From Bacteroidetes bacterium GWF2_41_31 (GTDB taxonomy: Bacteria; Bacteroidota; Bacteroidia; Bacteroidales; F082): 64,000 nucleotides of DNA. The stretch lies in contig MEOL01000052.1 in the NCBI GenBank assembly GCA_001769215.1, positions 124,001 to 188,000 of the forward strand, written 5' to 3'. The translations under genes were made by a program, and so were the position numbers. The notes beneath the pieces were generated by a model. That model saw only the letters and a list, made by a program, of their open reading frames with translations. It searched no databases and had not been told where the DNA came from. This document shows, in pieces, positions 1 through 64,000 of the stretch (position 1 is its first letter; each line of letters begins with the position of its first letter).

Positions 1-240
1 CATTTTCCTTTGTTGCTACGCCCATGGCAACAAGGCGATCGGTTTGTGCCATTTGGCATGAAAGGGTCGAAGCTGGTCAGTGATTTTTTGATCGACCAAA
101 AGATAAGTGTGGTAGAAAAAGAGCATGTTTTTGTTCTGGTTTCCGACGATGAGATTATATGGGTGGTGGGACATCGTGCCGGCGGGCATTCCTCAGTAAC
201 AGAGAAAACGCTTAAGGTGCTGAGAGTGAGTTGCAGGTGA
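1..240 (+). CDS. tilS: tRNA(Ile)-lysidine synthase, C-terminal part (5' end outside window)
   Basis: The reading frame is open from base 1 and ends in TGA at 238-240, so only the last 79 codons are present. The visible part resembles the C-terminal substrate-binding domain of TilS: LRPWQQGDRFVPFGMKGSK, then SDFLIDQK, then a stretch ending IIWVVGHR. TilS uses ATP to attach lysine to C34 of the AUA-reading tRNA-Ile, which changes its decoding from AUG to AUA. The catalytic N-terminal PP-loop lies upstream of the window. The call rests on the PWQQGDRFVPFGMKG block, which is highly typical of TilS ends. The in-frame TTG at 10 is not the start. Confidence 0.85.
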   Translation, partial: HFPLLLRPWQQGDRFVPFGMKGSKLVSDFLIDQKISVVEKEHVFVLVSDDEIIWVVGHRAGGHSSVTEKTLKVLRVSCR

Positions 241-274
241 TTTTATTGTCATCAGTAAGTTGGTTTGATTTATA

Positions 275-476
275 TGGGGTATCCGATCATCTCCCGTGCT
301 GATTTTTGATGATGTTTTCAGACGAAATAGGCTCAGCCGTTACCCACTGCTCAATAAGTCTCTGGAACAATAGCCCTCTACTTTTTGATGTTCATCGATT
401 ATACCTGAAATTAATTTGTTGGATATTTCATCCAACAAAGCTAATTATTACTTATGGGAGATGATCGGATACCCCA
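275..476. repeat. 202-bp element bounded by 21-bp perfect inverted repeats (MITE-like)
   Basis: Bases 275-295 (TGGGGTATCCGATCATCTCCC) are the exact reverse complement of 456-476. The 160-bp interior contains a second perfect hairpin: TTTGTTGGAT at 415-424, a 5-nt loop, and ATCCAACAAA at 430-439. The interior has no open frame of useful length; one minus-strand frame is nearly open but carries a stop. Terminal inverted repeats around a short non-coding core are what a miniature inverted-repeat transposable element, or the remnant of a larger insertion sequence, looks like. No target-site duplication is obvious at the edges. Confidence 0.6.
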
Positions 477-516
477 CATATTTGTATACTTATAAGTTTT
501 TTATATTGGATTTATA

Positions 517-680
517 ACCCCTATCCCCTCCCGAAAGCGTTCGGGATTCCCCACAAGGGAAAGGTGATAATTTATTCTAATTTGAACCATTAAACCTTAA
601 TAAAATACACTTATAAGACTAATATACAATGTTTTATCACTCCTCACCTTTGGGGAGGAGCAGGGAGGAGGGGTGAGTTG
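517..680. repeat. C/G-rich imperfect inverted repeat of intergenic type
   Basis: CCCCTATCCCCTCCC near 519-532 faces GGGAGGAGGGGTGAG near 662-676. CACAAGGGAAAGGTGAT near 552-567 faces ATCACTCCTCACCTTTGGG near 635-655. A small perfect hairpin, CCCGAA-AGCG-TTCGGG, lies at 530-545. No coding potential is seen. A similar C-run/G-run element occurs at 37600-37746, so this is probably a dispersed intergenic repeat family of this genome. Confidence 0.45.
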
Positions 681-986
681 AGTGAAGTCAGATTAGAATG
701 ATTGAGTGCTAAAACGGAACCCCATATTGATATTTTAAAGGTTCTTCAGTTTTTTTTGATTTTTAGTAGCAGACTCAATATTCGATATTTATCAATAACC
801 TGTCTGTTGTAAAAAGATAACATTAGCCATAGATTGAAAGAACCAGATCATCAGACCCTGTTCAAGTCGTCAAACCAATCCAATTGTTGGTTATCATCTA
901 TCAATTTCTTCGCTTTCCTGCAACATTATTTTGTTAAAGGTTGTCAAAGGATGCATATCTGAGCAAGTGACTATAATAAATGATGT

Positions 987-994
987 TATTTTTG
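987..994 (+). promoter_or_regulatory. Putative promoter -7 box of dsbD
   Basis: TATTTTTG followed by C matches the Bacteroidota -7 consensus TAnnTTTG. It lies 34 bases before the dsbD ATG. No TTG sits at the expected -33 distance. Confidence 0.5.
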
Positions 995-1027
995 CAAACT
1001 AACTATTCAGAATAAATTAAGATTGAA

Positions 1028-3061
1028 ATGAAGGGACGATTAATAAGTTTATTGCTGTTATTTTCGCTTTTTTCGCACCTGCAGGCTCAAATATTGGAGC
1101 CTGTAAAATGGAGTTTTTCTTCAGAAAAGGTGAGCGAAACGGAATATGACCTGGTGTTCAAGGCTACCATCGATATGCACTGGCACCTGTATTCACAAGA
1201 TATTCCCATGTCGCCACCTGCCACCACCTTTAGCTTTACCGATAGCCGGGATTATTCACTGCAGGGACCGGTTATGGAAGAAAGTAAGGTGATTGAGGAA
1301 TACGACCCCAATTTTGAAATGGTACTTAAATTCTTCGCCGAAGAAGCGATTTTTAAGCAAAGGGTAAAAATCGACGGAACCGGGCAGGTTACCGTTTCAG
1401 GATATTTAAACTACATGTGTTGCGACGACACCAAATGTCTGCCACCCGAAGATGTGGAGTTTAGTTTTGTCCTGAATCCGCAGGAAACAGCTACGGTGAC
1501 GGCAGAAAAATCAGACGGTGCCGACCAGGAAACAATTTCCGCATCCGGTGGTGACCTTGAAAAATACAAGACCATGTCGTTGTGGGCGTTTTTCTTCGTA
1601 GCACTTGGCGGCGGTTTTATTGCCTTGCTCACCCCTTGTATTTATCCAATGATTCCCCTCACGGTTTCTTATTTTATGCACGGCAGCGAAAATAAATCCA
1701 AATCAATCTCAAAGGCCATTGTATATGGCCTCTCCATCGTGTTGATCTATGTTTTTGCCGGAACAATTGTGGCCGTGACGCTTGGAGAATCGTTCACCAA
1801 TTGGTTGAGTACCCATTGGTTACCCAATATTTTCTTCTTTTTATTGTTCACGGTTTTCGCGGCCTCCTTCTTCGGGATGTTCGAGATTGTTCTGCCTTCC
1901 TGGATGGTAAATCGTTCTGATAAACAAGCGGATAAAGGAGGTTATCTGGGTGCTTTTTTCATGGCTTTTACCCTGGTGTTGGTTTCGTTTTCCTGCACAG
2001 CTCCCATCGCCGGATTTATTTTGGCCCTTTCCACTCAGGGCGAAGTCATCCTGCCCATTGTCGGGATGCTTGGGTTTTCGTTGGCCTTTGCCATACCGTT
2101 CACCATTTTTGCAATTTTTCCTGCAGCCCTCGACAATCTTCCAAAATCAGGCGGATGGTTGAACGCTGTGAAGGTGGTTATTGGTTTCATCGAACTGGCC
2201 CTGGGATTAAAGTTCCTGAGCGTGGCCGACCAGACCTATCACTGGGAAATTCTCGACCGCGAAGTATACCTGGCCCTTTGGATCGCCATTTTTACCATCA
2301 TGGGACTCTATCTGCTGGGAAAGATTAAATTCGCCCACGACAGCGAAGTGAAATACCTGGGTGTGCCACGTATGATATTGGCCATCATCACCTTCAGTTT
2401 TGTGGTATATTTGATTCCTGGAATGTTTGGCGCACCCTTAAAGGCCCTTTCGGGATGGACGCCTCCCATGACAACCCACGATTTTGATTTAAACGGAGTC
2501 ATCCGTGATAACGTAAAACTCTACTCGGTTTCGGGAGAGAGCAATCAACCTGTGGAGATTTGTGAAAAACCCAAATACAGTGAGTCGTTGCGTCTTCCCC
2601 TTGGACTGGAAGGATATTTCGACTTCAACCAGGCCCTGGCTTGTGCAAAAGAGCAAAACAAACCCCTGTTTATCGACTTTACAGGCCATGGCTGTGTAAA
2701 TTGCCGCGAAATGGAATCCAACGTGTGGTCCGACCCGAAAGTATTAAAACGCCTTCGCGAGCATTACATCGTGCTGGCCATGTACGTGGACGACAAAAAA
2801 ATTGTGCTGCCCGAATCGGAATGGTACACTTCCGATTATGATGGTAAACTGAAGAAGACGCTTGGTGCGGTAAACTTTGACTTCCAGAAAACAAAATTTG
2901 GCGTTAACGCGCAACCATATTATGTTTTGCTTGGTCATAATGGGCAGGTGTTGGCACAGCCAAGGGCTTATGACCTTGATATAGATGCTTTTGCTGAGTT
3001 TCTGGATCTGGGTGTAGAGCATTTTAAAAATGGGAAGAGTGTTGCTCAAATAAACAAATAG
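1028..3061 (+). CDS. dsbD: Thiol:disulfide interchange protein, DsbD type
   Basis: This inner-membrane reductase carries electrons from cytoplasmic thioredoxin to periplasmic thiol proteins. All three modules are visible in the 677 residues. A signal peptide (about 1-20) precedes an N-terminal DsbD-alpha domain, whose Cys131 and Cys137 have the six-residue spacing of the E. coli pair. A multi-pass CcdA-like domain (about 183-475) holds the two transmembrane redox cysteines in TPCIYPM (Cys204) and SCTAPIAG (Cys323). A periplasmic thioredoxin-like domain ends the protein with a GHGCVNCREME active site (Cys556, Cys559). The length is slightly above that of E. coli DsbD. The ATG start follows a TAnnTTTG box. 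The gene stands alone. Function is confident from the complete cysteine set; the downstream partners are unknown. Confidence 0.93.
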   Translation: MKGRLISLLLLFSLFSHLQAQILEPVKWSFSSEKVSETEYDLVFKATIDMHWHLYSQDIPMSPPATTFSFTDSRDYSLQGPVMEESKVIEEYDPNFEMVLKFFAEEAIFKQRVKIDGTGQVTVSGYLNYMCCDDTKCLPPEDVEFSFVLNPQETATVTAEKSDGADQETISASGGDLEKYKTMSLWAFFFVALGGGFIALLTPCIYPMIPLTVSYFMHGSENKSKSISKAIVYGLSIVLIYVFAGTIVAVTLGESFTNWLSTHWLPNIFFFLLFTVFAASFFGMFEIVLPSWMVNRSDKQADKGGYLGAFFMAFTLVLVSFSCTAPIAGFILALSTQGEVILPIVGMLGFSLAFAIPFTIFAIFPAALDNLPKSGGWLNAVKVVIGFIELALGLKFLSVADQTYHWEILDREVYLALWIAIFTIMGLYLLGKIKFAHDSEVKYLGVPRMILAIITFSFVVYLIPGMFGAPLKALSGWTPPMTTHDFDLNGVIRDNVKLYSVSGESNQPVEICEKPKYSESLRLPLGLEGYFDFNQALACAKEQNKPLFIDFTGHGCVNCREMESNVWSDPKVLKRLREHYIVLAMYVDDKKIVLPESEWYTSDYDGKLKKTLGAVNFDFQKTKFGVNAQPYYVLLGHNGQVLAQPRAYDLDIDAFAEFLDLGVEHFKNGKSVAQINK

Positions 3062-3169
3062 AGCATGCGACCATTTAAAAGGTTGGGTTGAAGTTGCAAG
3101 AAAGTAATGAGTTTATATCATCGATACAGGAAAAGTTATCATTCATCCATTTATATAAATAATTATTAT

Positions 3170-3177
3170 TAAGTTTG
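3170..3177 (+). promoter_or_regulatory. Putative -7 box of the first Asp-box T9SS gene
   Basis: TAAGTTTG fits TAnnTTTG and lies 45 bases before the ATG at 3222. No good -33 TTG is present, so support is moderate. Confidence 0.4.
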
Positions 3178-3221
3178 ACCCCTAAATTATTTTAAAGTAT
3201 TGTTAAACAAAAAGTAGAATC

Positions 3222-5087
3222 ATGAAAAAAGTGTTACTTATTACACTCACCTTGCTGGTGAGTATGTCAAATTATGGTCAGGATAAACGGCTTCTTAACC
3301 GTTTTGATGATACTCATCATGCCAGAGCGTTTTCTGTCGAGGGCCAAATTCCGGATTACACTGGATTGCAACCAAATGAGTATGTAGCCGACCGGGCCCA
3401 GGACATTATTTTTGGCAATTCATATTATGATGTGCAAACCAACTCAGCTATGCCGCGTCATCTTTATCTCTATCCGGATGGAACGATGGGTTCTGTCTGG
3501 ACCATTGCACCTACAAATGCTGCTAACTGGCCTCAAAGGGGATCAGGATACAATTATTTTGATGGTTCATCCTGGGGGCCCCAACCCACCGCACGTATCG
3601 AAACAGTGAGGACCGGATGGGCAAATTACGCTCCCTATGGTGAAAATGGTGAAATTGTGTGTGCTCATTCAGTAAGCAGCGATGGATTAATCTTTAGCTG
3701 GAGAGCAAATAAAGGTTCTGGTGACTGGACCTATTTTAATCTTGTCGGCCCTGCTGGTCACGAAGATATTTTGTGGCCAAAAATCCTAACAACAGGCGAT
3801 AACCATGAAATTATTCATGTACTTGCATTGACAACTCCAACCGGTAATGATGGTACTATCTATGAAGGAATTAATGGAGCATTGCTTTATTCCAGGTCAA
3901 CTGATGGTGGACAAACATGGGATCCGGAAAACATAATGATAGATGGGCTTACTTCAGACGATTACGTAAAAGGAAGTGGCGATTCATATTGTTGGGCGAC
4001 TAAGGATAATGTGATAGCTTTTGCTGTAGGGGGTGGACTTACTGATGGCATGATTTTTAAATCAGCAGATGGTGGAGACTCATGGGAAAAAAGCCTTTTC
4101 TTTGAGAGCCCTTATCCTCTCAACGATGGGAATACACCATTTGATGGCTATTATGGTGGCGACGAGGCACTGGATCTTATTTTTGATGATGAAGGAAAAA
4201 TGCATGTTTCATTTGGGAGAACCTATTGGAGTTGGTATGAGGCTGGTCCATATGTAACTTTTAGTTATGGTGTCGATGGTCTCATATACTGGAACGAAGA
4301 TAAGGCTGTTCTTGATTCAACAATACTGGGTGACCCCGATGCACTCGAAGCTGCCGGTTGCCTGGCTGCCTGGGTTGTGGAAGGCCCTGGACCTGGTGAT
4401 ACCTTAATGAATCTTACACCTTATAGAAATGGTATGACCAGTGCTCCTCAAATGGCATTTCACAGGGATGCAAATAATATTCCGATTGTAACCATATTTT
4501 ATACCAGCTATGATTGGAAAAGAGTATTTGATCCTACCAACGAAAAAAAAACGTATCGTAGTGTATGGATGGTTACCACTGAGGACAATGGTAGTACATG
4601 GAGCTCCTTTACGAATCTGACAGGCGATATTTTCCATAAGTTTAGCGAGTGTGTTTACCATTCCATTGCATACTCACTTGCCGATGACACCTATCATTTG
4701 GTATTTGAAAACGGGATTTCTCCGGGAACTTCAACCGGAACTTCACCTGACCACCCAATTCAGGAAAGTAAAATGGTATACCTGCCTGTTAGTCCGCTTG
4801 CTGTTGATGTAAATGAGGTTTCAGTTCAGTCGCTCGAAATTTCACAAAACTATCCAAACCCCTTTAGTGGAAAAACTTATATTGAAGTAATACTAAATGA
4901 AGCTTCGAATGTAACACTGGAAGTATATACTTTGACAGGACAAAAAGTAGCCATGAGTGATTATGGTTTTAAAACTACAGGCTCGCACAACCTGACCATT
5001 GATGGCAGCCAGCTAACTACCGGTGTTTATTTCTATACCGTTACAGCCGGCGAAAGCAAAGTAACCCGCAAAATGATGGTTGATTAG
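3222..5087 (+). CDS. Secreted Asp-box (BNR-like) protein with T9SS sorting domain
   Basis: The 621-residue protein has a signal peptide (MKKVLLITLTLLVSMSNYG). Its body carries Asp-box-like repeats such as STDGGQTW and SADGGDSW, which mark beta-propellers of the sialidase/BNR superfamily. The last 80 or so residues form a type A T9SS sorting domain: ISQNYPNPF, a GQKV block, then GVYFYTVTAGESKVTRKMMV. It is therefore probably exported across the outer membrane and anchored or released by the T9SS. A paralog at 6604-8508 aligns along the whole length, including a shared APYG-NGEIVC block. No catalytic residues of a sialidase can be assigned, so the enzymatic role is unknown; it could be a binding propeller. 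A terminator follows at 5109-5138. Confidence 0.85.
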   Translation: MKKVLLITLTLLVSMSNYGQDKRLLNRFDDTHHARAFSVEGQIPDYTGLQPNEYVADRAQDIIFGNSYYDVQTNSAMPRHLYLYPDGTMGSVWTIAPTNAANWPQRGSGYNYFDGSSWGPQPTARIETVRTGWANYAPYGENGEIVCAHSVSSDGLIFSWRANKGSGDWTYFNLVGPAGHEDILWPKILTTGDNHEIIHVLALTTPTGNDGTIYEGINGALLYSRSTDGGQTWDPENIMIDGLTSDDYVKGSGDSYCWATKDNVIAFAVGGGLTDGMIFKSADGGDSWEKSLFFESPYPLNDGNTPFDGYYGGDEALDLIFDDEGKMHVSFGRTYWSWYEAGPYVTFSYGVDGLIYWNEDKAVLDSTILGDPDALEAAGCLAAWVVEGPGPGDTLMNLTPYRNGMTSAPQMAFHRDANNIPIVTIFYTSYDWKRVFDPTNEKKTYRSVWMVTTEDNGSTWSSFTNLTGDIFHKFSECVYHSIAYSLADDTYHLVFENGISPGTSTGTSPDHPIQESKMVYLPVSPLAVDVNEVSVQSLEISQNYPNPFSGKTYIEVILNEASNVTLEVYTLTGQKVAMSDYGFKTTGSHNLTIDGSQLTTGVYFYTVTAGESKVTRKMMVD

Positions 5088-5108
5088 TGCCAAATGCTTG
5101 AACTAATG

Positions 5109-5138
5109 AAAAGGCTTCTTTCGGGGAGCCTTTTTTTG
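5109..5138 (+). terminator. Rho-independent terminator after the first Asp-box gene
   Basis: AAAAGGCT at 5109-5116 pairs with AGCCTTTT at 5127-5134 and is followed by a T run. The same stem-loop is repeated almost exactly at 6295-6324. Confidence 0.85.
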
Positions 5139-5172
5139 TTATATAGTTTTTATGAAACATTAGATTTTTTAT

Positions 5173-5202
5173 TTGTTTAAATGAAAGAATCCCCTATCTT
5201 TG
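5173..5202 (+). promoter_or_regulatory. Strong Bacteroidota-type promoter upstream of the six-Cys orphan
   Basis: TTG at 5173-5175 and TATCTTTG at 5195-5202 are separated by 19 bases, an excellent -33/-7 match. The predicted start near 5207 would give the gene at 5423 a leader of about 215 nt. Confidence 0.65.
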
Positions 5203-5306
5203 TAGGTGTAAAACAGCTTTAGTTAATTTTTCTTTTTTACTGTCGTTTTCTACACAAAAAAGTAATATGTTCTATTTAATTGAAACCAAACATGGCTTTA
5301 CCTAAA

Positions 5307-5343
5307 TGTGGCTTCTTTTTTATCGAAATAAAAAGAAGCCACA
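5307..5343 (+). promoter_or_regulatory. Long hairpin in the leader of the six-Cys orphan
   Basis: TGTGGCTTCTTTTTTAT at 5307-5323 pairs with ATAAAAAGAAGCCACA at 5328-5343 around a CGAA loop, leaving one unpaired T. No T run follows, so it is not a standard terminator. It sits about 100 nt into the predicted leader. It may affect RNA stability or translation; the function is unknown. Confidence 0.55.
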
Positions 5344-5422
5344 AGATGAATAAACATATGTAAAGGGTAAATCTATTTCCCTTATGTGGAAATTAAATTA
5401 TTAATTATTAAAACTTATCATT

Positions 5423-5968
5423 ATGTCAAAAAACAATTCCAAATTCTTATCATTGGTACTGCCTATTTTCTTGGTTTCATTCCTATTGATGTCTTTCCTG
5501 CCAATAGAAAGTGGTGAGGAAATAGTAAAAATGAAAACTGTTGAAAAAATATCGGAGCCTATAAATTGTATACCTTACGCTAATTGGGATCCGGTTGAGT
5601 ATGAAGTTGATATGAATTCATCCGGTGTCTATTATGTACCCTACTACGATCTTGTCGGTGTAACCGGGGATCCTCAATGTTATGTGCCGGCTGGTTGTGG
5701 TTATGTGGATATTGATCTATACACAGAAGGGTTTCAATGTGCTAGAAATGGATACGGTTTTACAGCTTATGCGTCAGACCGTTGTACATATATCGCTGTT
5801 CGTTCTACACTTACACCAACTCAAAGTGATCCTGTAACACATACAATAAACTTTAGAGTGATGGATGAAGATGGAAACGTTTCTGGTGAGGGTGGAAGAA
5901 CACTATTGATTAAGTGGCGGCCATTTGTTCCAACTTCTGTCCAAGTATCTCCATGTCCGAGTATGTAG
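5423..5968 (+). CDS. Small exported six-cysteine protein of unknown function
   Basis: I do not recognise a family. The 181-residue product starts with a hydrophobic segment (about 9-27) that could be a signal peptide or membrane anchor. The mature region has exactly six cysteines (49, 86, 92, 106, 121, 178), enough for three disulfides, and is rich in Tyr, Val and Pro, suggesting a small beta-rich extracellular domain. It has no T9SS sorting domain. It sits between two large T9SS paralogs, has its own strong promoter and a structured 215-nt leader, and is followed by a decayed copy of a T9SS sorting domain. Base composition resembles its neighbours. The coding call rests on the length of the open frame, the export signal and the promoter. 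Confidence 0.65.
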   Translation: MSKNNSKFLSLVLPIFLVSFLLMSFLPIESGEEIVKMKTVEKISEPINCIPYANWDPVEYEVDMNSSGVYYVPYYDLVGVTGDPQCYVPAGCGYVDIDLYTEGFQCARNGYGFTAYASDRCTYIAVRSTLTPTQSDPVTHTINFRVMDEDGNVSGEGGRTLLIKWRPFVPTSVQVSPCPSM

Positions 5969-6059
5969 CTGAAAATTCTTTTAATTTAGAATCAGACTGT
6001 TTCAGAATGAAAAGGTTTGTATTTGATATTTGTAGTAGCATTTCCTTTTGATCATTGAG

Positions 6060-6273
6060 AAACCAACTAATAAAGTAATCTAGAATAAGCCTCCAACGTA
6101 AGTCTGGAAGTTTCACCGTAGCCGGACAAAAAGTAGCCATGAGTGATTATGGTTTCAAAACTACAGGTTCGCACAACTTGGCCATTGATGGCAGCCAGTT
6201 AACTACCGGTGTTTATTTTTATACCGTTATAGCTGGCGAAAATAAAGTAACACCTAAAATGATGGTTGATTAG
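6060..6273 (+). pseudogene. Remnant of a third paralog: T9SS sorting-domain 3' end
   Basis: Bases 6124-6326 match 4938-5140 (end of the first Asp-box gene plus its terminator) with roughly 14 differences in 203 bases. The frame GQKVAMSDYGFKTTGSHN continues to a MMVD-TAG end. Upstream, the match to the sorting domain continues to about 6060 but is broken. An A is missing where GAAGTTTAC would be expected, another base is missing in the AATAAGCC stretch, and a TAG replaces a sense codon at 6081. No start codon or body of the gene remains. This is a decayed third copy, not a gene. Confidence 0.85.
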
Positions 6274-6294
6274 TGCCACATGCTTGAACTAATG

Positions 6295-6324
6295 AAAAGG
6301 CTTCTTTCGGGGAGCCTTTTTTTG
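6295..6324 (+). terminator. Duplicated terminator behind the sorting-domain remnant
   Basis: AAAAGGCT at 6295-6302 and AGCCTTTT at 6313-6320 are followed by T residues. It is the same stem-loop as at 5109-5138, copied together with the gene end. It would now stop read-through from the six-Cys orphan. Confidence 0.8.
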
Positions 6325-6603
6325 TTTTTTAAATTTCATCAATTTTGGATAATATAGGTTGGTTAGTGGTTTAGACTAAGGCGTTTTAGGATATTATTTA
6401 TAATTGCTGTATAGAAATATTTGTTTTTTTGCACAATGCAACCATTTTCGATTGGTATGGTCATTTTAATCATGGTTCTTTTAGTAAAAAATCTTGTTTT
6501 AAGTATTGTGATCAACACATATTTTGTTCATATTTGCAAATCAAAAGGAAGAGAAGAATTGTTCTTGTTTTGTTTTATATAATTAATTAATAATAATTTA
6601 ATC

Positions 6604-8508
6604 ATGAAAAAAATTCTACTTATTGTATTTGCGCTTGGTTTTGTAAGCGTTAGTATTGCTCAGGTGGCTCAGATTAAGCCAGAAGCTTGGTACAAAACTG
6701 CTAAAGGGCCTGTTAACAGGCTAAAAATTGCAGAACAGGTACCTACCTATACAGGTGTGGTAAATCCAACAGTTGCCAATAATAGCAGAGCTATGGATCT
6801 TGTTATTGGAGAAACATGGTTCGATTTGGCTTCTAATTCTACCGTTCCAAATAGGATATTCTCTTTTGACGATGGAACGATGGGTGCTGTCTGGACAAGG
6901 GGAATGACAAATCCTTCCACTTACCCTGACCGTGGTACGGGCTATAATTATTATGATGGAACCAGCTGGGGTCCTTATCCTACCGAACGTATTGAAGGTG
7001 TTAGGACTGGTTGGGCAAGCTATGCTCCTTATGGTGCCAATGGAGAAATAGTCTGTACACATACTGGTAACATAAGTACTGGTTTGTTATTTAGCTGGCG
7101 TGAAAACAAAGGTGAAGGTACCTGGAATTATTTTAATTTGACAGGTCCTACCGGGGTTGATATTTTATGGCCAAGGATGGTTACATCTGGTGAAAACCAT
7201 GATATTATTCAAGTAATTGCCGCAACAACCGATGTGTATAATGGTGGTGCAATTTATGAAGGTCTCGATGGTGCTTTGTTGTATTCACGTTCAACAGATG
7301 GAGGTGCTACATGGGATCCACAAAATATGGTACTTGATGGTTTAAGTTCAGATTACACAAATTCATGGTCTGCTGATGACTATGCCTGGGCAGCTCCAGT
7401 TGATAATACCATTGCCTTGTTTGCATTTAGTGGATTTAGAGATGGTGTTGTTATGAAATCAAATGATAATGGTGAAAACTGGGAGCGAATTGTTGTTTAT
7501 GCCAGTTGCCAGCCGTTTTATGAAAACACAACTATTATGCCTGACTTTGGTGGTGGTGATGGTAATAATGCTGTTGCAATTGATGATGAGGGTATTGTTC
7601 ATGTTGCCTTCGGAAGAAAAGTTTTTGTAAATGAGGATGGGGAAGGACTTGCTTCATATTATTATTCCGATGGATTGGTTTATTGGAATGAAACTATGCC
7701 AGCTTTGGATACTGCTATGATGCAGTCATATATTAGACCCGATGACTGGACTGACTGGACTACCACTAATCTGTATCAAAGTGGAAATTTGGCTGGCTGG
7801 GTGCAGCCTAATGGCGAAGATACCATTGTTGGTGTTGTTACCAATTCATATCCTAGCGGACTTTCAAGTATGCCACAATTGGTGGTATTCCGTGATGATT
7901 TAGGAAACAAAATTGTTCAGGTATTCTACTCTTCCATAGCAGTTGGTTACACTAACAATGATTATACAATGAATTACCGCCACATCTGGGGCCGTTTTAC
8001 TGAAGGTGATGGAATTTGGAGTCCATTTACAGATTACACATCTGACATTTTCCATAAATATAGCGAATGTGTATACCCTAGTGTAGCTGCAAAAACAGTA
8101 AATGGTAAATTTCATATGATTTATCAATCAGACGGGGAACCTGGTAGTAGTATGTATCCAACAACTCCAGCGCATACTGCTAATTTGAATACTGTAGTCT
8201 ATTTGGCTGTTACGCCATTGCCTGTAGATGTGGATGAAAACCCTGCCCAGGCACTTGAAATTTCACAAAACTTCCCAAATCCATTCAATGGACAAACTTA
8301 TGTTGAGATGTCATTAAACAGAGCCTCCAACGTAAGTATGGAAGTATATACCATCACCGGACAAAAAGTGGCCATGAGCGATTACGGATATAAAACTACC
8401 GGATTGCATACCATCGCCATTGATGCAAGTCAGCTCAATACCGGTGTTTATTTCTACACCATTACTGCAGGCGAAAGCAAAGTAACCCGTAAAATGATAG
8501 TTGAATAA
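6604..8508 (+). CDS. Secreted Asp-box (BNR-like) protein with T9SS sorting domain, paralog 2
   Basis: The 634-residue protein is homologous throughout to the product of 3222-5087. It has a signal peptide (MKKILLIVFALGFVSVSIA), shared blocks such as SWGPYPTERIEGVRTGW and APYGANGEIVC, Asp-box-like motifs (STDGGATW, SNDNGENW), and a C-terminal type A T9SS domain from about residue 555 (ISQNFPNPFNGQTYVEM to KMIVE). It is probably an exported beta-propeller. The paralogs are clearly diverged in the body but very close in the sorting domain, as expected if that part is under recognition constraint or gene conversion. No substrate can be assigned. A strong terminator follows. Confidence 0.85.
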   Translation: MKKILLIVFALGFVSVSIAQVAQIKPEAWYKTAKGPVNRLKIAEQVPTYTGVVNPTVANNSRAMDLVIGETWFDLASNSTVPNRIFSFDDGTMGAVWTRGMTNPSTYPDRGTGYNYYDGTSWGPYPTERIEGVRTGWASYAPYGANGEIVCTHTGNISTGLLFSWRENKGEGTWNYFNLTGPTGVDILWPRMVTSGENHDIIQVIAATTDVYNGGAIYEGLDGALLYSRSTDGGATWDPQNMVLDGLSSDYTNSWSADDYAWAAPVDNTIALFAFSGFRDGVVMKSNDNGENWERIVVYASCQPFYENTTIMPDFGGGDGNNAVAIDDEGIVHVAFGRKVFVNEDGEGLASYYYSDGLVYWNETMPALDTAMMQSYIRPDDWTDWTTTNLYQSGNLAGWVQPNGEDTIVGVVTNSYPSGLSSMPQLVVFRDDLGNKIVQVFYSSIAVGYTNNDYTMNYRHIWGRFTEGDGIWSPFTDYTSDIFHKYSECVYPSVAAKTVNGKFHMIYQSDGEPGSSMYPTTPAHTANLNTVVYLAVTPLPVDVDENPAQALEISQNFPNPFNGQTYVEMSLNRASNVSMEVYTITGQKVAMSDYGYKTTGLHTIAIDASQLNTGVYFYTITAGESKVTRKMIVE

Positions 8509-8531
8509 TCTTTAATTGTTACAATAATGAG

Positions 8532-8560
8532 AAGGCTCCCGAAAGGGGGCCTTTTTTTTT
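8532..8560 (+). terminator. Rho-independent terminator after paralog 2
   Basis: AAGGCTCCC at 8532-8540 pairs with GGGGGCCTT at 8545-8553 (one T-G wobble) around a GAAA tetraloop and runs into nine T residues. Confidence 0.9.
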
Positions 8561-8629
8561 GTAGTCAGGTGCAAAGAGCGGGCCAGCTGGGGGAGTATCT
8601 GGAGCGGTGCTCAAGAATTGATAAATTGC

Positions 8630-8720
8630 GCACCGTTGGTGCTTGTCTGTTTCAAAATCACTAACGATACCAAAGCCTCAAAGGGGCGTCATCCACTTGC
8701 TGTGAGCGCAGCTCACAGCA
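8630..8720. repeat. Two perfect short hairpins in the convergent gap before murA
   Basis: GCACC-GTT-GGTGC lies at 8630-8642 and TGCTGTGAGC-GCA-GCTCACAGCA at 8698-8720 (10-bp stem, 3-nt loop). The second is 10 bases beyond the murA stop on the minus strand. No T run follows, so it is not a classical terminator, but it could protect the murA mRNA 3' end. Confidence 0.55.
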
Positions 8721-8729
8721 GATAGTCCG

Positions 8730-10034
8730 TTATATCCGCTCTATCAGCGCTCCCAGTTGCTGCAACCGACCTTCAATATTCTGGTATCCCCGGTCGATTT
8801 GTTCAATGTTGTCGATGATGCTGGTGCCTTGGGCCGACAAGGCGGCGATCAGCAAGGCTACCCCTGCCCTGATGTCGGGCGAACTCATTCGGATGCCGCG
8901 TAAAGGGGTGGAATGATTTAAGCCGATTACCGTGGCACGGTGCGGGTCGCAGAGGATAATCCGGGCTCCCATATCGATTAGTTTATCAACAAAAAACAAG
9001 CGGCTTTCAAACATCTTTTGATGAATCAACACGCTGCCTTCTGCCTGGATGGCAATGACCAGTACAATGCTGATTAAATCGGGTGTGAACCCGGGCCAGG
9101 GTGCATCCGCAATATTCATGATCGATCCATCGATAAATGTCTCGATGGCGTAATGTTCGTGTTTGGGCACCAGGATGTCGTTGCCTTTTTGTTCAATGGT
9201 GATGCCCAACCTGCGAAAAGTGGTTGGTATGAGACCCAGGTTCTCAAGTTGTACATTTTTAATGGTGATCTCCGACCTTGTCATGGCGGCCAAGCCAATA
9301 AAACTACCCACCTCAATCATGTCGGCAAGCATGGTGTGATTGGTGCCATGAAGCCTGTTTACACCATGGATGGTAAGTAAATTGCTGCCTATTCCTGCGA
9401 TGTCTGCCCCCATGTTGTTCAGCATCTTGCACAACTGAACCAGATAGGGTTCGCATGCCGCGTTAAAAATGGTGGTTGTCCCTTGAGCCCTCACGGCTGC
9501 CATCAGGATATTGGCTGTTCCGGTAACAGAGGCTTCCTCGAGTAACATATAATCCCCCACAAGTTGTTTGGCTGTTACCTCATAGCTTTTTTTGTCAGGA
9601 TGGTATAAAAAGGTTGTTCCCAATTTTTGCAGGCCAACAAAATGGGTGTCAAGCCGCCTTCTGCCGATTTTATCGCCGCCAGGTTGAGGCAAGGTTCCTT
9701 TTCCGAACCGGGCAAGCAAGGGTCCCAGAAGCATCACGCTTCCACGGATTGAGGTGGCTTTTTTATAAAAGTCTTCCGTTTCGAGGTAATCCATGTTAAC
9801 ACGGGCCGCCTTAAACAACCAAGAGGAACCATCGGTTTTTGTTACATCCACTCCAAGTCCGGCGAGCAATTCTATCAGTCTGTTCACATCACTGATATCG
9901 GGCACGTTATGCAGATGGACTTCCTCATCGGTAAGTAAAACAGCACAAAGGATCTGTAAAGCCTCGTTTTTCGCTCCCTGGGGAATGATTTCTCCGGAAA
10001 GTCTTTTTCCGCCAGTTATTTTAAATGATGTCAT
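8730..10034 (-). CDS. murA: UDP-N-acetylglucosamine 1-carboxyvinyltransferase (MurA), Asp-type active site
   Basis: MurA transfers enolpyruvate from PEP to UDP-GlcNAc, the first committed step of peptidoglycan synthesis in the cytoplasm. The 434-residue protein has the usual length, with the family's GAKNEAL block near the N-terminus and GPLLARFGKGTLPQPGG before the active-site loop. The position of E. coli Cys115 is Asp here (D121, codon 9672-9674, in PGGDKIGRR). Fosfomycin alkylates the Cys, and Asp-type MurAs (Mycobacterium, Chlamydia, Borrelia) are known to be resistant. I chose the ATG at 10034; an upstream in-frame TTG (10043) is not needed. The DUF4290 gene lies upstream on the same strand, but a terminator separates them. 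Confidence 0.95.
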   Translation of the reverse strand: MTSFKITGGKRLSGEIIPQGAKNEALQILCAVLLTDEEVHLHNVPDISDVNRLIELLAGLGVDVTKTDGSSWLFKAARVNMDYLETEDFYKKATSIRGSVMLLGPLLARFGKGTLPQPGGDKIGRRRLDTHFVGLQKLGTTFLYHPDKKSYEVTAKQLVGDYMLLEEASVTGTANILMAAVRAQGTTTIFNAACEPYLVQLCKMLNNMGADIAGIGSNLLTIHGVNRLHGTNHTMLADMIEVGSFIGLAAMTRSEITIKNVQLENLGLIPTTFRRLGITIEQKGNDILVPKHEHYAIETFIDGSIMNIADAPWPGFTPDLISIVLVIAIQAEGSVLIHQKMFESRLFFVDKLIDMGARIILCDPHRATVIGLNHSTPLRGIRMSSPDIRAGVALLIAALSAQGTSIIDNIEQIDRGYQNIEGRLQQLGALIERI

Positions 10035-10054
10035 AGTACACAAATCTTAAACGA

Positions 10055-10084
10055 CCAAAGTAAAGACGTCAACTCAAGCTGCAA
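10055..10084 (-). promoter_or_regulatory. Possible murA promoter
   Basis: On the minus strand TTG (10084-10082) is followed after about 20 bases by TACTTTG (10061-10055), one base short of the TAnnTTTG consensus. It would serve murA downstream of the terminator at 10141-10176. Confidence 0.35.
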
Positions 10085-10140
10085 ACAGGTTTTTGGATGA
10101 CAAGAAAGCTGTGCCGGCTTAATCGACAGGTTGTAAAATA

Positions 10141-10176
10141 ACAAAAAAACAGCCACATAGGGACTGTTTTTTTTCA
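10141..10176. terminator. Bidirectional-looking terminator between the DUF4290 gene and murA
   Basis: AAACAGCC (10147-10154) pairs with GGACTGTTT (10161-10169) with one bulged A. It is flanked by an A run on one side and a T run on the other, so it can stop transcription leaving the DUF4290 gene on the minus strand. Confidence 0.8.
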
Positions 10177-10226
10177 ATTATTTATTTATTCAGGCAAATG
10201 CCGGAACGATTGGTTCGAAGGGGTAC

Positions 10227-10859
10227 CTATTTGGTGTATTTTTTTTTGGTGTTGCTTCCAAAACCTTTTTGTGGTTTCTTCTTCATTTTATTGACAGGTT
10301 TGTTTTTTACAACCACTTCGCTCACACTAATCAATGGGGTCAGTTGATTAAAAATCAGTTTGCCGTCTGACATTTCTTCCAGGTGTTTTGCAATGGTGGC
10401 ATCGCTTACCGATTCTCTGTTCCAGGTAAGGTACGAACGTTTTAAGTAATTGGCGATTGATAATATCAACGCGTCTTTTTCTTCGCCATCTTCAAATTCG
10501 TTGCTTTTGGCAATAATATTTTCGATGGTTTTTCCATAGTGCCTCAGGCTTATTTTTTTGTCGCTGTATTCAATCCTGTCCGGTTTACGCATCAGGTTTT
10601 CTTTCACAGGCTTTGGATAAGGGCTGTCGACATCAAGTTTGAAATCGGCAATCATGTGCATGTGATCCCACAGGGTTTGAATATAATCACTCGATTCTTT
10701 GATGTCAGGATTCATCTGACCCATAACACGCACTACAAATTGAGCCGACTTATTGCGTTTTTCACGATCTTCAATGCCAACGGTGTATTCAATCATTTTT
10801 TGGATATTCCGGCCGTATTCGGGGATTATCATGTGTTCGCGGGTTGTGTTATAATCCAT
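10227..10859 (-). CDS. DUF4290 domain protein
   Basis: The 210-residue protein is soluble and highly charged, with no signal peptide. It begins MDYNTTREHMIIPEYGRNIQ and matches the Bacteroidota-specific DUF4290 family as I remember it, including the REKRNKSAQFVVRVMGQMNP block and the LWDHMHMIADF motif. Its residence next to murA is common in the phylum, which suggests but does not prove a link to wall synthesis. The C-terminus is Lys-rich (PQKGFGSNTKKKYTK), often a sign of nucleic-acid or ribosome contact. Function is unknown. A TAATTTTG box lies upstream and a terminator downstream, so it is probably monocistronic. Confidence 0.85.
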   Translation of the reverse strand: MDYNTTREHMIIPEYGRNIQKMIEYTVGIEDREKRNKSAQFVVRVMGQMNPDIKESSDYIQTLWDHMHMIADFKLDVDSPYPKPVKENLMRKPDRIEYSDKKISLRHYGKTIENIIAKSNEFEDGEEKDALILSIANYLKRSYLTWNRESVSDATIAKHLEEMSDGKLIFNQLTPLISVSEVVVKNKPVNKMKKKPQKGFGSNTKKKYTK

Positions 10860-10912
10860 TCCTATATTAGTATGTGATTTGAATCAATTAGTTGCCTTAA
10901 CAACAAAGGCTG

Positions 10913-10920
10913 CAAAATTA
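10913..10920 (-). promoter_or_regulatory. -7 box of the DUF4290 gene
   Basis: On the minus strand TAATTTTG followed by C fits TAnnTTTG. It lies about 54 bases upstream of the ATG. Confidence 0.5.
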
Positions 10921-10996
10921 ATACTTTATTTCGCGATAATCTAATGTGACGAAGTTATTATTTTTTTGTGAATGATTTTTATACCTGCTAATTATG

Positions 10997-11004
10997 TACT
11001 TTTG
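10997..11004 (+). promoter_or_regulatory. -7 box P1 of the rplM operon
   Basis: TACTTTTG followed by CACC matches the -7 consensus. The predicted start near 11010 gives a leader of about 158 nt with two overlapping hairpins. The gap from 10860 to 11167 contains only this box, the leader structures, P2 and the DUF4290 promoter. Confidence 0.6.
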
Positions 11005-11027
11005 CACCGAATTTCGAGGCAGCCTGC

Positions 11028-11083
11028 CAAACTTCAGTTCGAAGGAAGTTTGTAAACTTTATTCACAAATAAATGTTTACAAA
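11028..11083 (+). promoter_or_regulatory. Structured leader of rplM with two mutually exclusive hairpins
   Basis: Hairpin 1 pairs CAAACTTC (11028-11035) with GAAGTTTG (11045-11052). Hairpin 2 pairs TTTGTAAAC (11049-11057) with GTTTACAAA (11075-11083). They share bases 11049-11052, so only one can be complete at a time. Both lie in the transcript from P1. This resembles an autoregulatory ribosomal-protein leader, with L13 or S9 as the likely ligand; that role is inferred. Confidence 0.5.
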
Positions 11084-11084
11084 T

Positions 11085-11115
11085 TTGGTAGTTAGTGAAA
11101 TAGTTTCTATTTTTG
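11085..11115 (+). promoter_or_regulatory. Promoter P2 of the rplM operon
   Basis: TTG at 11085-11087 and TATTTTTG at 11108-11115 are 20 bases apart, followed by CACC. The -33 element abuts the end of hairpin 2. The start would be near 11120, 48 bases before rplM. Confidence 0.65.
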
Positions 11116-11167
11116 CACCCCAATTTTCAAGGCTTTTGATTAAACGGCTTAAGAAACAATTAATTAG

Positions 11168-11623
11168 ATGGATACATTAAGTTATAAAACAGTTAGTGCC
11201 AATTCAAACACCGTTACCAAGGAGTGGGTGTTGATTGATGCTGAGAATGAAGTACTGGGTCGCTTGGCCAGTAATGTTGCCAAACTGCTACGCGGGAAGC
11301 TCAAGCCAAATTTCACTCCTCATGTGGATTGTGGCGACAATGTGGTAATTATTAACGCTGAGAAAATCAGGTTAACAGGTGATAAACTCAACGCTAAAGA
11401 ATATATTCGCCACAGTGGATATCCTGGTGGCCAACGGTCGAAAACCGCGCGTGAAATACTGGCGACAAAGCCTCAAATGATCGTGGAAAAGGCCATTAAA
11501 GGGATGTTGCCAAAAAATAAGTTGGGTGCCCAACTTTACCGCAACCTGTATGTTTATGTTGGAAGTGAACACAAGCAGGAAGCCCAGAAACCAAAGAAAA
11601 TAAATATTAATACAATCAGATAA
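11168..11623 (+). CDS. rplM: 50S ribosomal protein L13
   Basis: The 151-residue protein is an early-assembling component of the large subunit. The family's N-terminal block is visible as [20 protein letters not shown], followed by [11 protein letters not shown] and a Lys-rich centre ([19 protein letters not shown]). About 20 extra residues precede the core, as in many Bacteroidota L13 proteins. It is first in the operon L13-S9-S2-EF-Ts and starts seven bases before rpsI follows. The structured leader and two promoters upstream suggest growth-rate control. Confidence 0.97.
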
Positions 11624-11630
11624 AAAACCT

Positions 11631-12017
11631 ATGGAAGTCATTAATTCATTAGGCAGGAGAAAAACTGCAGTAGCCAGGGTTTATCTTCAGGAAGGCACCG
11701 GGAAAATCACCATTAACAAGCGTGATTATAAAGAATTTTTCCCTACAGCTATTTTGCATTATGTTGTTGAACAACCTTTTCAACTGACCGAAAATTTAGG
11801 TAAGTTCGACATCAAAGCAAATCTGGATGGCGGTGGTATTACCGGTCAGGCCGAAGCCTTGCGTTTAGGTATTGCCCGGGCACTCGTCAAACTTAATCCT
11901 GAATATCGTCCGATTTTGAAGAAAAACGGATTGATGAAGAGAGACCCACGTATGGTTGAACGTAAAAAACCCGGCCAGCCTAAAGCACGTAAGAAATTCC
12001 AGTTTAGTAAACGATAG
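11631..12017 (+). CDS. rpsI: 30S ribosomal protein S9
   Basis: The 128-residue S9 is a small-subunit protein whose C-terminal tail reaches the P-site tRNA. Diagnostic parts are the N-terminal GRRKTAVARVYL, the central GGGITGQAEALRLGIARAL and the basic end KKPGQPKARKKFQFSKR, which closes with Arg as is typical. It follows rplM by seven bases, the near-universal L13-S9 pair. A 109-bp gap then separates it from rpsB. Confidence 0.97.
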   Translation: MEVINSLGRRKTAVARVYLQEGTGKITINKRDYKEFFPTAILHYVVEQPFQLTENLGKFDIKANLDGGGITGQAEALRLGIARALVKLNPEYRPILKKNGLMKRDPRMVERKKPGQPKARKKFQFSKR

Positions 12018-12126
12018 ATTTCAATTACCACGGAATGTGTTTAGTATCCAAATTGTTGAAATTCCTTTTCATAATACAGGACTATTCAGCAGTTGAGTTT
12101 AGAGAATGTAAACAAAAATAATCAAC

Positions 12127-13005
12127 ATGGCAAAAGTTAGTTTCGACGAATTACTCGATGCAGGTGTACATTTTGGTCACCTGAAAAGAAAATGGAATCC
12201 GGCAATGGCTCCTTATATTTTTATGGAGCGCAATGGAATTCATATTATTGACCTGTACAAAACACAGGCAAAACTTGAGGAAGCTCAGAACGCCCTCAAA
12301 CAAATGGCTATTTCAGGACGCAGAATACTTTTTGTGGCCACAAAAAAACAAGCCAAAGTAATTGTTTCTGAAATGGTTAAAAATATCAACATGCCCTACG
12401 TTACTGAACGTTGGCCCGGTGGTATGTTAACCAACTTTGCTACCATCCGCAAAGCAGTACGTAAAATGTCGAATATCGACAAGATGGTTACCACCAGTTC
12501 ATGGGGGAACTTATCGAAAAGAGAACGCCTGCAAATTACCCGCGAACGTGCCAAACTTGAGAAAAACTTAGGAAGCATAGCGGATATGAGCCGACTTCCG
12601 GCTGCCATCTTTGTTGTAGATATCAACAAAGAGAAAATTGCTGTAGCTGAGGCCCGCAAATTAAACATCCCTGTATTTGCCATGGTGGATACCAATACCG
12701 ATCCAAACCTGGTGGATTTCCCTATTCCTGCAAACGATGATGCTTCAAAATCAATATTTATTATTTTAGATGCCGTTATCCAGTCAATTATTGAAGGTTT
12801 GAACGAAAGACGATTGATCAGAGACAAACAGGATGAAGCTGATAGTGAATTGGATGATATGCAGGATGATGACCTGAAATCAAAATCTGATAACCTAAAG
12901 GTAGCTGAAGAAGAAGCAGATAAGAATGCTGAAAGGAAAGCCAAGTTAGGAGTAAAAGAAGTCGCCAAACCAAAACGGAAGCGCAAAGAAATTACAAAGA
13001 ATTAG
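12127..13005 (+). CDS. rpsB: 30S ribosomal protein S2 with charged C-terminal extension
   Basis: The 292-residue S2 binds at the head-body junction of the small subunit and is needed for S1 recruitment. The family start FDELLDAGVHFGHLKRKWNP is intact, as are RWPGGMLTNFATI and the VDTNTDPNLVDFPIPANDDA block. The last 60 or so residues (from about 232) form an unusually long low-complexity tail, first acidic and then Lys/Arg-rich, ending KPKRKRKEITKN. That makes the protein about 50 residues longer than E. coli S2. It precedes tsf, the usual S2-EF-Ts pair. Confidence 0.96.
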   Translation: MAKVSFDELLDAGVHFGHLKRKWNPAMAPYIFMERNGIHIIDLYKTQAKLEEAQNALKQMAISGRRILFVATKKQAKVIVSEMVKNINMPYVTERWPGGMLTNFATIRKAVRKMSNIDKMVTTSSWGNLSKRERLQITRERAKLEKNLGSIADMSRLPAAIFVVDINKEKIAVAEARKLNIPVFAMVDTNTDPNLVDFPIPANDDASKSIFIILDAVIQSIIEGLNERRLIRDKQDEADSELDDMQDDDLKSKSDNLKVAEEEADKNAERKAKLGVKEVAKPKRKRKEITKN

Positions 13006-13034
13006 AAATAAAAATCTTCTGAAAAAAATTAATC

Positions 13035-13865
13035 ATGAATATTACTGCCCAACAGGTAAATGAATTAAGAAAAGTAACGGGTGCAGGTATGATGGATTGC
13101 AAGAAAGCTTTGATTGAAGCTGAAGGCAATATGGAAAACGCCATCGACGTGTTGCGTAAAAAAGGACAAAAAGTGGCCGCAAATCGTGCTGACCGTAGTG
13201 CCTCTGAAGGTGTTGTACTGGCGAAAACCTCTGCTGATGGTAAATTCACCGGAATCGTGATGATCAATTGCGAAACGGACTTTGTTGCAAAGAATGCCGA
13301 TTTCATTGGATACGTACAATCTGTTTTAAATGTGGCTGTTGAAAACAAGGCCAAAACTGCTGATGAATTGTCAGCCATGTCGTTAAACGGTCGCACCGTT
13401 GGCGAAACCATTGTGGACCAGACCGGCGTTATTGGAGAAAAAATCGAAATTGGTAAATATGCCTGCGTTACTGGCGAAAGTACCTACGCGTACATTCATC
13501 CCGGAAACAGAATTGCTACCATCGTCGCTTTTAACAAAGCTGGTCAGCAACTTGCACAGGCCGGAAAAGATGTGGCCATGCAGGCAGCGGCTATGTCGCC
13601 TATCGCACTCGACAAAGGTGATGTGACCCAGGATGTAATCGACCGCGAAATTGAGATTGGAAAAGATCAGGCCCGTCAGGAAGGTAAAGCTGAGGAAATG
13701 CTTGAAAAAATTGCTTTGGGTAAACTGAATAAGTTTTACAAAGAAAACACCTTACTCAACCAAACATTTATCAAGGATGCCAAGAAAAGTGTTGCAGAAT
13801 ACCTGACTGATACCGAAAAAGGTTTAACTGTAACTGATTTCAAAAGATTTGCATTGGGAGCGTAG
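13035..13865 (+). CDS. tsf: Elongation factor Ts
   Basis: EF-Ts is the nucleotide exchange factor that recycles EF-Tu-GDP. The 276 residues show the N-terminal UBA-like domain (VNELRKVTGAGMMDCKKALI), the TDFVAKN motif that inserts into EF-Tu, and a C-terminal end typical of the family. It is the last gene of the L13-S9-S2-EF-Ts operon and is followed 16 bases later by a strong terminator. Confidence 0.97.
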   Translation: MNITAQQVNELRKVTGAGMMDCKKALIEAEGNMENAIDVLRKKGQKVAANRADRSASEGVVLAKTSADGKFTGIVMINCETDFVAKNADFIGYVQSVLNVAVENKAKTADELSAMSLNGRTVGETIVDQTGVIGEKIEIGKYACVTGESTYAYIHPGNRIATIVAFNKAGQQLAQAGKDVAMQAAAMSPIALDKGDVTQDVIDREIEIGKDQARQEGKAEEMLEKIALGKLNKFYKENTLLNQTFIKDAKKSVAEYLTDTEKGLTVTDFKRFALGA

Positions 13866-13880
13866 ACCTTCCAGTGATAA

Positions 13881-13911
13881 AAAAGGCCCGGCTTCAACCG
13901 GGCTTTTTTTA
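13881..13911. terminator. Bidirectional terminator between tsf and yqeY
   Basis: GCCCGG (13886-13891) pairs with CCGGGC (13898-13903), extended by AA/TT and a G-T wobble. An A run lies on the left and a T run on the right. It separates the convergent ends of the tsf operon and the division cluster. Confidence 0.9.
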
Positions 13912-13925
13912 TGCGATGCTGATTT

Positions 13926-14378
13926 TTAACTCAACAGTTTCTTTACAATTCCCGAGATGGTTTTGTTGTCGGCCTTTCCTTCAAGCCTGGCTGAGGCAGC
14001 ACCCATTACTTTACCCATGTCTTTTATAGAGTTGGCCCCGGTTTCTTTTATGATGAGAGCTACAAGTTCTTCCACTTCCTGCGTGGTTAATTGCGCCGGC
14101 AGGTAGGCCTCAATAATGGTGGTTTGATACAATTCATCTTCTTCCAAATCAGGTCGGTTTTGCTCCTTATAGATGATGGCAGCCTCCTTGCGTTGTTTTA
14201 CCAACTTTTGTAGAAGTTTTATTTCAAGCGTTTCCGGGATTTCACCGCTGGTCACATCTTTCCCTGTTTTTAACAGAAGCAATTCGGCTTTGATGGCACG
14301 TAGCGCATCCAATTTGCGTTTGTCTTTAGCAAACATGGCCACTTTGATGTCATTGTTTATGAGTATTTCAAGATTCAT
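13926..14378 (-). CDS. yqeY: GatB/YqeY domain protein
   Basis: The 150-residue cytoplasmic protein matches the YqeY family, which shares the helical tail domain of the GatB amidotransferase subunit. Visible features are the N-terminal IKVAMFAKDKRKLDALRAIKAEL, the central EAYLPAQLT motif and GKVMGAASARLEGKAD near the end. The GatB tail contacts tRNA, but the free-standing protein has no established role. It starts 18 bases after ftsZ on the same strand and is probably the last gene of the division cluster transcript. Confidence 0.9.
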   Translation of the reverse strand: MNLEILINNDIKVAMFAKDKRKLDALRAIKAELLLLKTGKDVTSGEIPETLEIKLLQKLVKQRKEAAIIYKEQNRPDLEEDELYQTTIIEAYLPAQLTTQEVEELVALIIKETGANSIKDMGKVMGAASARLEGKADNKTISGIVKKLLS

Positions 14379-14396
14379 TTTAGTGCCTTAAAGGTG

Positions 14397-16001
14397 TTAA
14401 TCAACGTTGTCGTGAAGAAACGAGTTGTCAGATTTGATGACGGGTTGGTTTTTCCCGTCTTCACCGAGTGTGTACCTTGATACATTGGATTCAGATGAAT
14501 GGATAGTTTCGCCCAGTTCAACTTTTTTACGCAGATAGGCCGGTTGGTTTTCCAATTCGGCTAATTTTTCAGGTGAGCGTAAATTGATACTTAGATTTTT
14601 AAGTTTGTTAATTCGCTCATTGGCATTTTTTGAAATATTTTCTTCATCTTCATTTGGTGAGGGAGCGTGCTCGATGATTTTCTCAGCTTCTTTTTCTGGT
14701 AATGAAGAAATGGTATGGCCTACACTTAAATATGGATTCGGACTCTGGCGGATTAAATTGATGGGATTTTTGATTGAGGTGGACATGGTGCTCTCCGGGG
14801 CCTTTTCAGCTGAGGTTGAAAGGTCCATGTTATGAACAACTTTTTGGGTGGGTGCCTCAATGGTGGGTTCAGTTTTTGTTTCGGCTAATGGATTGATTTT
14901 TTTTACCAGTTTGATCTCCGATTCAACCTCTGTATTGTCTTCTGTAAATATTGTTTGTTGTAGTGGTTGTGGTGGTTTTACGTTGAACGACAGTCGATTT
15001 TGTCCAATGGTCCCAATCACCGTGTGTTCTGCTTCCACCTGAGGTTTTGTGTTTTCGAAACCGGTGGCTATTATGGTGATACCAATGGCTTCACCCAGCG
15101 TTTCATCTGAACCGGTACCCCAAATAATGTCGGCGTCTTCACCGCTTTCTTTTTGAACGTATTCGGTGATTTCGGTTATCTCATCCATGCGGATGTCTTT
15201 GGTTCCGGTCATAATGTACAGTAAGATGTCTGTAGCGCCCTTCACCTCATTGTCGTTGAGCAATGGTGAATTCATGGCTTGTTCAATAGCCCTGATGGCA
15301 CGATCTTCGCCTTCGGCCCTGGCCGAACCCATGATGGCCTTACCGCTATCTTTTATTACTGTTTTAACATCTTCAAAGTCAACATTCACATATCCGGTAA
15401 CCGTGATGAGTTCGGCAATACCTTTTGCGGCAGTTGTTAATACATTGTCGGCTTTGGCAAAGGCATCTGAAAGAATGAGATCGCCGAATTGTTGTCGAAG
15501 CTTATCATTGCTGATAACTAATAACGAATCCACGTATTTCTTAATTTCGGCAATACCCAGTTCGGCCTGTTTACGGCGTTTGCGGCCCTCGAAATTGAAA
15601 GGTAAGGTCACAATACCTACCGTTAGAATCCCCATTTCGCGTGCCAGCTTGGCAATTACCGGCGCCGCTCCTGTTCCGGTACCACCGCCCATTCCTGCTG
15701 TAATAAACAGCATTTGTGTGGTTTCATCCGATAGCAACTCCTTTATTTTATCAAGAGAGCCTTCTGCTGCCAATTTGCCTACTTCCGGATTCGCTCCTGC
15801 ACCCAGTCCGTTCTTGTTACCAATTTCAATTTTTATAGGCACGGGACTCGACTCCAGCGCCTGTACATCGGTGTTGCAGATTGCGAACTCAACTCCTGTA
15901 ATACCTTGTTTAAACATGTGGTTTACAGCATTTGATCCACCACCGCCCACACCCAGGACTTTAATGATGGACGGATGTTGCTTTGGTTGAAAAGTAATCA
16001 T
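14397..16001 (-). CDS. ftsZ: Cell division GTPase FtsZ, long Bacteroidota form
   Basis: FtsZ is the tubulin-like GTPase that forms the division ring. The GTPase core (about 10-320) has VLGVGGGGSNAVNHM, the tubulin signature GGGTGTG at 105-111, and the T7-loop region. Beyond it lies a long, probably disordered linker of about 150 residues. A segment AYLRKKV near residue 488 resembles the FtsA-binding C-terminal peptide of other FtsZs (PAFLRR-like) but is internal here, followed by about 40 more residues ending SFLHDNVD. At 534 residues it is far longer than E. coli FtsZ (383). It is downstream of ftsA after a 95-bp gap. Confidence 0.97.
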   Translation of the reverse strand: MITFQPKQHPSIIKVLGVGGGGSNAVNHMFKQGITGVEFAICNTDVQALESSPVPIKIEIGNKNGLGAGANPEVGKLAAEGSLDKIKELLSDETTQMLFITAGMGGGTGTGAAPVIAKLAREMGILTVGIVTLPFNFEGRKRRKQAELGIAEIKKYVDSLLVISNDKLRQQFGDLILSDAFAKADNVLTTAAKGIAELITVTGYVNVDFEDVKTVIKDSGKAIMGSARAEGEDRAIRAIEQAMNSPLLNDNEVKGATDILLYIMTGTKDIRMDEITEITEYVQKESGEDADIIWGTGSDETLGEAIGITIIATGFENTKPQVEAEHTVIGTIGQNRLSFNVKPPQPLQQTIFTEDNTEVESEIKLVKKINPLAETKTEPTIEAPTQKVVHNMDLSTSAEKAPESTMSTSIKNPINLIRQSPNPYLSVGHTISSLPEKEAEKIIEHAPSPNEDEENISKNANERINKLKNLSINLRSPEKLAELENQPAYLRKKVELGETIHSSESNVSRYTLGEDGKNQPVIKSDNSFLHDNVD

Positions 16002-16096
16002 ATAAGATTAGAATTAATAGTGTTATAAAAATAGTTTATTCAAAATTGACGGGTAATACATCGTTCAGTAGTTTTTAACAAACGAAAGTTAATTGC

Positions 16097-17410
16097 TTAG
16101 GCCGACGTATCATTTTCAAACCAATCCTTAATGGTGTTTAAAAAACGGGAAGTACCGGAATCTGTTTTTGGCATTTTGGGTTTTTCCTTCTTTTTGCCCT
16201 TTTTTTCATCGGGCACCTCCTCAGGTGTAATCAGGTCGCCTTCTTTTCTTTTTTCATAGTCGTAGCGCCTGATTCCTTCAATAACCAATCCAATTCCGGT
16301 GGCGTACATGGGGATGGCCATTTCATCTGCTACATCGTTGGCCAGATGCTCATTTGGATAGCCAATACGTGTATCCATTCCGGTGGTAAATTCTGTTAGT
16401 TGGTCGATGTGTTTAAGTTGCGCGCCTCCTCCGGTGAGTACGATACCTGCAATCAGTTTTTTTTCAAAACCTGAGTTTTTGATTTCAAAATATACATGTT
16501 CAATGATTTCTTCCATGCGCGCCTGGATGATAAAAGCCAGGTTTTTAAGCGTAATTTCTTTTGGCGACCTGCCACGTAATCCGGGAATGGCCACTACTTC
16601 ATCATCCCGGTTTTCGCTGGCCAGGGCCGATCCAAATTTTACTTTAAGCTCTTCGGCATGTTTTTTTATAATCGTACATCCTTCTTTAACATCCTCGGTC
16701 ACTATATCACCACCAAAGGGGATCACGGCGGTGTGCCTGATGATATTGTCCTGAAAAATAGCCAGATCGGTGGTTCCGCCGCCGATATCCACCAAAACTA
16801 CGCCGGCCTCCTTTTCTTCTTCACTCAACACCGCTTCTGCCGAAGCAATCGGTTCCAGAATCAAATTAACCATTTCGAGTCCTGCCTTCTTAATGCATTT
16901 ATAAATATTTTTGGCCGCAGCAGTCTGCCCGATAATGATGTGGAAATTGGCTTCTAACGTACTTCCCAACATGCCAACAGGTTGTCTCACGCCTCCTTCG
17001 TTGTCGATGATATATTCCTGCGCGATGACATCAATGATTTCTTCACCGGGCGACATGTTAAGTTTATACATGTTTTGATTCAGCCGATCAATTTCATTGG
17101 TGTTAATTTCCTTCTCAGGATCTTCGCGCATGATGTTGCCTCGGTGTTGGTAACTCTTAATGTGTTGCCCTGCTATGCCGACGTTCACATATTTTATCGA
17201 AACGCCCGATTTCTCTTCTGCCGCCTCCACTGCCTTACGAATGGACTGTACCGTGTTTTCGATATTGGCAACAACCCCTCGTTTTACCCCGATGGATTCG
17301 GCTTTCCCATAACCGAGAATCTCAATTTTCCCGTATTCGTTTCTCCGCCCTACAATACAGGCGATTTTGGTAGTTCCTATGTCGAGACCGACGATAATTT
17401 CAGATTCCAT
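16097..17410 (-). CDS. ftsA: Cell division protein FtsA
   Basis: FtsA is an actin-like ATPase that tethers FtsZ to the inner membrane. The 437 residues show the phosphate-1 motif VGLDIGTTKIACIVG at the start, the phosphate-2 block VVLVDIGGGTTDLAIF and the adenosine motif GIVLTGGGAQLKHI. A Lys-rich linker precedes a short C-terminal amphipathic stretch (SRFLNTIKDWFEND), the expected membrane-targeting sequence. It follows ftsQ by four bases. Confidence 0.96.
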   Translation of the reverse strand: MESEIIVGLDIGTTKIACIVGRRNEYGKIEILGYGKAESIGVKRGVVANIENTVQSIRKAVEAAEEKSGVSIKYVNVGIAGQHIKSYQHRGNIMREDPEKEINTNEIDRLNQNMYKLNMSPGEEIIDVIAQEYIIDNEGGVRQPVGMLGSTLEANFHIIIGQTAAAKNIYKCIKKAGLEMVNLILEPIASAEAVLSEEEKEAGVVLVDIGGGTTDLAIFQDNIIRHTAVIPFGGDIVTEDVKEGCTIIKKHAEELKVKFGSALASENRDDEVVAIPGLRGRSPKEITLKNLAFIIQARMEEIIEHVYFEIKNSGFEKKLIAGIVLTGGGAQLKHIDQLTEFTTGMDTRIGYPNEHLANDVADEMAIPMYATGIGLVIEGIRRYDYEKRKEGDLITPEEVPDEKKGKKKEKPKMPKTDSGTSRFLNTIKDWFENDTSA

Positions 17411-17414
17411 ATGA

Positions 17415-18191
17415 TTATTTTTTTGTGCAAACTATCTGGTTGTTAAATGTTAAATTTATGATCTGGTAGTCATTCCATCCGCTTCGCAGGCTTAGTTCCT
17501 GATAGAAAGCCCTCAGGTTCTCAAATTTTTGATCCATGTTGGCCATGCTGCCAAATTTGATGATATGATCGCCAAGTTCAGGAACCAGTTCCCATTCACC
17601 AATACTGTTGTAATATAACTGCGCGATTTGAGCATTTAAAAATGCATCTTTACGGATGTAACTGACCAGAGTAAACAAGTCGTAAAGCGGAGTGTTGAAA
17701 TAAGCACTGTCGTATACAGTGTTCAATTGTTTCTGTTTGAGATCGCCAAGATAGCCATTCGCGATCATCACACGCGGTGCGTAATTCTTGCCGATCGGGA
17801 AAAGAATGCCGTTTTCGTCCAAATAGTAACTCTGGTTGTTTTTTTCGTAAACCCGAACTACGGGGATTCTTTCTTTCACGTTGACAAACACTTCTCCCTC
17901 TAAACCCAAATAACAATCAACACGATCAATATATGGGTTTGATTTCAACTTTTTTTCGATGGATTTTTCACTAAAATCTGCCAGGCGATAATTCAGCAAA
18001 GCGCCTTCGGTATTGATTGTCTTTTCCAAATCCTCTTTCTTTAGAAACCCTTTACCATCGTTTCCGCATACCCTTACAACCAACTTGTTGACTTTTTGAT
18101 TCGATCGCTTCATGTAGCTTGCCCCGACTAAAGCCAACATCCCGCCAATAAGGAGCACAACTACCGATATGGAGAGTAGTTTTTTTAGCAT
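17415..18191 (-). CDS. ftsQ: Cell division protein FtsQ
   Basis: FtsQ is a bitopic inner-membrane protein linking early and late divisome parts (FtsB/FtsL). The 258-residue sequence has one N-terminal transmembrane helix (about 5-25). A POTRA-like domain follows (VVRVCGNDGKGFLKKEDLE to DRVDCYLGLEGEVFVNVKER), then the beta-domain with YYLDENGILFPIG. Similarity in this family is low, so the call leans on topology, POTRA-like sequence and position between murC and ftsA. Its start overlaps the end of murC by seven bases (ATGCTAA). Confidence 0.88.
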   Translation of the reverse strand: MLKKLLSISVVVLLIGGMLALVGASYMKRSNQKVNKLVVRVCGNDGKGFLKKEDLEKTINTEGALLNYRLADFSEKSIEKKLKSNPYIDRVDCYLGLEGEVFVNVKERIPVVRVYEKNNQSYYLDENGILFPIGKNYAPRVMIANGYLGDLKQKQLNTVYDSAYFNTPLYDLFTLVSYIRKDAFLNAQIAQLYYNSIGEWELVPELGDHIIKFGSMANMDQKFENLRAFYQELSLRSGWNDYQIINLTFNNQIVCTKK

Positions 18192-19537
18192 GGTTTTAGT
18201 ATTTGTTCGATGGGTGTAACCAACTGTCCTATATCACCGGCCCCCATGGTTAGCAAAACATCGAAATCATGGGTTTTAATAAAATCAAAGAGATCGTCTT
18301 TTGCAATCAGGCTTTTATCCTTGTGATTCATCTCCTTCAGAATATTCTTTGAAGTGATTCCGGCAATGGGCTTTTCCCTTGCAGGATAGATGTCCAGAAG
18401 CACAACCGTATCAAGTGGTTCAAGCGATTTGGCAAACTCTTTGGCAAAATCCCGCGTACGACTAAAAAGGTGGGGTTGGAAAATCCCCAGTATCTTTTTA
18501 TTGTCGTAAAGGGTTTTAATGGCGGCGATGGTCGACCTGATTTCTTCGGGATGATGGGCGTAGTCATCAATATATACAAGCCCATCGGTGTTGATCCTGA
18601 TATCGAACCTGCGTTCAACTCCCGTGAAAGTATTCAACCCGTTTTTAATTTCTTCGGCATTTAAGCCAAGTTGCAAGGCTACACCCACCGCGGCCAGCGC
18701 GTTTTCGATGAAATGGGCGCCGGGAACCTGCAAGCAAATGTCGTTGATTTTTATATCAGCATGTTTGATATCAAAAACAAATCGATGGTCACGGATACGA
18801 ACGTGGGTGGCCTGTATGTCGGCTTGATTATCAATTCCATAACTCAGGCACCTGTTGAAGTGAGCAAAATGTGATTTAAGCCTTGATTGAAATATAAGCG
18901 TTCCATCAGGGCTTACCTGCCGTGAAAATTGCAAAAATGCCAGAATCAGGGCTGCATGGTTTTCGTAGATATCCAGGTGGTCGGCATCCATTGAACTGAT
19001 GACTGCAATAGTCGGGTGAAGCATTAAAAACGAATGGTCGAATTCGTCGGCTTCAACAACAAAGAATTCGGTTTTGTCAGATAGAATCAGATTGGTTTGA
19101 TAATTTTTGGCAATGCCGCCTATAAAAGCAGTTGTATTTCTCCCCGCATGATGCAATAAATGAGCCACCAATGCGGTGATACTGGTTTTTCCATGTGTAC
19201 CGGCGATGGCAATGGTGGTATACTCCTGACTTATTTTACCCAATAGGGCGGCCCTTTTGATCAAAGGCATTCCTGACTTACGGCAGAAAACCAATTCGGC
19301 ATTATCGGGGGGTATGGCGGGAGTGTAAACCACCATCTCCGGGTTCGAAGGAATTCTGTTGACATCTTCCTGGTAATGAATTTCCAGCCCTTCGGCTTCC
19401 AGTTGTTTCGTAAGGATCGACGGGGTCAGGTCGTAGCCCGAAACCAGGTAGCCCAAATGTTTGAAATACCTTGCCAGTGCACTCATGCCGATGCCGCCAA
19501 TGCCCAGAAAATAGATATGTCGTACTACCCTGGTCAT
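18185..19537 (-). CDS. murC: UDP-N-acetylmuramate--L-alanine ligase
   Basis: MurC adds the first amino acid, L-Ala, to UDP-MurNAc using ATP. The 450 residues include the N-terminal nucleotide-fold glycine motif FLGIGGIGMSALARYF, the ATP-binding P-loop IAGTHGKTS, and the Mur ligase signature region with DDYAHHPEEI, which is specific to MurC. It overlaps ftsQ by seven bases and murG by the classic ATGA, so translation is probably coupled. Confidence 0.97.
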   Translation of the reverse strand: MTRVVRHIYFLGIGGIGMSALARYFKHLGYLVSGYDLTPSILTKQLEAEGLEIHYQEDVNRIPSNPEMVVYTPAIPPDNAELVFCRKSGMPLIKRAALLGKISQEYTTIAIAGTHGKTSITALVAHLLHHAGRNTTAFIGGIAKNYQTNLILSDKTEFFVVEADEFDHSFLMLHPTIAVISSMDADHLDIYENHAALILAFLQFSRQVSPDGTLIFQSRLKSHFAHFNRCLSYGIDNQADIQATHVRIRDHRFVFDIKHADIKINDICLQVPGAHFIENALAAVGVALQLGLNAEEIKNGLNTFTGVERRFDIRINTDGLVYIDDYAHHPEEIRSTIAAIKTLYDNKKILGIFQPHLFSRTRDFAKEFAKSLEPLDTVVLLDIYPAREKPIAGITSKNILKEMNHKDKSLIAKDDLFDFIKTHDFDVLLTMGAGDIGQLVTPIEQILKPC

Positions 19538-20655
19538 TTTTCTGTTTTTTGGATGAGTGAAATCACTTGGTCTACTATTGATTGTGTGGCATTTGTATGA
19601 TCAAAATGGGCCAGATTTTTGGTCATTTTCATCCGCTCATCCACATGCTTCATTAGCCTGATTATTTCAGTAGCAATCAATTCATTAGCGGCTGATTCTT
19701 TCACCAATATGCCGGCATTTTGATCCACTAAAGTCTGTGCATTTCGTGTTTGGTGATCCTCAGCTGCGCTGGGCAACGGAATGAAAATGGCAGGTTTTTT
19801 AACGGCGACAATCTCAGCAATGGAAATGGCGCCTGCACGGGAAACAATCAAATCGCAGCTGGCATAGGCCAGATCCATGCGTTTAATAAAGTCTTTTACG
19901 ACAACGCGTTTCTGACTGTCAACATCAGTGGCTGTATCAAGGGCTTCTTTATAACCGCTTTTCCCTGTTTGCCAAAGAATTTGAATGTCATTCTTAAGTA
20001 ACAGTGGTAAGTTATGAGCGATGGCCATGTTGATTTTCTGTGCTCCCTGGCTTCCGCCAATAATAAGCACCACTGGAATTTCCGGTTTAAATCCGAAATA
20101 TAAACAGGCCTCTTCCCTGCCAGCCTTCATTAGCATGATTTCCTTGCGGATGGGGCTGCCTGTGATCGTAATTTTATTTTGCGGAAAGTAACGTTCCATA
20201 TCAGGATAGGCCACACAGATGGAGTCAACAGTTCGTGAAAGTATCTTGTTGGTTAGTCCGGGATATGAGTTCTGTTCCAGAATGAGGGTAGGTATATTTT
20301 TCTTGGAAGCCGCACGCAGCAGGACCCCGCTGGCATATCCCCCCGTACCTATCACCACGTCAGGATTAAACCGTTTGATGATGCCTCCAATTTTTAATGT
20401 GCTTATCATCAGTTTCAATGGAAACAGGAGGTTGCTGAAAGTCAATTTTCGTTGCAATCCGCTTATCCATAAGCCAATAATGGGATACCCGGCATTTGGG
20501 ACTTTTTCCATTTCCATGCGCCCGGAAGCACCAACAAAAAGAAATTCAGCCTCAGGCAACCTCTTTCTTAGCGCGTCTGCGATGGCAATAGCAGGAAAAA
20601 TATGACCTCCTGTTCCTCCGCCACTTAGCATGATATGGTATTTCCTTTTATCCAT
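19534..20655 (-). CDS. murG: UDP-GlcNAc:lipid I GlcNAc transferase (MurG)
   Basis: MurG converts lipid I to lipid II at the inner face of the membrane. The N-terminal GT-B motif MLSGGGTGGHIFPAIAIADAL and the C-terminal donor-binding region (GGSQGAQKIN, SRAGAISIAEIVAVKKPAIFIP) are intact. I place the start at the ATG at 20655, giving 373 residues and an 8-bp overlap (ATGGATAA) with the end of ftsW. A longer in-frame version reaching into ftsW is unlikely. Confidence 0.96.
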   Translation of the reverse strand: MDKRKYHIMLSGGGTGGHIFPAIAIADALRKRLPEAEFLFVGASGRMEMEKVPNAGYPIIGLWISGLQRKLTFSNLLFPLKLMISTLKIGGIIKRFNPDVVIGTGGYASGVLLRAASKKNIPTLILEQNSYPGLTNKILSRTVDSICVAYPDMERYFPQNKITITGSPIRKEIMLMKAGREEACLYFGFKPEIPVVLIIGGSQGAQKINMAIAHNLPLLLKNDIQILWQTGKSGYKEALDTATDVDSQKRVVVKDFIKRMDLAYASCDLIVSRAGAISIAEIVAVKKPAIFIPLPSAAEDHQTRNAQTLVDQNAGILVKESAANELIATEIIRLMKHVDERMKMTKNLAHFDHTNATQSIVDQVISLIQKTEK

Positions 20656-21820
20656 TAACTGTTTGATTGACAGGTTGAACAAGTGCGTCCGCAGCTATTT
20701 GGTCATTTTCTTTACTCACGCTCAGTATGATGCCAATGGCTAAACTGGTGAACCAGATGGAAGTTCCTCCCATACTGATCAAGGGTAGAGGTTGTCCGGT
20801 AGTAGGAAGCAGCCCCACGGCCACTCCCATGTTGATCATGGCCTGGAAGACCAAAGAAAATCCCACACCGATGGTGAGAAACGCTCCAAAAGTACCGGGC
20901 GCTTTGGTGACAATTTTTACAGATCTGAAAAATAAAATCAAGTAGAGTAATACAACAAAGCTACCACCAACCAAACCATATTCTTCCACAATAATGGCAA
21001 ATATAAAGTCTGAATAGGGGTGGGGCAAAAAATTTCGTTGGGTACTGTTGCCTGGCATCTTACCAAATATTCCACCAGTGGCAATGGCTATCTTGGCTTG
21101 ATCGAGTTGGTAGTTTTCACCGCTGCTGCCATCAATATAGGAGGTAATGCGATTTTTCCAGGTGCCAACCCGTCCCTGTTGTCCTTCGGGAAGGGCGAAT
21201 AGGATGGCTATTCCAATGGACATCACCACCAGGCCAATCCCGATCATCCCCAGTATGTACTTTATTTTAACGCCTCCTATAAATATCAGAACCAGACTTG
21301 TGACAAACAACAAAGCCGCGGTCGAAAAATTAGCCACAAAGATGAGCCCTGTAACAAGGATTACCGGAAGCATCAAAGGCAGGAAAGCAGATTTAAAGTC
21401 TTTGATATCTTCTTGTTTCTTACTCAGCATGCGTGCCAGGTAAACAATCAAGGTAATCTTTGCCAGGTCGGAGGTCTGAAACGTGAGACCAAAGGGCAAG
21501 GGCAAAACCCTTTTGGCATCATTTAAGTTGAGGCCAAAGAGCAGCGTGAGAAGTAGCAGCGGTATGGCTACGTACAAGGCTACTTGGAAAATCCGAGAAT
21601 AATAAGTGTATTTTAACCGATGTGCCAGATACATGAAGAGCAGGCCAAATAACAATATCAGGGCATGTTTAAACATATAGTATTCGGTATTGCCTCCCTG
21701 GTATTTGTAGGCCAGTGTGCCGGTTGAGCTGTACACAGCCAAAAATGACAGTAAACTGAGTAAAAAAACGATTACCCAGATAACACGATCCCCTTTTATT
21801 TTTCCAAATTTCGATCTCAT
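20648..21820 (-). CDS. ftsW: Lipid II polymerase FtsW (SEDS family)
   Basis: FtsW is the septal SEDS glycosyltransferase that polymerises lipid II together with the class B PBP FtsI. The 390-residue protein has about ten hydrophobic segments. The SEDS hallmark PLPFGLTFQTSDLAKITLI contains the conserved acidic residue. Near the C-terminus are LLPTTGQPLPLISMGGTS and a short cytoplasmic tail. It lies between murD and murG, the standard dcw position, which distinguishes it from RodA. The stop overlaps the murG start. Confidence 0.95.
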   Translation of the reverse strand: MRSKFGKIKGDRVIWVIVFLLSLLSFLAVYSSTGTLAYKYQGGNTEYYMFKHALILLFGLLFMYLAHRLKYTYYSRIFQVALYVAIPLLLLTLLFGLNLNDAKRVLPLPFGLTFQTSDLAKITLIVYLARMLSKKQEDIKDFKSAFLPLMLPVILVTGLIFVANFSTAALLFVTSLVLIFIGGVKIKYILGMIGIGLVVMSIGIAILFALPEGQQGRVGTWKNRITSYIDGSSGENYQLDQAKIAIATGGIFGKMPGNSTQRNFLPHPYSDFIFAIIVEEYGLVGGSFVVLLYLILFFRSVKIVTKAPGTFGAFLTIGVGFSLVFQAMINMGVAVGLLPTTGQPLPLISMGGTSIWFTSLAIGIILSVSKENDQIAADALVQPVNQTVNG

Positions 21821-21821
21821 G

Positions 21822-23168
21822 TTATAATTTATTCACTGCTTTTTTAAACTGGTTACCCCGGGCTTCATAATTTTCAAAAAGGTCGAAACTCGCGCAAGCG
21901 GGCGATAGCAAGACAATGTCTCCTTTTGAAGCAATTTGATATGCTTCAGCAACAGCTTCTTCGGCCGATTCAGTATCCACAATGTAGGGTACGATATCTC
22001 CAAAGGCGGCATGAATAGCCCGGTTGTCAAGTCCAAGACAAATGATGGCTTTCACTTTCTCTTTTACAAGATTCAGGAGGGCACTGTAATCGTTGCCTTT
22101 ATCAACACCCCCTACGATCCAAACTGTAGGCCGGTCGACATATTCCAGTGCATACCAGGTAGCATTTACATTGGTGGCCTTTGAGTCGTTGATAAAGGAA
22201 ATACCATGAACACTTGAAACATATTCAAGTCGATGGGCAATGTTGTGATAATCAGACAGGCTAAGTTTCAGGGTTTCATTCCTGATGTCCATCAGCTTGG
22301 AGGCAACTCCTGCTGCCATTGAGTTGTAGGTATTGTGTTTTCCCTGTAATGCCAATTGTTCTAGTGTCATACTCACTTGGGTTTTATGATATTTGATGAT
22401 TATTTTATTCTCTTTAATAAAGGCACCGTTTTTTAACGGATTGGTTTTAAGCGTGAAAGGGATTAATTGAGCCACACATTTTCTGTTGCTTAGTTCCCGG
22501 TTTAACACAGGATCGTCTGCACAGTAAATAATGGCATCTTCCGGTTGTTGGTTTTGTAGAATCCTGAGTTTGGAGGCAGTGTATAACGCGAAGTTATTTT
22601 CATACCTGTCGAGATGATCGGGTGTAATGTTGGTGATAATGGCAATGTTGGCTCTGAACTTTACCATGCCGTCCAACTGAAAGCTGCTTATTTCAAGCAC
22701 ATATACATCAAACTGGTTTTCGGCCACTTGCCAGGCAAAACTTTGTCCGATATTGCCTGCCAAACCTACGTTGAGCCCGCCATTTTTTAAGATGTGATAC
22801 AACAAGAGCGTGGTGGTTGTTTTTCCATTGCTGCCGGTAACACAAATGAGTTTGGCATTGGTATAACGTGAAGCAAACTCGATTTCAGAAATGATGGGAA
22901 TCTTTTTCTCGCGAATGGCTTTGATTATCGGTATATTATCCGGAATGCCGGGGCTCTTAACCACTTCAGTGGCCTGGAGTATCCTATGAGGCCGGTGTCC
23001 GTTTTCTTCAAATTCAATTTGATGTTTTAGCAAGATTTGACGGTATTTCTCACTCACGTTCCGGTTGTCGCTCACCAATACATCAAGACCCTGTTTTTTA
23101 GCAAGTATGGCAGCGCCCACCCCGCTTTCGCCGGCGCCCAGAATTACTATTTTTTGATCGTTCTGCAT
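21822..23168 (-). CDS. murD: UDP-MurNAc-L-Ala--D-glutamate ligase
   Basis: MurD adds D-Glu to UDP-MurNAc-L-Ala. The 448 residues show an N-terminal Rossmann-like motif (VILGAGESGVGAAILAKKQG), the ATP loop VTGSNGKTTTTLL, the central NITPDHLDRY motif and the C-terminal LLSPACASFDLFENYEARG typical of MurD. It follows mraY by 13 bases and precedes ftsW by one base, so all are co-transcribed. Confidence 0.97.
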   Translation of the reverse strand: MQNDQKIVILGAGESGVGAAILAKKQGLDVLVSDNRNVSEKYRQILLKHQIEFEENGHRPHRILQATEVVKSPGIPDNIPIIKAIREKKIPIISEIEFASRYTNAKLICVTGSNGKTTTTLLLYHILKNGGLNVGLAGNIGQSFAWQVAENQFDVYVLEISSFQLDGMVKFRANIAIITNITPDHLDRYENNFALYTASKLRILQNQQPEDAIIYCADDPVLNRELSNRKCVAQLIPFTLKTNPLKNGAFIKENKIIIKYHKTQVSMTLEQLALQGKHNTYNSMAAGVASKLMDIRNETLKLSLSDYHNIAHRLEYVSSVHGISFINDSKATNVNATWYALEYVDRPTVWIVGGVDKGNDYSALLNLVKEKVKAIICLGLDNRAIHAAFGDIVPYIVDTESAEEAVAEAYQIASKGDIVLLSPACASFDLFENYEARGNQFKKAVNKL

Positions 23169-23181
23169 TCGTGGTTGATTG

Positions 23182-24420
23182 CTATCTGAGTTTTAATGTG
23201 ATAATCGTGAGTACTGCCAAAAAAATTCCAATGATTAAAAACCGTTGAACAATTTTAGGCTCAGGGTATCCTAATTTTTGAAAATGATGATGCAAAGGCG
23301 ACATCTTGAAAATCCGTCGGCCTTCACCATATTTCTTCTTCGTGTGTTTGAAATAGCTTACCTGAAGGATGACCGAAAGGCTTTCTGCAACAAAAATCCC
23401 GCAAAGGATGGGGATAAGTAATTCTTTTCGAATGATGATGGCAAACACAGCGATGATGCCACCAATGGATAAACTGCCCGTATCGCCCATAAATACCTGT
23501 GCAGGATAGGTATTAAACCAAAGAAAACCTACCGTGGCTCCTACAAAAGCAGCGATGTAAATAGTGAGTTCGCCCACATTGGGCAGGTACATGATGTTCA
23601 GGTAATCGGCGAAGATGATGTTACCCGATACCCAGGCCAGCAAGCCAAGGGTTAACCCAATTACTGCCGATGTGCCCGCTGCCAGACCATCCATTCCATC
23701 AGTCAGGTTGGCTCCATTTGAAACCGACACAATGATAAATATGACCAATGGAATAAAAATAAGAAAAGCCCATTTTTCGTAACCTGTTCCCAACCAACTA
23801 AGCAAACTGGCATAGTCGAATTCATTGTTTTTAACAAAGGGAATGGTCGTTTTAGTGCTCTGGAGTTGCTCGTAAGTAAACTTGGAGGCAGGTCCGGTCT
23901 GCTCAAGCGTAATGTATATTTCTGAAGCAGGTTTTGTTTTTTCGCGTACAATAACCTGTGGGTTAAAATACATCACCAATCCCACAATGAGCCCAAGCAC
24001 TACCTGTCCAATAATTTTGTAAATACCTTTTAATCCTGTTTTGTCCTTTTTAAATACTTTGATGTAGTCATCAGTAAAGCCAATGGCTCCGAGCCAAACC
24101 GTTGTAAACAACATCAGAAGGATGTAAATGTTTGACAGATCGGCAAATAATAAAGCAGGTACCAATATGGAAGCCAGGATGATCAGTCCTCCCATGGTGG
24201 GTGTTCCTTGTTTCTCCAACTGTCCTTCAAGACCCAAATCTCGGATGGTTTCGCCAACCTGTTTCCGGTTGAGAAACGAGATCCAGCGATTTCCAAACAG
24301 CAAGCTGATTACCAATGAAGTAATCAATGCCATGGCGCCTCTAAACGACAAATAAGCAAATACTCCCGCTCCGGGGATATTAAAGGTGTTGTCTAAATAT
24401 TGAAATAATGAATATAACAT
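23182..24420 (-). CDS. mraY: Phospho-MurNAc-pentapeptide transferase
   Basis: MraY transfers phospho-MurNAc-pentapeptide to undecaprenyl phosphate to make lipid I. The 412-residue polytopic protein carries the family motifs GTPTMGG, the aspartate-rich [26 protein letters not shown] and the basic loop end [15 protein letters not shown]. It is about 50 residues longer than E. coli MraY because of an extra stretch (about 160-215) after the fourth or fifth helix, a feature I associate with Bacteroidota MraY. It is two bases from murE. Confidence 0.97.
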
Positions 24421-24422
24421 AG

Positions 24423-25880
24423 CTAGTTTCCCTTCATTAGTTCTTCTATAATTTCTTTATCATCAAAATGATGGCGAATCCCATTTATCTCCTGATATTT
24501 TTCATGACCTTTTCCGGCTACTAAAATCAAATCTCCCGGTTGTGCCAAATTCCAGGCAGTTTTAATGGCTTCCTTTCTGTTGACGATCACCATGGTTTTT
24601 TGCTTTTTTGAAGCATCGATGCCGGCCAGCATCTCATTTAGAATTTGGTCCGGGTCTTCGGTGCGCGGATTGTCGCTGGTGAGGATGACTTTGGTGCTTA
24701 ACCTGGAGGCAATGCCCGCCATGATGGGACGTTTGGTTTTATCGCGGTCACCACCTGCGCCCGTAACAGTAATGAGCTGCTCGTTGCGTGTGCGCATTGC
24801 ATTGATGGTGTTCAGCACATTTTCCAATGCGTCCGGCGTGTGTGCATAGTCAATAATAATGGTGATGTTGTTAGCTGATTTCAGCACTTCAAACCTGCCT
24901 TCTGCACTCTTCAGCCTGCTTAATTCTATCAGTACTTCCTCCTTTGATTGATTCAACAATAGGGCTGTTCCATAAATGGCCAATAGGTTGTAACAATTAA
25001 AATCTCCGGATAAGAGTGAATACACTTCATTTCCATCAATTTTGAGGAGCATGCCATCCATGTGATTTTCCATGGCCCTGCCTTTAAAATCAGCCGGGGT
25101 TTTAATGCCGTAGAACATTTTTTTTGCTTTGGTATTCTGGAGCATGATTTTTCCGTTTTTATCGTCGGCGTTTGATAAAGCAAATGAGGACGATGGCAAT
25201 TGATCGAAAAATTGTTTTTTGGCTTCCAGATAGGCTTTAAAGGTGAGATGATAATCCAAATGATCGTGAGTGAGGTTGGTAAAAACACCTCCTGCAAAGT
25301 GCAGCCCAGCTATTCTTTCCTGGTCGATGGCGTGCGAGCTTACCTCCATAAACACGTATTCACAACCTGCATCCACCATCTCGTTAAGCAATTCATTTAT
25401 TGTAACTGCATCGGGCGTTGTATGCGTGGAGGATAGTTCGCGGTCGCCAATTTTGTTGGCTATGGTCGACATCAATCCTGATTTAAAACCAAGCAGGGTG
25501 AAAAGATGATACAATAAGGTGGCGATCGTGGTTTTGCCATTGGTACCTGTGATGCCAACCAGGTGCAGTCTTTTGGATGGATTGTTGAAGAAATTGGAGG
25601 CCATCATGCCTAAGGCAAAGGAAGGCTTCTGAACACGAATGTAGGTAATGTCAGGATGTAACTTTTCGGGGAAATAGCCACATACAATGGCTTTTGCACC
25701 GGATAGAATGGCTTTCTCAATAAACTGATGACCATCTACATGAGTTCCTGCAACAGCCACAAACGCAGCACCGGGCATTACTTTTCTCGAGTCGAAAGCA
25801 ATGCTGCTGATTTGGACATTCAGGAAGCCTTTGGTTTCCATCACCCCGCATGCGTAGATTATGTCTTGTAACTCGCTCAT
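24423..25880 (-). CDS. murE: UDP-MurNAc-L-Ala-D-Glu--meso-diaminopimelate ligase
   Basis: MurE adds the third residue of the stem peptide. The 485 residues have the N-terminal UDP-binding domain, the P-loop [10 protein letters not shown], the THTTPDA substrate-binding block and the C-terminal DNPRTEDP motif. DNPR is the signature of MurE enzymes that use meso-diaminopimelate rather than L-lysine, so the wall is predicted to be A1-gamma, as in other Gram-negative bacteria. It sits between ftsI and mraY with gaps of only a few bases. MurF is not in this cluster. Confidence 0.97.
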
Positions 25881-25884
25881 TTAG

Positions 25885-27996
25885 TTAGATATTTGATAAT
25901 TCAAGATTAATGCGCATGTTGGGTGTGATGGAACTGCCGGAATTTATTGACTGCGACCTGACAACACCCCTACCCGAAAGGGTTATACCAATACCCATAT
26001 TTTCGAGCAGATACACCGCGTCTTTAGCTTTCATGCCTTTTACATTCGGTACCGTTTTCCCTGAAAATCTTACCGCGTTAAACTCGGTCATGCCTTTTTT
26101 TTGCATGGTAACAACCCACTCTTCGTCACCCATGCTGTCCAAAAACGGGATGTTCAGACTGTTGTAAATCATGGAAAGGTCTTTAAAATGCAAGGGTCTT
26201 TTCACAAATGCATTGGTGATACTGTCTATTGGTTGCGTGTTGGCTAATTCCAGCGAAATGGAGGTGGCGAAGATGTTGTCGGCTATTTCTTTAAATATGG
26301 GTGCGGCAACACTTCCTCCGTAGTATTTTCCGGCAGAAGGGTTGTTGACCACAACAATGCATGAATATACCGGGTTGTCGGCCGGGAAATAGCCCACAAA
26401 CGTGGCATTGTAATTTTTTTTGTTGTACTTACCCTGGACAGCTATTTGGGCAGTGCCTGTTTTCCCGGCGACTTTATAAGGGCAATCTTTAAAAATGATT
26501 TTTCCTGTTCCACGTTCAACTACTCCTTCGAGTAAGGAACGTGCCGACAGAAGTGTCGATTCAGAAACCACTTTTGGATTCAGGACTTGAATTTCAAAAT
26601 GCTTTTTCGAAACGCCACCTTCCATAATGTCGGTTACAAAATAGGGCTTTACCATCACCCCATCGTTGGCGATGGAGTTATATAAAGTAAGTGTAATCAT
26701 GGGTGTAACAGTCAGTTCATATCCAATGGACATCCAGGGCAATGAGGTGCCATACCATGTTTTCTTATTGGAAGGATTTTTAATATTTGGTTTTCCTTCA
26801 CCTTGTATTTCAAGATCGAGTGGTGTGTTCAGATTAAATGAATAAAGCCTGTTGATGAATTTTGACGGCTCATCCTTGTAGGCATTGTTGATAATTTTCG
26901 AGATTCCTACGTTAGATGAAAATTCAAATGCATCACGGACCGTGATTCTGCCATTCCCAATTTTATGAACGTCTTGCATGCCGCGGTTATAATAGCTGGT
27001 GTATCCATCTCCTGTAACCAGGCTGTCGGTAAGTTTTACTTTTTTGTCTTCGAGTGCTGCCAGAATGGAGGCCAGTTTAAACGTCGACCCGGGCTCAATG
27101 CTTTCGCCGATACTATAGTTATAAATTTCTTTGTAGGTACCGTCAACACTGTCGTAACGCAGGTTGGCGTTGGCGCGGATTTTTCCTGTTTTCACTTCCA
27201 TCACCACGGCACATCCCTGAAATGCCCTGTTTTCGAGCAGCGTTTTAAGTAAGGCATTTTCAGCTACATCCTGCAAGCGGACATCTAATGTGGTTACCAG
27301 ATCCAATCCATCAATTGGTTCAACTTCATTTTCATCATGAATCGGTATCCAATCCCCCTGGTTTATTCTGCGCATCACTTGCTTTCCATCGCTGCCGTTT
27401 AGTATTTCTGTAAAGGATCCCTCGAGGCCTACAAACAGATTTTCCTCTTTAATGACATATCCAATAGTTCTGGCTGCCAATTCATTAAATGGATGGGCCC
27501 TCTGCGTTTTCTGAATGGTGATCAGTCCTCCACGGTTTTTACCCTCCCTGAAAACAGGCAGTTTCCGAATTTGTTTCAATTGATCGTAAGTTGTTTTTCT
27601 GCTGATCAGCAAATAACGGTTGCCTTTTTTGCGTGCTTTGATAAGGTCTGATTTGATGTCCCTGGCCGGTTTGTTAAGAATTTTTGACAGACCTTGCGCC
27701 ATGGAATCTACCTTGGCGTTGAAGGTGGCCGACGAAATGGCCGGATTGGAAGCATCGAACCGTACTTCAAAAATAGGTACTGAGGTAGCCAGCAGACTTC
27801 CGTCGGAGGCCAGAATATTGCCCCGGTTTGCCTCAATATTAAATACCTGGAGTTCTTGTGTAAAGGCTTTCTCAGCTAACTCTTCACCTTCTTTTAACTG
27901 GATATATACAATTTTGCCGACAATGGCCAGTCCAAACAATAGCACTCCGAAATAAACCAGATAAACCCGCCACAATATGTCTTTGTTAATATCCAT
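25885..27996 (-). CDS. ftsI: Septal transpeptidase FtsI (PBP3, class B) with PASTA domain
   Basis: This class B penicillin-binding protein cross-links septal peptidoglycan in partnership with FtsW. The 703-residue protein has one N-terminal transmembrane helix (about 12-33), a dimerisation domain, and the transpeptidase motifs STFK (Ser304 nucleophile), SSN (360-362) and KTG (512-514). A C-terminal PASTA-like segment (about 640-703, starting VPNVKGMKAKDAVYLLENMG) is present, which E. coli FtsI lacks. It lies immediately after the ftsL-like gene. Confidence 0.96.
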   Translation of the reverse strand: MDINKDILWRVYLVYFGVLLFGLAIVGKIVYIQLKEGEELAEKAFTQELQVFNIEANRGNILASDGSLLATSVPIFEVRFDASNPAISSATFNAKVDSMAQGLSKILNKPARDIKSDLIKARKKGNRYLLISRKTTYDQLKQIRKLPVFREGKNRGGLITIQKTQRAHPFNELAARTIGYVIKEENLFVGLEGSFTEILNGSDGKQVMRRINQGDWIPIHDENEVEPIDGLDLVTTLDVRLQDVAENALLKTLLENRAFQGCAVVMEVKTGKIRANANLRYDSVDGTYKEIYNYSIGESIEPGSTFKLASILAALEDKKVKLTDSLVTGDGYTSYYNRGMQDVHKIGNGRITVRDAFEFSSNVGISKIINNAYKDEPSKFINRLYSFNLNTPLDLEIQGEGKPNIKNPSNKKTWYGTSLPWMSIGYELTVTPMITLTLYNSIANDGVMVKPYFVTDIMEGGVSKKHFEIQVLNPKVVSESTLLSARSLLEGVVERGTGKIIFKDCPYKVAGKTGTAQIAVQGKYNKKNYNATFVGYFPADNPVYSCIVVVNNPSAGKYYGGSVAAPIFKEIADNIFATSISLELANTQPIDSITNAFVKRPLHFKDLSMIYNSLNIPFLDSMGDEEWVVTMQKKGMTEFNAVRFSGKTVPNVKGMKAKDAVYLLENMGIGITLSGRGVVRSQSINSGSSITPNMRINLELSNI

Positions 27997-28005
27997 GTAT
28001 TTTGA

Positions 28006-28398
28006 TCAATCTTTTTTGTTGATGATGATGGTTTTAACGGGCTCCGTGTTTTCTTTGATGCCGGTTTTTTCGAGGCGTTTTGAAATGTGTGACTGTTTTT
28101 CAATTTGAGTAAGCTTCGATTTTGCGCTGATGTATTCGTAACGCAACTCTTTCACCTCTCTGCGAAGACGGTTTATTTCGCGGATTTTGTTTTCTGCCAG
28201 ATAATTATTGGCTATGTAGATGAAAGCCAAGAAAGCCACGAACAATAAAAAGGGCATCATACTGAAGTTGCTCGCTGAAAGAAAATCACCACCCAGAATA
28301 TCTTTGGTCGTCTTGCCAAAGCGTCGTTTTCCTGTCGAAGGTCTTGGCGTGACTTCAACAACCGGCTCCTGTATTTTTATGGTATTAGATTTTGGCAT
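28006..28398 (-). CDS. ftsL: FtsL-like divisome protein
   Basis: The 130-residue protein has the FtsL layout: a short basic cytoplasmic part (1-45), a single transmembrane helix (about 47-65, MMPFLLFVAFLAFIYIANNY) and a periplasmic heptad-like coiled coil (IREINRLRREVKELRYEY onward). FtsL bridges FtsQ/FtsB to FtsW/FtsI. Sequence conservation is very low in this family. The call rests on topology and on the position between rsmH and ftsI, where FtsL always sits. Confidence 0.82.
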   Translation of the reverse strand: MPKSNTIKIQEPVVEVTPRPSTGKRRFGKTTKDILGGDFLSASNFSMMPFLLFVAFLAFIYIANNYLAENKIREINRLRREVKELRYEYISAKSKLTQIEKQSHISKRLEKTGIKENTEPVKTIIINKKD

Positions 28399-28400
28399 GG

Positions 28401-29294
28401 TTATTTTTTTTCGGCGATGCGTAACTTGGCACTTCTGGCACGAGGATTCTTCTCCATTTCTTCCGTTGAAGGAATTAATGGTCTTCCGGTAATGTTGATC
28501 ATGTCGACCAGCACATTTCCGAAAAAATCTTTTTCGAGATGGCCTTCAAAATTGCCTGATTTAAAGAAATTCTTTACCAACCTGTCTTCGAGTGAATGGT
28601 ATGAAATCACCACAAACCGGCCTCCTGGTTTCAGCGATTTAAATCCATCTTCCAAAAGCGTTTTTAATGCTCCCAACTCATCGTTTACTTCAATTCGCAA
28701 TGCCTGAAAAACCATCGCCAGGTATTTATTGAGTTTATGTGCCGGGAAATACTGTTTTACTACTTCTGTGAGTTCTGTGGTTGTTGTGATTCTCTTTTGT
28801 TCGCGTGCTTTCAATATACCACGCGTGATATAATAGCTGTTTTTGAGTTCACCATATTCTTTTAAAATGGTGTTCAATTGCGATTCAGAATATCCATTCA
28901 CAATTTCTTCTGCCGTGACAGAAGAACTTTGGTTCATCCGCATATCTAAGGGAGCATCGAACCGGGTTGAAAAACCACGCTCACCCACATCAAATTGATG
29001 AGAAGAAACGCCTAAATCGGCTAAAATGCCATCTACCGGTTCATCATGATATAGTTTTAGAAAGTTGGTGAGGTAACTGAAATTGTTGTTTACGAACAGA
29101 AAACGCTCATCCCGGATGAGGTTGTTTTTGGCATCGGGATCCTTGTCAAATGCGATTAACTTCCCCGTGGTAAGCCTCGAAAGAATTTCACGCGAATGTC
29201 CTCCTCCACCAAAAGTTACATCTACATAGGTTCCCTCCGGCACTATACGCAGGCCTTCGATACTCTCGTTTAATAATACTGGATTGTGGTACAT
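28401..29294 (-). CDS. rsmH: 16S rRNA m4C1402 methyltransferase
   Basis: RsmH (MraW) methylates N4 of C1402 in the decoding centre of 16S rRNA. The 297-residue protein starts with MYHNPVLLNESIEGLRI, followed by the SAM-binding VDVTFGGGGHSREIL, ADLGVSSHQFDVGERGFS and the C-terminal VISYHSLEDRLVKNFF, all diagnostic. It is second in the dcw cluster after mraZ, as in most bacteria. Confidence 0.97.
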   Translation of the reverse strand: MYHNPVLLNESIEGLRIVPEGTYVDVTFGGGGHSREILSRLTTGKLIAFDKDPDAKNNLIRDERFLFVNNNFSYLTNFLKLYHDEPVDGILADLGVSSHQFDVGERGFSTRFDAPLDMRMNQSSSVTAEEIVNGYSESQLNTILKEYGELKNSYYITRGILKAREQKRITTTTELTEVVKQYFPAHKLNKYLAMVFQALRIEVNDELGALKTLLEDGFKSLKPGGRFVVISYHSLEDRLVKNFFKSGNFEGHLEKDFFGNVLVDMINITGRPLIPSTEEMEKNPRARSAKLRIAEKK

Positions 29295-29301
29295 GTAATC
29301 T

Positions 29302-29760
29302 TTATTCAGTTTCTAACTCACCCATCACTTCTTCTGCCAAATCGGCAAAATCATCCGGGTCAAAATCGACTGCCTTTTCATAAGCCTCTTTATCCCAGAT
29401 TTCGATGCGGTTTACAACTGATGTAAGTACAACTTCTTTGGTAATACCCCCGTATTTCATTAAGTCTTTAGGTAAAAGCATCCTGCCCGTTCCGTCCAAC
29501 TCAAGGGGTTTTACACCAGCCATAAACTTTGTAATAAATTCCGCGTTTTTCTTTTTAAACATATTGAGCTTGCTCACCAGGGCCGTTTCTTCCTGCCAAT
29601 GGCTCACAGGGAATACTTCGAGGCACTTCTTGAAAATGCTGCGCTTTATGACAAAACCCTTCGAAACGGATTCTCCCATCTGCGTTTTAAACTGTACGGG
29701 AAACATCAATCTCCCTTTTAAATCCAGTTTACACTCGTATGTCCCTAATATATTGATCAT
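29302..29760 (-). CDS. mraZ: Transcriptional regulator MraZ
   Basis: MraZ is the AbrB-like DNA-binding protein that binds repeated boxes in its own promoter and tunes the dcw cluster. The 152 residues contain two swapped-hairpin-like SpoVT/AbrB repeats: the first around GTYECKLDLKGRLMFPVQFK, the second around ELDGTGRMLLPKDLMKYGG, each with the conserved D-x-x-GR element. It is the first gene of the 16-kb minus-strand cluster. Three or four 10-bp-phased boxes lie immediately upstream. Confidence 0.97.
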   Translation of the reverse strand: MINILGTYECKLDLKGRLMFPVQFKTQMGESVSKGFVIKRSIFKKCLEVFPVSHWQEETALVSKLNMFKKKNAEFITKFMAGVKPLELDGTGRMLLPKDLMKYGGITKEVVLTSVVNRIEIWDKEAYEKAVDFDPDDFADLAEEVMGELETE

Positions 29761-29781
29761 TAAAAACTAAGAATTATGGCG

Positions 29782-29789
29782 TAAATGTA
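29782..29789 (-). promoter_or_regulatory. Putative -7 box of the mraZ (dcw) promoter
   Basis: On the minus strand TACATTTA followed by C is one base from TAnnTTTG and lies about 20 bases before the mraZ ATG. The putative MraZ boxes begin directly upstream. Confidence 0.4.
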
Positions 29790-29796
29790 CTAAGTA

Positions 29797-29834
29797 TTTA
29801 CCACAATTAGACATTATTTACCACCTTTTACCAC
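29797..29834 (-). promoter_or_regulatory. Putative MraZ operator: 10-bp-phased GTGGTAAA boxes
   Basis: On the minus strand GTGGTAAA occurs exactly at 29834-29827, 29824-29817 and 29804-29797. The missing fourth position (29814-29807) is a degenerate copy. All four are on a 10-bp grid. MraZ of E. coli and Mycoplasma binds short repeats at this kind of spacing ahead of its own operon, which supports an operator role. Confidence 0.75.
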
Positions 29835-30289
29835 ATTGTTAAAAAAAAGTTGCGTTTTTAACAGGAAATAATTTTTAAATAATTCGTAAAAAGTTAATAA
29901 ACAGCAATATAATACTCAGTATCGGCGGTGACCTAAACTTATCAACAACAAACCTTCCTTAAAAATGTTAATAACTCACACTATAGCTGCACCCAACTCA
30001 TTGGTAGTTTTAACCTGGTATAGGATTGATTACACGATAACAAAGTGATTTCTGATTGGATATTTGAAAGCTTTTATTGAGAAATTTCAGGCTTTATTTT
30101 AGGACATCGTTCGCTTTGCCTGATGGGAAAGATTCTGTTGGAGAAATGAATCAAAAAAATGAGACTCTCCATAGTAAGAAATTTTAGAAGCATCGCGGAA
30201 AAAGTGATTAGGTGGAAATCATTGCATTCCTTGAATTAGATGACCAGGAATTTCATCTTCATCCTATCCGGCAACGAGCTTAGGATTGC

Positions 30290-30297
30290 TATCTTTG
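30290..30297 (+). promoter_or_regulatory. Putative -7 box directly in front of priA
   Basis: TATCTTTG followed by C fits the consensus exactly but ends only five bases before the chosen ATG at 30303. If used, the mRNA would be leaderless or nearly so. Confidence 0.4.
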
Positions 30298-30302
30298 CCC
30301 TG

Positions 30303-32783
30303 ATGGAACGTGTAACACTTTTTGCAGAGGTATTATTGCCGATTCCCGTAGCTGGCACATTCACCTACAGGGTTCCCTTCGATTTGAATAATGAATTGGC
30401 CGTCGGGCAACGTGTCGCCATTCAGTTTGGTAAACGCAGGGTGATGGCCGGGTTGGTCAAAAATATCCACGAAAATGTCCCAACGGGACACATCCCCAAA
30501 TATATTCTATCCATTCTCGACAATGACCCACTTGTATTGCCCATTCAGTTTAGGTTTTGGCAATGGATTTCGGAATACTACCTGTGCACCGAAGGAGAGG
30601 TGATGGCTGCTGCCCTGCCTGCAGTATTTAAATTGTCAAGTGAGTCGAGAGTCGTTTTACATCCTGGTTTTGTACCTGATCGTGAAACACTTGGAACAAC
30701 AGAGTATCATATTACCGAAGCATTGCTTCAGAAGAACAGATTAACCATCGAAGAGCTGACCGACCTGGTCGGCATAGCCAAAATTCTCCCAATTCTTAAA
30801 AGCATGATTGAGCATCACCTAATCGTGATGGAGGAAGAATTATCGGAGGCTTATAAACCTAAAATCGAGAAATTGGTCCGTTTGGCTGATTGGGCCATGG
30901 AGGAAGATAGCCTTCGTCAGGTGATGGACGATTTAGGAAAACGTGCCCACAAGCAATTGGAATTGTTGATGGCCTTTATTGGTTTGGCAGGATTTCCCTT
31001 AAGTGTTAACAGTCAAATAAATCAACAAGTCCTTTTGTCCAAAGCTGGTGTTTCATCGGTCATTTTAAAAACCCTGGTTGAAAAAACAATCCTGGTGGTG
31101 GAGGAGAAGGAAGTAAGCCGGATTGAAAAAGTTGCTTCAGTACCTGATGACATGGTTCAGTTAAGTCCGCATCAGCAGGAAGCTTACAACATGATTCTTA
31201 AAGAAATGCTTGAACAGCGCGTAGTTCTTTTGCACGGAGTTACCTCGGGAGGGAAAACAGAAGTGTATATCCGTTTAATGGAACGTGTTTTGGCCGAAGG
31301 AAAGCAAGTGCTTTATTTATTGCCCGAAATTGCACTGACAACCCAAATTATTCATCGATTACAAAAATATTTTGGCGATCGGGTGGGTATCTACCATTCT
31401 CGTTTTGGGAAAAACGAACAGGCAGAGGTTTGGCTTGGACTTAACTCAAATAAGCCCGGTTACCAGCCCGGTATTATTCTGGGGCCCCGGTCAGCGGTCT
31501 TTTTACCATTCGACAATCTCGGGTTGATTATTGTTGATGAGGAGCATGACGCCAGCTATAAACAATTCGATCCCGGTCCGCGTTATAACGCCCGGGATGC
31601 CGCCATTTATCTGGCTTCACTTCATGGTGCTAAAGTGCTTCTTGGTTCTGCTACGCCCTCTATCGAAACTTTTTACAATTCCAGCATGGGCAAATATGGA
31701 TTTGCAACCCTGACCGAGCGTTACAGTGGAATAAAAATGCCTGAAATTCTCGTGGTGGATATGGGTGATCAACAGCGCCGAAGACTGATCAAGTCACATT
31801 TCTCATCCGTCTTATTAAACGAAATTGCAGAGGCCATCAATGAAAAAAAACAATCGATTTTGTTTCAAAACCGCAGGGGCTTTTCTTTGCGCCTGGAATG
31901 CGATACCTGTCATTGGGTTCCTGAATGCAAGCATTGTGATGTAACCCTTACTTACCATAAAAAAAGCGAGTTGCTCAAGTGTCACTATTGTGGATATTCT
32001 ACCTCAGTACCACCAATTTGCCCCGATTGCCGGGGGACTAACTTAAAAATGAAGGGATTTGGTACCGAAAAAGTAGAAGAAGAATTGGCCATCCTGTTGC
32101 CCACTGCCAAAATTGACCGGATGGATTTTGATACAACCCGGTCGAAAAATGCATTTCAGCGAATCCTTCAAAAATTTGAGGACCGTCAAACCGATGTGCT
32201 CACGGGCACTCAAATGGTAACCAAGGGTCTTGATTTTGATCATGTTCACGTTGTAGGCATATTAAGTGCCGACAGCATGTTAAGCTATCCTGATTTTAGG
32301 GCGCATGAACGAAGTTTCCAACTAATGGCGCAAGTGAGCGGGCGTGCCGGAAGAAAGGGCAGACAAGGGAAAGTGATTATCCAGGCCTGGAAACCACAGC
32401 ATGTTATTATTCAGGATGTGATAAAAAATGATTACCTGGGTATGTATAAACGACAGATTGCCGAGCGGCAACAATTTCAATATCCGCCATTTTATCGTTT
32501 AATCATGGTCAGGTTGAAGCACAAGGATCCGGAATTGATTAACGAGGGAGCTGCCAGTTTGGCGGTTGATTTTCGGAAGAAGTTTGGCAAGATGGTCTTT
32601 GGACCTGAATACCCGCTGGTTTCAAGGGTAAAAAACTATTATATCAAGCAAATCCTGGTGAAATTTGCCCGTTCAGAAAATAGTTACCGGGTGAAAGAAG
32701 AATTGCAAAACTCACTTGAACAATTCAGAACCGTGAAAAAATTTCGTCCCATCATTGTACAGTTTGATGTCGATCCGCAGTAG
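30303..32783 (+). CDS. priA: Primosomal replication restart helicase PriA
   Basis: PriA recognises stalled forks and reloads the replicative helicase. The 826-residue protein has the N-terminal DNA-binding domain (FAEVLLPIPVAGTFTYRVP) and a superfamily 2 helicase core with Walker A HGVTSGGKTEVY and motif II DEEHD. Four zinc-binding C-x2-C pairs (CDTC, CKHC, CHYC, CPDC) interrupt the core, followed by GTQMVTKGLDF and QVSGRAGR. All hallmarks are present. The ATG at 30303 (MERVTLFAEV) fits the family's start; an in-frame ATG at 30240 would add 21 residues of unrelated sequence and lies upstream of the putative promoter. Confidence 0.96.
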   Translation: MERVTLFAEVLLPIPVAGTFTYRVPFDLNNELAVGQRVAIQFGKRRVMAGLVKNIHENVPTGHIPKYILSILDNDPLVLPIQFRFWQWISEYYLCTEGEVMAAALPAVFKLSSESRVVLHPGFVPDRETLGTTEYHITEALLQKNRLTIEELTDLVGIAKILPILKSMIEHHLIVMEEELSEAYKPKIEKLVRLADWAMEEDSLRQVMDDLGKRAHKQLELLMAFIGLAGFPLSVNSQINQQVLLSKAGVSSVILKTLVEKTILVVEEKEVSRIEKVASVPDDMVQLSPHQQEAYNMILKEMLEQRVVLLHGVTSGGKTEVYIRLMERVLAEGKQVLYLLPEIALTTQIIHRLQKYFGDRVGIYHSRFGKNEQAEVWLGLNSNKPGYQPGIILGPRSAVFLPFDNLGLIIVDEEHDASYKQFDPGPRYNARDAAIYLASLHGAKVLLGSATPSIETFYNSSMGKYGFATLTERYSGIKMPEILVVDMGDQQRRRLIKSHFSSVLLNEIAEAINEKKQSILFQNRRGFSLRLECDTCHWVPECKHCDVTLTYHKKSELLKCHYCGYSTSVPPICPDCRGTNLKMKGFGTEKVEEELAILLPTAKIDRMDFDTTRSKNAFQRILQKFEDRQTDVLTGTQMVTKGLDFDHVHVVGILSADSMLSYPDFRAHERSFQLMAQVSGRAGRKGRQGKVIIQAWKPQHVIIQDVIKNDYLGMYKRQIAERQQFQYPPFYRLIMVRLKHKDPELINEGAASLAVDFRKKFGKMVFGPEYPLVSRVKNYYIKQILVKFARSENSYRVKEELQNSLEQFRTVKKFRPIIVQFDVDPQ

Positions 32784-32815
32784 ATAAAGTACATTTAGTT
32801 AAAAGTGAAGAACAT

Positions 32816-32863
32816 AAAAAATGCCACCCGACTTTGAAAGAATCAAAAAGGGTGGCATTTTCT
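32816..32863. terminator. Bidirectional terminator between priA and the Omp28-like gene
   Basis: AAAATGCCACCC (32818-32829) and GGGTGGCATTTT (32850-32861) form a perfect 12-bp stem with a 20-nt loop, A-rich on the left and T-rich on the right. It can serve both converging genes. Confidence 0.85.
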
Positions 32864-32876
32864 TTAACCGGCAGCT

Positions 32877-34604
32877 TTACTGACTGATCACTATTTTTTT
32901 TGTAAAAGTTTGGTTGTTTAGATTAATCTTAACAAAGTAAACTCCTTTTTCAAAGGATTCAGCGTCAAGTTTAATATTTTGATGGCCTGCATTCAACGTC
33001 CCGGCATAAACCTGAGCAACTTGTTTTCCGAGTAAATCAAACACAGCGATATCGGCTTTTGAGGCACTATTCAGTTTAAAGCTAATGTTGGCTTGGTTAA
33101 CCAATGGATTTGGATAAATACCAATGTCCCCGGCATCAATGTTTTCATCAAGTCCAACCTGTGAGTCATACATAAGTCCTGCAATCGACATATCAGTAAA
33201 GGCTGGTCCATCCCACAATACGTTGGTGGCATCGTCGGTGATAAGGTAAAACCCGCCTGACAGGCCGTTGCCTGAAGCATCGTGAAGGGTTAAGGTATAA
33301 CATCCGTCAGTTGGGAAGGTAAAAGGTTCAAGATGTAATCCCATAGTACTATAAGGGCCACCTTCAGCTATTGCTGATCCGCTTTCATCTACAATACTCC
33401 ATGTAATGTCCTGAGGGTCACCCAGTGTTTGAACTCCAAAGTAACCTGTTTTAGGATAGTATTGCGACTGTTCGAAAGTGGTATTGTATTGATCGTTTTG
33501 GGGCAATTCATCCGTATGTCCTGCCGGATTTGCACAGGAGATGCTTAATGTGTTTTCAGTTGTTACATCAAAAGTGATTTCCGGTAAGGTTACTTTCGCA
33601 GTTTCATTTTGTGTTAAATTTCCTGTCCAGGTATAAGTAGCCGTTTCTCCTTCATTGATTTCGTAATTGAAATCAAGGCTGGTCAGGTTGTTCACTCCAT
33701 AATTTTTTATTTCTACAATGGGGGCCATGGAACCATCGCAGGCGGTTTGAGGGTAATAGGCGGATAGAATGGCAGCATCATAATCATTTGATTCGATGGT
33801 CGTAATACTTCCCATTATACCGCTAATTGCTTCCTGGTGGTTCTCAGTTACAAAAGCAACGATGTCCAGGTTTTCGAGCACAACGTCCACACCTGTATAG
33901 TCTTCAGGGATTTCATAGGTAAAAGTACCGGAATAGAGCGACCCGGTTGTGGTTTCATCGATTTCGACACCCCATTGGCCGGTGAGCAGGTGACGAAGCA
34001 TGTGTTTATGGACATAGTTATTTCCCATGTTTCCTCCGGTTTGAGGTCCAAGTACGTTGTTTTGCAGAATGGCCACATTTAAGAAATTGGTAGGAAAAGG
34101 GCTGTTGTCGGTGTAATACACTTCTACCTCAACCACCAGTTGCCGTGTAGAGGTAACAATAATGGATTCAATTCCCACATTGAGATAACTGGGTGCGGCC
34201 ATCACCTGATTGGAGGCGGATGTCCAATAATTTCTACTCATGGCTGTTCCACTTCCCTGCGACCAGCCTGAGAAAAGGTGGCGGTTTACGGTTCCTGCCG
34301 GATACCCAACTAAACCTGACTGACCAGCGATGGCATTGCCCCATGGAGTTCTAAAATCGGGTTCTGAGCCAGAGGGAACGGCATAGCTTCCCTGATGAAT
34401 ATTAATAAGGATGACATCGTCAGGATGGGCATTGTAAATGGCTTGCGCAATGGCATGACCATCAGGGCAAAACACACAGTGGATTCCTGTAAATTCTTCC
34501 AGGACAACATTTTTATTTTCAGGATCAGTACCCACAATTGTTTGTGAAAAAACAAAGGTACAGGCCATTATAAATGACACAATAAACGTAATTTTCTTTT
34601 TCAT
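32877..34604 (-). CDS. Omp28-like secreted protein with thioredoxin-type CxxC and T9SS sorting domain
   Basis: The 575-residue protein has a signal peptide (about 1-20), then a thioredoxin-like region VLEEFTGIHCVFCPDGHAIA with Cys43 and Cys46, and a NIHQGSYA block typical of the Omp28-related family of Bacteroidota surface proteins. The middle is beta-rich. The last 75 or so residues are a type A T9SS sorting domain (IYPNPLVNQANISFKL to GVYFVKINLNNQTFTKKIVI). The CxxC might be redox-active at the cell surface, but no activity is established for the family as far as I know. It is monocistronic, flanked by a terminator and its own promoter. Confidence 0.87.
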   Translation of the reverse strand: MKKKITFIVSFIMACTFVFSQTIVGTDPENKNVVLEEFTGIHCVFCPDGHAIAQAIYNAHPDDVILINIHQGSYAVPSGSEPDFRTPWGNAIAGQSGLVGYPAGTVNRHLFSGWSQGSGTAMSRNYWTSASNQVMAAPSYLNVGIESIIVTSTRQLVVEVEVYYTDNSPFPTNFLNVAILQNNVLGPQTGGNMGNNYVHKHMLRHLLTGQWGVEIDETTTGSLYSGTFTYEIPEDYTGVDVVLENLDIVAFVTENHQEAISGIMGSITTIESNDYDAAILSAYYPQTACDGSMAPIVEIKNYGVNNLTSLDFNYEINEGETATYTWTGNLTQNETAKVTLPEITFDVTTENTLSISCANPAGHTDELPQNDQYNTTFEQSQYYPKTGYFGVQTLGDPQDITWSIVDESGSAIAEGGPYSTMGLHLEPFTFPTDGCYTLTLHDASGNGLSGGFYLITDDATNVLWDGPAFTDMSIAGLMYDSQVGLDENIDAGDIGIYPNPLVNQANISFKLNSASKADIAVFDLLGKQVAQVYAGTLNAGHQNIKLDAESFEKGVYFVKINLNNQTFTKKIVISQ

Positions 34605-34915
34605 AATAATAACGATTAGTTTAATTCCTTAGTAATTAATTGATTAACCAGACAGCAAAAGTAGCGATTTTTTTTATACTATGATGAATCATGTATTTTC
34701 CTTAGGACAGTACCGGAATGAAAAAGGTTGTATATAAATTGTTATGATCTATTGTACCAAAAAAGAACCTGGAAACTTTAACATCCTTTTGAGCAACCTT
34801 TGCGATATCTTGTTTGTCTTTCTTGCTGGTTCAAGGCAAACGATAACTAAATTATGATTGTAATCTGTTTGGTATAATCTTTGTACCTATTAATTGTTTT
34901 AAAATAATACTCATC
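34605..34915. other. 311-bp divergent gap between two T9SS genes
   Basis: It holds the minus-strand promoter box (34656-34663). For the plus-strand gene there is only a poor candidate, TAATCTTTG at about 34875-34883, which has one base too many between TA and TTTG. I see nothing else in the gap. Confidence 0.55.
34656..34663 (-). promoter_or_regulatory. -7 box of the Omp28-like gene
   Basis: On the minus strand TACTTTTG followed by C matches TAnnTTTG exactly, 52 bases before the ATG. The predicted leader is AT-rich and unstructured. Confidence 0.55.
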
Positions 34916-36031
34916 ATGAAGAAATTAATACTTTCAATCTTTTTTATAATCGCCACGGTATTGTATGTCGATGCGCAAACATTCGAGTTAACCTGGCATG
35001 GAGAAGTATTGGGGGACACAGTTGTTATTTCTGACGTTCCTACAGCTAACGACATGACTTTCGATCCAATCGTGACCAATCTTTCGAATAGTAACATCAA
35101 GGTAAAAGTTCGCAGGAATGAGATTTCTATCGTTGACAGTACAGCTAATTACTTTTGTTGGGTGGCTTGCTATGCACCATTTGTTAATGAGTCGGGGGAA
35201 TTTCATGTAATGGCACCAGGTGCTTCAACTGATCAGGATTTCTTCTATGCGCATTATACACCACTTAATCAGTCCGGCACATCTATTATTGAATACATGT
35301 TTTATAATATGGATGATGAAAGCCAAAACCTCAAAGTTGTGGTGAAGTATAAAACTTCGGTACAGTTATTCAAATTAACCTGGGATGGCGAAACACTGGG
35401 CGATGTGATTAGCATTGTTAGTGATACTTCGGTTCCTGAAATGATCTTTAACCCCATCGTGACAAACAATACAACAGCCGCCATAAATGTGAAGGTACGC
35501 CGGACAAATTTGGATGTAGTTGCGGGCAGCGAGAATTATTTTTGCTGGGTGTTGTGCTACGAACCTGCAAATGATATATCGTCCGAATTTTTAGAAATGG
35601 CTCCCGGAGCCTCTTCCGGCCTCGAGTACTTTTCAGGGCATTATACTCCCCTTGGCCATTCAGGAACTTCTGCCGTTGAGTACATGTTTTATGATATGAA
35701 TGATGTATCAATCAATCAGAAGTTTATTGTAAAATATACCTCTTCACCAACGGCCATTGATGAAAGCATCCTAAAAGGCGTTCACTTTTCGGCCATCTAT
35801 CCAAATCCTGCAATCAACTTTGTTAGCCTGAATTACACGTTGGTTCCCGGGGTTAAAAGCGCCAGTATCAGAATTTCAAATATATTGGGTACTGTGGTCA
35901 GTGAAATGAACCTCAATTTAAATAGCAACAGTACACGTGTTGATGTTAGTCAGCTTGACGGAGGGATTTATTTTTACTCCGTGATCCTCAATGGCGAGCG
36001 TCTGAGTACAAAGAAGCTGGTTATACGATAA
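34916..36031 (+). CDS. Secreted protein with tandem-duplicated Cys-pair domain and T9SS sorting domain
   Basis: The 371-residue product has a signal peptide (1-20) and two consecutive homologous modules of about 125 residues: 23-146 and 151-275. Each begins F-x-LTW-G-LGD and contains KVRR, YFCWV-x-CY, MAPGAS, HYTPL and SGTS-EYMFY motifs at matching positions. The paired cysteines (81/85 and 210/214) suggest one disulfide per module. The C-terminal 80 residues are a type A T9SS sorting domain (IYPNPAINFVSLNY to STKKLVIR). The module looks like an immunoglobulin-like beta-sandwich, but I do not recognise it. It is monocistronic, with a strong terminator behind. Confidence 0.82.
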   Translation: MKKLILSIFFIIATVLYVDAQTFELTWHGEVLGDTVVISDVPTANDMTFDPIVTNLSNSNIKVKVRRNEISIVDSTANYFCWVACYAPFVNESGEFHVMAPGASTDQDFFYAHYTPLNQSGTSIIEYMFYNMDDESQNLKVVVKYKTSVQLFKLTWDGETLGDVISIVSDTSVPEMIFNPIVTNNTTAAINVKVRRTNLDVVAGSENYFCWVLCYEPANDISSEFLEMAPGASSGLEYFSGHYTPLGHSGTSAVEYMFYDMNDVSINQKFIVKYTSSPTAIDESILKGVHFSAIYPNPAINFVSLNYTLVPGVKSASIRISNILGTVVSEMNLNLNSNSTRVDVSQLDGGIYFYSVILNGERLSTKKLVIR

Positions 36032-36055
36032 TATAACAATAGGTATTTATAAAAA

Positions 36056-36078
36056 AAAACCGGTTTTGAACCGGTTTT
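36056..36078. terminator. Bidirectional terminator between the duplicated-domain gene and metK
   Basis: AAAACCGGTT (36056-36065) and AACCGGTTTT (36069-36078) form a perfect 10-bp stem with a TTG loop, flanked by A and T runs. Confidence 0.9.
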
Positions 36079-36111
36079 TTTTGTGCAATGCAGTTTAGGT
36101 TTTTTTCTTTT

Positions 36112-37416
36112 TTAAAGCTTAAATGCTGCCTTAACCTGATCGATATAATCTAACTTTTCCCAAGGGAAAAAGGTGACGGTTTTCTTATAGACATTCACTC
36201 CGTTTCTGTTTTCAACAAAAGTTGTGGTGTTATCCTCATAATATACTTCGATCTCTTTATCATACGTCTCGCGACCAAAATGACCATAAGATGCTGTTGG
36301 CACAAAAATGGGATTCTTTAGCCCAAAACGGGAAACGATGGCAAAAGGTCTCATGTCGAAAACACTTTCTATTTTCCGGGAGATTTCTCCATCTTTCATC
36401 ATTTCGCCATGTCCGTTTTTCACGTGAGCGGTACCATAGGTATTTACATAAAACCCAACAGGCTTATCAACACCGATGGCATAGGCCACCTGAACCAGGA
36501 TTTGATCGGCCACTCCGGCAGCTACCATGTTTTTGGCTATGTGGCGAGCGGCATAAGCGGCTGAACGGTCCACTTTTGAGGCATCTTTTCCCGAAAAGGC
36601 TCCGCCACCGTGAGCTCCGTGTCCGCCATAGGTATCCACAATAATTTTTCTTCCGGTAAGACCGGTATCCCCGTGAGGGCCACCAATGACAAACTTTCCG
36701 GTGGGATTGACCAGCAATTTCAAATCATCTGCAAATAATTTTTGAACGTTCTCAGGGTACTGCGATTTTACTCTGGGGATTAAGATTTTAGCACAATCTT
36801 CCTTGATTTTAGCCTGCATCTTCACTTCTGTATCAAAATCATCGTGTTGGGTCGAAATAACGATGGTGTCGATGCGCGATGGAGTGCCGTTGTCATCGTA
36901 TTCAAGGGTCACCTGTGATTTTGAATCCGGGCGCAGGTAGGTCATTTCTTTCCCCTCACGGCGGATTTTAGCCAGTTCAAACAATAAATCGTGTGCTATT
37001 TCCGTGGTCAGCGGCATCAGGTTTTCCATTTCCTTGTTGGCAAAGCCAAACATCATGCCCTGGTCACCGGCACCTTGTTCTTCTTCTTTCTGGCGGACAA
37101 CACCCTGATTGATATCGGAGGATTGTTCGTGTAAAGCGGATAATACGGAACAGGAATCCGCATCAAATTGATATTCAGCTTTCACATAGCCAATCCGGCG
37201 AATCATTTCGCGGGCTACTTTTTGTAAATCTACATAAGCCGTGGTTTTAACTTCACCGGCAATCATGGCCAGTCCTGTTGTTACCAATGTTTCGCAGGCC
37301 ACTTTTGAATTGGGGTCCTGGCGCAACATTTCGTCCAGTACCGCATCTGATATCTGATCGGAAACCTTATCGGGATGACCTTCAGATACCGATTCAGAGG
37401 TAAAATAATATGACAT
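36112..37416 (-). CDS. metK: S-adenosylmethionine synthetase
   Basis: MetK makes S-adenosylmethionine from methionine and ATP in the cytoplasm. The 434 residues include the ATP-binding [26 protein letters not shown], the phosphate-binding GGAFSGKD and a terminal region matching the family. It is longer than E. coli MetK (384), mainly from insertions in the middle, as is common in Bacteroidota. A SAM-II-like riboswitch and a clear promoter lie upstream, indicating feedback control by the product. Confidence 0.97.
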
Positions 37417-37464
37417 ATCGTTATCGATTAAGATTAAACAAATTCGGGAAGGTCTGTGTGATTG

Positions 37465-37530
37465 GCTGGGTATTTTTGCTTTAGCATTTTTTTACCGTGG
37501 TTGCAATCAATCAAATCTTTCCACAAGCGT
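37465..37530 (-). ncRNA. SAM-II (SAM-alpha) type riboswitch upstream of metK
   Basis: Read on the minus strand, the segment has the ordered conserved parts of the SAM-II aptamer. P1 5' strand UUGUGG (37526-37521) is followed by GAUUUGA (37517-37511), UUGCAA just before the P1 3' strand CCACGG, then UAAA and finally GCUAAAG (37485-37479). P1 pairs UUGUGG with CCACGG, including two wobbles. The aptamer lies right after the predicted transcription start and about 50 nt before the metK ATG. SAM-II controls methionine/SAM genes in Alphaproteobacteria and some Bacteroidota. Recognition is by consensus from memory, without a covariance model. Confidence 0.75.
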
Positions 37531-37545
37531 TTTTTAAACGTGGCG

Positions 37546-37553
37546 CAAAGATA
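37546..37553 (-). promoter_or_regulatory. -7 box of the metK promoter
   Basis: On the minus strand TATCTTTG followed by C is an exact TAnnTTTG match, with a predicted start near 37541. This puts the riboswitch within the first dozen or so nucleotides of the transcript. Confidence 0.65.
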
Positions 37554-37600
37554 GATAATTAATTGTTATGATAAGTGAAGTAAAGTTAAAAGTTAAAAGT

Positions 37601-37746
37601 TTGAGCCCACTCCGAAAAGTATGTGTTCATTGATTTTCAACTCATTTACCCCTGACCCCTAAAGGGGGATTCGTTGAAAATCAATGAACTATCTAAAGTC
37701 CCCTTTAGGGGATTTAGGGGTATTTGACTTTTCGGAGTGGACTCAA
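37601..37746. repeat. 146-bp nested palindromic intergenic element
   Basis: The outer arms 37601-37620 and 37727-37746 are inverted copies with one mismatch in 20. Inside, GTTCATTGATTTTCAAC (37625-37641) is the perfect reverse complement of 37673-37689. Two C-run/G-run hairpins (around CCCCTAAAGGGG and CCCCTTTAGGGG) lie in the core and distal arm. The flanks are near-identical AGTTAAAAGTT direct repeats, which may be a target-site trace. The element fills the rest of the 420-bp gap between the gldA end and the metK promoter. It has no coding potential and is MITE-like. Confidence 0.7.
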
Positions 37747-37836
37747 GTTAAAAGTTGAAAGTGATTGGGCAATTTCATTTATCCTGATGCACCTAACTTT
37801 AGCTCACTTTTAACTTTAGGCACTTTAAGTACTTCC

Positions 37837-38751
37837 CTAATCCTGCGTCAGCCGGTGGAAAACATCTTCCATCTTGCTCGAATCCTGGGCCAATGCCAGC
37901 ACATTGTATCCGTTTTTTACTGCGAATTTGAAAATATTTTCACGTATATCTTTGCCTTGTTCACCCGTGATGAGCCAGGTATTGCCTTTCAGTTTTTCAA
38001 TTTTTTTTGCTCCGGCGATGTCTTTAATATCAATACTTGCAAGTGTTTCCTTTAGCTCAAGCCGGTATACGAACGATTGTGTGGCATTTTTTGAAAGATT
38101 CGAAGGGGTGTCGTCGGCCACTATTTTCCCGTGATCGATAATAATGACCCGGTTACACAAGGCCTCCACTTCCTGCATGATGTGTGTACTCAGGATAATG
38201 GTTTTTATTTTTCCCAAATCGGCAATAATGTGCCTGATTTCCACCAGCTGATTGGGATCAAGTCCGGAGGTGGGCTCATCCAGTATTAAAATTTCTGGAT
38301 CGTGGATAAGTGCCTGTGCCAGTCCAACGCGTTGGCGGTAGCCTTTCGAGAGCTCGCCTATTTTCTTGCGGCTTTCCTGTCCCAGTCCGGTCAGGCTGAT
38401 TACATCGTCCACAGCCTTTTTAACATTGCCTTTCACAGGATAGCTGTTAAACACAAATGTCAGGTATTCGCGCACATACATGTCAGTATACAGGGGATTT
38501 GTTTCGGGGAGGTAGCCAATGTGTTTCCTGATTTCGAGCGACTGCTCCTGCACATCGAGTCCGTTCACCCGGGCAGTACCCGAACTTGGCGGGATCACGG
38601 TGGTGAGGATTTTCATCAGGGTGGATTTGCCGGCACCATTGGGCCCCAGCAATCCAACTACTTCTCCTTTGTTAATGGATAGACTAATGTTGTCGAGTGC
38701 TTTTTGCTGACCGTAATATTTGGTGATTCCTTCTATTTTTACCGTTGACAT
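37837..38751 (-). CDS. gldA: ABC transporter ATPase, gliding-motility type (GldA)
   Basis: The 304-residue ATPase has Walker A LLGPNGAGKSTL, signature LSKGYRQRVGLAQAL, Walker B ILILDEPTSGLDP and the H-loop STHIMQEVEALC. Its length and C-terminal extension agree with the GldA/CcmA-like ATPases of Bacteroidota, where GldA works with the permeases GldF and GldG. Neither partner is adjacent here, so the transporter's substrate and any link to gliding are inferences. I start at the ATG at 38751; an upstream in-frame TTG lies essentially inside the promoter. A simpler alternative is an ABC-2 exporter ATPase of unknown cargo. Confidence 0.8.
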   Translation of the reverse strand: MSTVKIEGITKYYGQQKALDNISLSINKGEVVGLLGPNGAGKSTLMKILTTVIPPSSGTARVNGLDVQEQSLEIRKHIGYLPETNPLYTDMYVREYLTFVFNSYPVKGNVKKAVDDVISLTGLGQESRKKIGELSKGYRQRVGLAQALIHDPEILILDEPTSGLDPNQLVEIRHIIADLGKIKTIILSTHIMQEVEALCNRVIIIDHGKIVADDTPSNLSKNATQSFVYRLELKETLASIDIKDIAGAKKIEKLKGNTWLITGEQGKDIRENIFKFAVKNGYNVLALAQDSSKMEDVFHRLTQD

Positions 38752-38775
38752 GGGTGCGATTTGATTAAGTTTTTG

Positions 38776-38783
38776 CAAAAGTA
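38776..38783 (-). promoter_or_regulatory. -7 box of gldA
   Basis: On the minus strand TACTTTTG followed by C matches the consensus, about 25 bases before the gldA ATG. It overlaps the in-frame TTG start alternative, which argues for the shorter protein. Confidence 0.55.
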
Positions 38784-38804
38784 ACTTTTTAGAATTTTAA
38801 TCTA

Positions 38805-38812
38805 TATCTTTG
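38805..38812 (+). promoter_or_regulatory. -7 box of the T9SS gene at 38838
   Basis: TATCTTTG matches TAnnTTTG, 26 bases before the ATG. It is divergent from the gldA box, with only 21 bases between them. Confidence 0.55.
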
Positions 38813-38837
38813 GCAGATCATTCATAAAAACAAAATT

Positions 38838-40169
38838 ATGAAATCAAAACTACTTATTCTTCAGCTTCTTATTTTGCCCTTGCTTTCATTTTCACAAAGC
38901 TATTATGAAAAAACAATTGATTTTGGGCAATTCGATCACCCAACCGCAGTGGTAACCGATGATGCAGGCAATGTATTTGTCTGTGGCTGGTTTGAGGATG
39001 AAAACCTCGAAAATCAACATGCTTTTGCATTTAAAGTGGATGCAAACGGACAGGAAGTCTGGCGAAATGTTATAAATGATTCTTCCAAATTTTACAACCT
39101 GTGTATCATGGCCAGTGGTGAAATTGCGCTGGCAGGAGCGATGGCACAGCATTGTTTTCTTCAGGTAGTAGATGCAGAAACAGGGACGGAGACCTGGTCC
39201 TATGAAGAGGATGCAACGGACGGGTTTTGGTTTGGAACTGTAAACGAAATGCCAGCAGGTGCTTTGAGCGAATTGGTTGCTGCAAAAACAAAGGACGCAA
39301 CGCATATCCCTGTTATATATAATATATCCAGCAGATTCGGAACGGTAAAGGAGATAACTTCATGGAAATATGAATTGGTTGACGCGATCGGACAATCGTT
39401 TATGCAGTCGTATAATTATATGTGGTTTGGAGTGAATGATGTAGCATTTGCTTATGATAATTATAATAATTTCAGAATGGTCTGGTCGTTTGGTGCCAGC
39501 TATAATGCGGGAATGGATCGATATACGCCTGATGCATGGTTTCTCACAAGAACCTTTGTTGGTGATTCTGGCGTAAGTTCCATTGGTCTGTTGTCGACAG
39601 ACTTTATAAATGGTGGAATTGTCGGCAATATGTTTGAATTAGATTATCCCGGTACCATGGTTTTGGGTTCCGGAAGTCTTGGTTTTGAGAAAATTATGAT
39701 AACGGGTTCTATTAACGGAGATTTGGCCCTCTGGTTGGTAGGTACCGACCTCAATTTGCAAAATGAAATCACCTATCCCAATGAAAATGAACGGACCGGA
39801 GTTGATGTGGTAGGGCTTGTTTCAAACGACCTCTTAATGATGGGTTATGAGAACAGTCTTGATGGCAGTTTCTCCGATGTGTTTTTGATGAAACGCGATG
39901 CCAATGGAGGCGTGGTTTCTACCAATGAAATCATTGCCGATGAAAGTGTGCAGATTTATCCAAACCCGGCTACTGACAGGGTCTTTATAAGAAATGACTA
40001 TAACCTGAAAGTAGAAGTAGATATTATTAACAGTGTAGGTCAATTAGTCAAGAAGATTACTATTTCCAATCAATATGTTTCTGTGGAAGACTTACCAACA
40101 GGGTATTACTTAGCTGTTATAAAAATTGATGGAGTAAAAGTTGAACAGGAAAAGCTGATCGTACAATAA
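38838..40169 (+). CDS. Secreted propeller-like protein with T9SS sorting domain
   Basis: The 443-residue protein has a signal peptide (about 1-19, ending LSFSQ). Its body has repeats resembling bacterial beta-propeller units, e.g. TDDAGNVFVCGWF followed by FKVDANGQEVW, and VVDAETGTETW. The C-terminus is a type A T9SS domain: IYPNPATDRVFIRNDYN to GYYLAVIKIDGVKVEQEKLI. Function is unknown; such proteins often act as surface binding or structural proteins. A GC-rich hairpin (40208-40230) lies 38 bases after the stop. Confidence 0.78.
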   Translation: MKSKLLILQLLILPLLSFSQSYYEKTIDFGQFDHPTAVVTDDAGNVFVCGWFEDENLENQHAFAFKVDANGQEVWRNVINDSSKFYNLCIMASGEIALAGAMAQHCFLQVVDAETGTETWSYEEDATDGFWFGTVNEMPAGALSELVAAKTKDATHIPVIYNISSRFGTVKEITSWKYELVDAIGQSFMQSYNYMWFGVNDVAFAYDNYNNFRMVWSFGASYNAGMDRYTPDAWFLTRTFVGDSGVSSIGLLSTDFINGGIVGNMFELDYPGTMVLGSGSLGFEKIMITGSINGDLALWLVGTDLNLQNEITYPNENERTGVDVVGLVSNDLLMMGYENSLDGSFSDVFLMKRDANGGVVSTNEIIADESVQIYPNPATDRVFIRNDYNLKVEVDIINSVGQLVKKITISNQYVSVEDLPTGYYLAVIKIDGVKVEQEKLIVQ

Positions 40170-40232
40170 GTATTTTTAAATATTTGTAAATCATTCATCA
40201 TTATCTGGCGCGCGTTTTGTCAACGCGTGCTC

Positions 40233-40473
40233 TTGCCAATGTCCCCACTCATTGTGATAGCTTCAAAGAGAAGGTAAAGTGATAGCAATACCAACCCTTT
40301 CCCAACTATCAACAGCCTGGCAAATCTCAACAGCAGGTTTTTTGTCCGATGGCATGAAAAAATACGGTGGCTTTCTTGTTGGGTCCTTCAACTTTACCTT
40401 GAATCAGAAGTGTTTTCGTGTTTATGGAAAATGGATTATGAAATAATTGCATTAGTTTTGTTACTCAGGTTTA
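40233..40473 (-). pseudogene. Copy A of the pcrA 3' end (frameshifted)
   Basis: On the minus strand this stretch repeats the helicase gene end at 42903-43000 and its 3' flank. It can be read from an ATG through MQLFHNPFSI and then EGPNKKATVFFHA, but one T is missing from the T run at about 40339-40344 (six instead of seven), shifting the frame before the LLLRFA tail. The 40390-40473 part is shared with copy B but not with the intact gene. It is a decayed duplicate. Confidence 0.85.
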
Positions 40474-40501
40474 GAATTTTCAACTTTTTTTTACAGTATC
40501 A

Positions 40502-40531
40502 TTGTTATTATTTTTCTCTTTGATACCTTTG
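40502..40531 (+). promoter_or_regulatory. Promoter of lemA-htpX
   Basis: TTG at 40502-40504 and TACCTTTG at 40524-40531 are 19 bases apart. The predicted start near 40536 lies 49 bases before the lemA ATG. Confidence 0.65.
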
Positions 40532-40584
40532 GAGAAATCTTTATGTTTACACCCACATTTATAAGTAATTTAAAATAAGACACC

Positions 40585-41148
40585 ATGGGACCTTTCCTTG
40601 TTATTATCGCCATCGTTATCGTTTTCATTCTCTTTTTCATCGCAATTTATAACCGTCTTGTTCGGTTGCGAAACAACCGTGAACAGGCCTTTGCCGATAT
40701 TGATGTACAACTTAAACAACGTCATGATCTTATCCCGCAATTGGTCAATTCGGTAAAGGGATATATGCAGCATGAAAAAAGTGTGTTGACAGAGATTACT
40801 GATGCACGATCTCATGCCATGAAAGCATCTTCCATTGATGAGAAGATCGCTGCAGAAAACCGCCTGACCACTGCTTTGCAAGGGTTTAACATTGCTGTGG
40901 AGGCCTACCCTGATCTGAAAGCTAACCAAAACTTTTTGAACCTTCAGGAGGAGATCTCGGATATTGAAAACAAACTCGCTGCTTCACGACGTTTCTTTAA
41001 CTCCGCTACCAAGGAGCTGAACAATGCCGTGGAAGTATTTCCAGCCAACCTGGTTGCCGGAATGTTCGGATTCAAACGTGAAACGATGTTCGACCTGGGA
41101 AGTCAACAACGTGTGAATCTTAGCGAGGCACCGGAGATTAATTTTTAG
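40585..41148 (+). CDS. lemA: LemA family membrane protein
   Basis: The 187-residue protein has one N-terminal transmembrane helix (about 4-24, with the N-terminus outside in the family) followed by a long helical domain. The LemA core is plain: YNRLVRLRNNREQAFADIDVQLKQRHDLIPQLVNSVKGYM and later LQEEISDIENKLAASRRFFN, then ATKELNNAVEVFP. The biochemical role of LemA is not established; it is often encoded with M48 proteases or TPM proteins. It is 30 bases upstream of the HtpX-like gene on the same strand and shares its promoter. The pair is bracketed by two copies of the pcrA tail. Confidence 0.94.
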   Translation: MGPFLVIIAIVIVFILFFIAIYNRLVRLRNNREQAFADIDVQLKQRHDLIPQLVNSVKGYMQHEKSVLTEITDARSHAMKASSIDEKIAAENRLTTALQGFNIAVEAYPDLKANQNFLNLQEEISDIENKLAASRRFFNSATKELNNAVEVFPANLVAGMFGFKRETMFDLGSQQRVNLSEAPEINF

Positions 41149-41178
41149 TTTGAAAATACACCAAAATTTCTGCCCAAG

Positions 41179-42099
41179 ATGAAATATGTCGGTTTGCAAT
41201 CGCAGATATGGAGCAATAATATCAAGTCTGCTCTACTGATGATTTTATTTCCTTTAGTCTTTTTTATACTGGCATGGATCTTTTTCTACATGACCTCTGA
41301 CGCTGAAAACAGAACTGTTACCAATACCTTTTCTCAATTTCTGGTTGCCTTACCCTGGATTACCCTGGTTGTCACTCTTTGGTTTATCATTGCCTATTTC
41401 TCACATTCGTCGATGATCAACCAGGCGACAGGTTCAAAGCCCCTGGAGAGAAAAGAAAACAAAAGAGTATATAATATCGTCGAGAACCTTTGTATTGTTG
41501 CAGGGATGACCATGCCACAAGTCAATGTGATTGAGGACGATTCGCTTAATGCTTTCGCCAGTGGGATTAACGAAAAAAACTTTTCAGTGTCTTTATCGCG
41601 TGGGATCATCGACAAACTAAATGACGAGGAACTTGAAGCTGTGGTTGCTCATGAATTAACGCACATTCGAAACAGAGATGTACGGTTACTCATCATTTCC
41701 ATCGTTTTTGTAGGTATTTTTTCTTTTATCACTGAAACCATGATGCGTTCCTTAAGGTTCGGACGTGGCAGCGGTGGCAAGAAAAGCGGTCAGGCACAAA
41801 TCCTGATCATGGTGTTGGCATTAATTGGTTTGCTACTGGCTTCCGTGTTTCGGTTTGCCTTATCCCGCAAACGGGAATACCTTGCCGATGCAGGTTCCTC
41901 GGAACTAACCAAAAACCCCCTTGCACTGGCTTCGGCACTTGAAAAAGTTTCACAGGACGCCACCATTGAAGCGGTTAAAAGAAAGGATGTAGCACAGATG
42001 TTCATTGAAAACCCTCAATTCGAAAAAAATAGCTCATTTTCTCTTTTTGCCACTCATCCACCTATTGAGAAAAGAATTCAGCTATTGCGACAGTTCTGA
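41179..42099 (+). CDS. htpX: M48 family zinc metalloprotease (HtpX-like)
   Basis: The 306-residue integral membrane protein has two N-terminal helices (about 18-37 and 55-74), the zinc-binding HELTH at 158-162, two more helices, and a downstream REYLAD that supplies the third zinc ligand (Glu). HtpX-type proteases degrade misfolded inner-membrane proteins. The sequence CIVAGMTMPQVNVIEDDSLNAFASG is typical. It forms a two-gene unit with lemA, a known pairing, so a role in envelope quality control is likely. Calling it htpX is by family; the physiological substrate is unknown. Confidence 0.9.
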   Translation: MKYVGLQSQIWSNNIKSALLMILFPLVFFILAWIFFYMTSDAENRTVTNTFSQFLVALPWITLVVTLWFIIAYFSHSSMINQATGSKPLERKENKRVYNIVENLCIVAGMTMPQVNVIEDDSLNAFASGINEKNFSVSLSRGIIDKLNDEELEAVVAHELTHIRNRDVRLLIISIVFVGIFSFITETMMRSLRFGRGSGGKKSGQAQILIMVLALIGLLLASVFRFALSRKREYLADAGSSELTKNPLALASALEKVSQDATIEAVKRKDVAQMFIENPQFEKNSSFSLFATHPPIEKRIQLLRQF

Positions 42100-42154
42100 G
42101 TTTGTACCATGAATTCATGTTGCTTTAGCATTCCCAAAATAGGTTAGTTGCGAT

Positions 42155-42377
42155 TGATCCCCTCAGCAAAGAGAAGCTATTGTTATAGCAAACCCTACCC
42201 ATTCCCAACTACCACCAGTTTGGCAAATCTCAACAACAGGTTTTTTTGTCCGACGGCATGAAAAAATACGGTGGCTTTCTTGTTGGGTCCTTCACCTGTA
42301 CCTTGCACAGGAAGTATTTTTATGCTTATAGAAAATGGATTATGAAATAATTGTATTAGTTTTGTTACTCAGGTTTA
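42155..42377 (-). pseudogene. Copy B of the pcrA 3' end (open, one substitution in the last 31 codons)
   Basis: On the minus strand the last 31 codons of the helicase (from GPNKK to the VVGNG end and its TAG at 42195-42197) are reproduced with a single Met-to-Val change. The frame stays open upstream through a segment reading QLFHNPFSISIKILPVQG, which is shared with copy A but absent from the intact gene, giving an open stretch of about 57 codons without an ATG. It may be a relic of a different pcrA 3' end. Confidence 0.85.
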
Positions 42378-42388
42378 AAAACCACTCA

Positions 42389-42396
42389 TATTTTTG
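42389..42396 (+). promoter_or_regulatory. Putative -7 box at the hicB start
   Basis: TATTTTTG fits the consensus, but it ends only four bases before the hicB ATG (42400). A TTG lies 24 bases upstream. If used, the hicBA mRNA is leaderless or nearly so. Confidence 0.4.
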
Positions 42397-42399
42397 GAG

Positions 42400-42591
42400 A
42401 TGAAAAAAGAAAAATATATATTCTGGCAGGATGAGGACATGTTTATTGGTTATTTGGAAGAATTTCCTGACTATTGGACTCAAGGCATAACCATCGATGA
42501 ACTGAAAGTTAATCTGAGAGCTTTATATATTGATTTAACCAGCGGCCATATCCCCCAAGTGCGTAAAGTGGATGAATTGGAGATTGCATGA
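42400..42591 (+). CDS. hicB: HicB-family antitoxin
   Basis: The 63-residue protein has the HicB-like fold sequence: FIGYLEEFPDYWTQGITIDELKVNLRALYIDL. This is the short, partial RNase H-like antitoxin domain that covers the toxin's active site. It lacks a C-terminal DNA-binding domain, so autoregulation, if any, must differ from the long HicB forms. I start at ATG 42400 rather than the upstream TTG. The stop overlaps the toxin start by ATGA (42588-42591). The order is antitoxin first, the reverse of E. coli hicAB. Confidence 0.88.
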   Translation: MKKEKYIFWQDEDMFIGYLEEFPDYWTQGITIDELKVNLRALYIDLTSGHIPQVRKVDELEIA

Positions 42592-42761
42592 AACGAAGGA
42601 TTTTGATAAAAAAGATTGAAAATGCCGGAGGTGTTTTAATCCGGCATGGGGGAAATCATGATTGGTATCAAAACCCAAAAACGAAAATGTCACAGCCTGT
42701 TCCCAGACATAAAGAAATAAATGAATTCCTTGCAGCTCATATTTTAAAAATGCTGGAATAA
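42588..42761 (+). CDS. hicA: HicA-family mRNA interferase toxin
   Basis: The 57-residue product starts MKRRILIKKIENAGG and matches the dsRBD-like HicA family: an N-terminal helix, GGVLIRHGGNHDWYQNP with the expected catalytic His at 24, then VPRHKEINEFLAAHILKML. HicA toxins cleave mRNAs and tmRNA until bound by HicB. The gene overlaps hicB by four bases. Its length is at the lower end for the family but no key part is missing. Together with hicB it is a type II toxin-antitoxin pair in a region marked by duplications, in keeping with an acquired module. Confidence 0.87.
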   Translation: MKRRILIKKIENAGGVLIRHGGNHDWYQNPKTKMSQPVPRHKEINEFLAAHILKMLE

Positions 42762-42902
42762 TATTCATATGGAAAATGTGCCACCTGATGATTGTGGTAT
42801 AGAAACAGACATAGAAAGACAAAATTATATTAGTTGCTATGCTTACCAATGTTCCCACTCATTGTTTATAGCTACAAAATGAAGGTAATGCTTTAGCAAA
42901 CC

Positions 42903-45188
42903 CTACCCATTCCCAACCACCATCAGCTTGGCAAATCTCAACAACAGGTTTTTTTGTCCTACGGCATGAAAAAATACGGTGGCTTTCTTATTGGGCCCTT
43001 CACCTTCAATGGAAATCACCTTGCCCAGTCCAAAACTCACATGTTCCACTTCCATACCTACCTGGATATTGCCATCCGTTGGCTGGCTGGCCGATGGGGC
43101 AGAAGGTGTGTTTTCTGCCCTGTGCATGGGCTTTAAAGGACGTTTTGTAAAACTGGTATTAAACGAATCCGAAAAATTTCTTTTCACCGCCTGTTTATTT
43201 AAACCCGATTCTTTGGGTTTGTTATAAAGTTCGGCATTAATTTCCTCTAAAAAGCGACTGGGTTCGGTAAATGTAAAATTCCCCCAGCGGTAACGACTTT
43301 CGGCATGGCTAAGCGTTAAATGACTCATGGCCCTGGTGATGGCCACATAAAATAAACGCCGTTCTTCTTCAAGTTCCGAACGCGTACTGATGGACTGGAT
43401 GGATGGAAACAGGTTTTCTTCAAGCCCCACCACGATCACATGCGGGAATTCCAGTCCTTTTGAAGCATGAATGGTCATCAAAGTGACTTTGTCTTTGTCT
43501 TCATCCGAATCGGTGTCAGCATCGGTGAGCAACGCCACATCCTGCATAAATTCGCCCAGCGATTTTTTAATGGACAGGTCTCCTTCATTGGTCTCCACTG
43601 CTTTCTCGGTAAACTCCTTAATTCCGTTGAGCAATTCCTCAATATTTTCAACCCGGCTGATTCCTTCAGGGGTTTCTTCGTCCTTGTGCATCTTCACCAG
43701 GCCCGAAGTTGTTGCAATGTAACTGGCTATCTCATAAGCATCTTTAGACTTGTTCAGGGCCATGAAACTCTTGATCATGGTGATAAAATCGCTAATCTTC
43801 CGGGCAGTTCCGCTATTGAGTGCCAGCCCAAATGAATTTGGGTCCTCTGCCACCTGCCAGAGGCTGAGTCCATTCTCATCACCGGCCACCATCATTTTTT
43901 CGAGGGTTGTTTTACCGATTCCCCGTGCCGGAACGTTAATAATCCGATGAAAAGCTTCATCATCGTTGTTGTTGATTACCAATCGAAAATACGACAACAG
44001 GTCCTTTATTTCTTGTCGGTTGTAAAACGACAGGCCCCCATAGATTCGATAAGGGATGTTTTTCTTCCGCAAGCCTTCCTCTATGGATCTCGACTGGGCA
44101 TTGGTTCGGTATAAAATGGCAAACGCGTTGTTTGGCAGCTGATTGTTCATTTTCTGATCAAAAATAGCTGCAGCCACCAGGTTGCCTTCTTCGTTGTCAC
44201 TGGAAGCTTTGATTAAATCGATGCGGGTTCCGGCTCCTTTATCGGTCCAGACAGTTTTTTTTATCTGTTCCTTATTAAATGTAATCACCTGATTGGCTGC
44301 CTGTACGATGGTGTTTGTCGACCGATAGTTTTGTTCCAGTTTAAAGAGTTTGATATCGGGATAATCCTTTTTCAGGTTCAACATGTTGCTGATATTGGCT
44401 CCACGAAAGGCATAAATGCTTTGAGCATCATCGCCTACCACACAGATGTTCTCGGTGTTGGCAGCCAATCGCTTGATGATCAGATATTGTGCGTAGTTGG
44501 TGTCCTGGTACTCATCTACCATGATGTACTGGAATTTTTGCTGGTATTTGTAAAGTATTTCCGGGAAACCGGCAAACAGCAGGTAGGTGTTAAACAGCAA
44601 ATCGTCAAAATCCATGGCATCGGCTTTTTTCAGTCTGGCCTGGTATGCACGATAAATATCTTTAATCATGGGTTTCCCGGAAGCCTCGTCAACAGTTTGA
44701 ACATCGGGATTGTTGGTGTATTGGTCGGCATTCATCAGCGACGATTTTGCCATGGAGATTCTGCCGGCCACAAAGGATTGGGCATACACCTTGCTGTCGA
44801 GTTGCATATCGCTGACAATCTGTCGGATAAGTCGTTTACTGTCGGTGCTGTCGTAAATGGAATAATTGGATGGATAGCCCAGTAAATGACCATCAATGCG
44901 CAATATCTTCGAAAAAATGGAGTGAAAGGTTCCCATCCACACATTTCTGCCTTCGCCATCACCCACGAGTTTAAGCACTCTTTCCTTCATTTCGCGGGCG
45001 GCCTTGTTGGTAAAGGTCAGTGCCAGAATATTAAAGGCATCCACCCCTTTGGAGAGCAAATAGGCTATTCGGTAAGTAAGTACACGTGTTTTTCCCGATC
45101 CTGCGCCGGCGATGACCATCACTGGGCCCTCGGCCTGCACTACAGCGTCATATTGTTCTTTATTGAGTTGATCTAAAAAGTTGCTCAC
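42903..45188 (-). CDS. pcrA: UvrD/PcrA-type superfamily 1 DNA helicase
   Basis: This 3'-5' helicase acts in repair and clearing of DNA-bound proteins. The 761 residues include the Q-like motif LDQLNKEQYDAV, Walker A VIAGAGSGKTRVLTYR, motif Ia LTFTNKAAREMKER, motif II DEYQDTNYAQY, motif III VVGDDAQSIYAFRGA and motif VI YVAITRAMSHLTLSHA. The C-terminal Tudor-like domain runs GMEVEHVSFGLGKVISIEG to the end. I start at GTG 45188 (VSNFLDQLNKEQ), because a longer ATG version (45224) would place its first codons on top of the promoter box at 45214-45207. Two decayed copies of the 3' end lie downstream. Confidence 0.94.
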   Translation of the reverse strand: MSNFLDQLNKEQYDAVVQAEGPVMVIAGAGSGKTRVLTYRIAYLLSKGVDAFNILALTFTNKAAREMKERVLKLVGDGEGRNVWMGTFHSIFSKILRIDGHLLGYPSNYSIYDSTDSKRLIRQIVSDMQLDSKVYAQSFVAGRISMAKSSLMNADQYTNNPDVQTVDEASGKPMIKDIYRAYQARLKKADAMDFDDLLFNTYLLFAGFPEILYKYQQKFQYIMVDEYQDTNYAQYLIIKRLAANTENICVVGDDAQSIYAFRGANISNMLNLKKDYPDIKLFKLEQNYRSTNTIVQAANQVITFNKEQIKKTVWTDKGAGTRIDLIKASSDNEEGNLVAAAIFDQKMNNQLPNNAFAILYRTNAQSRSIEEGLRKKNIPYRIYGGLSFYNRQEIKDLLSYFRLVINNNDDEAFHRIINVPARGIGKTTLEKMMVAGDENGLSLWQVAEDPNSFGLALNSGTARKISDFITMIKSFMALNKSKDAYEIASYIATTSGLVKMHKDEETPEGISRVENIEELLNGIKEFTEKAVETNEGDLSIKKSLGEFMQDVALLTDADTDSDEDKDKVTLMTIHASKGLEFPHVIVVGLEENLFPSIQSISTRSELEEERRLFYVAITRAMSHLTLSHAESRYRWGNFTFTEPSRFLEEINAELYNKPKESGLNKQAVKRNFSDSFNTSFTKRPLKPMHRAENTPSAPSASQPTDGNIQVGMEVEHVSFGLGKVISIEGEGPNKKATVFFHAVGQKNLLLRFAKLMVVGNG

Positions 45189-45206
45189 AGTTTTTTCTTT
45201 TCGATG

Positions 45207-45214
45207 CAAAAGTA
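45207..45214 (-). promoter_or_regulatory. -7 box of pcrA
   Basis: On the minus strand TACTTTTG followed by C is an exact match. It lies within the longer in-frame reading of pcrA, so transcription would start after that ATG and the GTG at 45188 is the likely start. Confidence 0.6.
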
Positions 45215-45266
45215 CATGTTTCATATGAGGGATTGGCGAGGATAACTAACTCAGGTTAAAATTCGC

Positions 45267-45274
45267 TACTTTTG
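45267..45274 (+). promoter_or_regulatory. -7 box of the GT39-like gene
   Basis: TACTTTTG matches the consensus. It ends 14 bases before the ATG at 45289, giving a very short leader, and is divergent from the pcrA promoter. Confidence 0.5.
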
Positions 45275-45288
45275 ATGCCTTCAAATCT

Positions 45289-47223
45289 ATGGTGTACAAG
45301 GAAAATAGAATTACAATATTTTTACTGCTGATTCTTTCGACAGCGGCCATTTTGCGCTTTTGGGCTTTTCCTGACATTCCTTTTATGCACGATGAGCTCA
45401 GCGCCATGAGCAGGTTGCAGTTTCAGAGCTTTTCGGATATGATCAGGTATGGCGTGGTTTTAAACGATACCCATCCTGCCGGAATTCAGGTATTTTTATA
45501 CTATTGGGTACAATTGGGCGGTGAATCTGAATGGTGGGTAAAACTTCCTTTTTTGCTCAGTGGAGTAGCCTCCGTTTACCTGATATTCCTGATTGGGCGG
45601 ATCTGGTTTGACGAAATCACCGGGTTGCTTACGGCTTCCTATGTGGCTACGCTTCAGTTTTTTATTATGTACAGCCAGATTGCCCGGCCCTATTCAAGCG
45701 GTTTGTTTCTAACCCTGTTGATGGTGTATTTCTGGAGTAAGTATTTTTTCGGGCAACCCAAAAACCGCTACCTTATATTATATGTGTTGTTTAGTGCCAT
45801 GTCGGCCTACAACCATCATTTTAGTTTGTTGTTTGCCGGTTTGGTCGGAATTTCAGGTTTGTTGTTTGTCAAAAAGAATCAATTATTAAAATATTTCCTG
45901 GCAGGACTGGGTATTTTCGTCCTTTACATTCCTCATCTGTCAGTTTTCTTTCATCAGCTCGAACAAGGTGGTATCGGTGGAGTAGGAGGATGGTTGTCGG
46001 CACCAACACCTGAATTTATCTCCAATTTTTTTAGTTGGGTAATGCATTTTTCATGGGTTGCAGCAGGATTGTTGCTGGTAGTGGTTTTCTTTATTTTGCT
46101 GAAATCAGGCAAAATGAACCCGGTAGCACTTCCATGGCATAAACGCACTTTGTCGTTGTTCTGGTTTGTTGTCCCGTTCGCCAGTGGGTATTTCTATTCC
46201 ACACTGGTGAACCCAATCCTGCAATTTTCGTTGTTGATTTTTACCACTCCATATTTAATACTGTTTGTTTTTAGCTGGCATAAAACCTTAAAAACAAAGC
46301 AATTGGCCGTTGTCCTCCTGTTGGTTATTTCGGTCAACAGCCTGACGTTGATTTTTGGTCGTCATTACTACAGGGACTTCTATTCGCAACCTTATGAGGA
46401 TTTGTTCAAAACGGCCCTGGTGGATCAGGGCAACCGGGATGTGTTTATCATCGACGATTGCATCCCATACATTCATGGGTACTATTTTAGGAAGTTTGGC
46501 AAGGAGTTGCCTTATTATACCAAGCGAAACCGGGAATTTTACTGGGATGATTTTAATAAAATGCTCAGTAGAATTAAGCAACCGTTTGTGGTGGTGGAGG
46601 CGCTCACGGGGGAGGAACTACAGCTGGTGCGTTCCTATTTTCCATATGAGTTGGAATACCGGCACGGATTTACGCATGAAATATATGTATTAAGCAAAGA
46701 TCCGGCTGACCGGGATTCGGCAAATTCAAAAACACTGGTGTTGTTCAATCAGGACACCCTTATTGGAACTTTACGAATAAAACCGGAATTGGTGGTATTC
46801 GATTCAGTTTTACAACGCAAACAACTGATAATGACTGCTGATCAGGAATGGGGTTTTTCTACATCTTTTGTTTTAGACAGCATTTCCAAAAGTGGGTATG
46901 TTATAATGGAAGCCAGTTTGGGAGTTACACCATTGGATAGTTTGGGTTCCGCCTTGCTTACCGGATATGTTACACGAGGGGAAAAAGTGATTTACTGGTC
47001 GGCATCTCCATTTCGGCGGTTTGAGTTTGATAAACATCGACCAACCACCGTTTTCTTGACCATTGATATACAAAGTGCCCTGCACAACCACCTCAACACG
47101 GACGATGTGAAGATTCATTTTAAAATCTGGAATAACAAAAAGCAAGGGAGCTATATTATTGATTGGATGAAGATTAACCTTCATAAAGGCAATCCGGAAA
47201 GATATAGTTTATATTACAGGTAA
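45289..47223 (+). CDS. GT39-like (ArnT/PMT-type) membrane glycosyltransferase
   Basis: The 644-residue protein has an N-terminal helix followed by a first periplasmic loop with HDELSA and NDTHPAG, the acidic and D-x-HP elements of GT-C enzymes that use polyprenyl-phosphate sugars. About ten hydrophobic segments span 10-365. The C-terminal half (about 370-644) is soluble and probably periplasmic, with no family I recognise. Members glycosylate proteins, lipid A or other envelope molecules; donor and acceptor cannot be predicted. It is monocistronic and divergent from pcrA. Confidence 0.78.
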   Translation: MVYKENRITIFLLLILSTAAILRFWAFPDIPFMHDELSAMSRLQFQSFSDMIRYGVVLNDTHPAGIQVFLYYWVQLGGESEWWVKLPFLLSGVASVYLIFLIGRIWFDEITGLLTASYVATLQFFIMYSQIARPYSSGLFLTLLMVYFWSKYFFGQPKNRYLILYVLFSAMSAYNHHFSLLFAGLVGISGLLFVKKNQLLKYFLAGLGIFVLYIPHLSVFFHQLEQGGIGGVGGWLSAPTPEFISNFFSWVMHFSWVAAGLLLVVVFFILLKSGKMNPVALPWHKRTLSLFWFVVPFASGYFYSTLVNPILQFSLLIFTTPYLILFVFSWHKTLKTKQLAVVLLLVISVNSLTLIFGRHYYRDFYSQPYEDLFKTALVDQGNRDVFIIDDCIPYIHGYYFRKFGKELPYYTKRNREFYWDDFNKMLSRIKQPFVVVEALTGEELQLVRSYFPYELEYRHGFTHEIYVLSKDPADRDSANSKTLVLFNQDTLIGTLRIKPELVVFDSVLQRKQLIMTADQEWGFSTSFVLDSISKSGYVIMEASLGVTPLDSLGSALLTGYVTRGEKVIYWSASPFRRFEFDKHRPTTVFLTIDIQSALHNHLNTDDVKIHFKIWNNKKQGSYIIDWMKINLHKGNPERYSLYYR

Positions 47224-47340
47224 ACTGATAAAACCGCACTGTTATTATAATTTTTAGTCAGTATTATCAAAATAAGCACCTGAAATCCAATAAAATAAGT
47301 AGGTATTTAATTATTTATTAAAAATAGTTTGTTGAAAAAG

Positions 47341-47370
47341 TTGCAAAGAATAAAAATACGATTACCTTTG
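47341..47370 (+). promoter_or_regulatory. Promoter P1 of the str operon
   Basis: TTG at 47341-47343 and TACCTTTG at 47363-47370 are 19 bases apart, followed by C. The predicted start near 47375 gives a leader of about 260 nt before rpsL. The 411-bp gap from 47224 contains only this promoter, the structured leader and P2. Confidence 0.7.
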
Positions 47371-47376
47371 CAGCCC

Positions 47377-47494
47377 GTTTCAGATATGAGAAAAAAGTAA
47401 CTGAAACAGATATAGTTAAAGGAACCTGACAAGGTAAAACGATATAGGTTTCCGGCGCAACCAACACTTGATGTTAAATAATTACAGTGTTGCG
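47377..47494 (+). promoter_or_regulatory. Structured leader RNA upstream of rpsL (three hairpins)
   Basis: Three stem-loops follow P1. GTTTCAG (47377-47383) pairs with CTGAAAC (47401-47407). GGAACCT (47421-47427) pairs with AGGTTTCC (47446-47453) with one bulge. CGC plus AACACT (47456-47468, 4-nt bulge) pairs with AGTGTTGCG (47486-47494). A ribosomal-protein autoregulatory leader is plausible for the str operon, but I cannot name the ligand or an Rfam family. Confidence 0.5.
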
Positions 47495-47580
47495 TAGTTT
47501 TAAAGCCCGCTGGTATATCCCCCCTTGTCAACTTTCTGAAAATTATTAAAATAAATCGAGGTTTGTATAAAATGATTTTA

Positions 47581-47588
47581 TACTTTTG
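47581..47588 (+). promoter_or_regulatory. -7 box P2 of the str operon, inside a palindrome
   Basis: TACTTTTG followed by CACC matches the consensus. It overlaps the right half of a perfect palindrome, GTATAAAAT-G-ATTTTATAC at 47565-47583, which could be an operator or a terminator-like hairpin for P1 transcripts. Confidence 0.55.
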
Positions 47589-47634
47589 CACCTCCAAAAT
47601 TTTGAGGACTTAAGTTTAATAATTAAACGTTAAT

Positions 47635-48012
47635 ATGCCGACAATACAACAGTTAGTTAGAAAAGGACGAGAGAAACTTATTGATAAAAGTAAGTCACCT
47701 GCTCTGGATTCATGTCCCCAACGCCGTGGAGTTTGTGTGAGAGTTTACACAACCACGCCAAAAAAACCTAACTCAGCTATGCGTAAAGTAGCCAGGGTCA
47801 GGCTCACCAATGGAAAAGAGGTGAATGCCTATATTCCGGGTGAAGGACATAACCTGCAGGAACACTCCATCGTCATGATTAGAGGCGGTCGTGTGAAGGA
47901 TCTTCCAGGTGTTCGTTACCATATCATCCGTGGAGCTTTAGATACTTCGGGTGTAGATGGCCGCACACAACGCCGATCGAAATATGGTACAAAACGTCCA
48001 AAAAAGAAATAA
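47635..48012 (+). CDS. rpsL: 30S ribosomal protein S12
   Basis: The 125-residue S12 sits at the decoding centre. It starts [15 protein letters not shown] and contains [18 protein letters not shown], with lysines where streptomycin-sensitive proteins have them, and [14 protein letters not shown] with its usual beta-methylthiolated aspartate position. It is the first gene of the str operon (S12-S7-EF-G), which continues here directly into the S10 operon. Confidence 0.98.
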
Positions 48013-48041
48013 TAGTATAACAGTTTTATAAGCTTGATCAC

Positions 48042-48509
48042 ATGAGGAAAGCAAAACCAAAAATACGAATCACCCTTCCCGATCCTAAATTCGGTGATGA
48101 GCTGGTTACAAAATTTGTGAACAACATGATGTATGCCGGTAAGAAAAGTACTGCTTACCGCATATTTTATGAGGCAATGGAAATTGTTGCCGAACGTTCA
48201 AAAGAAAATCCCGTTGATGTTTGGAAAAAGGGCCTTGCCAACGTTACTCCTGCTGTTGAGGTACGGAGCCGCCGTATTGGTGGTGCTACTTTCCAGATTC
48301 CTTCAGAAATCCGCGCAAGTCGTAAAATGTCAATAGGAATGAAAAACCTGATCAGCTTCTCCCGTAAACGTCATGAAAAGACCATGGGACAGAAACTGGC
48401 CGGCGAAATATTAGCTGCTTATAAGGAAGAAGGATCTGCCTTTAAAAGAAAAGAAGATACACACCGCATGGCAGAAGCCAATAAAGCATTCTCACATTTT
48501 CGGTTTTAA
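48042..48509 (+). CDS. rpsG: 30S ribosomal protein S7
   Basis: S7 nucleates assembly of the small-subunit head. The 155 residues show [18 protein letters not shown] at the start, the long [21 protein letters not shown] helix and the conserved [16 protein letters not shown] strand pair. It lies 29 bases after rpsL and 32 before fusA. Confidence 0.98.
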
Positions 48510-48541
48510 TTAAAACCAACTAAAAAAAGCTACGCAAACTA

Positions 48542-50656
48542 ATGGCAGTGCAAGATTCAAATAGCAAATTAAGATTCACCCGGAACATTGGGATTATGGC
48601 TCACATCGACGCCGGTAAGACTACTACCACCGAGCGTATTCTGTTTTATACAGGCCGTAATTACAAAATGGGTGAAGTACACGAAGGGGGCGCCACGATG
48701 GACTGGATGGTTCAGGAACAAGAACGTGGTATTACCATTACTTCTGCCGCAACTACAGTATACTGGGAATTATTTAATAAAAAACATAAAATCAATATTA
48801 TCGACACCCCCGGACACGTTGACTTTACCGTGGAGGTAGAGCGCTCATTACGCGTTTTGGATGGTGCTGTCGCCCTGTTTTGTGCCGTTGGTGGTGTGGA
48901 GCCCCAATCGGAAACAGTTTGGAGACAAGCCGATAAATATAAAGTACCTCGCATCAGTTTTGTAAATAAAATGGATCGCGCAGGTGCCGACTTTTTTACA
49001 GTGGTAGAACAGATAAAAACCAGATTAGGAGCCAATGCAATCCCAATTCAGGTGCCTATTGGTGCCGAAGAAGATTTCGTTGGCGTTGTCGATTTGGTAA
49101 AAGACAAAGCTTTTATATGGGAAGAAGGAAACAACGGTACTAAAATCGTTGAAATCCCAATTCCTGCTGACATGGAGCAAATCGTTTACGATTACCGCAT
49201 GCGCCTCATCGAAGGGGTGGCTGAAGAAAGTGATGAACTTCTTGCAAAATTTCTCGACGATCCTCATTCAATTACCGAAGAGGAAATGATTGCTTCCATT
49301 CGCAACGCTACCCTTGAAATGCGTATTACACCCGTTATGTGTGGATCCGCCTTTAAAAATAAAGGAGTACAGATGTTGTTGAATGCCATCATCGAATTCT
49401 TGCCCAGTCCACTGGATGTAGAACCTGTTGTGGGCATTAACCCCTTTACAGATAAAGAAGAAATTCGCCAACCCGATCCCAACGAAAAGTTTTCGGCTTT
49501 GGCATTTAAAATTGCTACCGATCCTTTTGTGGGTCGTTTGTGCTTTTTCCGGGTCTATTCAGGAACCCTGCATGCAGGTTCCTATGTTTACAATGTAAAT
49601 ACAGGTAAAAAGGAGCGCATCAGCCGCATTATGCAGATGTTCGCCAACAAGCAAGAACCCATGGATAAAATTGAAGCCGGGGATATTGGAGCTGCTGTTG
49701 GATTTAAAACCATCCATACCGGCGACACGCTTACCGATGAAAAATGGCCTCTGATTCTTGAATCCATGACCTTCCCAAAACCAGTTATCAGCATCGCTAT
49801 CGAGCCTAAAACGGCCAAAGAGATGGATAAAATGGGAATGGCTCTTGGTAAATTGACTGAAGAAGATCCTACTTTTATTGTCAATACAGATATCGACTCA
49901 GGTCAGACCATTATTTCAGGTATGGGTGAACTGCATTTAGAAATTTTGATTGACAGGCTTCGCCGTGAATTTAACGTTGATTGCAATGTGGGTAACCCAC
50001 AGGTTTCTTACAAAGAGGCTATTACGGGTTCTGCCACACATAAAGAAGTATATAAGAAACAAACCGGTGGACGTGGTAAATTTGCTGATATTCAATTTGA
50101 ATTAAGCCCTGCCGATGAAGGTGTTGAAGGCCTTCAGTTTATTGATGACGTAAAAGGAGGTCACATTCCTAAAGAATTTATACCCCCCATTAAAAAAGGA
50201 TTTGAAGTGGCCATGCAAAATGGTGTATTGGCCGGATTTGCGGTTGAAAGCATGAAAGTTCGTCTGCTTGATGGATCGTTCCACCCCGTAGATTCTGATC
50301 AACTTGCTTTTGAAATGGCTGCAAAACTAGGATTTAAGGCGGCTGCCAGAAAAGCCAAGTGTGTGCTTCTTGAACCGATCATGAAAGTTGAAGTAGTAAC
50401 CCCCGATGCTTACCTTGGTGACGTTACCGGAGATTTAAATAAACGCCGTGCCATGGTGGAAGATGTTGCTGCTAAAATCAACTTTCAGATAATTAAAGCC
50501 AAAGTGCCTTTGTCAGAGATGTTTGGTTATGTAACTACGCTTAGAACCTTGTCGTCAGGAAGAGCCACCTCTACCATGGAGTTCGACAGTTTTAAGCAGG
50601 CACCTGAGTATGTTTCTGAAGAGGTGATCAAAAAAGTTAAAGGAATAATTAGCTAA
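48542..50656 (+). CDS. fusA: Elongation factor G
   Basis: EF-G is the translocation GTPase. The 704 residues contain the G1 motif [16 protein letters not shown]2/G3 elements [11 protein letters not shown] and [16 protein letters not shown]4 [10 protein letters not shown] and later [11 protein letters not shown] in domain III. Domains IV and V are complete, so the length is normal. Its position in the str operon marks it as the canonical EF-G rather than the recycling-type or GTPase-deficient paralogs known in Bacteroidota. There is no EF-Tu gene behind it, unlike in E. coli. Confidence 0.97.
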
Positions 50657-50667
50657 AACTATAAAAA

Positions 50668-50973
50668 GTGAGCCAGAGAATTAGAATAAAACTGAAATCG
50701 TACGATCACAACTTAGTTGATAAATCAGCTGAGAAGATCGTAAAAGCGGTAAAATCAACCGGTGCTGTTGTCAGTGGGCCGATACCGTTACCAACACATA
50801 AAAAGGTATTCACTGTTAACCGTTCCACCTTTGTTAACAAAAAGTCAAGGGAACAGTTTGAGCTGGCTACTTTTAAAAGATTGATGGATGTATATAACTC
50901 CTCATCAAAAACCATCGACTCCCTGATGAAACTGGAATTGCCCAGTGGAGTGGAAGTTGAAATCAAAGTATAA
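50668..50973 (+). CDS. rpsJ: 30S ribosomal protein S10
   Basis: The 101-residue S10 starts at GTG 50668 with [20 protein letters not shown], the family's invariant opening. It also has [21 protein letters not shown]. Besides its ribosomal place it is the NusB partner in antitermination. It is 11 bases from fusA, so the str and S10 operons are fused into one transcript. Confidence 0.97.
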
Positions 50974-51000
50974 CGATTAACGGTTTAAAGAATTGTAACA

Positions 51001-51624
51001 ATGTCAGGATTATTAGGTAAGAAAATAGGGATGACCTCCATCTACGACGCGAATGGGAAAAATATTCCATGTACCGTTATTGAAGCTGGTCCATGTGTTG
51101 TGACTCAGGTACGCAGCAAGGCCGTAGACGGCTACGATGCTATTCAACTGGCTTTTGACGATAAGAAAGAAAAACATACCCCCAAACCCATGCAGGGACA
51201 TTTTGCTAAGGCCAATACAACACCTAAGCGCTTTGTAGCTGAATTTACGCGTTTTGAAGATCCCAAAAAGTTTGGTGATGTATTAACCGTGGATGTTTTT
51301 AAAGAAGGCGAATTTATTGATGTGGTAGGCAAATCCAAAGGTAAAGGATTTCAGGGAGTAGTTAAACGTCATGGTTTTTCCGGAGTTAACGATGCTACGC
51401 ACGGTCAGCACAACCGCCTTCGGGCTCCCGGATCAATTGGTGCTTCATCATGGCCTTCCAGGGTATTCAAAGGAATGCGAATGGCCGGTCGTATGGGTGG
51501 TGCCAGGACAAAATTGATCAATTTGCAGGTGATGCAGATTATTCCTGAAAAGAATTTAGTTGTAGTAAAAGGAGCGGTACCCGGTCCGAATAATTCATAT
51601 GTAAAATTAGAAAGATGGAGTTAG
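51001..51624 (+). CDS. rplC: 50S ribosomal protein L3
   Basis: The 207-residue L3 reaches into the peptidyl transferase centre. It shows the [16 protein letters not shown] start, [16 protein letters not shown] and the loop [22 protein letters not shown] with the conserved Gly-rich tip. The last ten bases overlap the rplD start. Confidence 0.97.
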
Positions 51625-52247
51625 TTGTTCATAAGATCAGCGGAGAGGCTACAGACAGAAAAGTTATTCTGGATGATTCCATCTTTGGAATAGTGCCCAG
51701 CGACCACGCCATTTATCTTGATACTAAACAGTATTTAGCTAATCAGCGGCAGGGAACTCACGATTCCAAGGAGAAAAGTGACTTAACGGGAAGTACCCGC
51801 AAAATCAAACGCCAGAAGGGTACAGGGACCGCACGTGCAGGTAGCATTAAAAGCCCTATTTTTAAAGGAGGAGCCCGCGTTTTTGGCCCTCACCCACGAT
51901 ACTACGGGTTTAAGTTGAACAAGAAAGTAAAGCGTTTGGCACGGAAATCTGCGCTTACTTATATGGCATTAGACAATAACATTCTGGTTTTAGAGGACTT
52001 TAATTTGGAAACCTCCAAAACCAAGGATTTCAGAAAAATACTAAATAATTTAGGTGTAGATAATAAACGTACCCTGATGATTATTGATAAAACTGACGAA
52101 AACATTTATTTGTCAGCACGCAATATCCAGAAGACTAAAGTTATTCGTGCCGAAGGGATCAATACCTATGAAGTACTGTATGCCAACAAGATTATTTTAG
52201 TGGAAAGTGCAGTAAAAACCATCGTTGAAGTATTCGCGAACAAATAA
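51615..52247 (+). CDS. rplD: 50S ribosomal protein L4
   Basis: The 210-residue L4 lines the exit tunnel with its basic loop, here [17 protein letters not shown] followed by [13 protein letters not shown]. In E. coli L4 also represses the S10 operon; nothing visible shows that here. It overlaps rplC by ten bases, implying coupled translation. Confidence 0.97.
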
Positions 52248-52257
52248 ATTTAAAGAG

Positions 52258-52548
52258 ATGGGCGTAATATTTAAACCGGTAATTACAGAAAAAATGACTG
52301 CCAAGGGCGAAAAGCTCAATCAGTTTGGATTTCTTGTCCAGCCAAAGGCCAACAAGTTACAAATTCAAAGTGAAGTGGAAACCCTCTACGGTGTTCAAGT
52401 AGTTTCTGTAAACACCATGAATTACTCAGGAAAAAGGAAATCACGCAATACTAAATCAGGCGTTATCTCCGGTAAGACAAAAGCCTTTAAAAAAGCTATC
52501 ATCACTTTAGCTAAAGGAGAAACAATTGATTTTTTTAGCAACATTTAG
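52258..52548 (+). CDS. rplW: 50S ribosomal protein L23
   Basis: L23 is the docking site for trigger factor and SRP at the tunnel exit. I start at ATG 52258 ([14 protein letters not shown]), giving 96 residues; a longer frame running back into rplD has no support. The family core [20 protein letters not shown] and [14 protein letters not shown] are present. Confidence 0.96.
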
Positions 52549-52553
52549 AAGTA

Positions 52554-53378
52554 ATGGCACTGAAAAAATATAAACCAACAACACCCGGTCAACGCTTTAA
52601 GATTATAAGCGATTTTGACGATATTACAGCTACCAAACCCGAAAAAAGTTTGATAGTTGGTAAAGTCAGCACCGGAGGACGAGACAACCAAGGTAAAATG
52701 ACTATCCGCAATGTAGGCGGTGGCCATAAACAAAAATACCGCTTTATTGACTTTAAACGTGATAAGGAAGGAATTCCCGGCACAGTTAAAACAATAGAGT
52801 ACGATCCTAACCGCACAGCTCGTATTGCGTTAATCAATTATGCCGATGGGGAAAAGCGTTATATCGTAGCCCCTCACGGACTGAAAGTAGGTCAGGAAAT
52901 TCACAGTGGAAATGGTATTTCACCAGATTTGGGAAATACACTATACCTGAGCGAAATTCCTTTCGGTACAGTGATTCATAACATTGAACTGCGTCCGGGT
53001 CAGGGAGCAAAAATGGCAAGAAGTGCCGGATCATACGCTCAGTTGATGACACGTGAAGGTAAATTTGCTATTTTGAAATTGCCTTCAGGTGAAACCCGAA
53101 TGATTTTGCAAACTTGTAAAGCCACCATCGGAATGGTTTCTAATGTGGACCACGGACTTGAAAAATCCGGGAAAGCAGGCCGCAGCCGTTGGTTAGGTCG
53201 TCGCCCAAGAGTTCGTGGTGTAGCCATGAACCCTGTCGATCACCCAATGGGTGGTGGTGAAGGAAGAGCTTCCGGAGGTCATCCGCGTTCGCGTAAAGGT
53301 ATCCCCGCTAAGGGCTATCGTACAAGGGCTCCCAAAAAAGCTTCCTCTAAGTATATCATTGAAAGAAGAAAGAAATAA
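52554..53378 (+). CDS. rplB: 50S ribosomal protein L2
   Basis: L2 is essential for subunit joining and peptidyl transfer. The 274-residue protein has [28 protein letters not shown] and the C-terminal signature [20 protein letters not shown] that contains the key histidine. Its position between L23 and S19 is standard. Confidence 0.98.
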
Positions 53379-53403
53379 TTACTGAGCGTAAATTGAATCT
53401 AAT

Positions 53404-53682
53404 ATGAGCCGATCGTTAAAAAAGGGACCCTACATCGAACTTAAACTCGATAAAAAGGTAATGGCCAATGTGGACTCCGGTAAAAAAACCGTGATAAAAA
53501 CCTGGTCGAGAGCCTCAATGATTTCTCCCGATTTTGTGGGCCAGACCATAGCTGTGCACAACGGTAATAAATTTATCCCTGTGTATGTTACCGAGAACAT
53601 GGTAGGACATAAGCTGGGCGAATTTGCACCAACCCGAATGTTCAGAGGACATGCCGGAAAAAAGAATAAAGGTAAAAAATAA
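53404..53682 (+). CDS. rpsS: 30S ribosomal protein S19
   Basis: The 92-residue S19 binds the head near the A site with S13. [15 protein letters not shown] at the start, [20 protein letters not shown] and [16 protein letters not shown] are diagnostic. It lies 25 bases after rplB and 11 before rplV. Confidence 0.98.
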
Positions 53683-53693
53683 AGTGTAGTATA

Positions 53694-54131
53694 ATGGGAT
53701 CTAGAAAACATATCAGTGCTGAAAAGCGTAAAGAAGCACAAAAAACGTTTTATGTAGCTCGTCTGCGCAATGTGCCCACTTCACCAAGGAAAATGCGCCT
53801 TGTGGCCGACCTTGTTCGTGGAATGGATGTTGAAAAAGCATTGCCTGTATTGCAACATATGCCAAACGAAGCTGCAGGACGTTTATACAAACTCGTACGT
53901 TCAGCAATTTCTAATTGGGAAGTGAAAAATGAAGGTGCCAAGGTGGAAGACAACCATCTGTTTATAAAACTACTCAGTGTCGATGGCGGAAGAATGCTCA
54001 AACGTGTTCAACCGGCACCTCAAGGTCGTGCTCACCGCGTTAGAAAAAGATCAAATCATGTAACCCTTGTTTTAGACAACAGGTTAGTGCAAAAGAATGA
54101 AGTTAATCATACCGAAAACAGCGATAATTAG
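53694..54131 (+). CDS. rplV: 50S ribosomal protein L22
   Basis: The 145-residue L22 lines the exit tunnel. The core ([20 protein letters not shown] and the [20 protein letters not shown] tail of the beta-hairpin) is clear. About 20 residues precede the core and about 15 follow, making it longer than E. coli L22 (110). Confidence 0.96.
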
Positions 54132-54137
54132 ATAATA

Positions 54138-54860
54138 ATGGGACAAAAAACTAATCCAATAGGACTCAGGTTAGGCATCATTAAAGGATGGGATTCATAC
54201 TGGTACGGTGGCAAAAGCTTTGCAGCTAAACTCGTCGAGGATGATCAAATTAGAAAATACCTGAATGCACGCCTGGCAAAGGCCGGTATCTCGCGCATTA
54301 TGATCGAGCGTACCCTGAAGTTGGTTACCGTTACTATTTTTACTGCACGTCCGGGTATCATTATCGGTAAAGGCGGTCAGGAAGTGGACAAGCTGAAGGA
54401 AGAATTGAAAAAACTGACCGGAAAAGAAGTTCAGATCAACATCTCTGAAATTAAACGTCCTGAGTTAGATGCACACATCGTTGCTTCCAGTATAGCTCGC
54501 CAAATAGAAGGTCGTGTTTCATTTCGGAGAGCCATTAAAACTTCTGTTGCTTCCACCATGCGTTTAGGTGCCGAGGGAATTAAGGTGTTGATATCAGGTC
54601 GTTTGGGTGGTGCTGAAATGGCCCGTAACGAACAATACAAAGAAGGACGTGTTCCTTTGCATACCTTGCGTGCAGATATTGATTACGCGCTGGTTGAAGC
54701 CCATACTACTTATGGAAGAATCGGAATTAAGGTTTGGATATTTAAAGGTGAGATTTACGGAAAACCAGAATTAGTTGCTGTTACCGTGGGTGGAAGTAAC
54801 CAAAGAACCGCAGCACCTGCAAAAAATACCAATGCAGGTCGTCAAAGAAGAAGAAGGTAG
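54138..54860 (+). CDS. rpsC: 30S ribosomal protein S3
   Basis: The 240-residue S3 guards the mRNA entry. It has [20 protein letters not shown], the KH-domain signature [16 protein letters not shown] and the C-terminal [19 protein letters not shown]. The KH domain gives it mRNA helicase function together with S4. Confidence 0.98.
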
Positions 54861-54897
54861 CAGAAGCACAGTACTCATTTTATAAAGGATAATAGGC

Positions 54898-55323
54898 ATG
54901 TTACAACCTAAGAAAACAAAGTTCAGAAAGCAGCAAAAAGGCAAGATGAAAGGTAACTCCGGAAGGGGTCACGAGCTGGCTTTCGGAAGTTTCGGAATAA
55001 AAACCATGCAACAGGCATGGCTCACAGGTCGTCAGATTGAATCTGCACGTCAAGCTGTTACGCGTTATATGAAACGTGAAGGTCAGATTTGGATCAGAAT
55101 TTTCCCCGATAAACCCGTCACCAAAAAACCCGCAGAGGTTCGTATGGGTAAAGGAAAGGGTGCTCCTGAATATTTTGTGGCCCGCATTACTCCCGGCCGT
55201 ATCCTTTTCGAAGCAGAAGGTGTGCCATTACAGGTTGCAAAGGAAGCTATGCGCTTAGCAGCCCAAAAACTACCTGTTATTACTAAGTTTGTTGTACGTA
55301 GAGATTTTACTGAAGAAAATTAA
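54898..55323 (+). CDS. rplP: 50S ribosomal protein L16
   Basis: The 141-residue L16 contacts A-site tRNA. It begins [19 protein letters not shown], followed by [20 protein letters not shown] and [17 protein letters not shown], all conserved. It lies 37 bases after rpsC and just before rpmC. Confidence 0.97.
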
Positions 55324-55330
55324 TTGTAAG

Positions 55331-55537
55331 ATGAAACAAGAGGTCGTAAAAGAGTTAAGCACTGCTGATATTATCGAAAGACTTGAAGAAGAAAGGAAAC
55401 GCCTTACGCGTCTGAAGCTCAATCATGCGGTTTCTCCATTGGAAAACCCAAATGATATCAAAGCCAACAGAAAAGCGATTGCCCGTTTGGAAACCGAACT
55501 GAGGATTAGAACTATAGCTGAAAAAAATAAAAAGTAA
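55331..55537 (+). CDS. rpmC: 50S ribosomal protein L29
   Basis: I start at ATG 55331 ([18 protein letters not shown]), giving 68 residues; a longer frame that overlaps rplP is not needed. The family core [21 protein letters not shown] is present. L29 is a two-helix protein near the tunnel exit, beside L23. Confidence 0.94.
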
Positions 55538-55544
55538 TCATACG

Positions 55545-55802
55545 ATGGAAAAGAGAAACCTTAGGAAAGAAAGAACCGGCATCGTAGTGAGCAACAAGAT
55601 GGATAAATCCATTGTGGTTCGGATAGAGCGCCGTGTTAAACATCCTGTTTACGGCAAATTCATCAAATTGTCCACCAAGTTCATTGCCCACGACGAAAAA
55701 AATGATTGCAACATCGGTGATACCGTGAGCATTATGGAAACCCGTCCTTTAAGCAAAAATAAGAACTGGAGACTAGTAGAAATCATTGAAAGAGCTAAAT
55801 AA
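55545..55802 (+). CDS. rpsQ: 30S ribosomal protein S17
   Basis: The 85-residue S17 is an OB-fold primary 16S binder. [39 protein letters not shown] and [14 protein letters not shown] match the family. It lies eight bases after rpmC. Confidence 0.97.
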
Positions 55803-55804
55803 CC

Positions 55805-56173
55805 ATGATACAACAAGAATCAAGAATGGCTGTTGCAGATAACAGCGGAGCAAAAGAAGTCCTCTGTATCAGAGTACTGGGCGGAACTAACCGCCGCTAT
55901 GCCTCCATTGGTGACAAGGTGGTGGTGGCAGTAAAGAGCGCTATTCCATCGGGAACCATCAAGAAAGGTGCTGTTTCTAAAGCTGTGGTGGTTAGAACTA
56001 AAAAGGAAATTCGCAGAAACGATGGATCCTATATTCGTTTCGATGATAATGCTGTTGTATTGCTTAATACCGCCGGCGAAATGATGGGTACCCGTATCTT
56101 CGGACCTGTTGCCCGTGAACTACGCGAAAAGCAATATATGAAAATTGTATCACTGGCACCTGAAGTGCTTTAA
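55805..56173 (+). CDS. rplN: 50S ribosomal protein L14
   Basis: The 122-residue L14 forms an inter-subunit bridge. [20 protein letters not shown] and the [19 protein letters not shown] block with [13 protein letters not shown] are diagnostic. It follows rpsQ by two bases. Confidence 0.98.
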
Positions 56174-56193
56174 CCAACCAAGGAGATTTAGTT

Positions 56194-56514
56194 ATGGCTA
56201 AGTTGCAAATAAAAAAAGGGGATAACGTAAAAGTCATTGCCGGTAACAACAAGGGACAGAATGGCAGGGTTTTGGTCGTGGATATCGAAAAGGAAAGAGC
56301 TATTGTGGAAGGCGTAAACCTGGCATCCAAACATGCTAAACCCAGTGCTAAGAATCCTAAAGGTGGAATCCTGAAACAGGAAGCTTCTGTACATGTTTCA
56401 AACCTGATGATCATGGATAAATCCGGAACACCAACCCGTATAGGATATAAAGTCGATGAAAAGACCGGAAAAAAAATTCGTATCTCAAAAAAAACAGGGG
56501 AGGCTATTAAATAA
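56194..56514 (+). CDS. rplX: 50S ribosomal protein L24
   Basis: The 106-residue L24 initiates 50S assembly. The KOW motif [20 protein letters not shown] is plain, followed by [19 protein letters not shown]. Its stop overlaps the rplE start by one base (TAATG). Confidence 0.97.
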
Positions 56515-57071
56515 TGAATGATCAACCTAGATTAAGAAAAAAGTATAGCGAGGAAATTATCCCAGCTTTAACCGAACAGTTTGGTTATAAAACTGTTATG
56601 CAGGTTCCCAGGGTACTTAAAATTGCCCTGAACCAGGGCATAAGTGGTGCCCTGACTGATAAAAAGATGATTGAAACAGGTATCAACGAAATGACGGCCA
56701 TTACAGGTCAGAAAGCAGTTCCTACCATTTCAAAACGTGACGTGTCGAACTTTAAACTTAGAAAAGGAAATGCAATCGGCGTGCGGGTAACCCTGCGTGG
56801 CAAAAAAATGTACGAATTCCTCGACAGATTAGTTGCTGTTTCACTTCCCCGTGTCAGAGATTTCAACGGGGTTAGCGATAAAGGCTTTGATGGCCGAGGA
56901 AACTATTCATTTGGAATTACCGAGCAGCTTATTTTTCCTGAAATCGATATCGATAAAGTTTCAAAAATTAATGGTATGGATATTACCATTGTTACTTCTG
57001 CAGAAACCGATGCCGAAGCTTATGCACTCTTGAAAGAATTTGGATTACCGTTTAAACATCAAAAAATATAA
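56514..57071 (+). CDS. rplE: 50S ribosomal protein L5
   Basis: The 185-residue L5 binds 5S rRNA and contacts P-site t[40 protein letters not shown] and [20 protein letters not shown] are typical. It overlaps rplX by one base. Confidence 0.97.
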
Positions 57072-57077
57072 TTACTC

Positions 57078-57347
57078 ATGGCAAAAGAGTCGATGAAAGC
57101 GCGTGAGCGTAAAAGACAACGAATGGTTGAACAATATGCCGAAAGGCGTGCTATACTTAAAAAGGCTGGTGATTATGAGGGGTTGCAAAAAATACCCCGC
57201 AATGCTTCACCCGTTAGATTGCATAACCGTTGCCAGCTTACCGGCCGACCGAAAGGCTACATGAGACAATTTGGTATCTCACGTATTAACTTTAGGGAAA
57301 TGGCACTTGCAGGCTTGATCCCGGGTATAAAGAAAACCAGTTGGTAA
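57078..57347 (+). CDS. rpsN: 30S ribosomal protein S14, zinc-free type
   Basis: The 89-residue S14 starts [19 protein letters not shown] and ends [11 protein letters not shown]. The C-x2-C zinc ribbon of the C+ paralog is missing: only one cysteine (in [18 protein letters not shown]) is present. It is therefore the C- form, which does not need zinc. No second S14 gene is in the window. Confidence 0.96.
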
Positions 57348-57373
57348 ATTAACGAATTTAAAAGAATTGTCAG

Positions 57374-57772
57374 ATGATAACCGATCCAGTTGCAGACTAT
57401 TTGACCAGAATCAGGAATGCCGTTGCAGCCAAACACCGCATGGTAGAAGTTCCTGCTTCGAATCTAAAAAAGAATATTACCAAAATCCTTTTTGAAAAAG
57501 GATATATCCTGAATTATAAATTTGAGGATAACGACGTACAAGGCAACATTAAAATTGCCCTGAAATACCACCCGGTAACTAAATTACCCGCTATCAGAAG
57601 CCTCGAGCGCATTTCAAAACCTGGACTTCGCCAGTATAAAAATGCCACCGAACTTCCACGCGTAATTAATGGTTTAGGTGTTGCTATCTTATCTACATCA
57701 AAAGGTGTGATTACCGATAAGGAAGCCAGAAAACTGAACGTGGGTGGCGAAGTAATTTGTTATGTAAGTTAA
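57374..57772 (+). CDS. rpsH: 30S ribosomal protein S8
   Basis: The 132-residue S8 is a central-domain assembly protein. [20 protein letters not shown] at the start and [19 protein letters not shown] near the end match the family. In E. coli S8 represses the spc operon; no equivalent structure was identified here. Confidence 0.97.
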
Positions 57773-57788
57773 TAGAGGAGAAAGATCA

Positions 57789-58346
57789 ATGTCACGAATA
57801 GGAAAATTACCAATTAGTATCCCAAAAGGAGTCGAAGTGCAGGTTTCGGACAGTAATCTGGTTACCATCAAAGGAAAACTTGGGCAACTTGAACAACAAA
57901 TGGATTCCGCCATCACCTTAAAGGTGAAAGATGGGCAAATAGAACTGCATCGTATTTCTGAGGAACTTGACCATAAGGCCAAGCACGGGTTATACCGTTC
58001 GCTGATCCACAACATGGTTATCGGAGTATCAGAAGGTTATAAATTGGTTCAGGAATTAGTTGGTGTAGGATATAAAGCCGAAGCAAAAGGGCAAATTCTC
58101 GAGTTGTCTCTTGGATTTTCGCACCATATATTTATGGAACTTCCCAAGGAAGTAAAAGTTGAAACATTGGCTGAGAGAGGTAAACTCCCACAGATCAAAC
58201 TCTCCTCTATCGATAAACAGCTGCTCGGACAAGTGGCTGCTAAGATTAGATCACTGCGCAAACCTGAACCTTACAAAGGCAAAGGTATTAAGTTCCAAGG
58301 CGAGGTGTTGAGGAAAAAGGCTGGTAAAGCTGGTGAAAAGAAGTAA
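57789..58346 (+). CDS. rplF: 50S ribosomal protein L6
   Basis: The 185-residue L6 is a duplicated-fold protein near the factor-binding centre. MSRIGKLPISIPKGVEVQ, VGVGYKAEAKGQILELSLG and the C-terminal signature PEPYKGKGIKFQGEVLRKK are clear. Confidence 0.97.
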   Translation: MSRIGKLPISIPKGVEVQVSDSNLVTIKGKLGQLEQQMDSAITLKVKDGQIELHRISEELDHKAKHGLYRSLIHNMVIGVSEGYKLVQELVGVGYKAEAKGQILELSLGFSHHIFMELPKEVKVETLAERGKLPQIKLSSIDKQLLGQVAAKIRSLRKPEPYKGKGIKFQGEVLRKKAGKAGEKK

Positions 58347-58380
58347 AATTCTCATACTTAACAGGTTAAAACGTTAAATA

Positions 58381-58743
58381 ATGAACACAAAAAATAAAAA
58401 AACCTATCGCAGATTGCGGATCAAGATGAGAATCAGGAAGACCGTTATTGGTACTCCTGATAGACCAAGAATGAGCGTGCATAGAAGTAACAAACAAATC
58501 TATGTTCAACTGATTGACGATAGCACTGGGAATAGTTTATTGGCTGCATCATCACGCGAAAGCGATGTTGCTGAAAATAAAATTAATAAAATCGGGCAAG
58601 CTGCAGCCGTTGGAAAGAAAATTGCTGAGAAAGCCCAGGCAGCCGGTATCACTACCGTAGTTTTTGACAGAAATGGTTATTTGTATCATGGCAGAGTGAA
58701 ATCGTTAGCTGAAGCTGCCAGATTAGGGGGACTAAAATTTTAA
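58381..58743 (+). CDS. rplR: 50S ribosomal protein L18
   Basis: The 120-residue L18 carries 5S rRNA into the ribosome with L5. It has [38 protein letters not shown] and the ending [20 protein letters not shown]. It is seven bases before rpsE. Confidence 0.97.
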
Positions 58744-58749
58744 GGTATT

Positions 58750-59268
58750 ATGGCGAACGCGAACATTAAACGTGTAAAATCCAGCGAAATTGAATTTAAA
58801 GATCGGCTGGTGAGCATCCAAAGAGTAACTAAAGTAACAAAAGGGGGCCGTACTTTCAGCTTTTCAGCTATCGTCGTCGTAGGTAACGAAAACGGTGTGG
58901 TTGGTTATGGCTTGGGAAAGGCAAAAGAAGTTACTTCTGCCATTGCAAAAGGTATTGACGATGCCAAAAAGCATTTGATTAAAGTACCGGTAATGAAAGG
59001 TACAGTTCCTCACGAACAGATTGGTAAATACAGTGGTGCCAGGGTTTATATACAGCCTGCTTCAGCCGGTACGGGTGTTATCGCCGGTGGTGCTATGCGC
59101 GCCGTGCTCGAAAGTGTTGGAGTTACTGATGTATTGGCAAAGTCCAAAGGGTCATCAAATCCTCACTCTGTAGTTAAAGCTACCATTGATGCTTTGTCTA
59201 AACTCAGAGATCCCTTTACGATAGCCCAGGTTCGCGGTGTTGAATTAGATACAGTATTTAACGGATAA
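58750..59268 (+). CDS. rpsE: 30S ribosomal protein S5
   Basis: The 172-residue S5 is a fidelity protein with a dsRBD-like N-terminal half. [35 protein letters not shown] and [20 protein letters not shown] are diagnostic. It stands between L18 and L30. Confidence 0.97.
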
Positions 59269-59284
59269 GAAAAGAATCGACACG

Positions 59285-59464
59285 ATGAAAAAAGTGATAA
59301 TTACTCAAACTCGTAGCGCTATAAACCGCCCTAAAAGGCAAAGGCTTACGCTTGCAGCCCTTGGTTTAAAAAAGCTGAACAATCCCAAAGAACATGTGGC
59401 TACTCCACAAATCCTTGGTATGATTGATAAAGTAAAACATTTGTTGAAAGTAGAAGAAATTTAA
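59285..59464 (+). CDS. rpmD: 50S ribosomal protein L30
   Basis: The frame encodes 59 residues: [19 protein letters not shown] at the start, then [18 protein letters not shown] and [15 protein letters not shown]. This is the L30 pattern (two strands and two helices, with the LGLKKLN core). It lies in the expected slot between rpsE and rplO. Confidence 0.95.
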
Positions 59465-59475
59465 TAACGATAACG

Positions 59476-59922
59476 ATGGATTTAAGCAATCTTAAACCTG
59501 CAGAAGGTTCTGTAAGGAACAGAAAAAGGATAGGACGAGGTCAGGGTTCCGGACATGGCGGCACTTCTACTAAAGGTCATAAAGGTGCCCAATCAAGATC
59601 TGGTTATAAACGTAAACCCGGTTTTGAAGGTGGACAGATGCCATTGTATCGTCGCGTACCTAAATTTGGTTTTAAAAATATCAATAGAGTCGAATACCGG
59701 GGTGTTAATATTTGCGTCCTGCAAAAACTGGCTGAAGAAAAAAATCTTGATGTGATCAATCAGCAAGTGTTGATAGAACATGGCATTGTAGCTAAAAAAG
59801 ATCTGGTGAAAATATTAGGCATGGGTGAACTCAAGGCCAAACTTGATGTAACGGCTCACAGTTTTACAAAAACTGCTCAGGTTGCCATTGAAGCGCAAGG
59901 TGGAACAGCTACTAAAATTTAA
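59476..59922 (+). CDS. rplO: 50S ribosomal protein L15
   Basis: The 148-residue L15 starts [20 protein letters not shown] and has the Gly/Arg-rich extension [20 protein letters not shown], the [20 protein letters not shown] signature and a C-terminal globular part. It lies six bases before secY. Confidence 0.97.
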
Positions 59923-59928
59923 TTTTGA

Positions 59929-61287
59929 ATGAAAAAGTTATTCGAAACCTTACGGAACATAAATAAGATTGAGGAATTAAGAAACCGCATTCTTTACACC
60001 CTTGGAATTATTCTGATTTACAGATTAGGATCCTTTATTACCTTGCCTGGTGTGGACCCCAATATGTTGGCTAACCTCCAGCAACAAGGTAGTGGTGGGT
60101 TAATGGGGTTACTGAATATGTTTTCAGGTGGTGCATTTTCCAATGCTTCTATTTTTGCATTGGGTATTATGCCCTATATTTCTGCTTCCATTGTAATCCA
60201 ACTGTTGGGAATGGCTATTCCTTATTTCCAACGTTTGCAACGTGAAGGCGAAAGTGGACGTCGCAAAATTAACCAGATAACCCGTTACCTAACAGTCATT
60301 ATTGTTGGTTTGCAGGCTCCCGGTTATATAGCTAACCTGGTATCGCAACTCCCGGCAGAGGCTATTACACCTTTCAGTGCTGCTGTTCCAACTCCTCCAT
60401 TCTTTTTTTGGCTGAGTTCAACCATCATCCTGATTGCAGGCACACTTTTTGTCATGTGGTTAGGTGAAAAAATTACGGATAAAGGCATTGGCAATGGAAT
60501 TTCCCTAATCATTATGATTGGTATCATTGCCCGACTACCCGGCTCGCTTGTTCAGGAATTTGTTTCTAAGATGGGAGCCCTTGGTGGAGGACTCGTATAC
60601 TTCCTTGTAGAACTGGTAATACTTATGTTCGTGGTTCTATTTACCATTTTGTTGGTTCAGGGGACACGACGAGTACCCATTCAGTACGCGAAACGAATCG
60701 TTGGTAACAAACAATACGGAGGTGTTCGTCAATATTTGCCCTTAAAAGTAAATTCTGCTGGTGTAATGCCAATCATTTTTGCCCAGGCCATTATGTTTCT
60801 GCCCATTACTCTAATAGGTTTTGCACAGTCAGAATCATTATCCGGATTCGCGGCAGCTTTTGCTGACTATACCGGGTTTTGGTATAATTTCACTTTCTTC
60901 ATCATGATTATTTTGTTTACCTACTTTTATACTGCCATTACGATCAACCCGAATCAGATGGCCGATGACCTTAAAAAGAACGGTGGTTTTATACCTGGCA
61001 TAAAACCTGGTAAAAAAACCGCAGAATATCTGGATAACATTTTATCGAGAATTACCTTGCCTGGTTCCGTTTTTCTTGGTATTATTGCCATTATGCCGGC
61101 ATTTGCTCAAATAGCAGGAGTAAACAGTGGATTTGCACAATTTTACGGAGGAACTTCACTGCTTATTTTAGTAGGTGTTGTACTCGATACATTGCAACAA
61201 ATTGAAAGCTATTTATTGATGCGTCATTATGACGGGCTGACAAAATCAGGTCGCATTAAAGGACGGTCATCAACATTTAGCATGTAA
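59929..61287 (+). CDS. secY: Protein translocase subunit SecY
   Basis: SecY is the channel of the Sec translocon; it would also export the signal-peptide T9SS proteins of this window. The 452 residues show ten hydrophobic helices, the plug region near NMFSGGAFSNASIFALGIMP, the second signature GIGNGISLIIMIGI and the cytoplasmic loop with RRVPIQYAKR. Its place between rplO and map is standard. Confidence 0.97.
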   Translation: MKKLFETLRNINKIEELRNRILYTLGIILIYRLGSFITLPGVDPNMLANLQQQGSGGLMGLLNMFSGGAFSNASIFALGIMPYISASIVIQLLGMAIPYFQRLQREGESGRRKINQITRYLTVIIVGLQAPGYIANLVSQLPAEAITPFSAAVPTPPFFFWLSSTIILIAGTLFVMWLGEKITDKGIGNGISLIIMIGIIARLPGSLVQEFVSKMGALGGGLVYFLVELVILMFVVLFTILLVQGTRRVPIQYAKRIVGNKQYGGVRQYLPLKVNSAGVMPIIFAQAIMFLPITLIGFAQSESLSGFAAAFADYTGFWYNFTFFIMIILFTYFYTAITINPNQMADDLKKNGGFIPGIKPGKKTAEYLDNILSRITLPGSVFLGIIAIMPAFAQIAGVNSGFAQFYGGTSLLILVGVVLDTLQQIESYLLMRHYDGLTKSGRIKGRSSTFSM

Positions 61288-61302
61288 AAATATTTTCGTT
61301 AG

Positions 61303-62094
61303 ATGATTTATTTTAAAACTGACGAAGAGGTTGAATTATTAAGACAGAGTTCTTTACTTGTTGGAAAAACTTTAGCTGAGGTGGCCCGCATGCTGCGCCC
61401 CGGTATTTTAACCATCGATTTGGATCAGGTTGCTGAAACCTTTATCCGTGATCATGGGGCCGTACCAGGGTTTAAAGGATATGGCGGATTTCCGGGTAGT
61501 TTATGTATATCCATAAACGACGAGGTGGTTCATGGCATTCCGGGAAAAAGGGTGATTAAAGAAGGTGACATTGTTTCAATTGACTGTGGAACCATATTGA
61601 ATGGGTTCTATGGAGATTCGGCGTATACGTTTGGTGTTGGAGAAATTCTTGTTGAACATGCAGAATTATTGAAACGAACCAAAGAATCATTACTGCTGGC
61701 CGTTGAACAGGCTGTATCCGGAAAGCGGATCGGCGATATTGGAAGCACTGTTCAGAATTATGTTGAAGGGTTTGGATATTCCGTTGTACGCGAATTGGTG
61801 GGACATGGGCTGGGCAGACATCTTCACGAAAAACCTGAAGTACCTAATTATGGACGAAAAGGTACCGGCATAAAGTTGAAATCAGGAATGTGTTTGGCCA
61901 TTGAGCCTATGGTTAATCTGGGTGTGAAAGAAATCTCCCAGGATAAAGATGGCTGGACAATACGAACAGCAGATGGGAAACCTTCTGCGCATTTTGAACA
62001 CGATGTAGTCGTGAGGGATGGCAAGTCTGATGTTCTGTCAACGTTTGAATATATTGAAGAAGTAATTAAAAAAAATATGAACTTATATGGCTAA
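61303..62094 (+). CDS. map: Methionine aminopeptidase, type I
   Basis: Map removes the initiator methionine. The 263 residues include the metal ligands in the usual order: Asp in [19 protein letters not shown] (two), His in [14 protein letters not shown], Glu in [11 protein letters not shown] and Glu in AHFEHDVVV. The 3' end overlaps infA by eight bases (ATGGCTAA). Confidence 0.96.
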
Positions 62095-62305
62095 ACAACA
62101 GTCGATTGAGCAAGATGGTACTGTAGTCGAATCTTTGGGCAATGCCATGTTTAGGGTAGAACTCGAGAATGGTCATGTAATTACAGCTCATATTTCCGGG
62201 AAAATGCGTATGCATTATATTAAAATACTTCCCGGTGACCGAGTGAAGTTGGAAATGTCACCATACGATTTATCAAAAGGGAGAATCACATTTAGATATA
62301 AATAG
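62087..62305 (+). CDS. infA: Translation initiation factor IF-1
   Basis: The 72-residue OB-fold protein [20 protein letters not shown], followed by [20 protein letters not shown] and the [17 protein letters not shown] ending, is IF-1. It blocks the A site during initiation. Its start overlaps the map stop. Confidence 0.97.
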
Positions 62306-62313
62306 TAGCAACA

Positions 62314-62430
62314 ATGAAAATAAGAGCATCTATCAAAAAAAGAACACCCGAGGACATCATTGTACGTCGTAAAGGGAGATTGTATGTTATTAACAAAAAA
62401 AATCCCAAGTTTAAACAAAGACAAGGGTAA
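62314..62430 (+). CDS. rpmJ: 50S ribosomal protein L36, cysteine-free type
   Basis: The frame encodes 38 residues: [20 protein letters not shown], then [18 protein letters not shown]. This is L36 by length, charge and the [12 protein letters not shown] end. The zinc ligands of the C+ form (three Cys, one His) are all absent, so this is a C-, zinc-independent protein. It lies eight bases after infA and before rpsM, the usual place. Confidence 0.95.
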
Positions 62431-62462
62431 CCTGGGGTCGTATTAAAATTAAAAGATAAATT

Positions 62463-62837
62463 ATGGCTAGAATTGCAGGAGTAGACATCCCAAATAACAA
62501 GAGAGGTGAGATCGCGTTGACTTATATCTACGGTATAGGTCACAATACGGCTCAGAAGATATTAACCGAGGCTGGTATCAATTGGGATACAAAAGCTCAG
62601 GACTGGACGGATGATGAACAAAATACAATCCGTAATATTATAAGTGCCCTTAAAGTAGAGGGGGAACTGCGTTCAGAAACCCAAACCAATATTAAAAGGT
62701 TGATGGATATCGGAACTTACAGAGGAATCAGGCATCGTCTGGGTTTGCCACTTCGTGGACAAACTACCAAGAACAACGCCCGTACCCGTAAAGGACGAAA
62801 GAAAACCGTTGCTAATAAGAAGAAAGCTACCAAATAG
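62463..62837 (+). CDS. rpsM: 30S ribosomal protein S13
   Basis: The 124-residue S13 bridges the subunits near the P site. [39 protein letters not shown] and [20 protein letters not shown] are diagnostic. It opens the alpha-operon part of the transcript. Confidence 0.98.
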
Positions 62838-62873
62838 TAAATAAATTTTATATCATAGTCTAGTTACAGAATT

Positions 62874-63263
62874 ATGGCAAAAAGGACCAGAAGTACAAAG
62901 AAAAGAGTTGTGAAGATCGACCCCATTGGAAGGGCCTATGTTCAAGCATCGTTTAATAACATTATTGTGTCATTAACCAATGAGGGTGGCCAGGTGATTT
63001 CTTGGGCGTCTGCTGGAAAAATGGGATTCAGAGGCTCCAAGAAAAACACACCCTATGCAGCTCAGATGGCAGCTCAGGATTGCTCTAAAGTAGCCTATGA
63101 TCTTGGATTGCGCAAAGTGAAAGTGTTTGTTAAAGGACCTGGCTCCGGAAGAGAGTCGGCCATCCGTACCATACATTCTTCAGGAATTGAAGTGACCGAA
63201 ATTATGGATGTGACCCCATTGCCACACAATGGATGCCGTCCCCCCAAGAGAAGAAGGGTATAA
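62874..63263 (+). CDS. rpsK: 30S ribosomal protein S11
   Basis: The 129-residue S11 belongs to the platform. [39 protein letters not shown] and the [17 protein letters not shown] tail are intact. It is followed 39 bases later by rpsD. Confidence 0.98.
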
Positions 63264-63302
63264 TCACTAATCGCAAACGTTTAACGACAAATTATCTAAA
63301 AA

Positions 63303-63908
63303 ATGGCAAGATACATCGGACCAAAATCCAGAATCGCACGCAAATTTAATGAACCGATTTTCGGAGCGGATAAATACCTTGATAAGAAGGCGTTTCCTCC
63401 GGGGCAGCATGGCGCAGCAAAAAAGAGAAAAAAGCAATCTGAATACGGTATTCAGCTTCAGGAAAAACAAAAGGCCAAATATACCTATGGAATTCTTGAA
63501 CGTCAGTTTCGTAATATTTTTAAACTTGCTTCGCATAAAAGAGGAATTACTGGTGAAAACCTGTTGAAATTCATCGAATCACGTCTTGATAATACCGTAT
63601 ACAGACTTGGTATCGCACCCACCCGCTCAGGAGCCCGACAACTGGTGTCGCACCGTCATATTACCGTTAACGGTCGTGTTTTAAACATCCCAAGTTACAT
63701 GTGTAAGGAAGGTGATATTGTTGGTGTACGCGAAAAATCTAAAAGCCTCGTAGCTATTACAGAATCGCTGCAAAGCGCACATAAAAGCTATAGTTGGCTG
63801 GAGTGGGATCGTCAAAAGATGCAAGGAAGGTTCTTAAATTTGCCTGCACGTGAGGAGATCCCTGAAAACATTAAAGAACAGCTCATTGTTGAGTTGTACT
63901 CTAAATAA
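63303..63908 (+). CDS. rpsD: 30S ribosomal protein S4, zinc-free type
   Basis: The 201-residue S4 is a primary 16S binder and, in E. coli, regulator of the alpha operon. It begins [20 protein letters not shown]. The S4 RNA-binding domain reads [20 protein letters not shown], then [14 protein letters not shown]. There is no N-terminal zinc cysteine cluster. Confidence 0.98.
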
Positions 63909-63949
63909 CATTTACTCATTTACTGATTATTAATAGCTAGAGATATATT

Positions 63950-64000
63950 ATGGCAATTTTAGCATTTCAAAAGCCCGATAAGGTTGTGATGAACGGCGCT
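63950..64000 (+). CDS. rpoA: RNA polymerase alpha subunit, 5' end only
   Basis: Only 17 codons are present: MAILAFQKPDKVVMNGA. The sequence and the position right behind rpsD fit RpoA, which starts with this pattern in Bacteroidota. The gene is cut by the window edge. Confidence 0.85.
   Translation, partial: MAILAFQKPDKVVMNGA

Follow-up and report, generated by a model that had tools for sequence, protein, structure and literature searches.

Copies of the pcrA 3' end bracket accessory genes in a Bacteroidetes genome and may be scars of DNA gain by recombination

The pcrA locus

The window is the whole stretch of DNA analysed here, 64,000 nucleotides from Bacteroidetes bacterium GWF2_41_31 (genome G000). 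Its minus strand carries the pcrA/uvrD helicase gene (42903..45224), which encodes a protein of 773 amino acids with a PcrA_UvrD_tudor domain at residues 722-765 (Pfam). The last ~33 codons of this gene, from the C-terminal Tudor region, are present together with 3' flank in three places and in one orientation. These are the functional copy, which is the intact gene end with its 3' flank (42842..43006, minus strand), copy B (42167..42298, minus strand) and copy A, again with 3' flank (40232..40394, minus strand). Copies A and B each adjoin an 82-bp stretch (40395..40476 and 42299..42380, respectively) that is absent at the gene; with it, A spans 40232-40476 and B spans 42167-42380. B matches the gene at 119 of 131 nt (91%; 42167-42297 against 42875-43005) and A matches it at 139 of 165 (84%, with two gap positions; 40232-40394 against 42842-43006). 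The two copies match each other at 90% over 139 nt, and 82 nt of these, on the cargo side, have no match at the gene. B is open through the last 33 codons with a single changed residue (...KLMVVGNG in the gene, ...KLVVVGNG in B), and the V at this position is also found in the pcrA genes of two relatives, G003 and G002. In A, one base is missing from a T run and the frame is broken. Alignment thus confirms what the first-pass annotation had reported of the three copies, their two sequence changes and the shared stretch, which it had put at about 80 bp.

The copies are well above chance: across 300 block-shuffled stretches of 10 kb, no match to the gene end exceeds 31 bits, whereas B scores 159 bits and A 127 bits. 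They are not a common dispersed repeat, a case that the first-pass annotation had raised against its own reading, because copy B with its flanks recovers these three places only in the 4.52-Mb assembly (E<=1e-3). A search for RNA targets returned no tRNA and one SAM-II riboswitch, which is located elsewhere.

Between copies A and B lie lemA (40585..41148, plus strand; PF04011) and a gene for an htpX-like M48 peptidase (41179..42099, plus strand; PF01435), both above the Pfam cut-off. They form the cargo of the older unit, and the 82-bp stretch at copy A is its junction side. The 82-bp stretch at copy B is the junction side of the hicBA unit, which lies between B and the gene. This unit consists of hicA, a toxin gene (42588..42761, plus strand; HicA_toxin PF07927, above the Pfam cut-off), and a hicB-like antitoxin ORF (42400..42591, plus strand) whose assignment is weak (UPF0150-like, 18.6 bits vs a Pfam cut-off of 27.3). 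On the far side of copy A there is a further accessory gene (38838..40169, plus strand), whose 443-aa product carries Por_Secre_tail, a sorting domain of type IX secretion, and beyond it the ABC ATPase gene (37837-38778). Among the scanned cargo proteins, which cover part of the small ORFs, Pfam showed no recombinase domain (E<=1e-3).

Because the pcrA end meets the 82-bp stretch at an identical point in A and B, the junction between the two was made once. The outer side of B is gene-type (htpX flank) and its inner side is A-type; about 40 bp of its 3' flank are replaced, without explanation. A search of B for a clean mosaic, with A-like sites towards the cargo and gene-like sites on the other side, did not find one: the substitutions among A, B and the gene form a mixed pattern, and gene-like sites can be ancestral.

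Relatives and the order of gains

Copy A and lemA-htpX are present in G003, which lacks both B and hicBA, and the distance from the htpX stop to the pcrA stop is 129 bp there vs 803 bp in G000. B and hicBA are therefore a later gain of 674 bp, which bears out the earlier suggestion of successive events. Across four genomes of the genus (G000, and G002, G003 and G004, judged to be metagenome-assembled genomes), the interval from pcrA to the ABC gene ranges from 0.1 to ~15 kb and differs in gene content, as would be expected of the accessory-gene landing site that had been proposed. Relatives had also been predicted to carry different cargo bounded by pcrA-tail copies. Cargo does differ, but among the three congeners with a pcrA match two have no tail copy, namely G002, with large cargo, and G004, with none. 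The interval holds type I restriction-modification genes in G002, and hsdS is found at the C45 locus, while the pcrA cargo in G000 is lemA-htpX and hicBA. G001 has no pcrA match. Among the relatives compared, no matching empty allele of copy A was identified, and a search short of a collection-wide scan did not find a donor locus for hicBA.

End copies at other genes

The pattern is not peculiar to pcrA; other genes of the same genome carry it. In 1.24 Mb of G000, the end alone of six among 845 ORFs is copied downstream, on the other side of intervening cargo, and none of the 845 has a start-only copy upstream. Nine ORF-start matches do lie upstream, each covering much of the protein. The six ORFs come from ten tail hits, after two full paralogues, one 219-aa partial paralogue and one 47-nt match of 79% (C50:262566-264446) were left out. 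The same anatomy is seen at the unrelated genes corA, hsdS and metK (the last in G467), at a NUDIX gene and at the gene of a 621-aa protein. The last of these is a second example in the window (3222..5087, plus strand): its 3' end (4885-5156) is copied downstream at 6073..6342 on the plus strand (86% over 272 nt; 91% over 219 nt), with an ORF (5423-5968) between. When this region (window 4600-6700) is compared with G001-G004, all of them but G002, which has none, show several related gene ends. Among 1013 ORFs of at least 200 aa in the window and 137 loci, some of them picked for holding copies and hence kept out of the rates, the tail-only hits besides pcrA are the 621-aa gene, a 487-aa gene of G041 and a 29-nt match in L098.

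An absolute bias towards 3' ends is rejected. In G006 the start alone of one ORF (546 aa) is copied upstream (88%, 117 nt), and contig L110 of G003 has a start match of 34 nt only. Left out of the long end-only copies in G006 were tail matches of 22, 29 and 54 nt, two paralogue hits and a repeat-family hit (G006_213163). Both the 3' bias and the excess at pcrA are sampled values.

The history is most readable at corA. The site is empty in G003, and in G002 the order is corA-cargo-sigma factor. The corA stretch of G000 is 97% identical to G003 and 83% to G002, and the cargo is 93.4% identical to G002 over 1324 bp. Two sites distinguish the old end downstream (45 bp) from the gene end, and at each of them it agrees with G003, evidence that amounts to two sites in 45 bp and a short flank; the gene end departs from G002 at one of these, and at two further sites the downstream copy agrees with the gene end and not with G003. 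By eye, the distal join lies at a GGAG that both G002 and G003 have. Judged by these similarities, a G002-like source for the cargo, with a G003-like old gene end left downstream, is supported. The first-pass annotation had proposed that each event supplies a new gene end and leaves the old one downstream, and this is supported at corA. At pcrA the mixed substitutions do not bear it out, and a donor origin of its present end is a candidate only.

It is conceivable, though we consider it unlikely, that the copies arose by plain tandem duplication within the genome, after which the second copy decayed and its contents were replaced; the copies themselves would then need no incoming DNA. The direct repeats A and pcrA can pair unequally, the two-sided make-up of B is like that of a hybrid repeat, and interleaved repeats are found in G041 and in the hsdS island. 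However, the cargo differs between repeats, which calls for foreign replacement DNA anyway, and the corA cargo is nearer to G002 than corA itself is.

End copies in other families

Copies of the pcrA end were found in five of 367 genomes, G000 included; the other four (G041, G345, G387 and G416) belong to four other families of the order. This count leaves out G206 (both matches at contig starts) and G035 (contig edges), and G142 is in the family sample only. For metK, one of 358 genomes has an end copy (G467, downstream, with two ORFs between). Extra metK matches occur in ten genomes: a second frame longer than 400 aa in seven, a short or broken frame on another contig in two (G235, G237) and the tail copy in G467. 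For murA the figure is at most one of 370, a second match in G555 whose position was not located. The profiles had 37 rows for pcrA, 29 for murA and 8 for metK, the last being weaker. pcrA is at most a mild hot spot. The two ends in G416 share ~90 bp without a mismatch and are diverged to either side of it, the pattern predicted for a crossover in mid-repeat. For G041, G387 and G416, comparison of tail copies and their flanks with genus mates did not decide between donor and recipient.

Gene 3' ends are classic integration targets, and the first-pass annotation had suggested integration there and a search for an integrase. In such site-specific integration a trans-acting integrase would recognise an attachment site within the 3' end of pcrA, and each cassette would bring a replacement end. 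Islands of dusA and trmE are named in PMC8409611, the copies in G000 and G041, of different families, start within about two codons of each other, and the 82 bp common to A and B resembles an element end. Against this, the repeat reaches back from ~16 to at least 99 codons into pcrA depending on the lineage, and a fixed attachment core is rejected because repeat starts differ. Nothing else in the genome matches the 82 bp (E<=1e-3), the scanned cargo encodes no recombinase domain, and unrelated genes show the same anatomy. We regard an integrase as improbable. An assembly artefact or strain mixture in the metagenome assemblies is very improbable: the assemblies are many-contig drafts, some with short contigs, and the two ends in G345 are nearly identical (191/198 nt), but copy A is common to the assemblies of two species and the G000 copies differ from the gene at 9-16% of sites.

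Proposed course of events

The anatomy, the order of gains and the recurrence at other genes and in other families are direct observations, and so are, for corA, the donor-like cargo, the empty site and the agreement of the old end with the recipient-like relative. We give a probability of roughly 0.6 to the reading that the copies are scars of integrase-free DNA gain by recombination at gene 3' ends. Incoming DNA of a relative would carry the 3' end of the resident gene joined to cargo, and recombination would occur within the resident gene's own 3' end. The gene would take the donor's end and then the cargo; on the far side of the cargo, from an illegitimate (end-joined) junction onwards, the resident's old end would remain. 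Single crossover of a trimmed and recircularised fragment could give the observed anatomy; alternatively, a linear fragment could be joined at microhomology. The junction of the pcrA end and the 82 bp would have arisen once, with or before lemA-htpX. The hicBA unit may have re-used it through recombination between the intact end of pcrA and a copy of the A type, the partner being either incoming DNA of a relative or the sister chromosome. The intermediates of recombination, the way in which the DNA entered and a corA-like course at pcrA are inferred. Once present, the copies would offer ready-made homology for further gain or loss.

A broader and doubtful proposal is that housekeeping gene ends serve as portable homology arms. 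A first illegitimate event would make a unit of cargo and spare gene end, which would then spread between strains and stack by homologous recombination, giving an integrase-free cassette array at core-gene 3' ends across the order with pcrA as a preferred address. Many accessory genes, such as toxin-antitoxin pairs, restriction systems and genes for secreted proteins, lie between core genes with no visible mobile element, and the end-copy mark may point to a general way to gain genes without a mobile-element enzyme. Where the 3' end of a neighbouring gene is kept in a second copy, the direction and order of such gains can be read from it, and the simple test for this scar is applicable to any genome. 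Through this scar, the stacking of cassettes at core genes by plain recombination becomes testable.

Comparison with known systems

At the level of titles, a literature search nowhere found the pcrA 3' end named as an insertion site, nor this pattern described for Bacteroidetes. The minimal mobile elements of Neisseria are alternative cassettes between conserved genes, moved by homologous recombination, and the swapping of cassettes between conserved genes resembles what we describe; to our knowledge, tail copies are not part of their definition.

The comparisons that follow draw on excerpts of the cited papers. In three species, 10-18% of small variable segments are flanked by direct repeats, as here, but 66-94% of those repeats are under 30 bp (PMC2884548). 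In Microcystis, a toxin-antitoxin pair lies between two 152-bp direct repeats adjoining MaOC1, likewise a small module between long direct repeats just 3' of a gene; unlike ours, the repeats begin 14 bp past the stop codon, contain an inverted repeat and are not a gene end (PMC7935541). The T6SS effector genes of Vibrio cholerae undergo sequential displacement, in which repeated insertions at one place move older pieces downstream, among them, at one step, an effector gene's 3' end (PMC5361080). There a module replaces the effector, whereas here the same housekeeping end is restored.

Homology-facilitated illegitimate recombination has one homologous and one illegitimate end, usually with 3-10 bp of microhomology, and generally deletes about as much resident DNA as is inserted (PMC3240628). 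The GGAG seen by eye at the corA join, in comparison with G002 and G003, may be such a microhomology. Unlike in that process, the resident gene end is kept at both corA and pcrA. In E. coli, single crossover of trimmed, recircularised DNA gives integrants with partial gene-end duplications of 109-950 bp flanking the insert (PMC3240628). Both systems leave a partial duplication of the homologous gene end beside inserted DNA; the E. coli case involved a laboratory plasmid and conjugation, whereas the cargo here is natural.

The pattern is close to the published 'insertion with long target duplication' of Helicobacter pylori, in which comparison of two related genomes revealed inserted genes, often restriction-modification genes, with long target duplications of variable length (Nobusato et al., 2000; PMC1643837; PMC3031569). 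Inserted genes and a long, variable duplication are common to both, and the insert at pcrA is likewise flanked by long direct repeats of target sequence. Here, however, the target is repeatedly a gene 3' end, the cargo is varied, and one junction is common to two insertions.

Copies of the pcrA 3' End

The helicase gene pcrA (42903-45224, minus strand) encodes a C-terminal Tudor-like domain (residues 722-765). Sequence comparison places two extra copies of its end downstream in the same orientation: copy B (42167-42298) and copy A (40232-40394). The repeated part comprises the last 33 codons and the 3' flank, and a further 82 bp on the cargo side, facing the genes between the intact end and its copy, is common to A and B only. 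Shuffling 10-kb stretches in blocks 300 times gave a best chance match of 31 bits, against observed scores of 159 (B) and 127 (A). The first-pass annotation had described the three copies correctly to within a few bases, and its observation is sound. If A and B belonged to a dispersed repeat unrelated to pcrA, matches would be expected elsewhere; the whole assembly (4.52 Mb, 52 contigs) holds just the intact end, A and B at E<=1e-3. About 40 bp of the 3' flank of B (42133-42166) resembles neither the flank of the gene nor that of A. Among the named contigs found, the best match of PcrA is to 'Bacteroidetes bacterium HGW-Bacteroidetes-16' (99% in the best segment), and further matching records are named Bacteroidales or Lentimicrobiaceae. 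Elsewhere in the window, a SAM-II riboswitch precedes metK (37471-37530, minus strand, 70.1 bits). The genes murA and DUF4290 (8730-10859) lie about 32 kb from pcrA, and the pcrA neighborhoods fetched from relatives contain murA ends (63 distinct peptides).

Gene Content and Order of Gains Downstream of pcrA

An ABC-transporter ATPase gene directly follows pcrA in G004, a genus mate in which the interval is empty of genes, and in G010, G024, and G036 of the same family. The present genome carries a 443-aa protein, A, lemA-htpX, B, and hicBA in this interval. The interval of the genus mate G003 contains a 713-aa protein and a hydrolase, then the 443-aa T9SS protein with copy A and lemA-htpX. 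In G002 it extends for about 15 kb, where the 713-aa protein is accompanied by a type I restriction system and a T9SS protein of 870 aa. These different fillings within one genus support the earlier suggestion of an accessory-gene landing site. A search of the G002 genome and its interval gave no pcrA tail copy, and a tail search of G001 gave no match. A raw count above the Pfam cut-off finds type IX secretion sorting domains encoded in the interval next to pcrA in six genomes (the present one, G002, G041, G416, G387, and G345; window 38838-40169 and fetched loci L055, L053, L092, L093, and L104). A G142 protein beside pcrA has this domain below the cut-off.

Successive gains had been proposed, and G003 fits this order: it has A and lemA-htpX without B and hicBA, and its one other pcrA end is that of the gene itself. 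The distance from the htpX stop to the pcrA stop is 129 bp in G003 vs. 803 bp here, and thus B with hicBA makes up the net difference of 674 bp. The outer flank of B matches the flank of the G003 pcrA end as far as htpX, and B encodes V, as do G003 and G002, at a residue where the gene here has M. Both features fit B as a former pcrA end, neither strongly by itself. Since the pcrA end is joined to the 82 bp at an identical point in A and B, this junction was made once and then copied. An A-type copy, from the DNA of a relative or from a sister chromosome, may have recombined unequally, by homology, with the intact pcrA end, which would yield the shared junction. Compared site by site, the substitutions among A, B, and the gene are mixed, and B showed no clean recombinant pattern.

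pcrA-End Copies Across the Order

When a profile built from 37 pcrA ends was run against 393 genomes, 367 gave at least one match. More than one match was found in the present genome, G041, G345, G387, G416, and G206; the last was left out of the count because its matches are at contig starts (5/367). Of 173 genomes sampled from the family, 161 gave a match; extra copies are found in the present genome, G003, and G142, and G035 has two contig-edge matches. In G041, G345, G387, G416, and G142, the copy is downstream of the gene and on its strand, at a start-to-start distance of 0.8 to 5.1 kb. Copy lengths range from about 16 codons (G142) through 30 (G041), 54 (G416), and 60 (G345) to at least 99 (G387); the G387 match reaches the edge of the tested stretch. 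Such differing lengths argue against a fixed attachment site. Of the two forms in which events at the pcrA 3' end had been proposed, integration finds no support and recombination seems largely right. In G041, the end of pcrA and that of a convergent 487-aa T9SS gene are both repeated, the outcome predicted if a circle containing their intergenic region had integrated by a single crossover. The two ends of G416 match perfectly for about 90 bp and diverge on either side of this stretch, which is what a central crossover should produce.

As controls, murA ends gave a second match in 1/370 genomes (genomic position not located) and metK ends gave extra matches in 10/358. Seven of the latter are second long frames, two are on other contigs, and one is an end copy downstream of metK in G467 (L299:395-554; 86.5% over 163 nt, with 192-aa and 180-aa ORFs between). 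The pcrA excess over the controls is therefore weak (5/367 vs. 2/728, p = 0.046, with the unlocated murA match included; p = 0.22 against metK alone, whose profile is less sensitive).

End Copies at Other Genes

We scanned 1.235 Mb of the present genome, which contains 845 ORFs that reach 150 aa, 808 of them followed by 3 kb or more of sequence. For each ORF, copies of the terminal 150 nt were sought in the 10 kb downstream, and copies of the initial 150 nt in the 10 kb upstream, on the same strand. End-only copies, in which just the end of a gene is repeated, were found for six ORFs: pcrA, a 621-aa gene (3222-5087), corA, hsdS, a 184-aa gene, and a NUDIX gene (76% identity). The view of pcrA as a special locus was hence too narrow. 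All nine start matches run through much of the protein, leaving 0/845 start-only copies, a modest difference (Fisher p = 0.03). The same procedure applied to 740 kb of G006 (501 ORFs) yielded a 117-nt start-only copy and three short tail matches (22, 29, and 54 nt). In 80 named loci, where 655 of 846 ORFs are followed by 3 kb or more, there is one end-only copy, that of pcrA in G003, and one start match of 34 nt. Across these scans, long end copies are abundant in the present genome, and the 3' bias is only a tendency.

The second example in the window (3222-8508) comprises the 621-aa gene, a 181-aa ORF, a 91%-identical end copy (6124-6342), and a diverged full paralogue (6604-8508). The ends of hsdS (C45:41122-41227) and of the 184-aa gene (C45:39434-39510) are interleaved in a defense-type island of the present genome (L251, C45:38500-47000), around KAP-NTPase, SIR2-like (PADLOC Aga_SIR2 match), and HTH genes. 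AAA_14/DUF4143 ATPases are cargo at the NUDIX end copy (PADLOC candidate PDC-S01) and lie beside pcrA in G041 (L252:1499-2761 and L055:9596-10831).

The course of such an insertion is best displayed, and fairly well resolved, at corA. In G003, a sigma-factor gene directly follows corA. G002 has a lipase-like cargo gene (Pfam Lipase_3) between the two, without an end copy. The present genome has corA, this cargo, a 45-bp corA end copy, a 415-aa gene absent from the corA loci of G002 and G003, and the sigma factor. The cargo stretch is 93.4% identical to G002 over 1324 bp, and the corA stretch is 97% identical to G003 and 83% to G002, which argues strongly for a G002-like donor of the cargo and a G003-like recipient. 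The copy and the intact end differ at two sites in 45 bp; the copy agrees with G003 at both, and the intact end agrees with G002 at one and with neither relative at the other. At two further sites the copy agrees with the intact end and not with G003. By eye, the 3' flank of the intact end resembles that of G002 and the flank of the copy that of G003, and the distal join of the cargo falls at GGAG, present in both the G002 cargo end and G003 corA. On the simplest account, with which the thin evidence from the ends agrees, the donor would have supplied a new corA end and left the old one downstream.

Comparison With Known Insertions

End copies are probably a scar of insertion that can be scanned for, and they resemble insertions of a kind already described. 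The present genome encodes a ComEC-family domain, as do 10 of the 14 control genomes, E. coli included, and so this domain gives no pointer to the route of DNA entry. 'Insertion with long target duplication' was described by Nobusato et al. from a comparison of two H. pylori genomes, with restriction genes frequently involved (via PMC1643837, PMC3031569). In pneumococcus, tandem duplication via alternative repeat pairing during transformation is documented (PMC3784515). Homology-facilitated illegitimate recombination may share one-sided homology and microhomology with the present cases but generally deletes resident DNA; at corA and pcrA the resident gene end is kept. Effector modules inserted stepwise in Vibrio push older pieces downstream, and a similar mechanism was suggested by the authors (PMC5361080). 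The same anatomy as in our copies is seen in E. coli given linear DNA with one homologous gene end: 56/60 clones of the screened class gave the PCR product of a partial end duplication, the duplications measured 109-950 bp in 14 sequenced clones, and a single crossover of a trimmed, recircularized molecule was inferred by the authors (PMC3240628).
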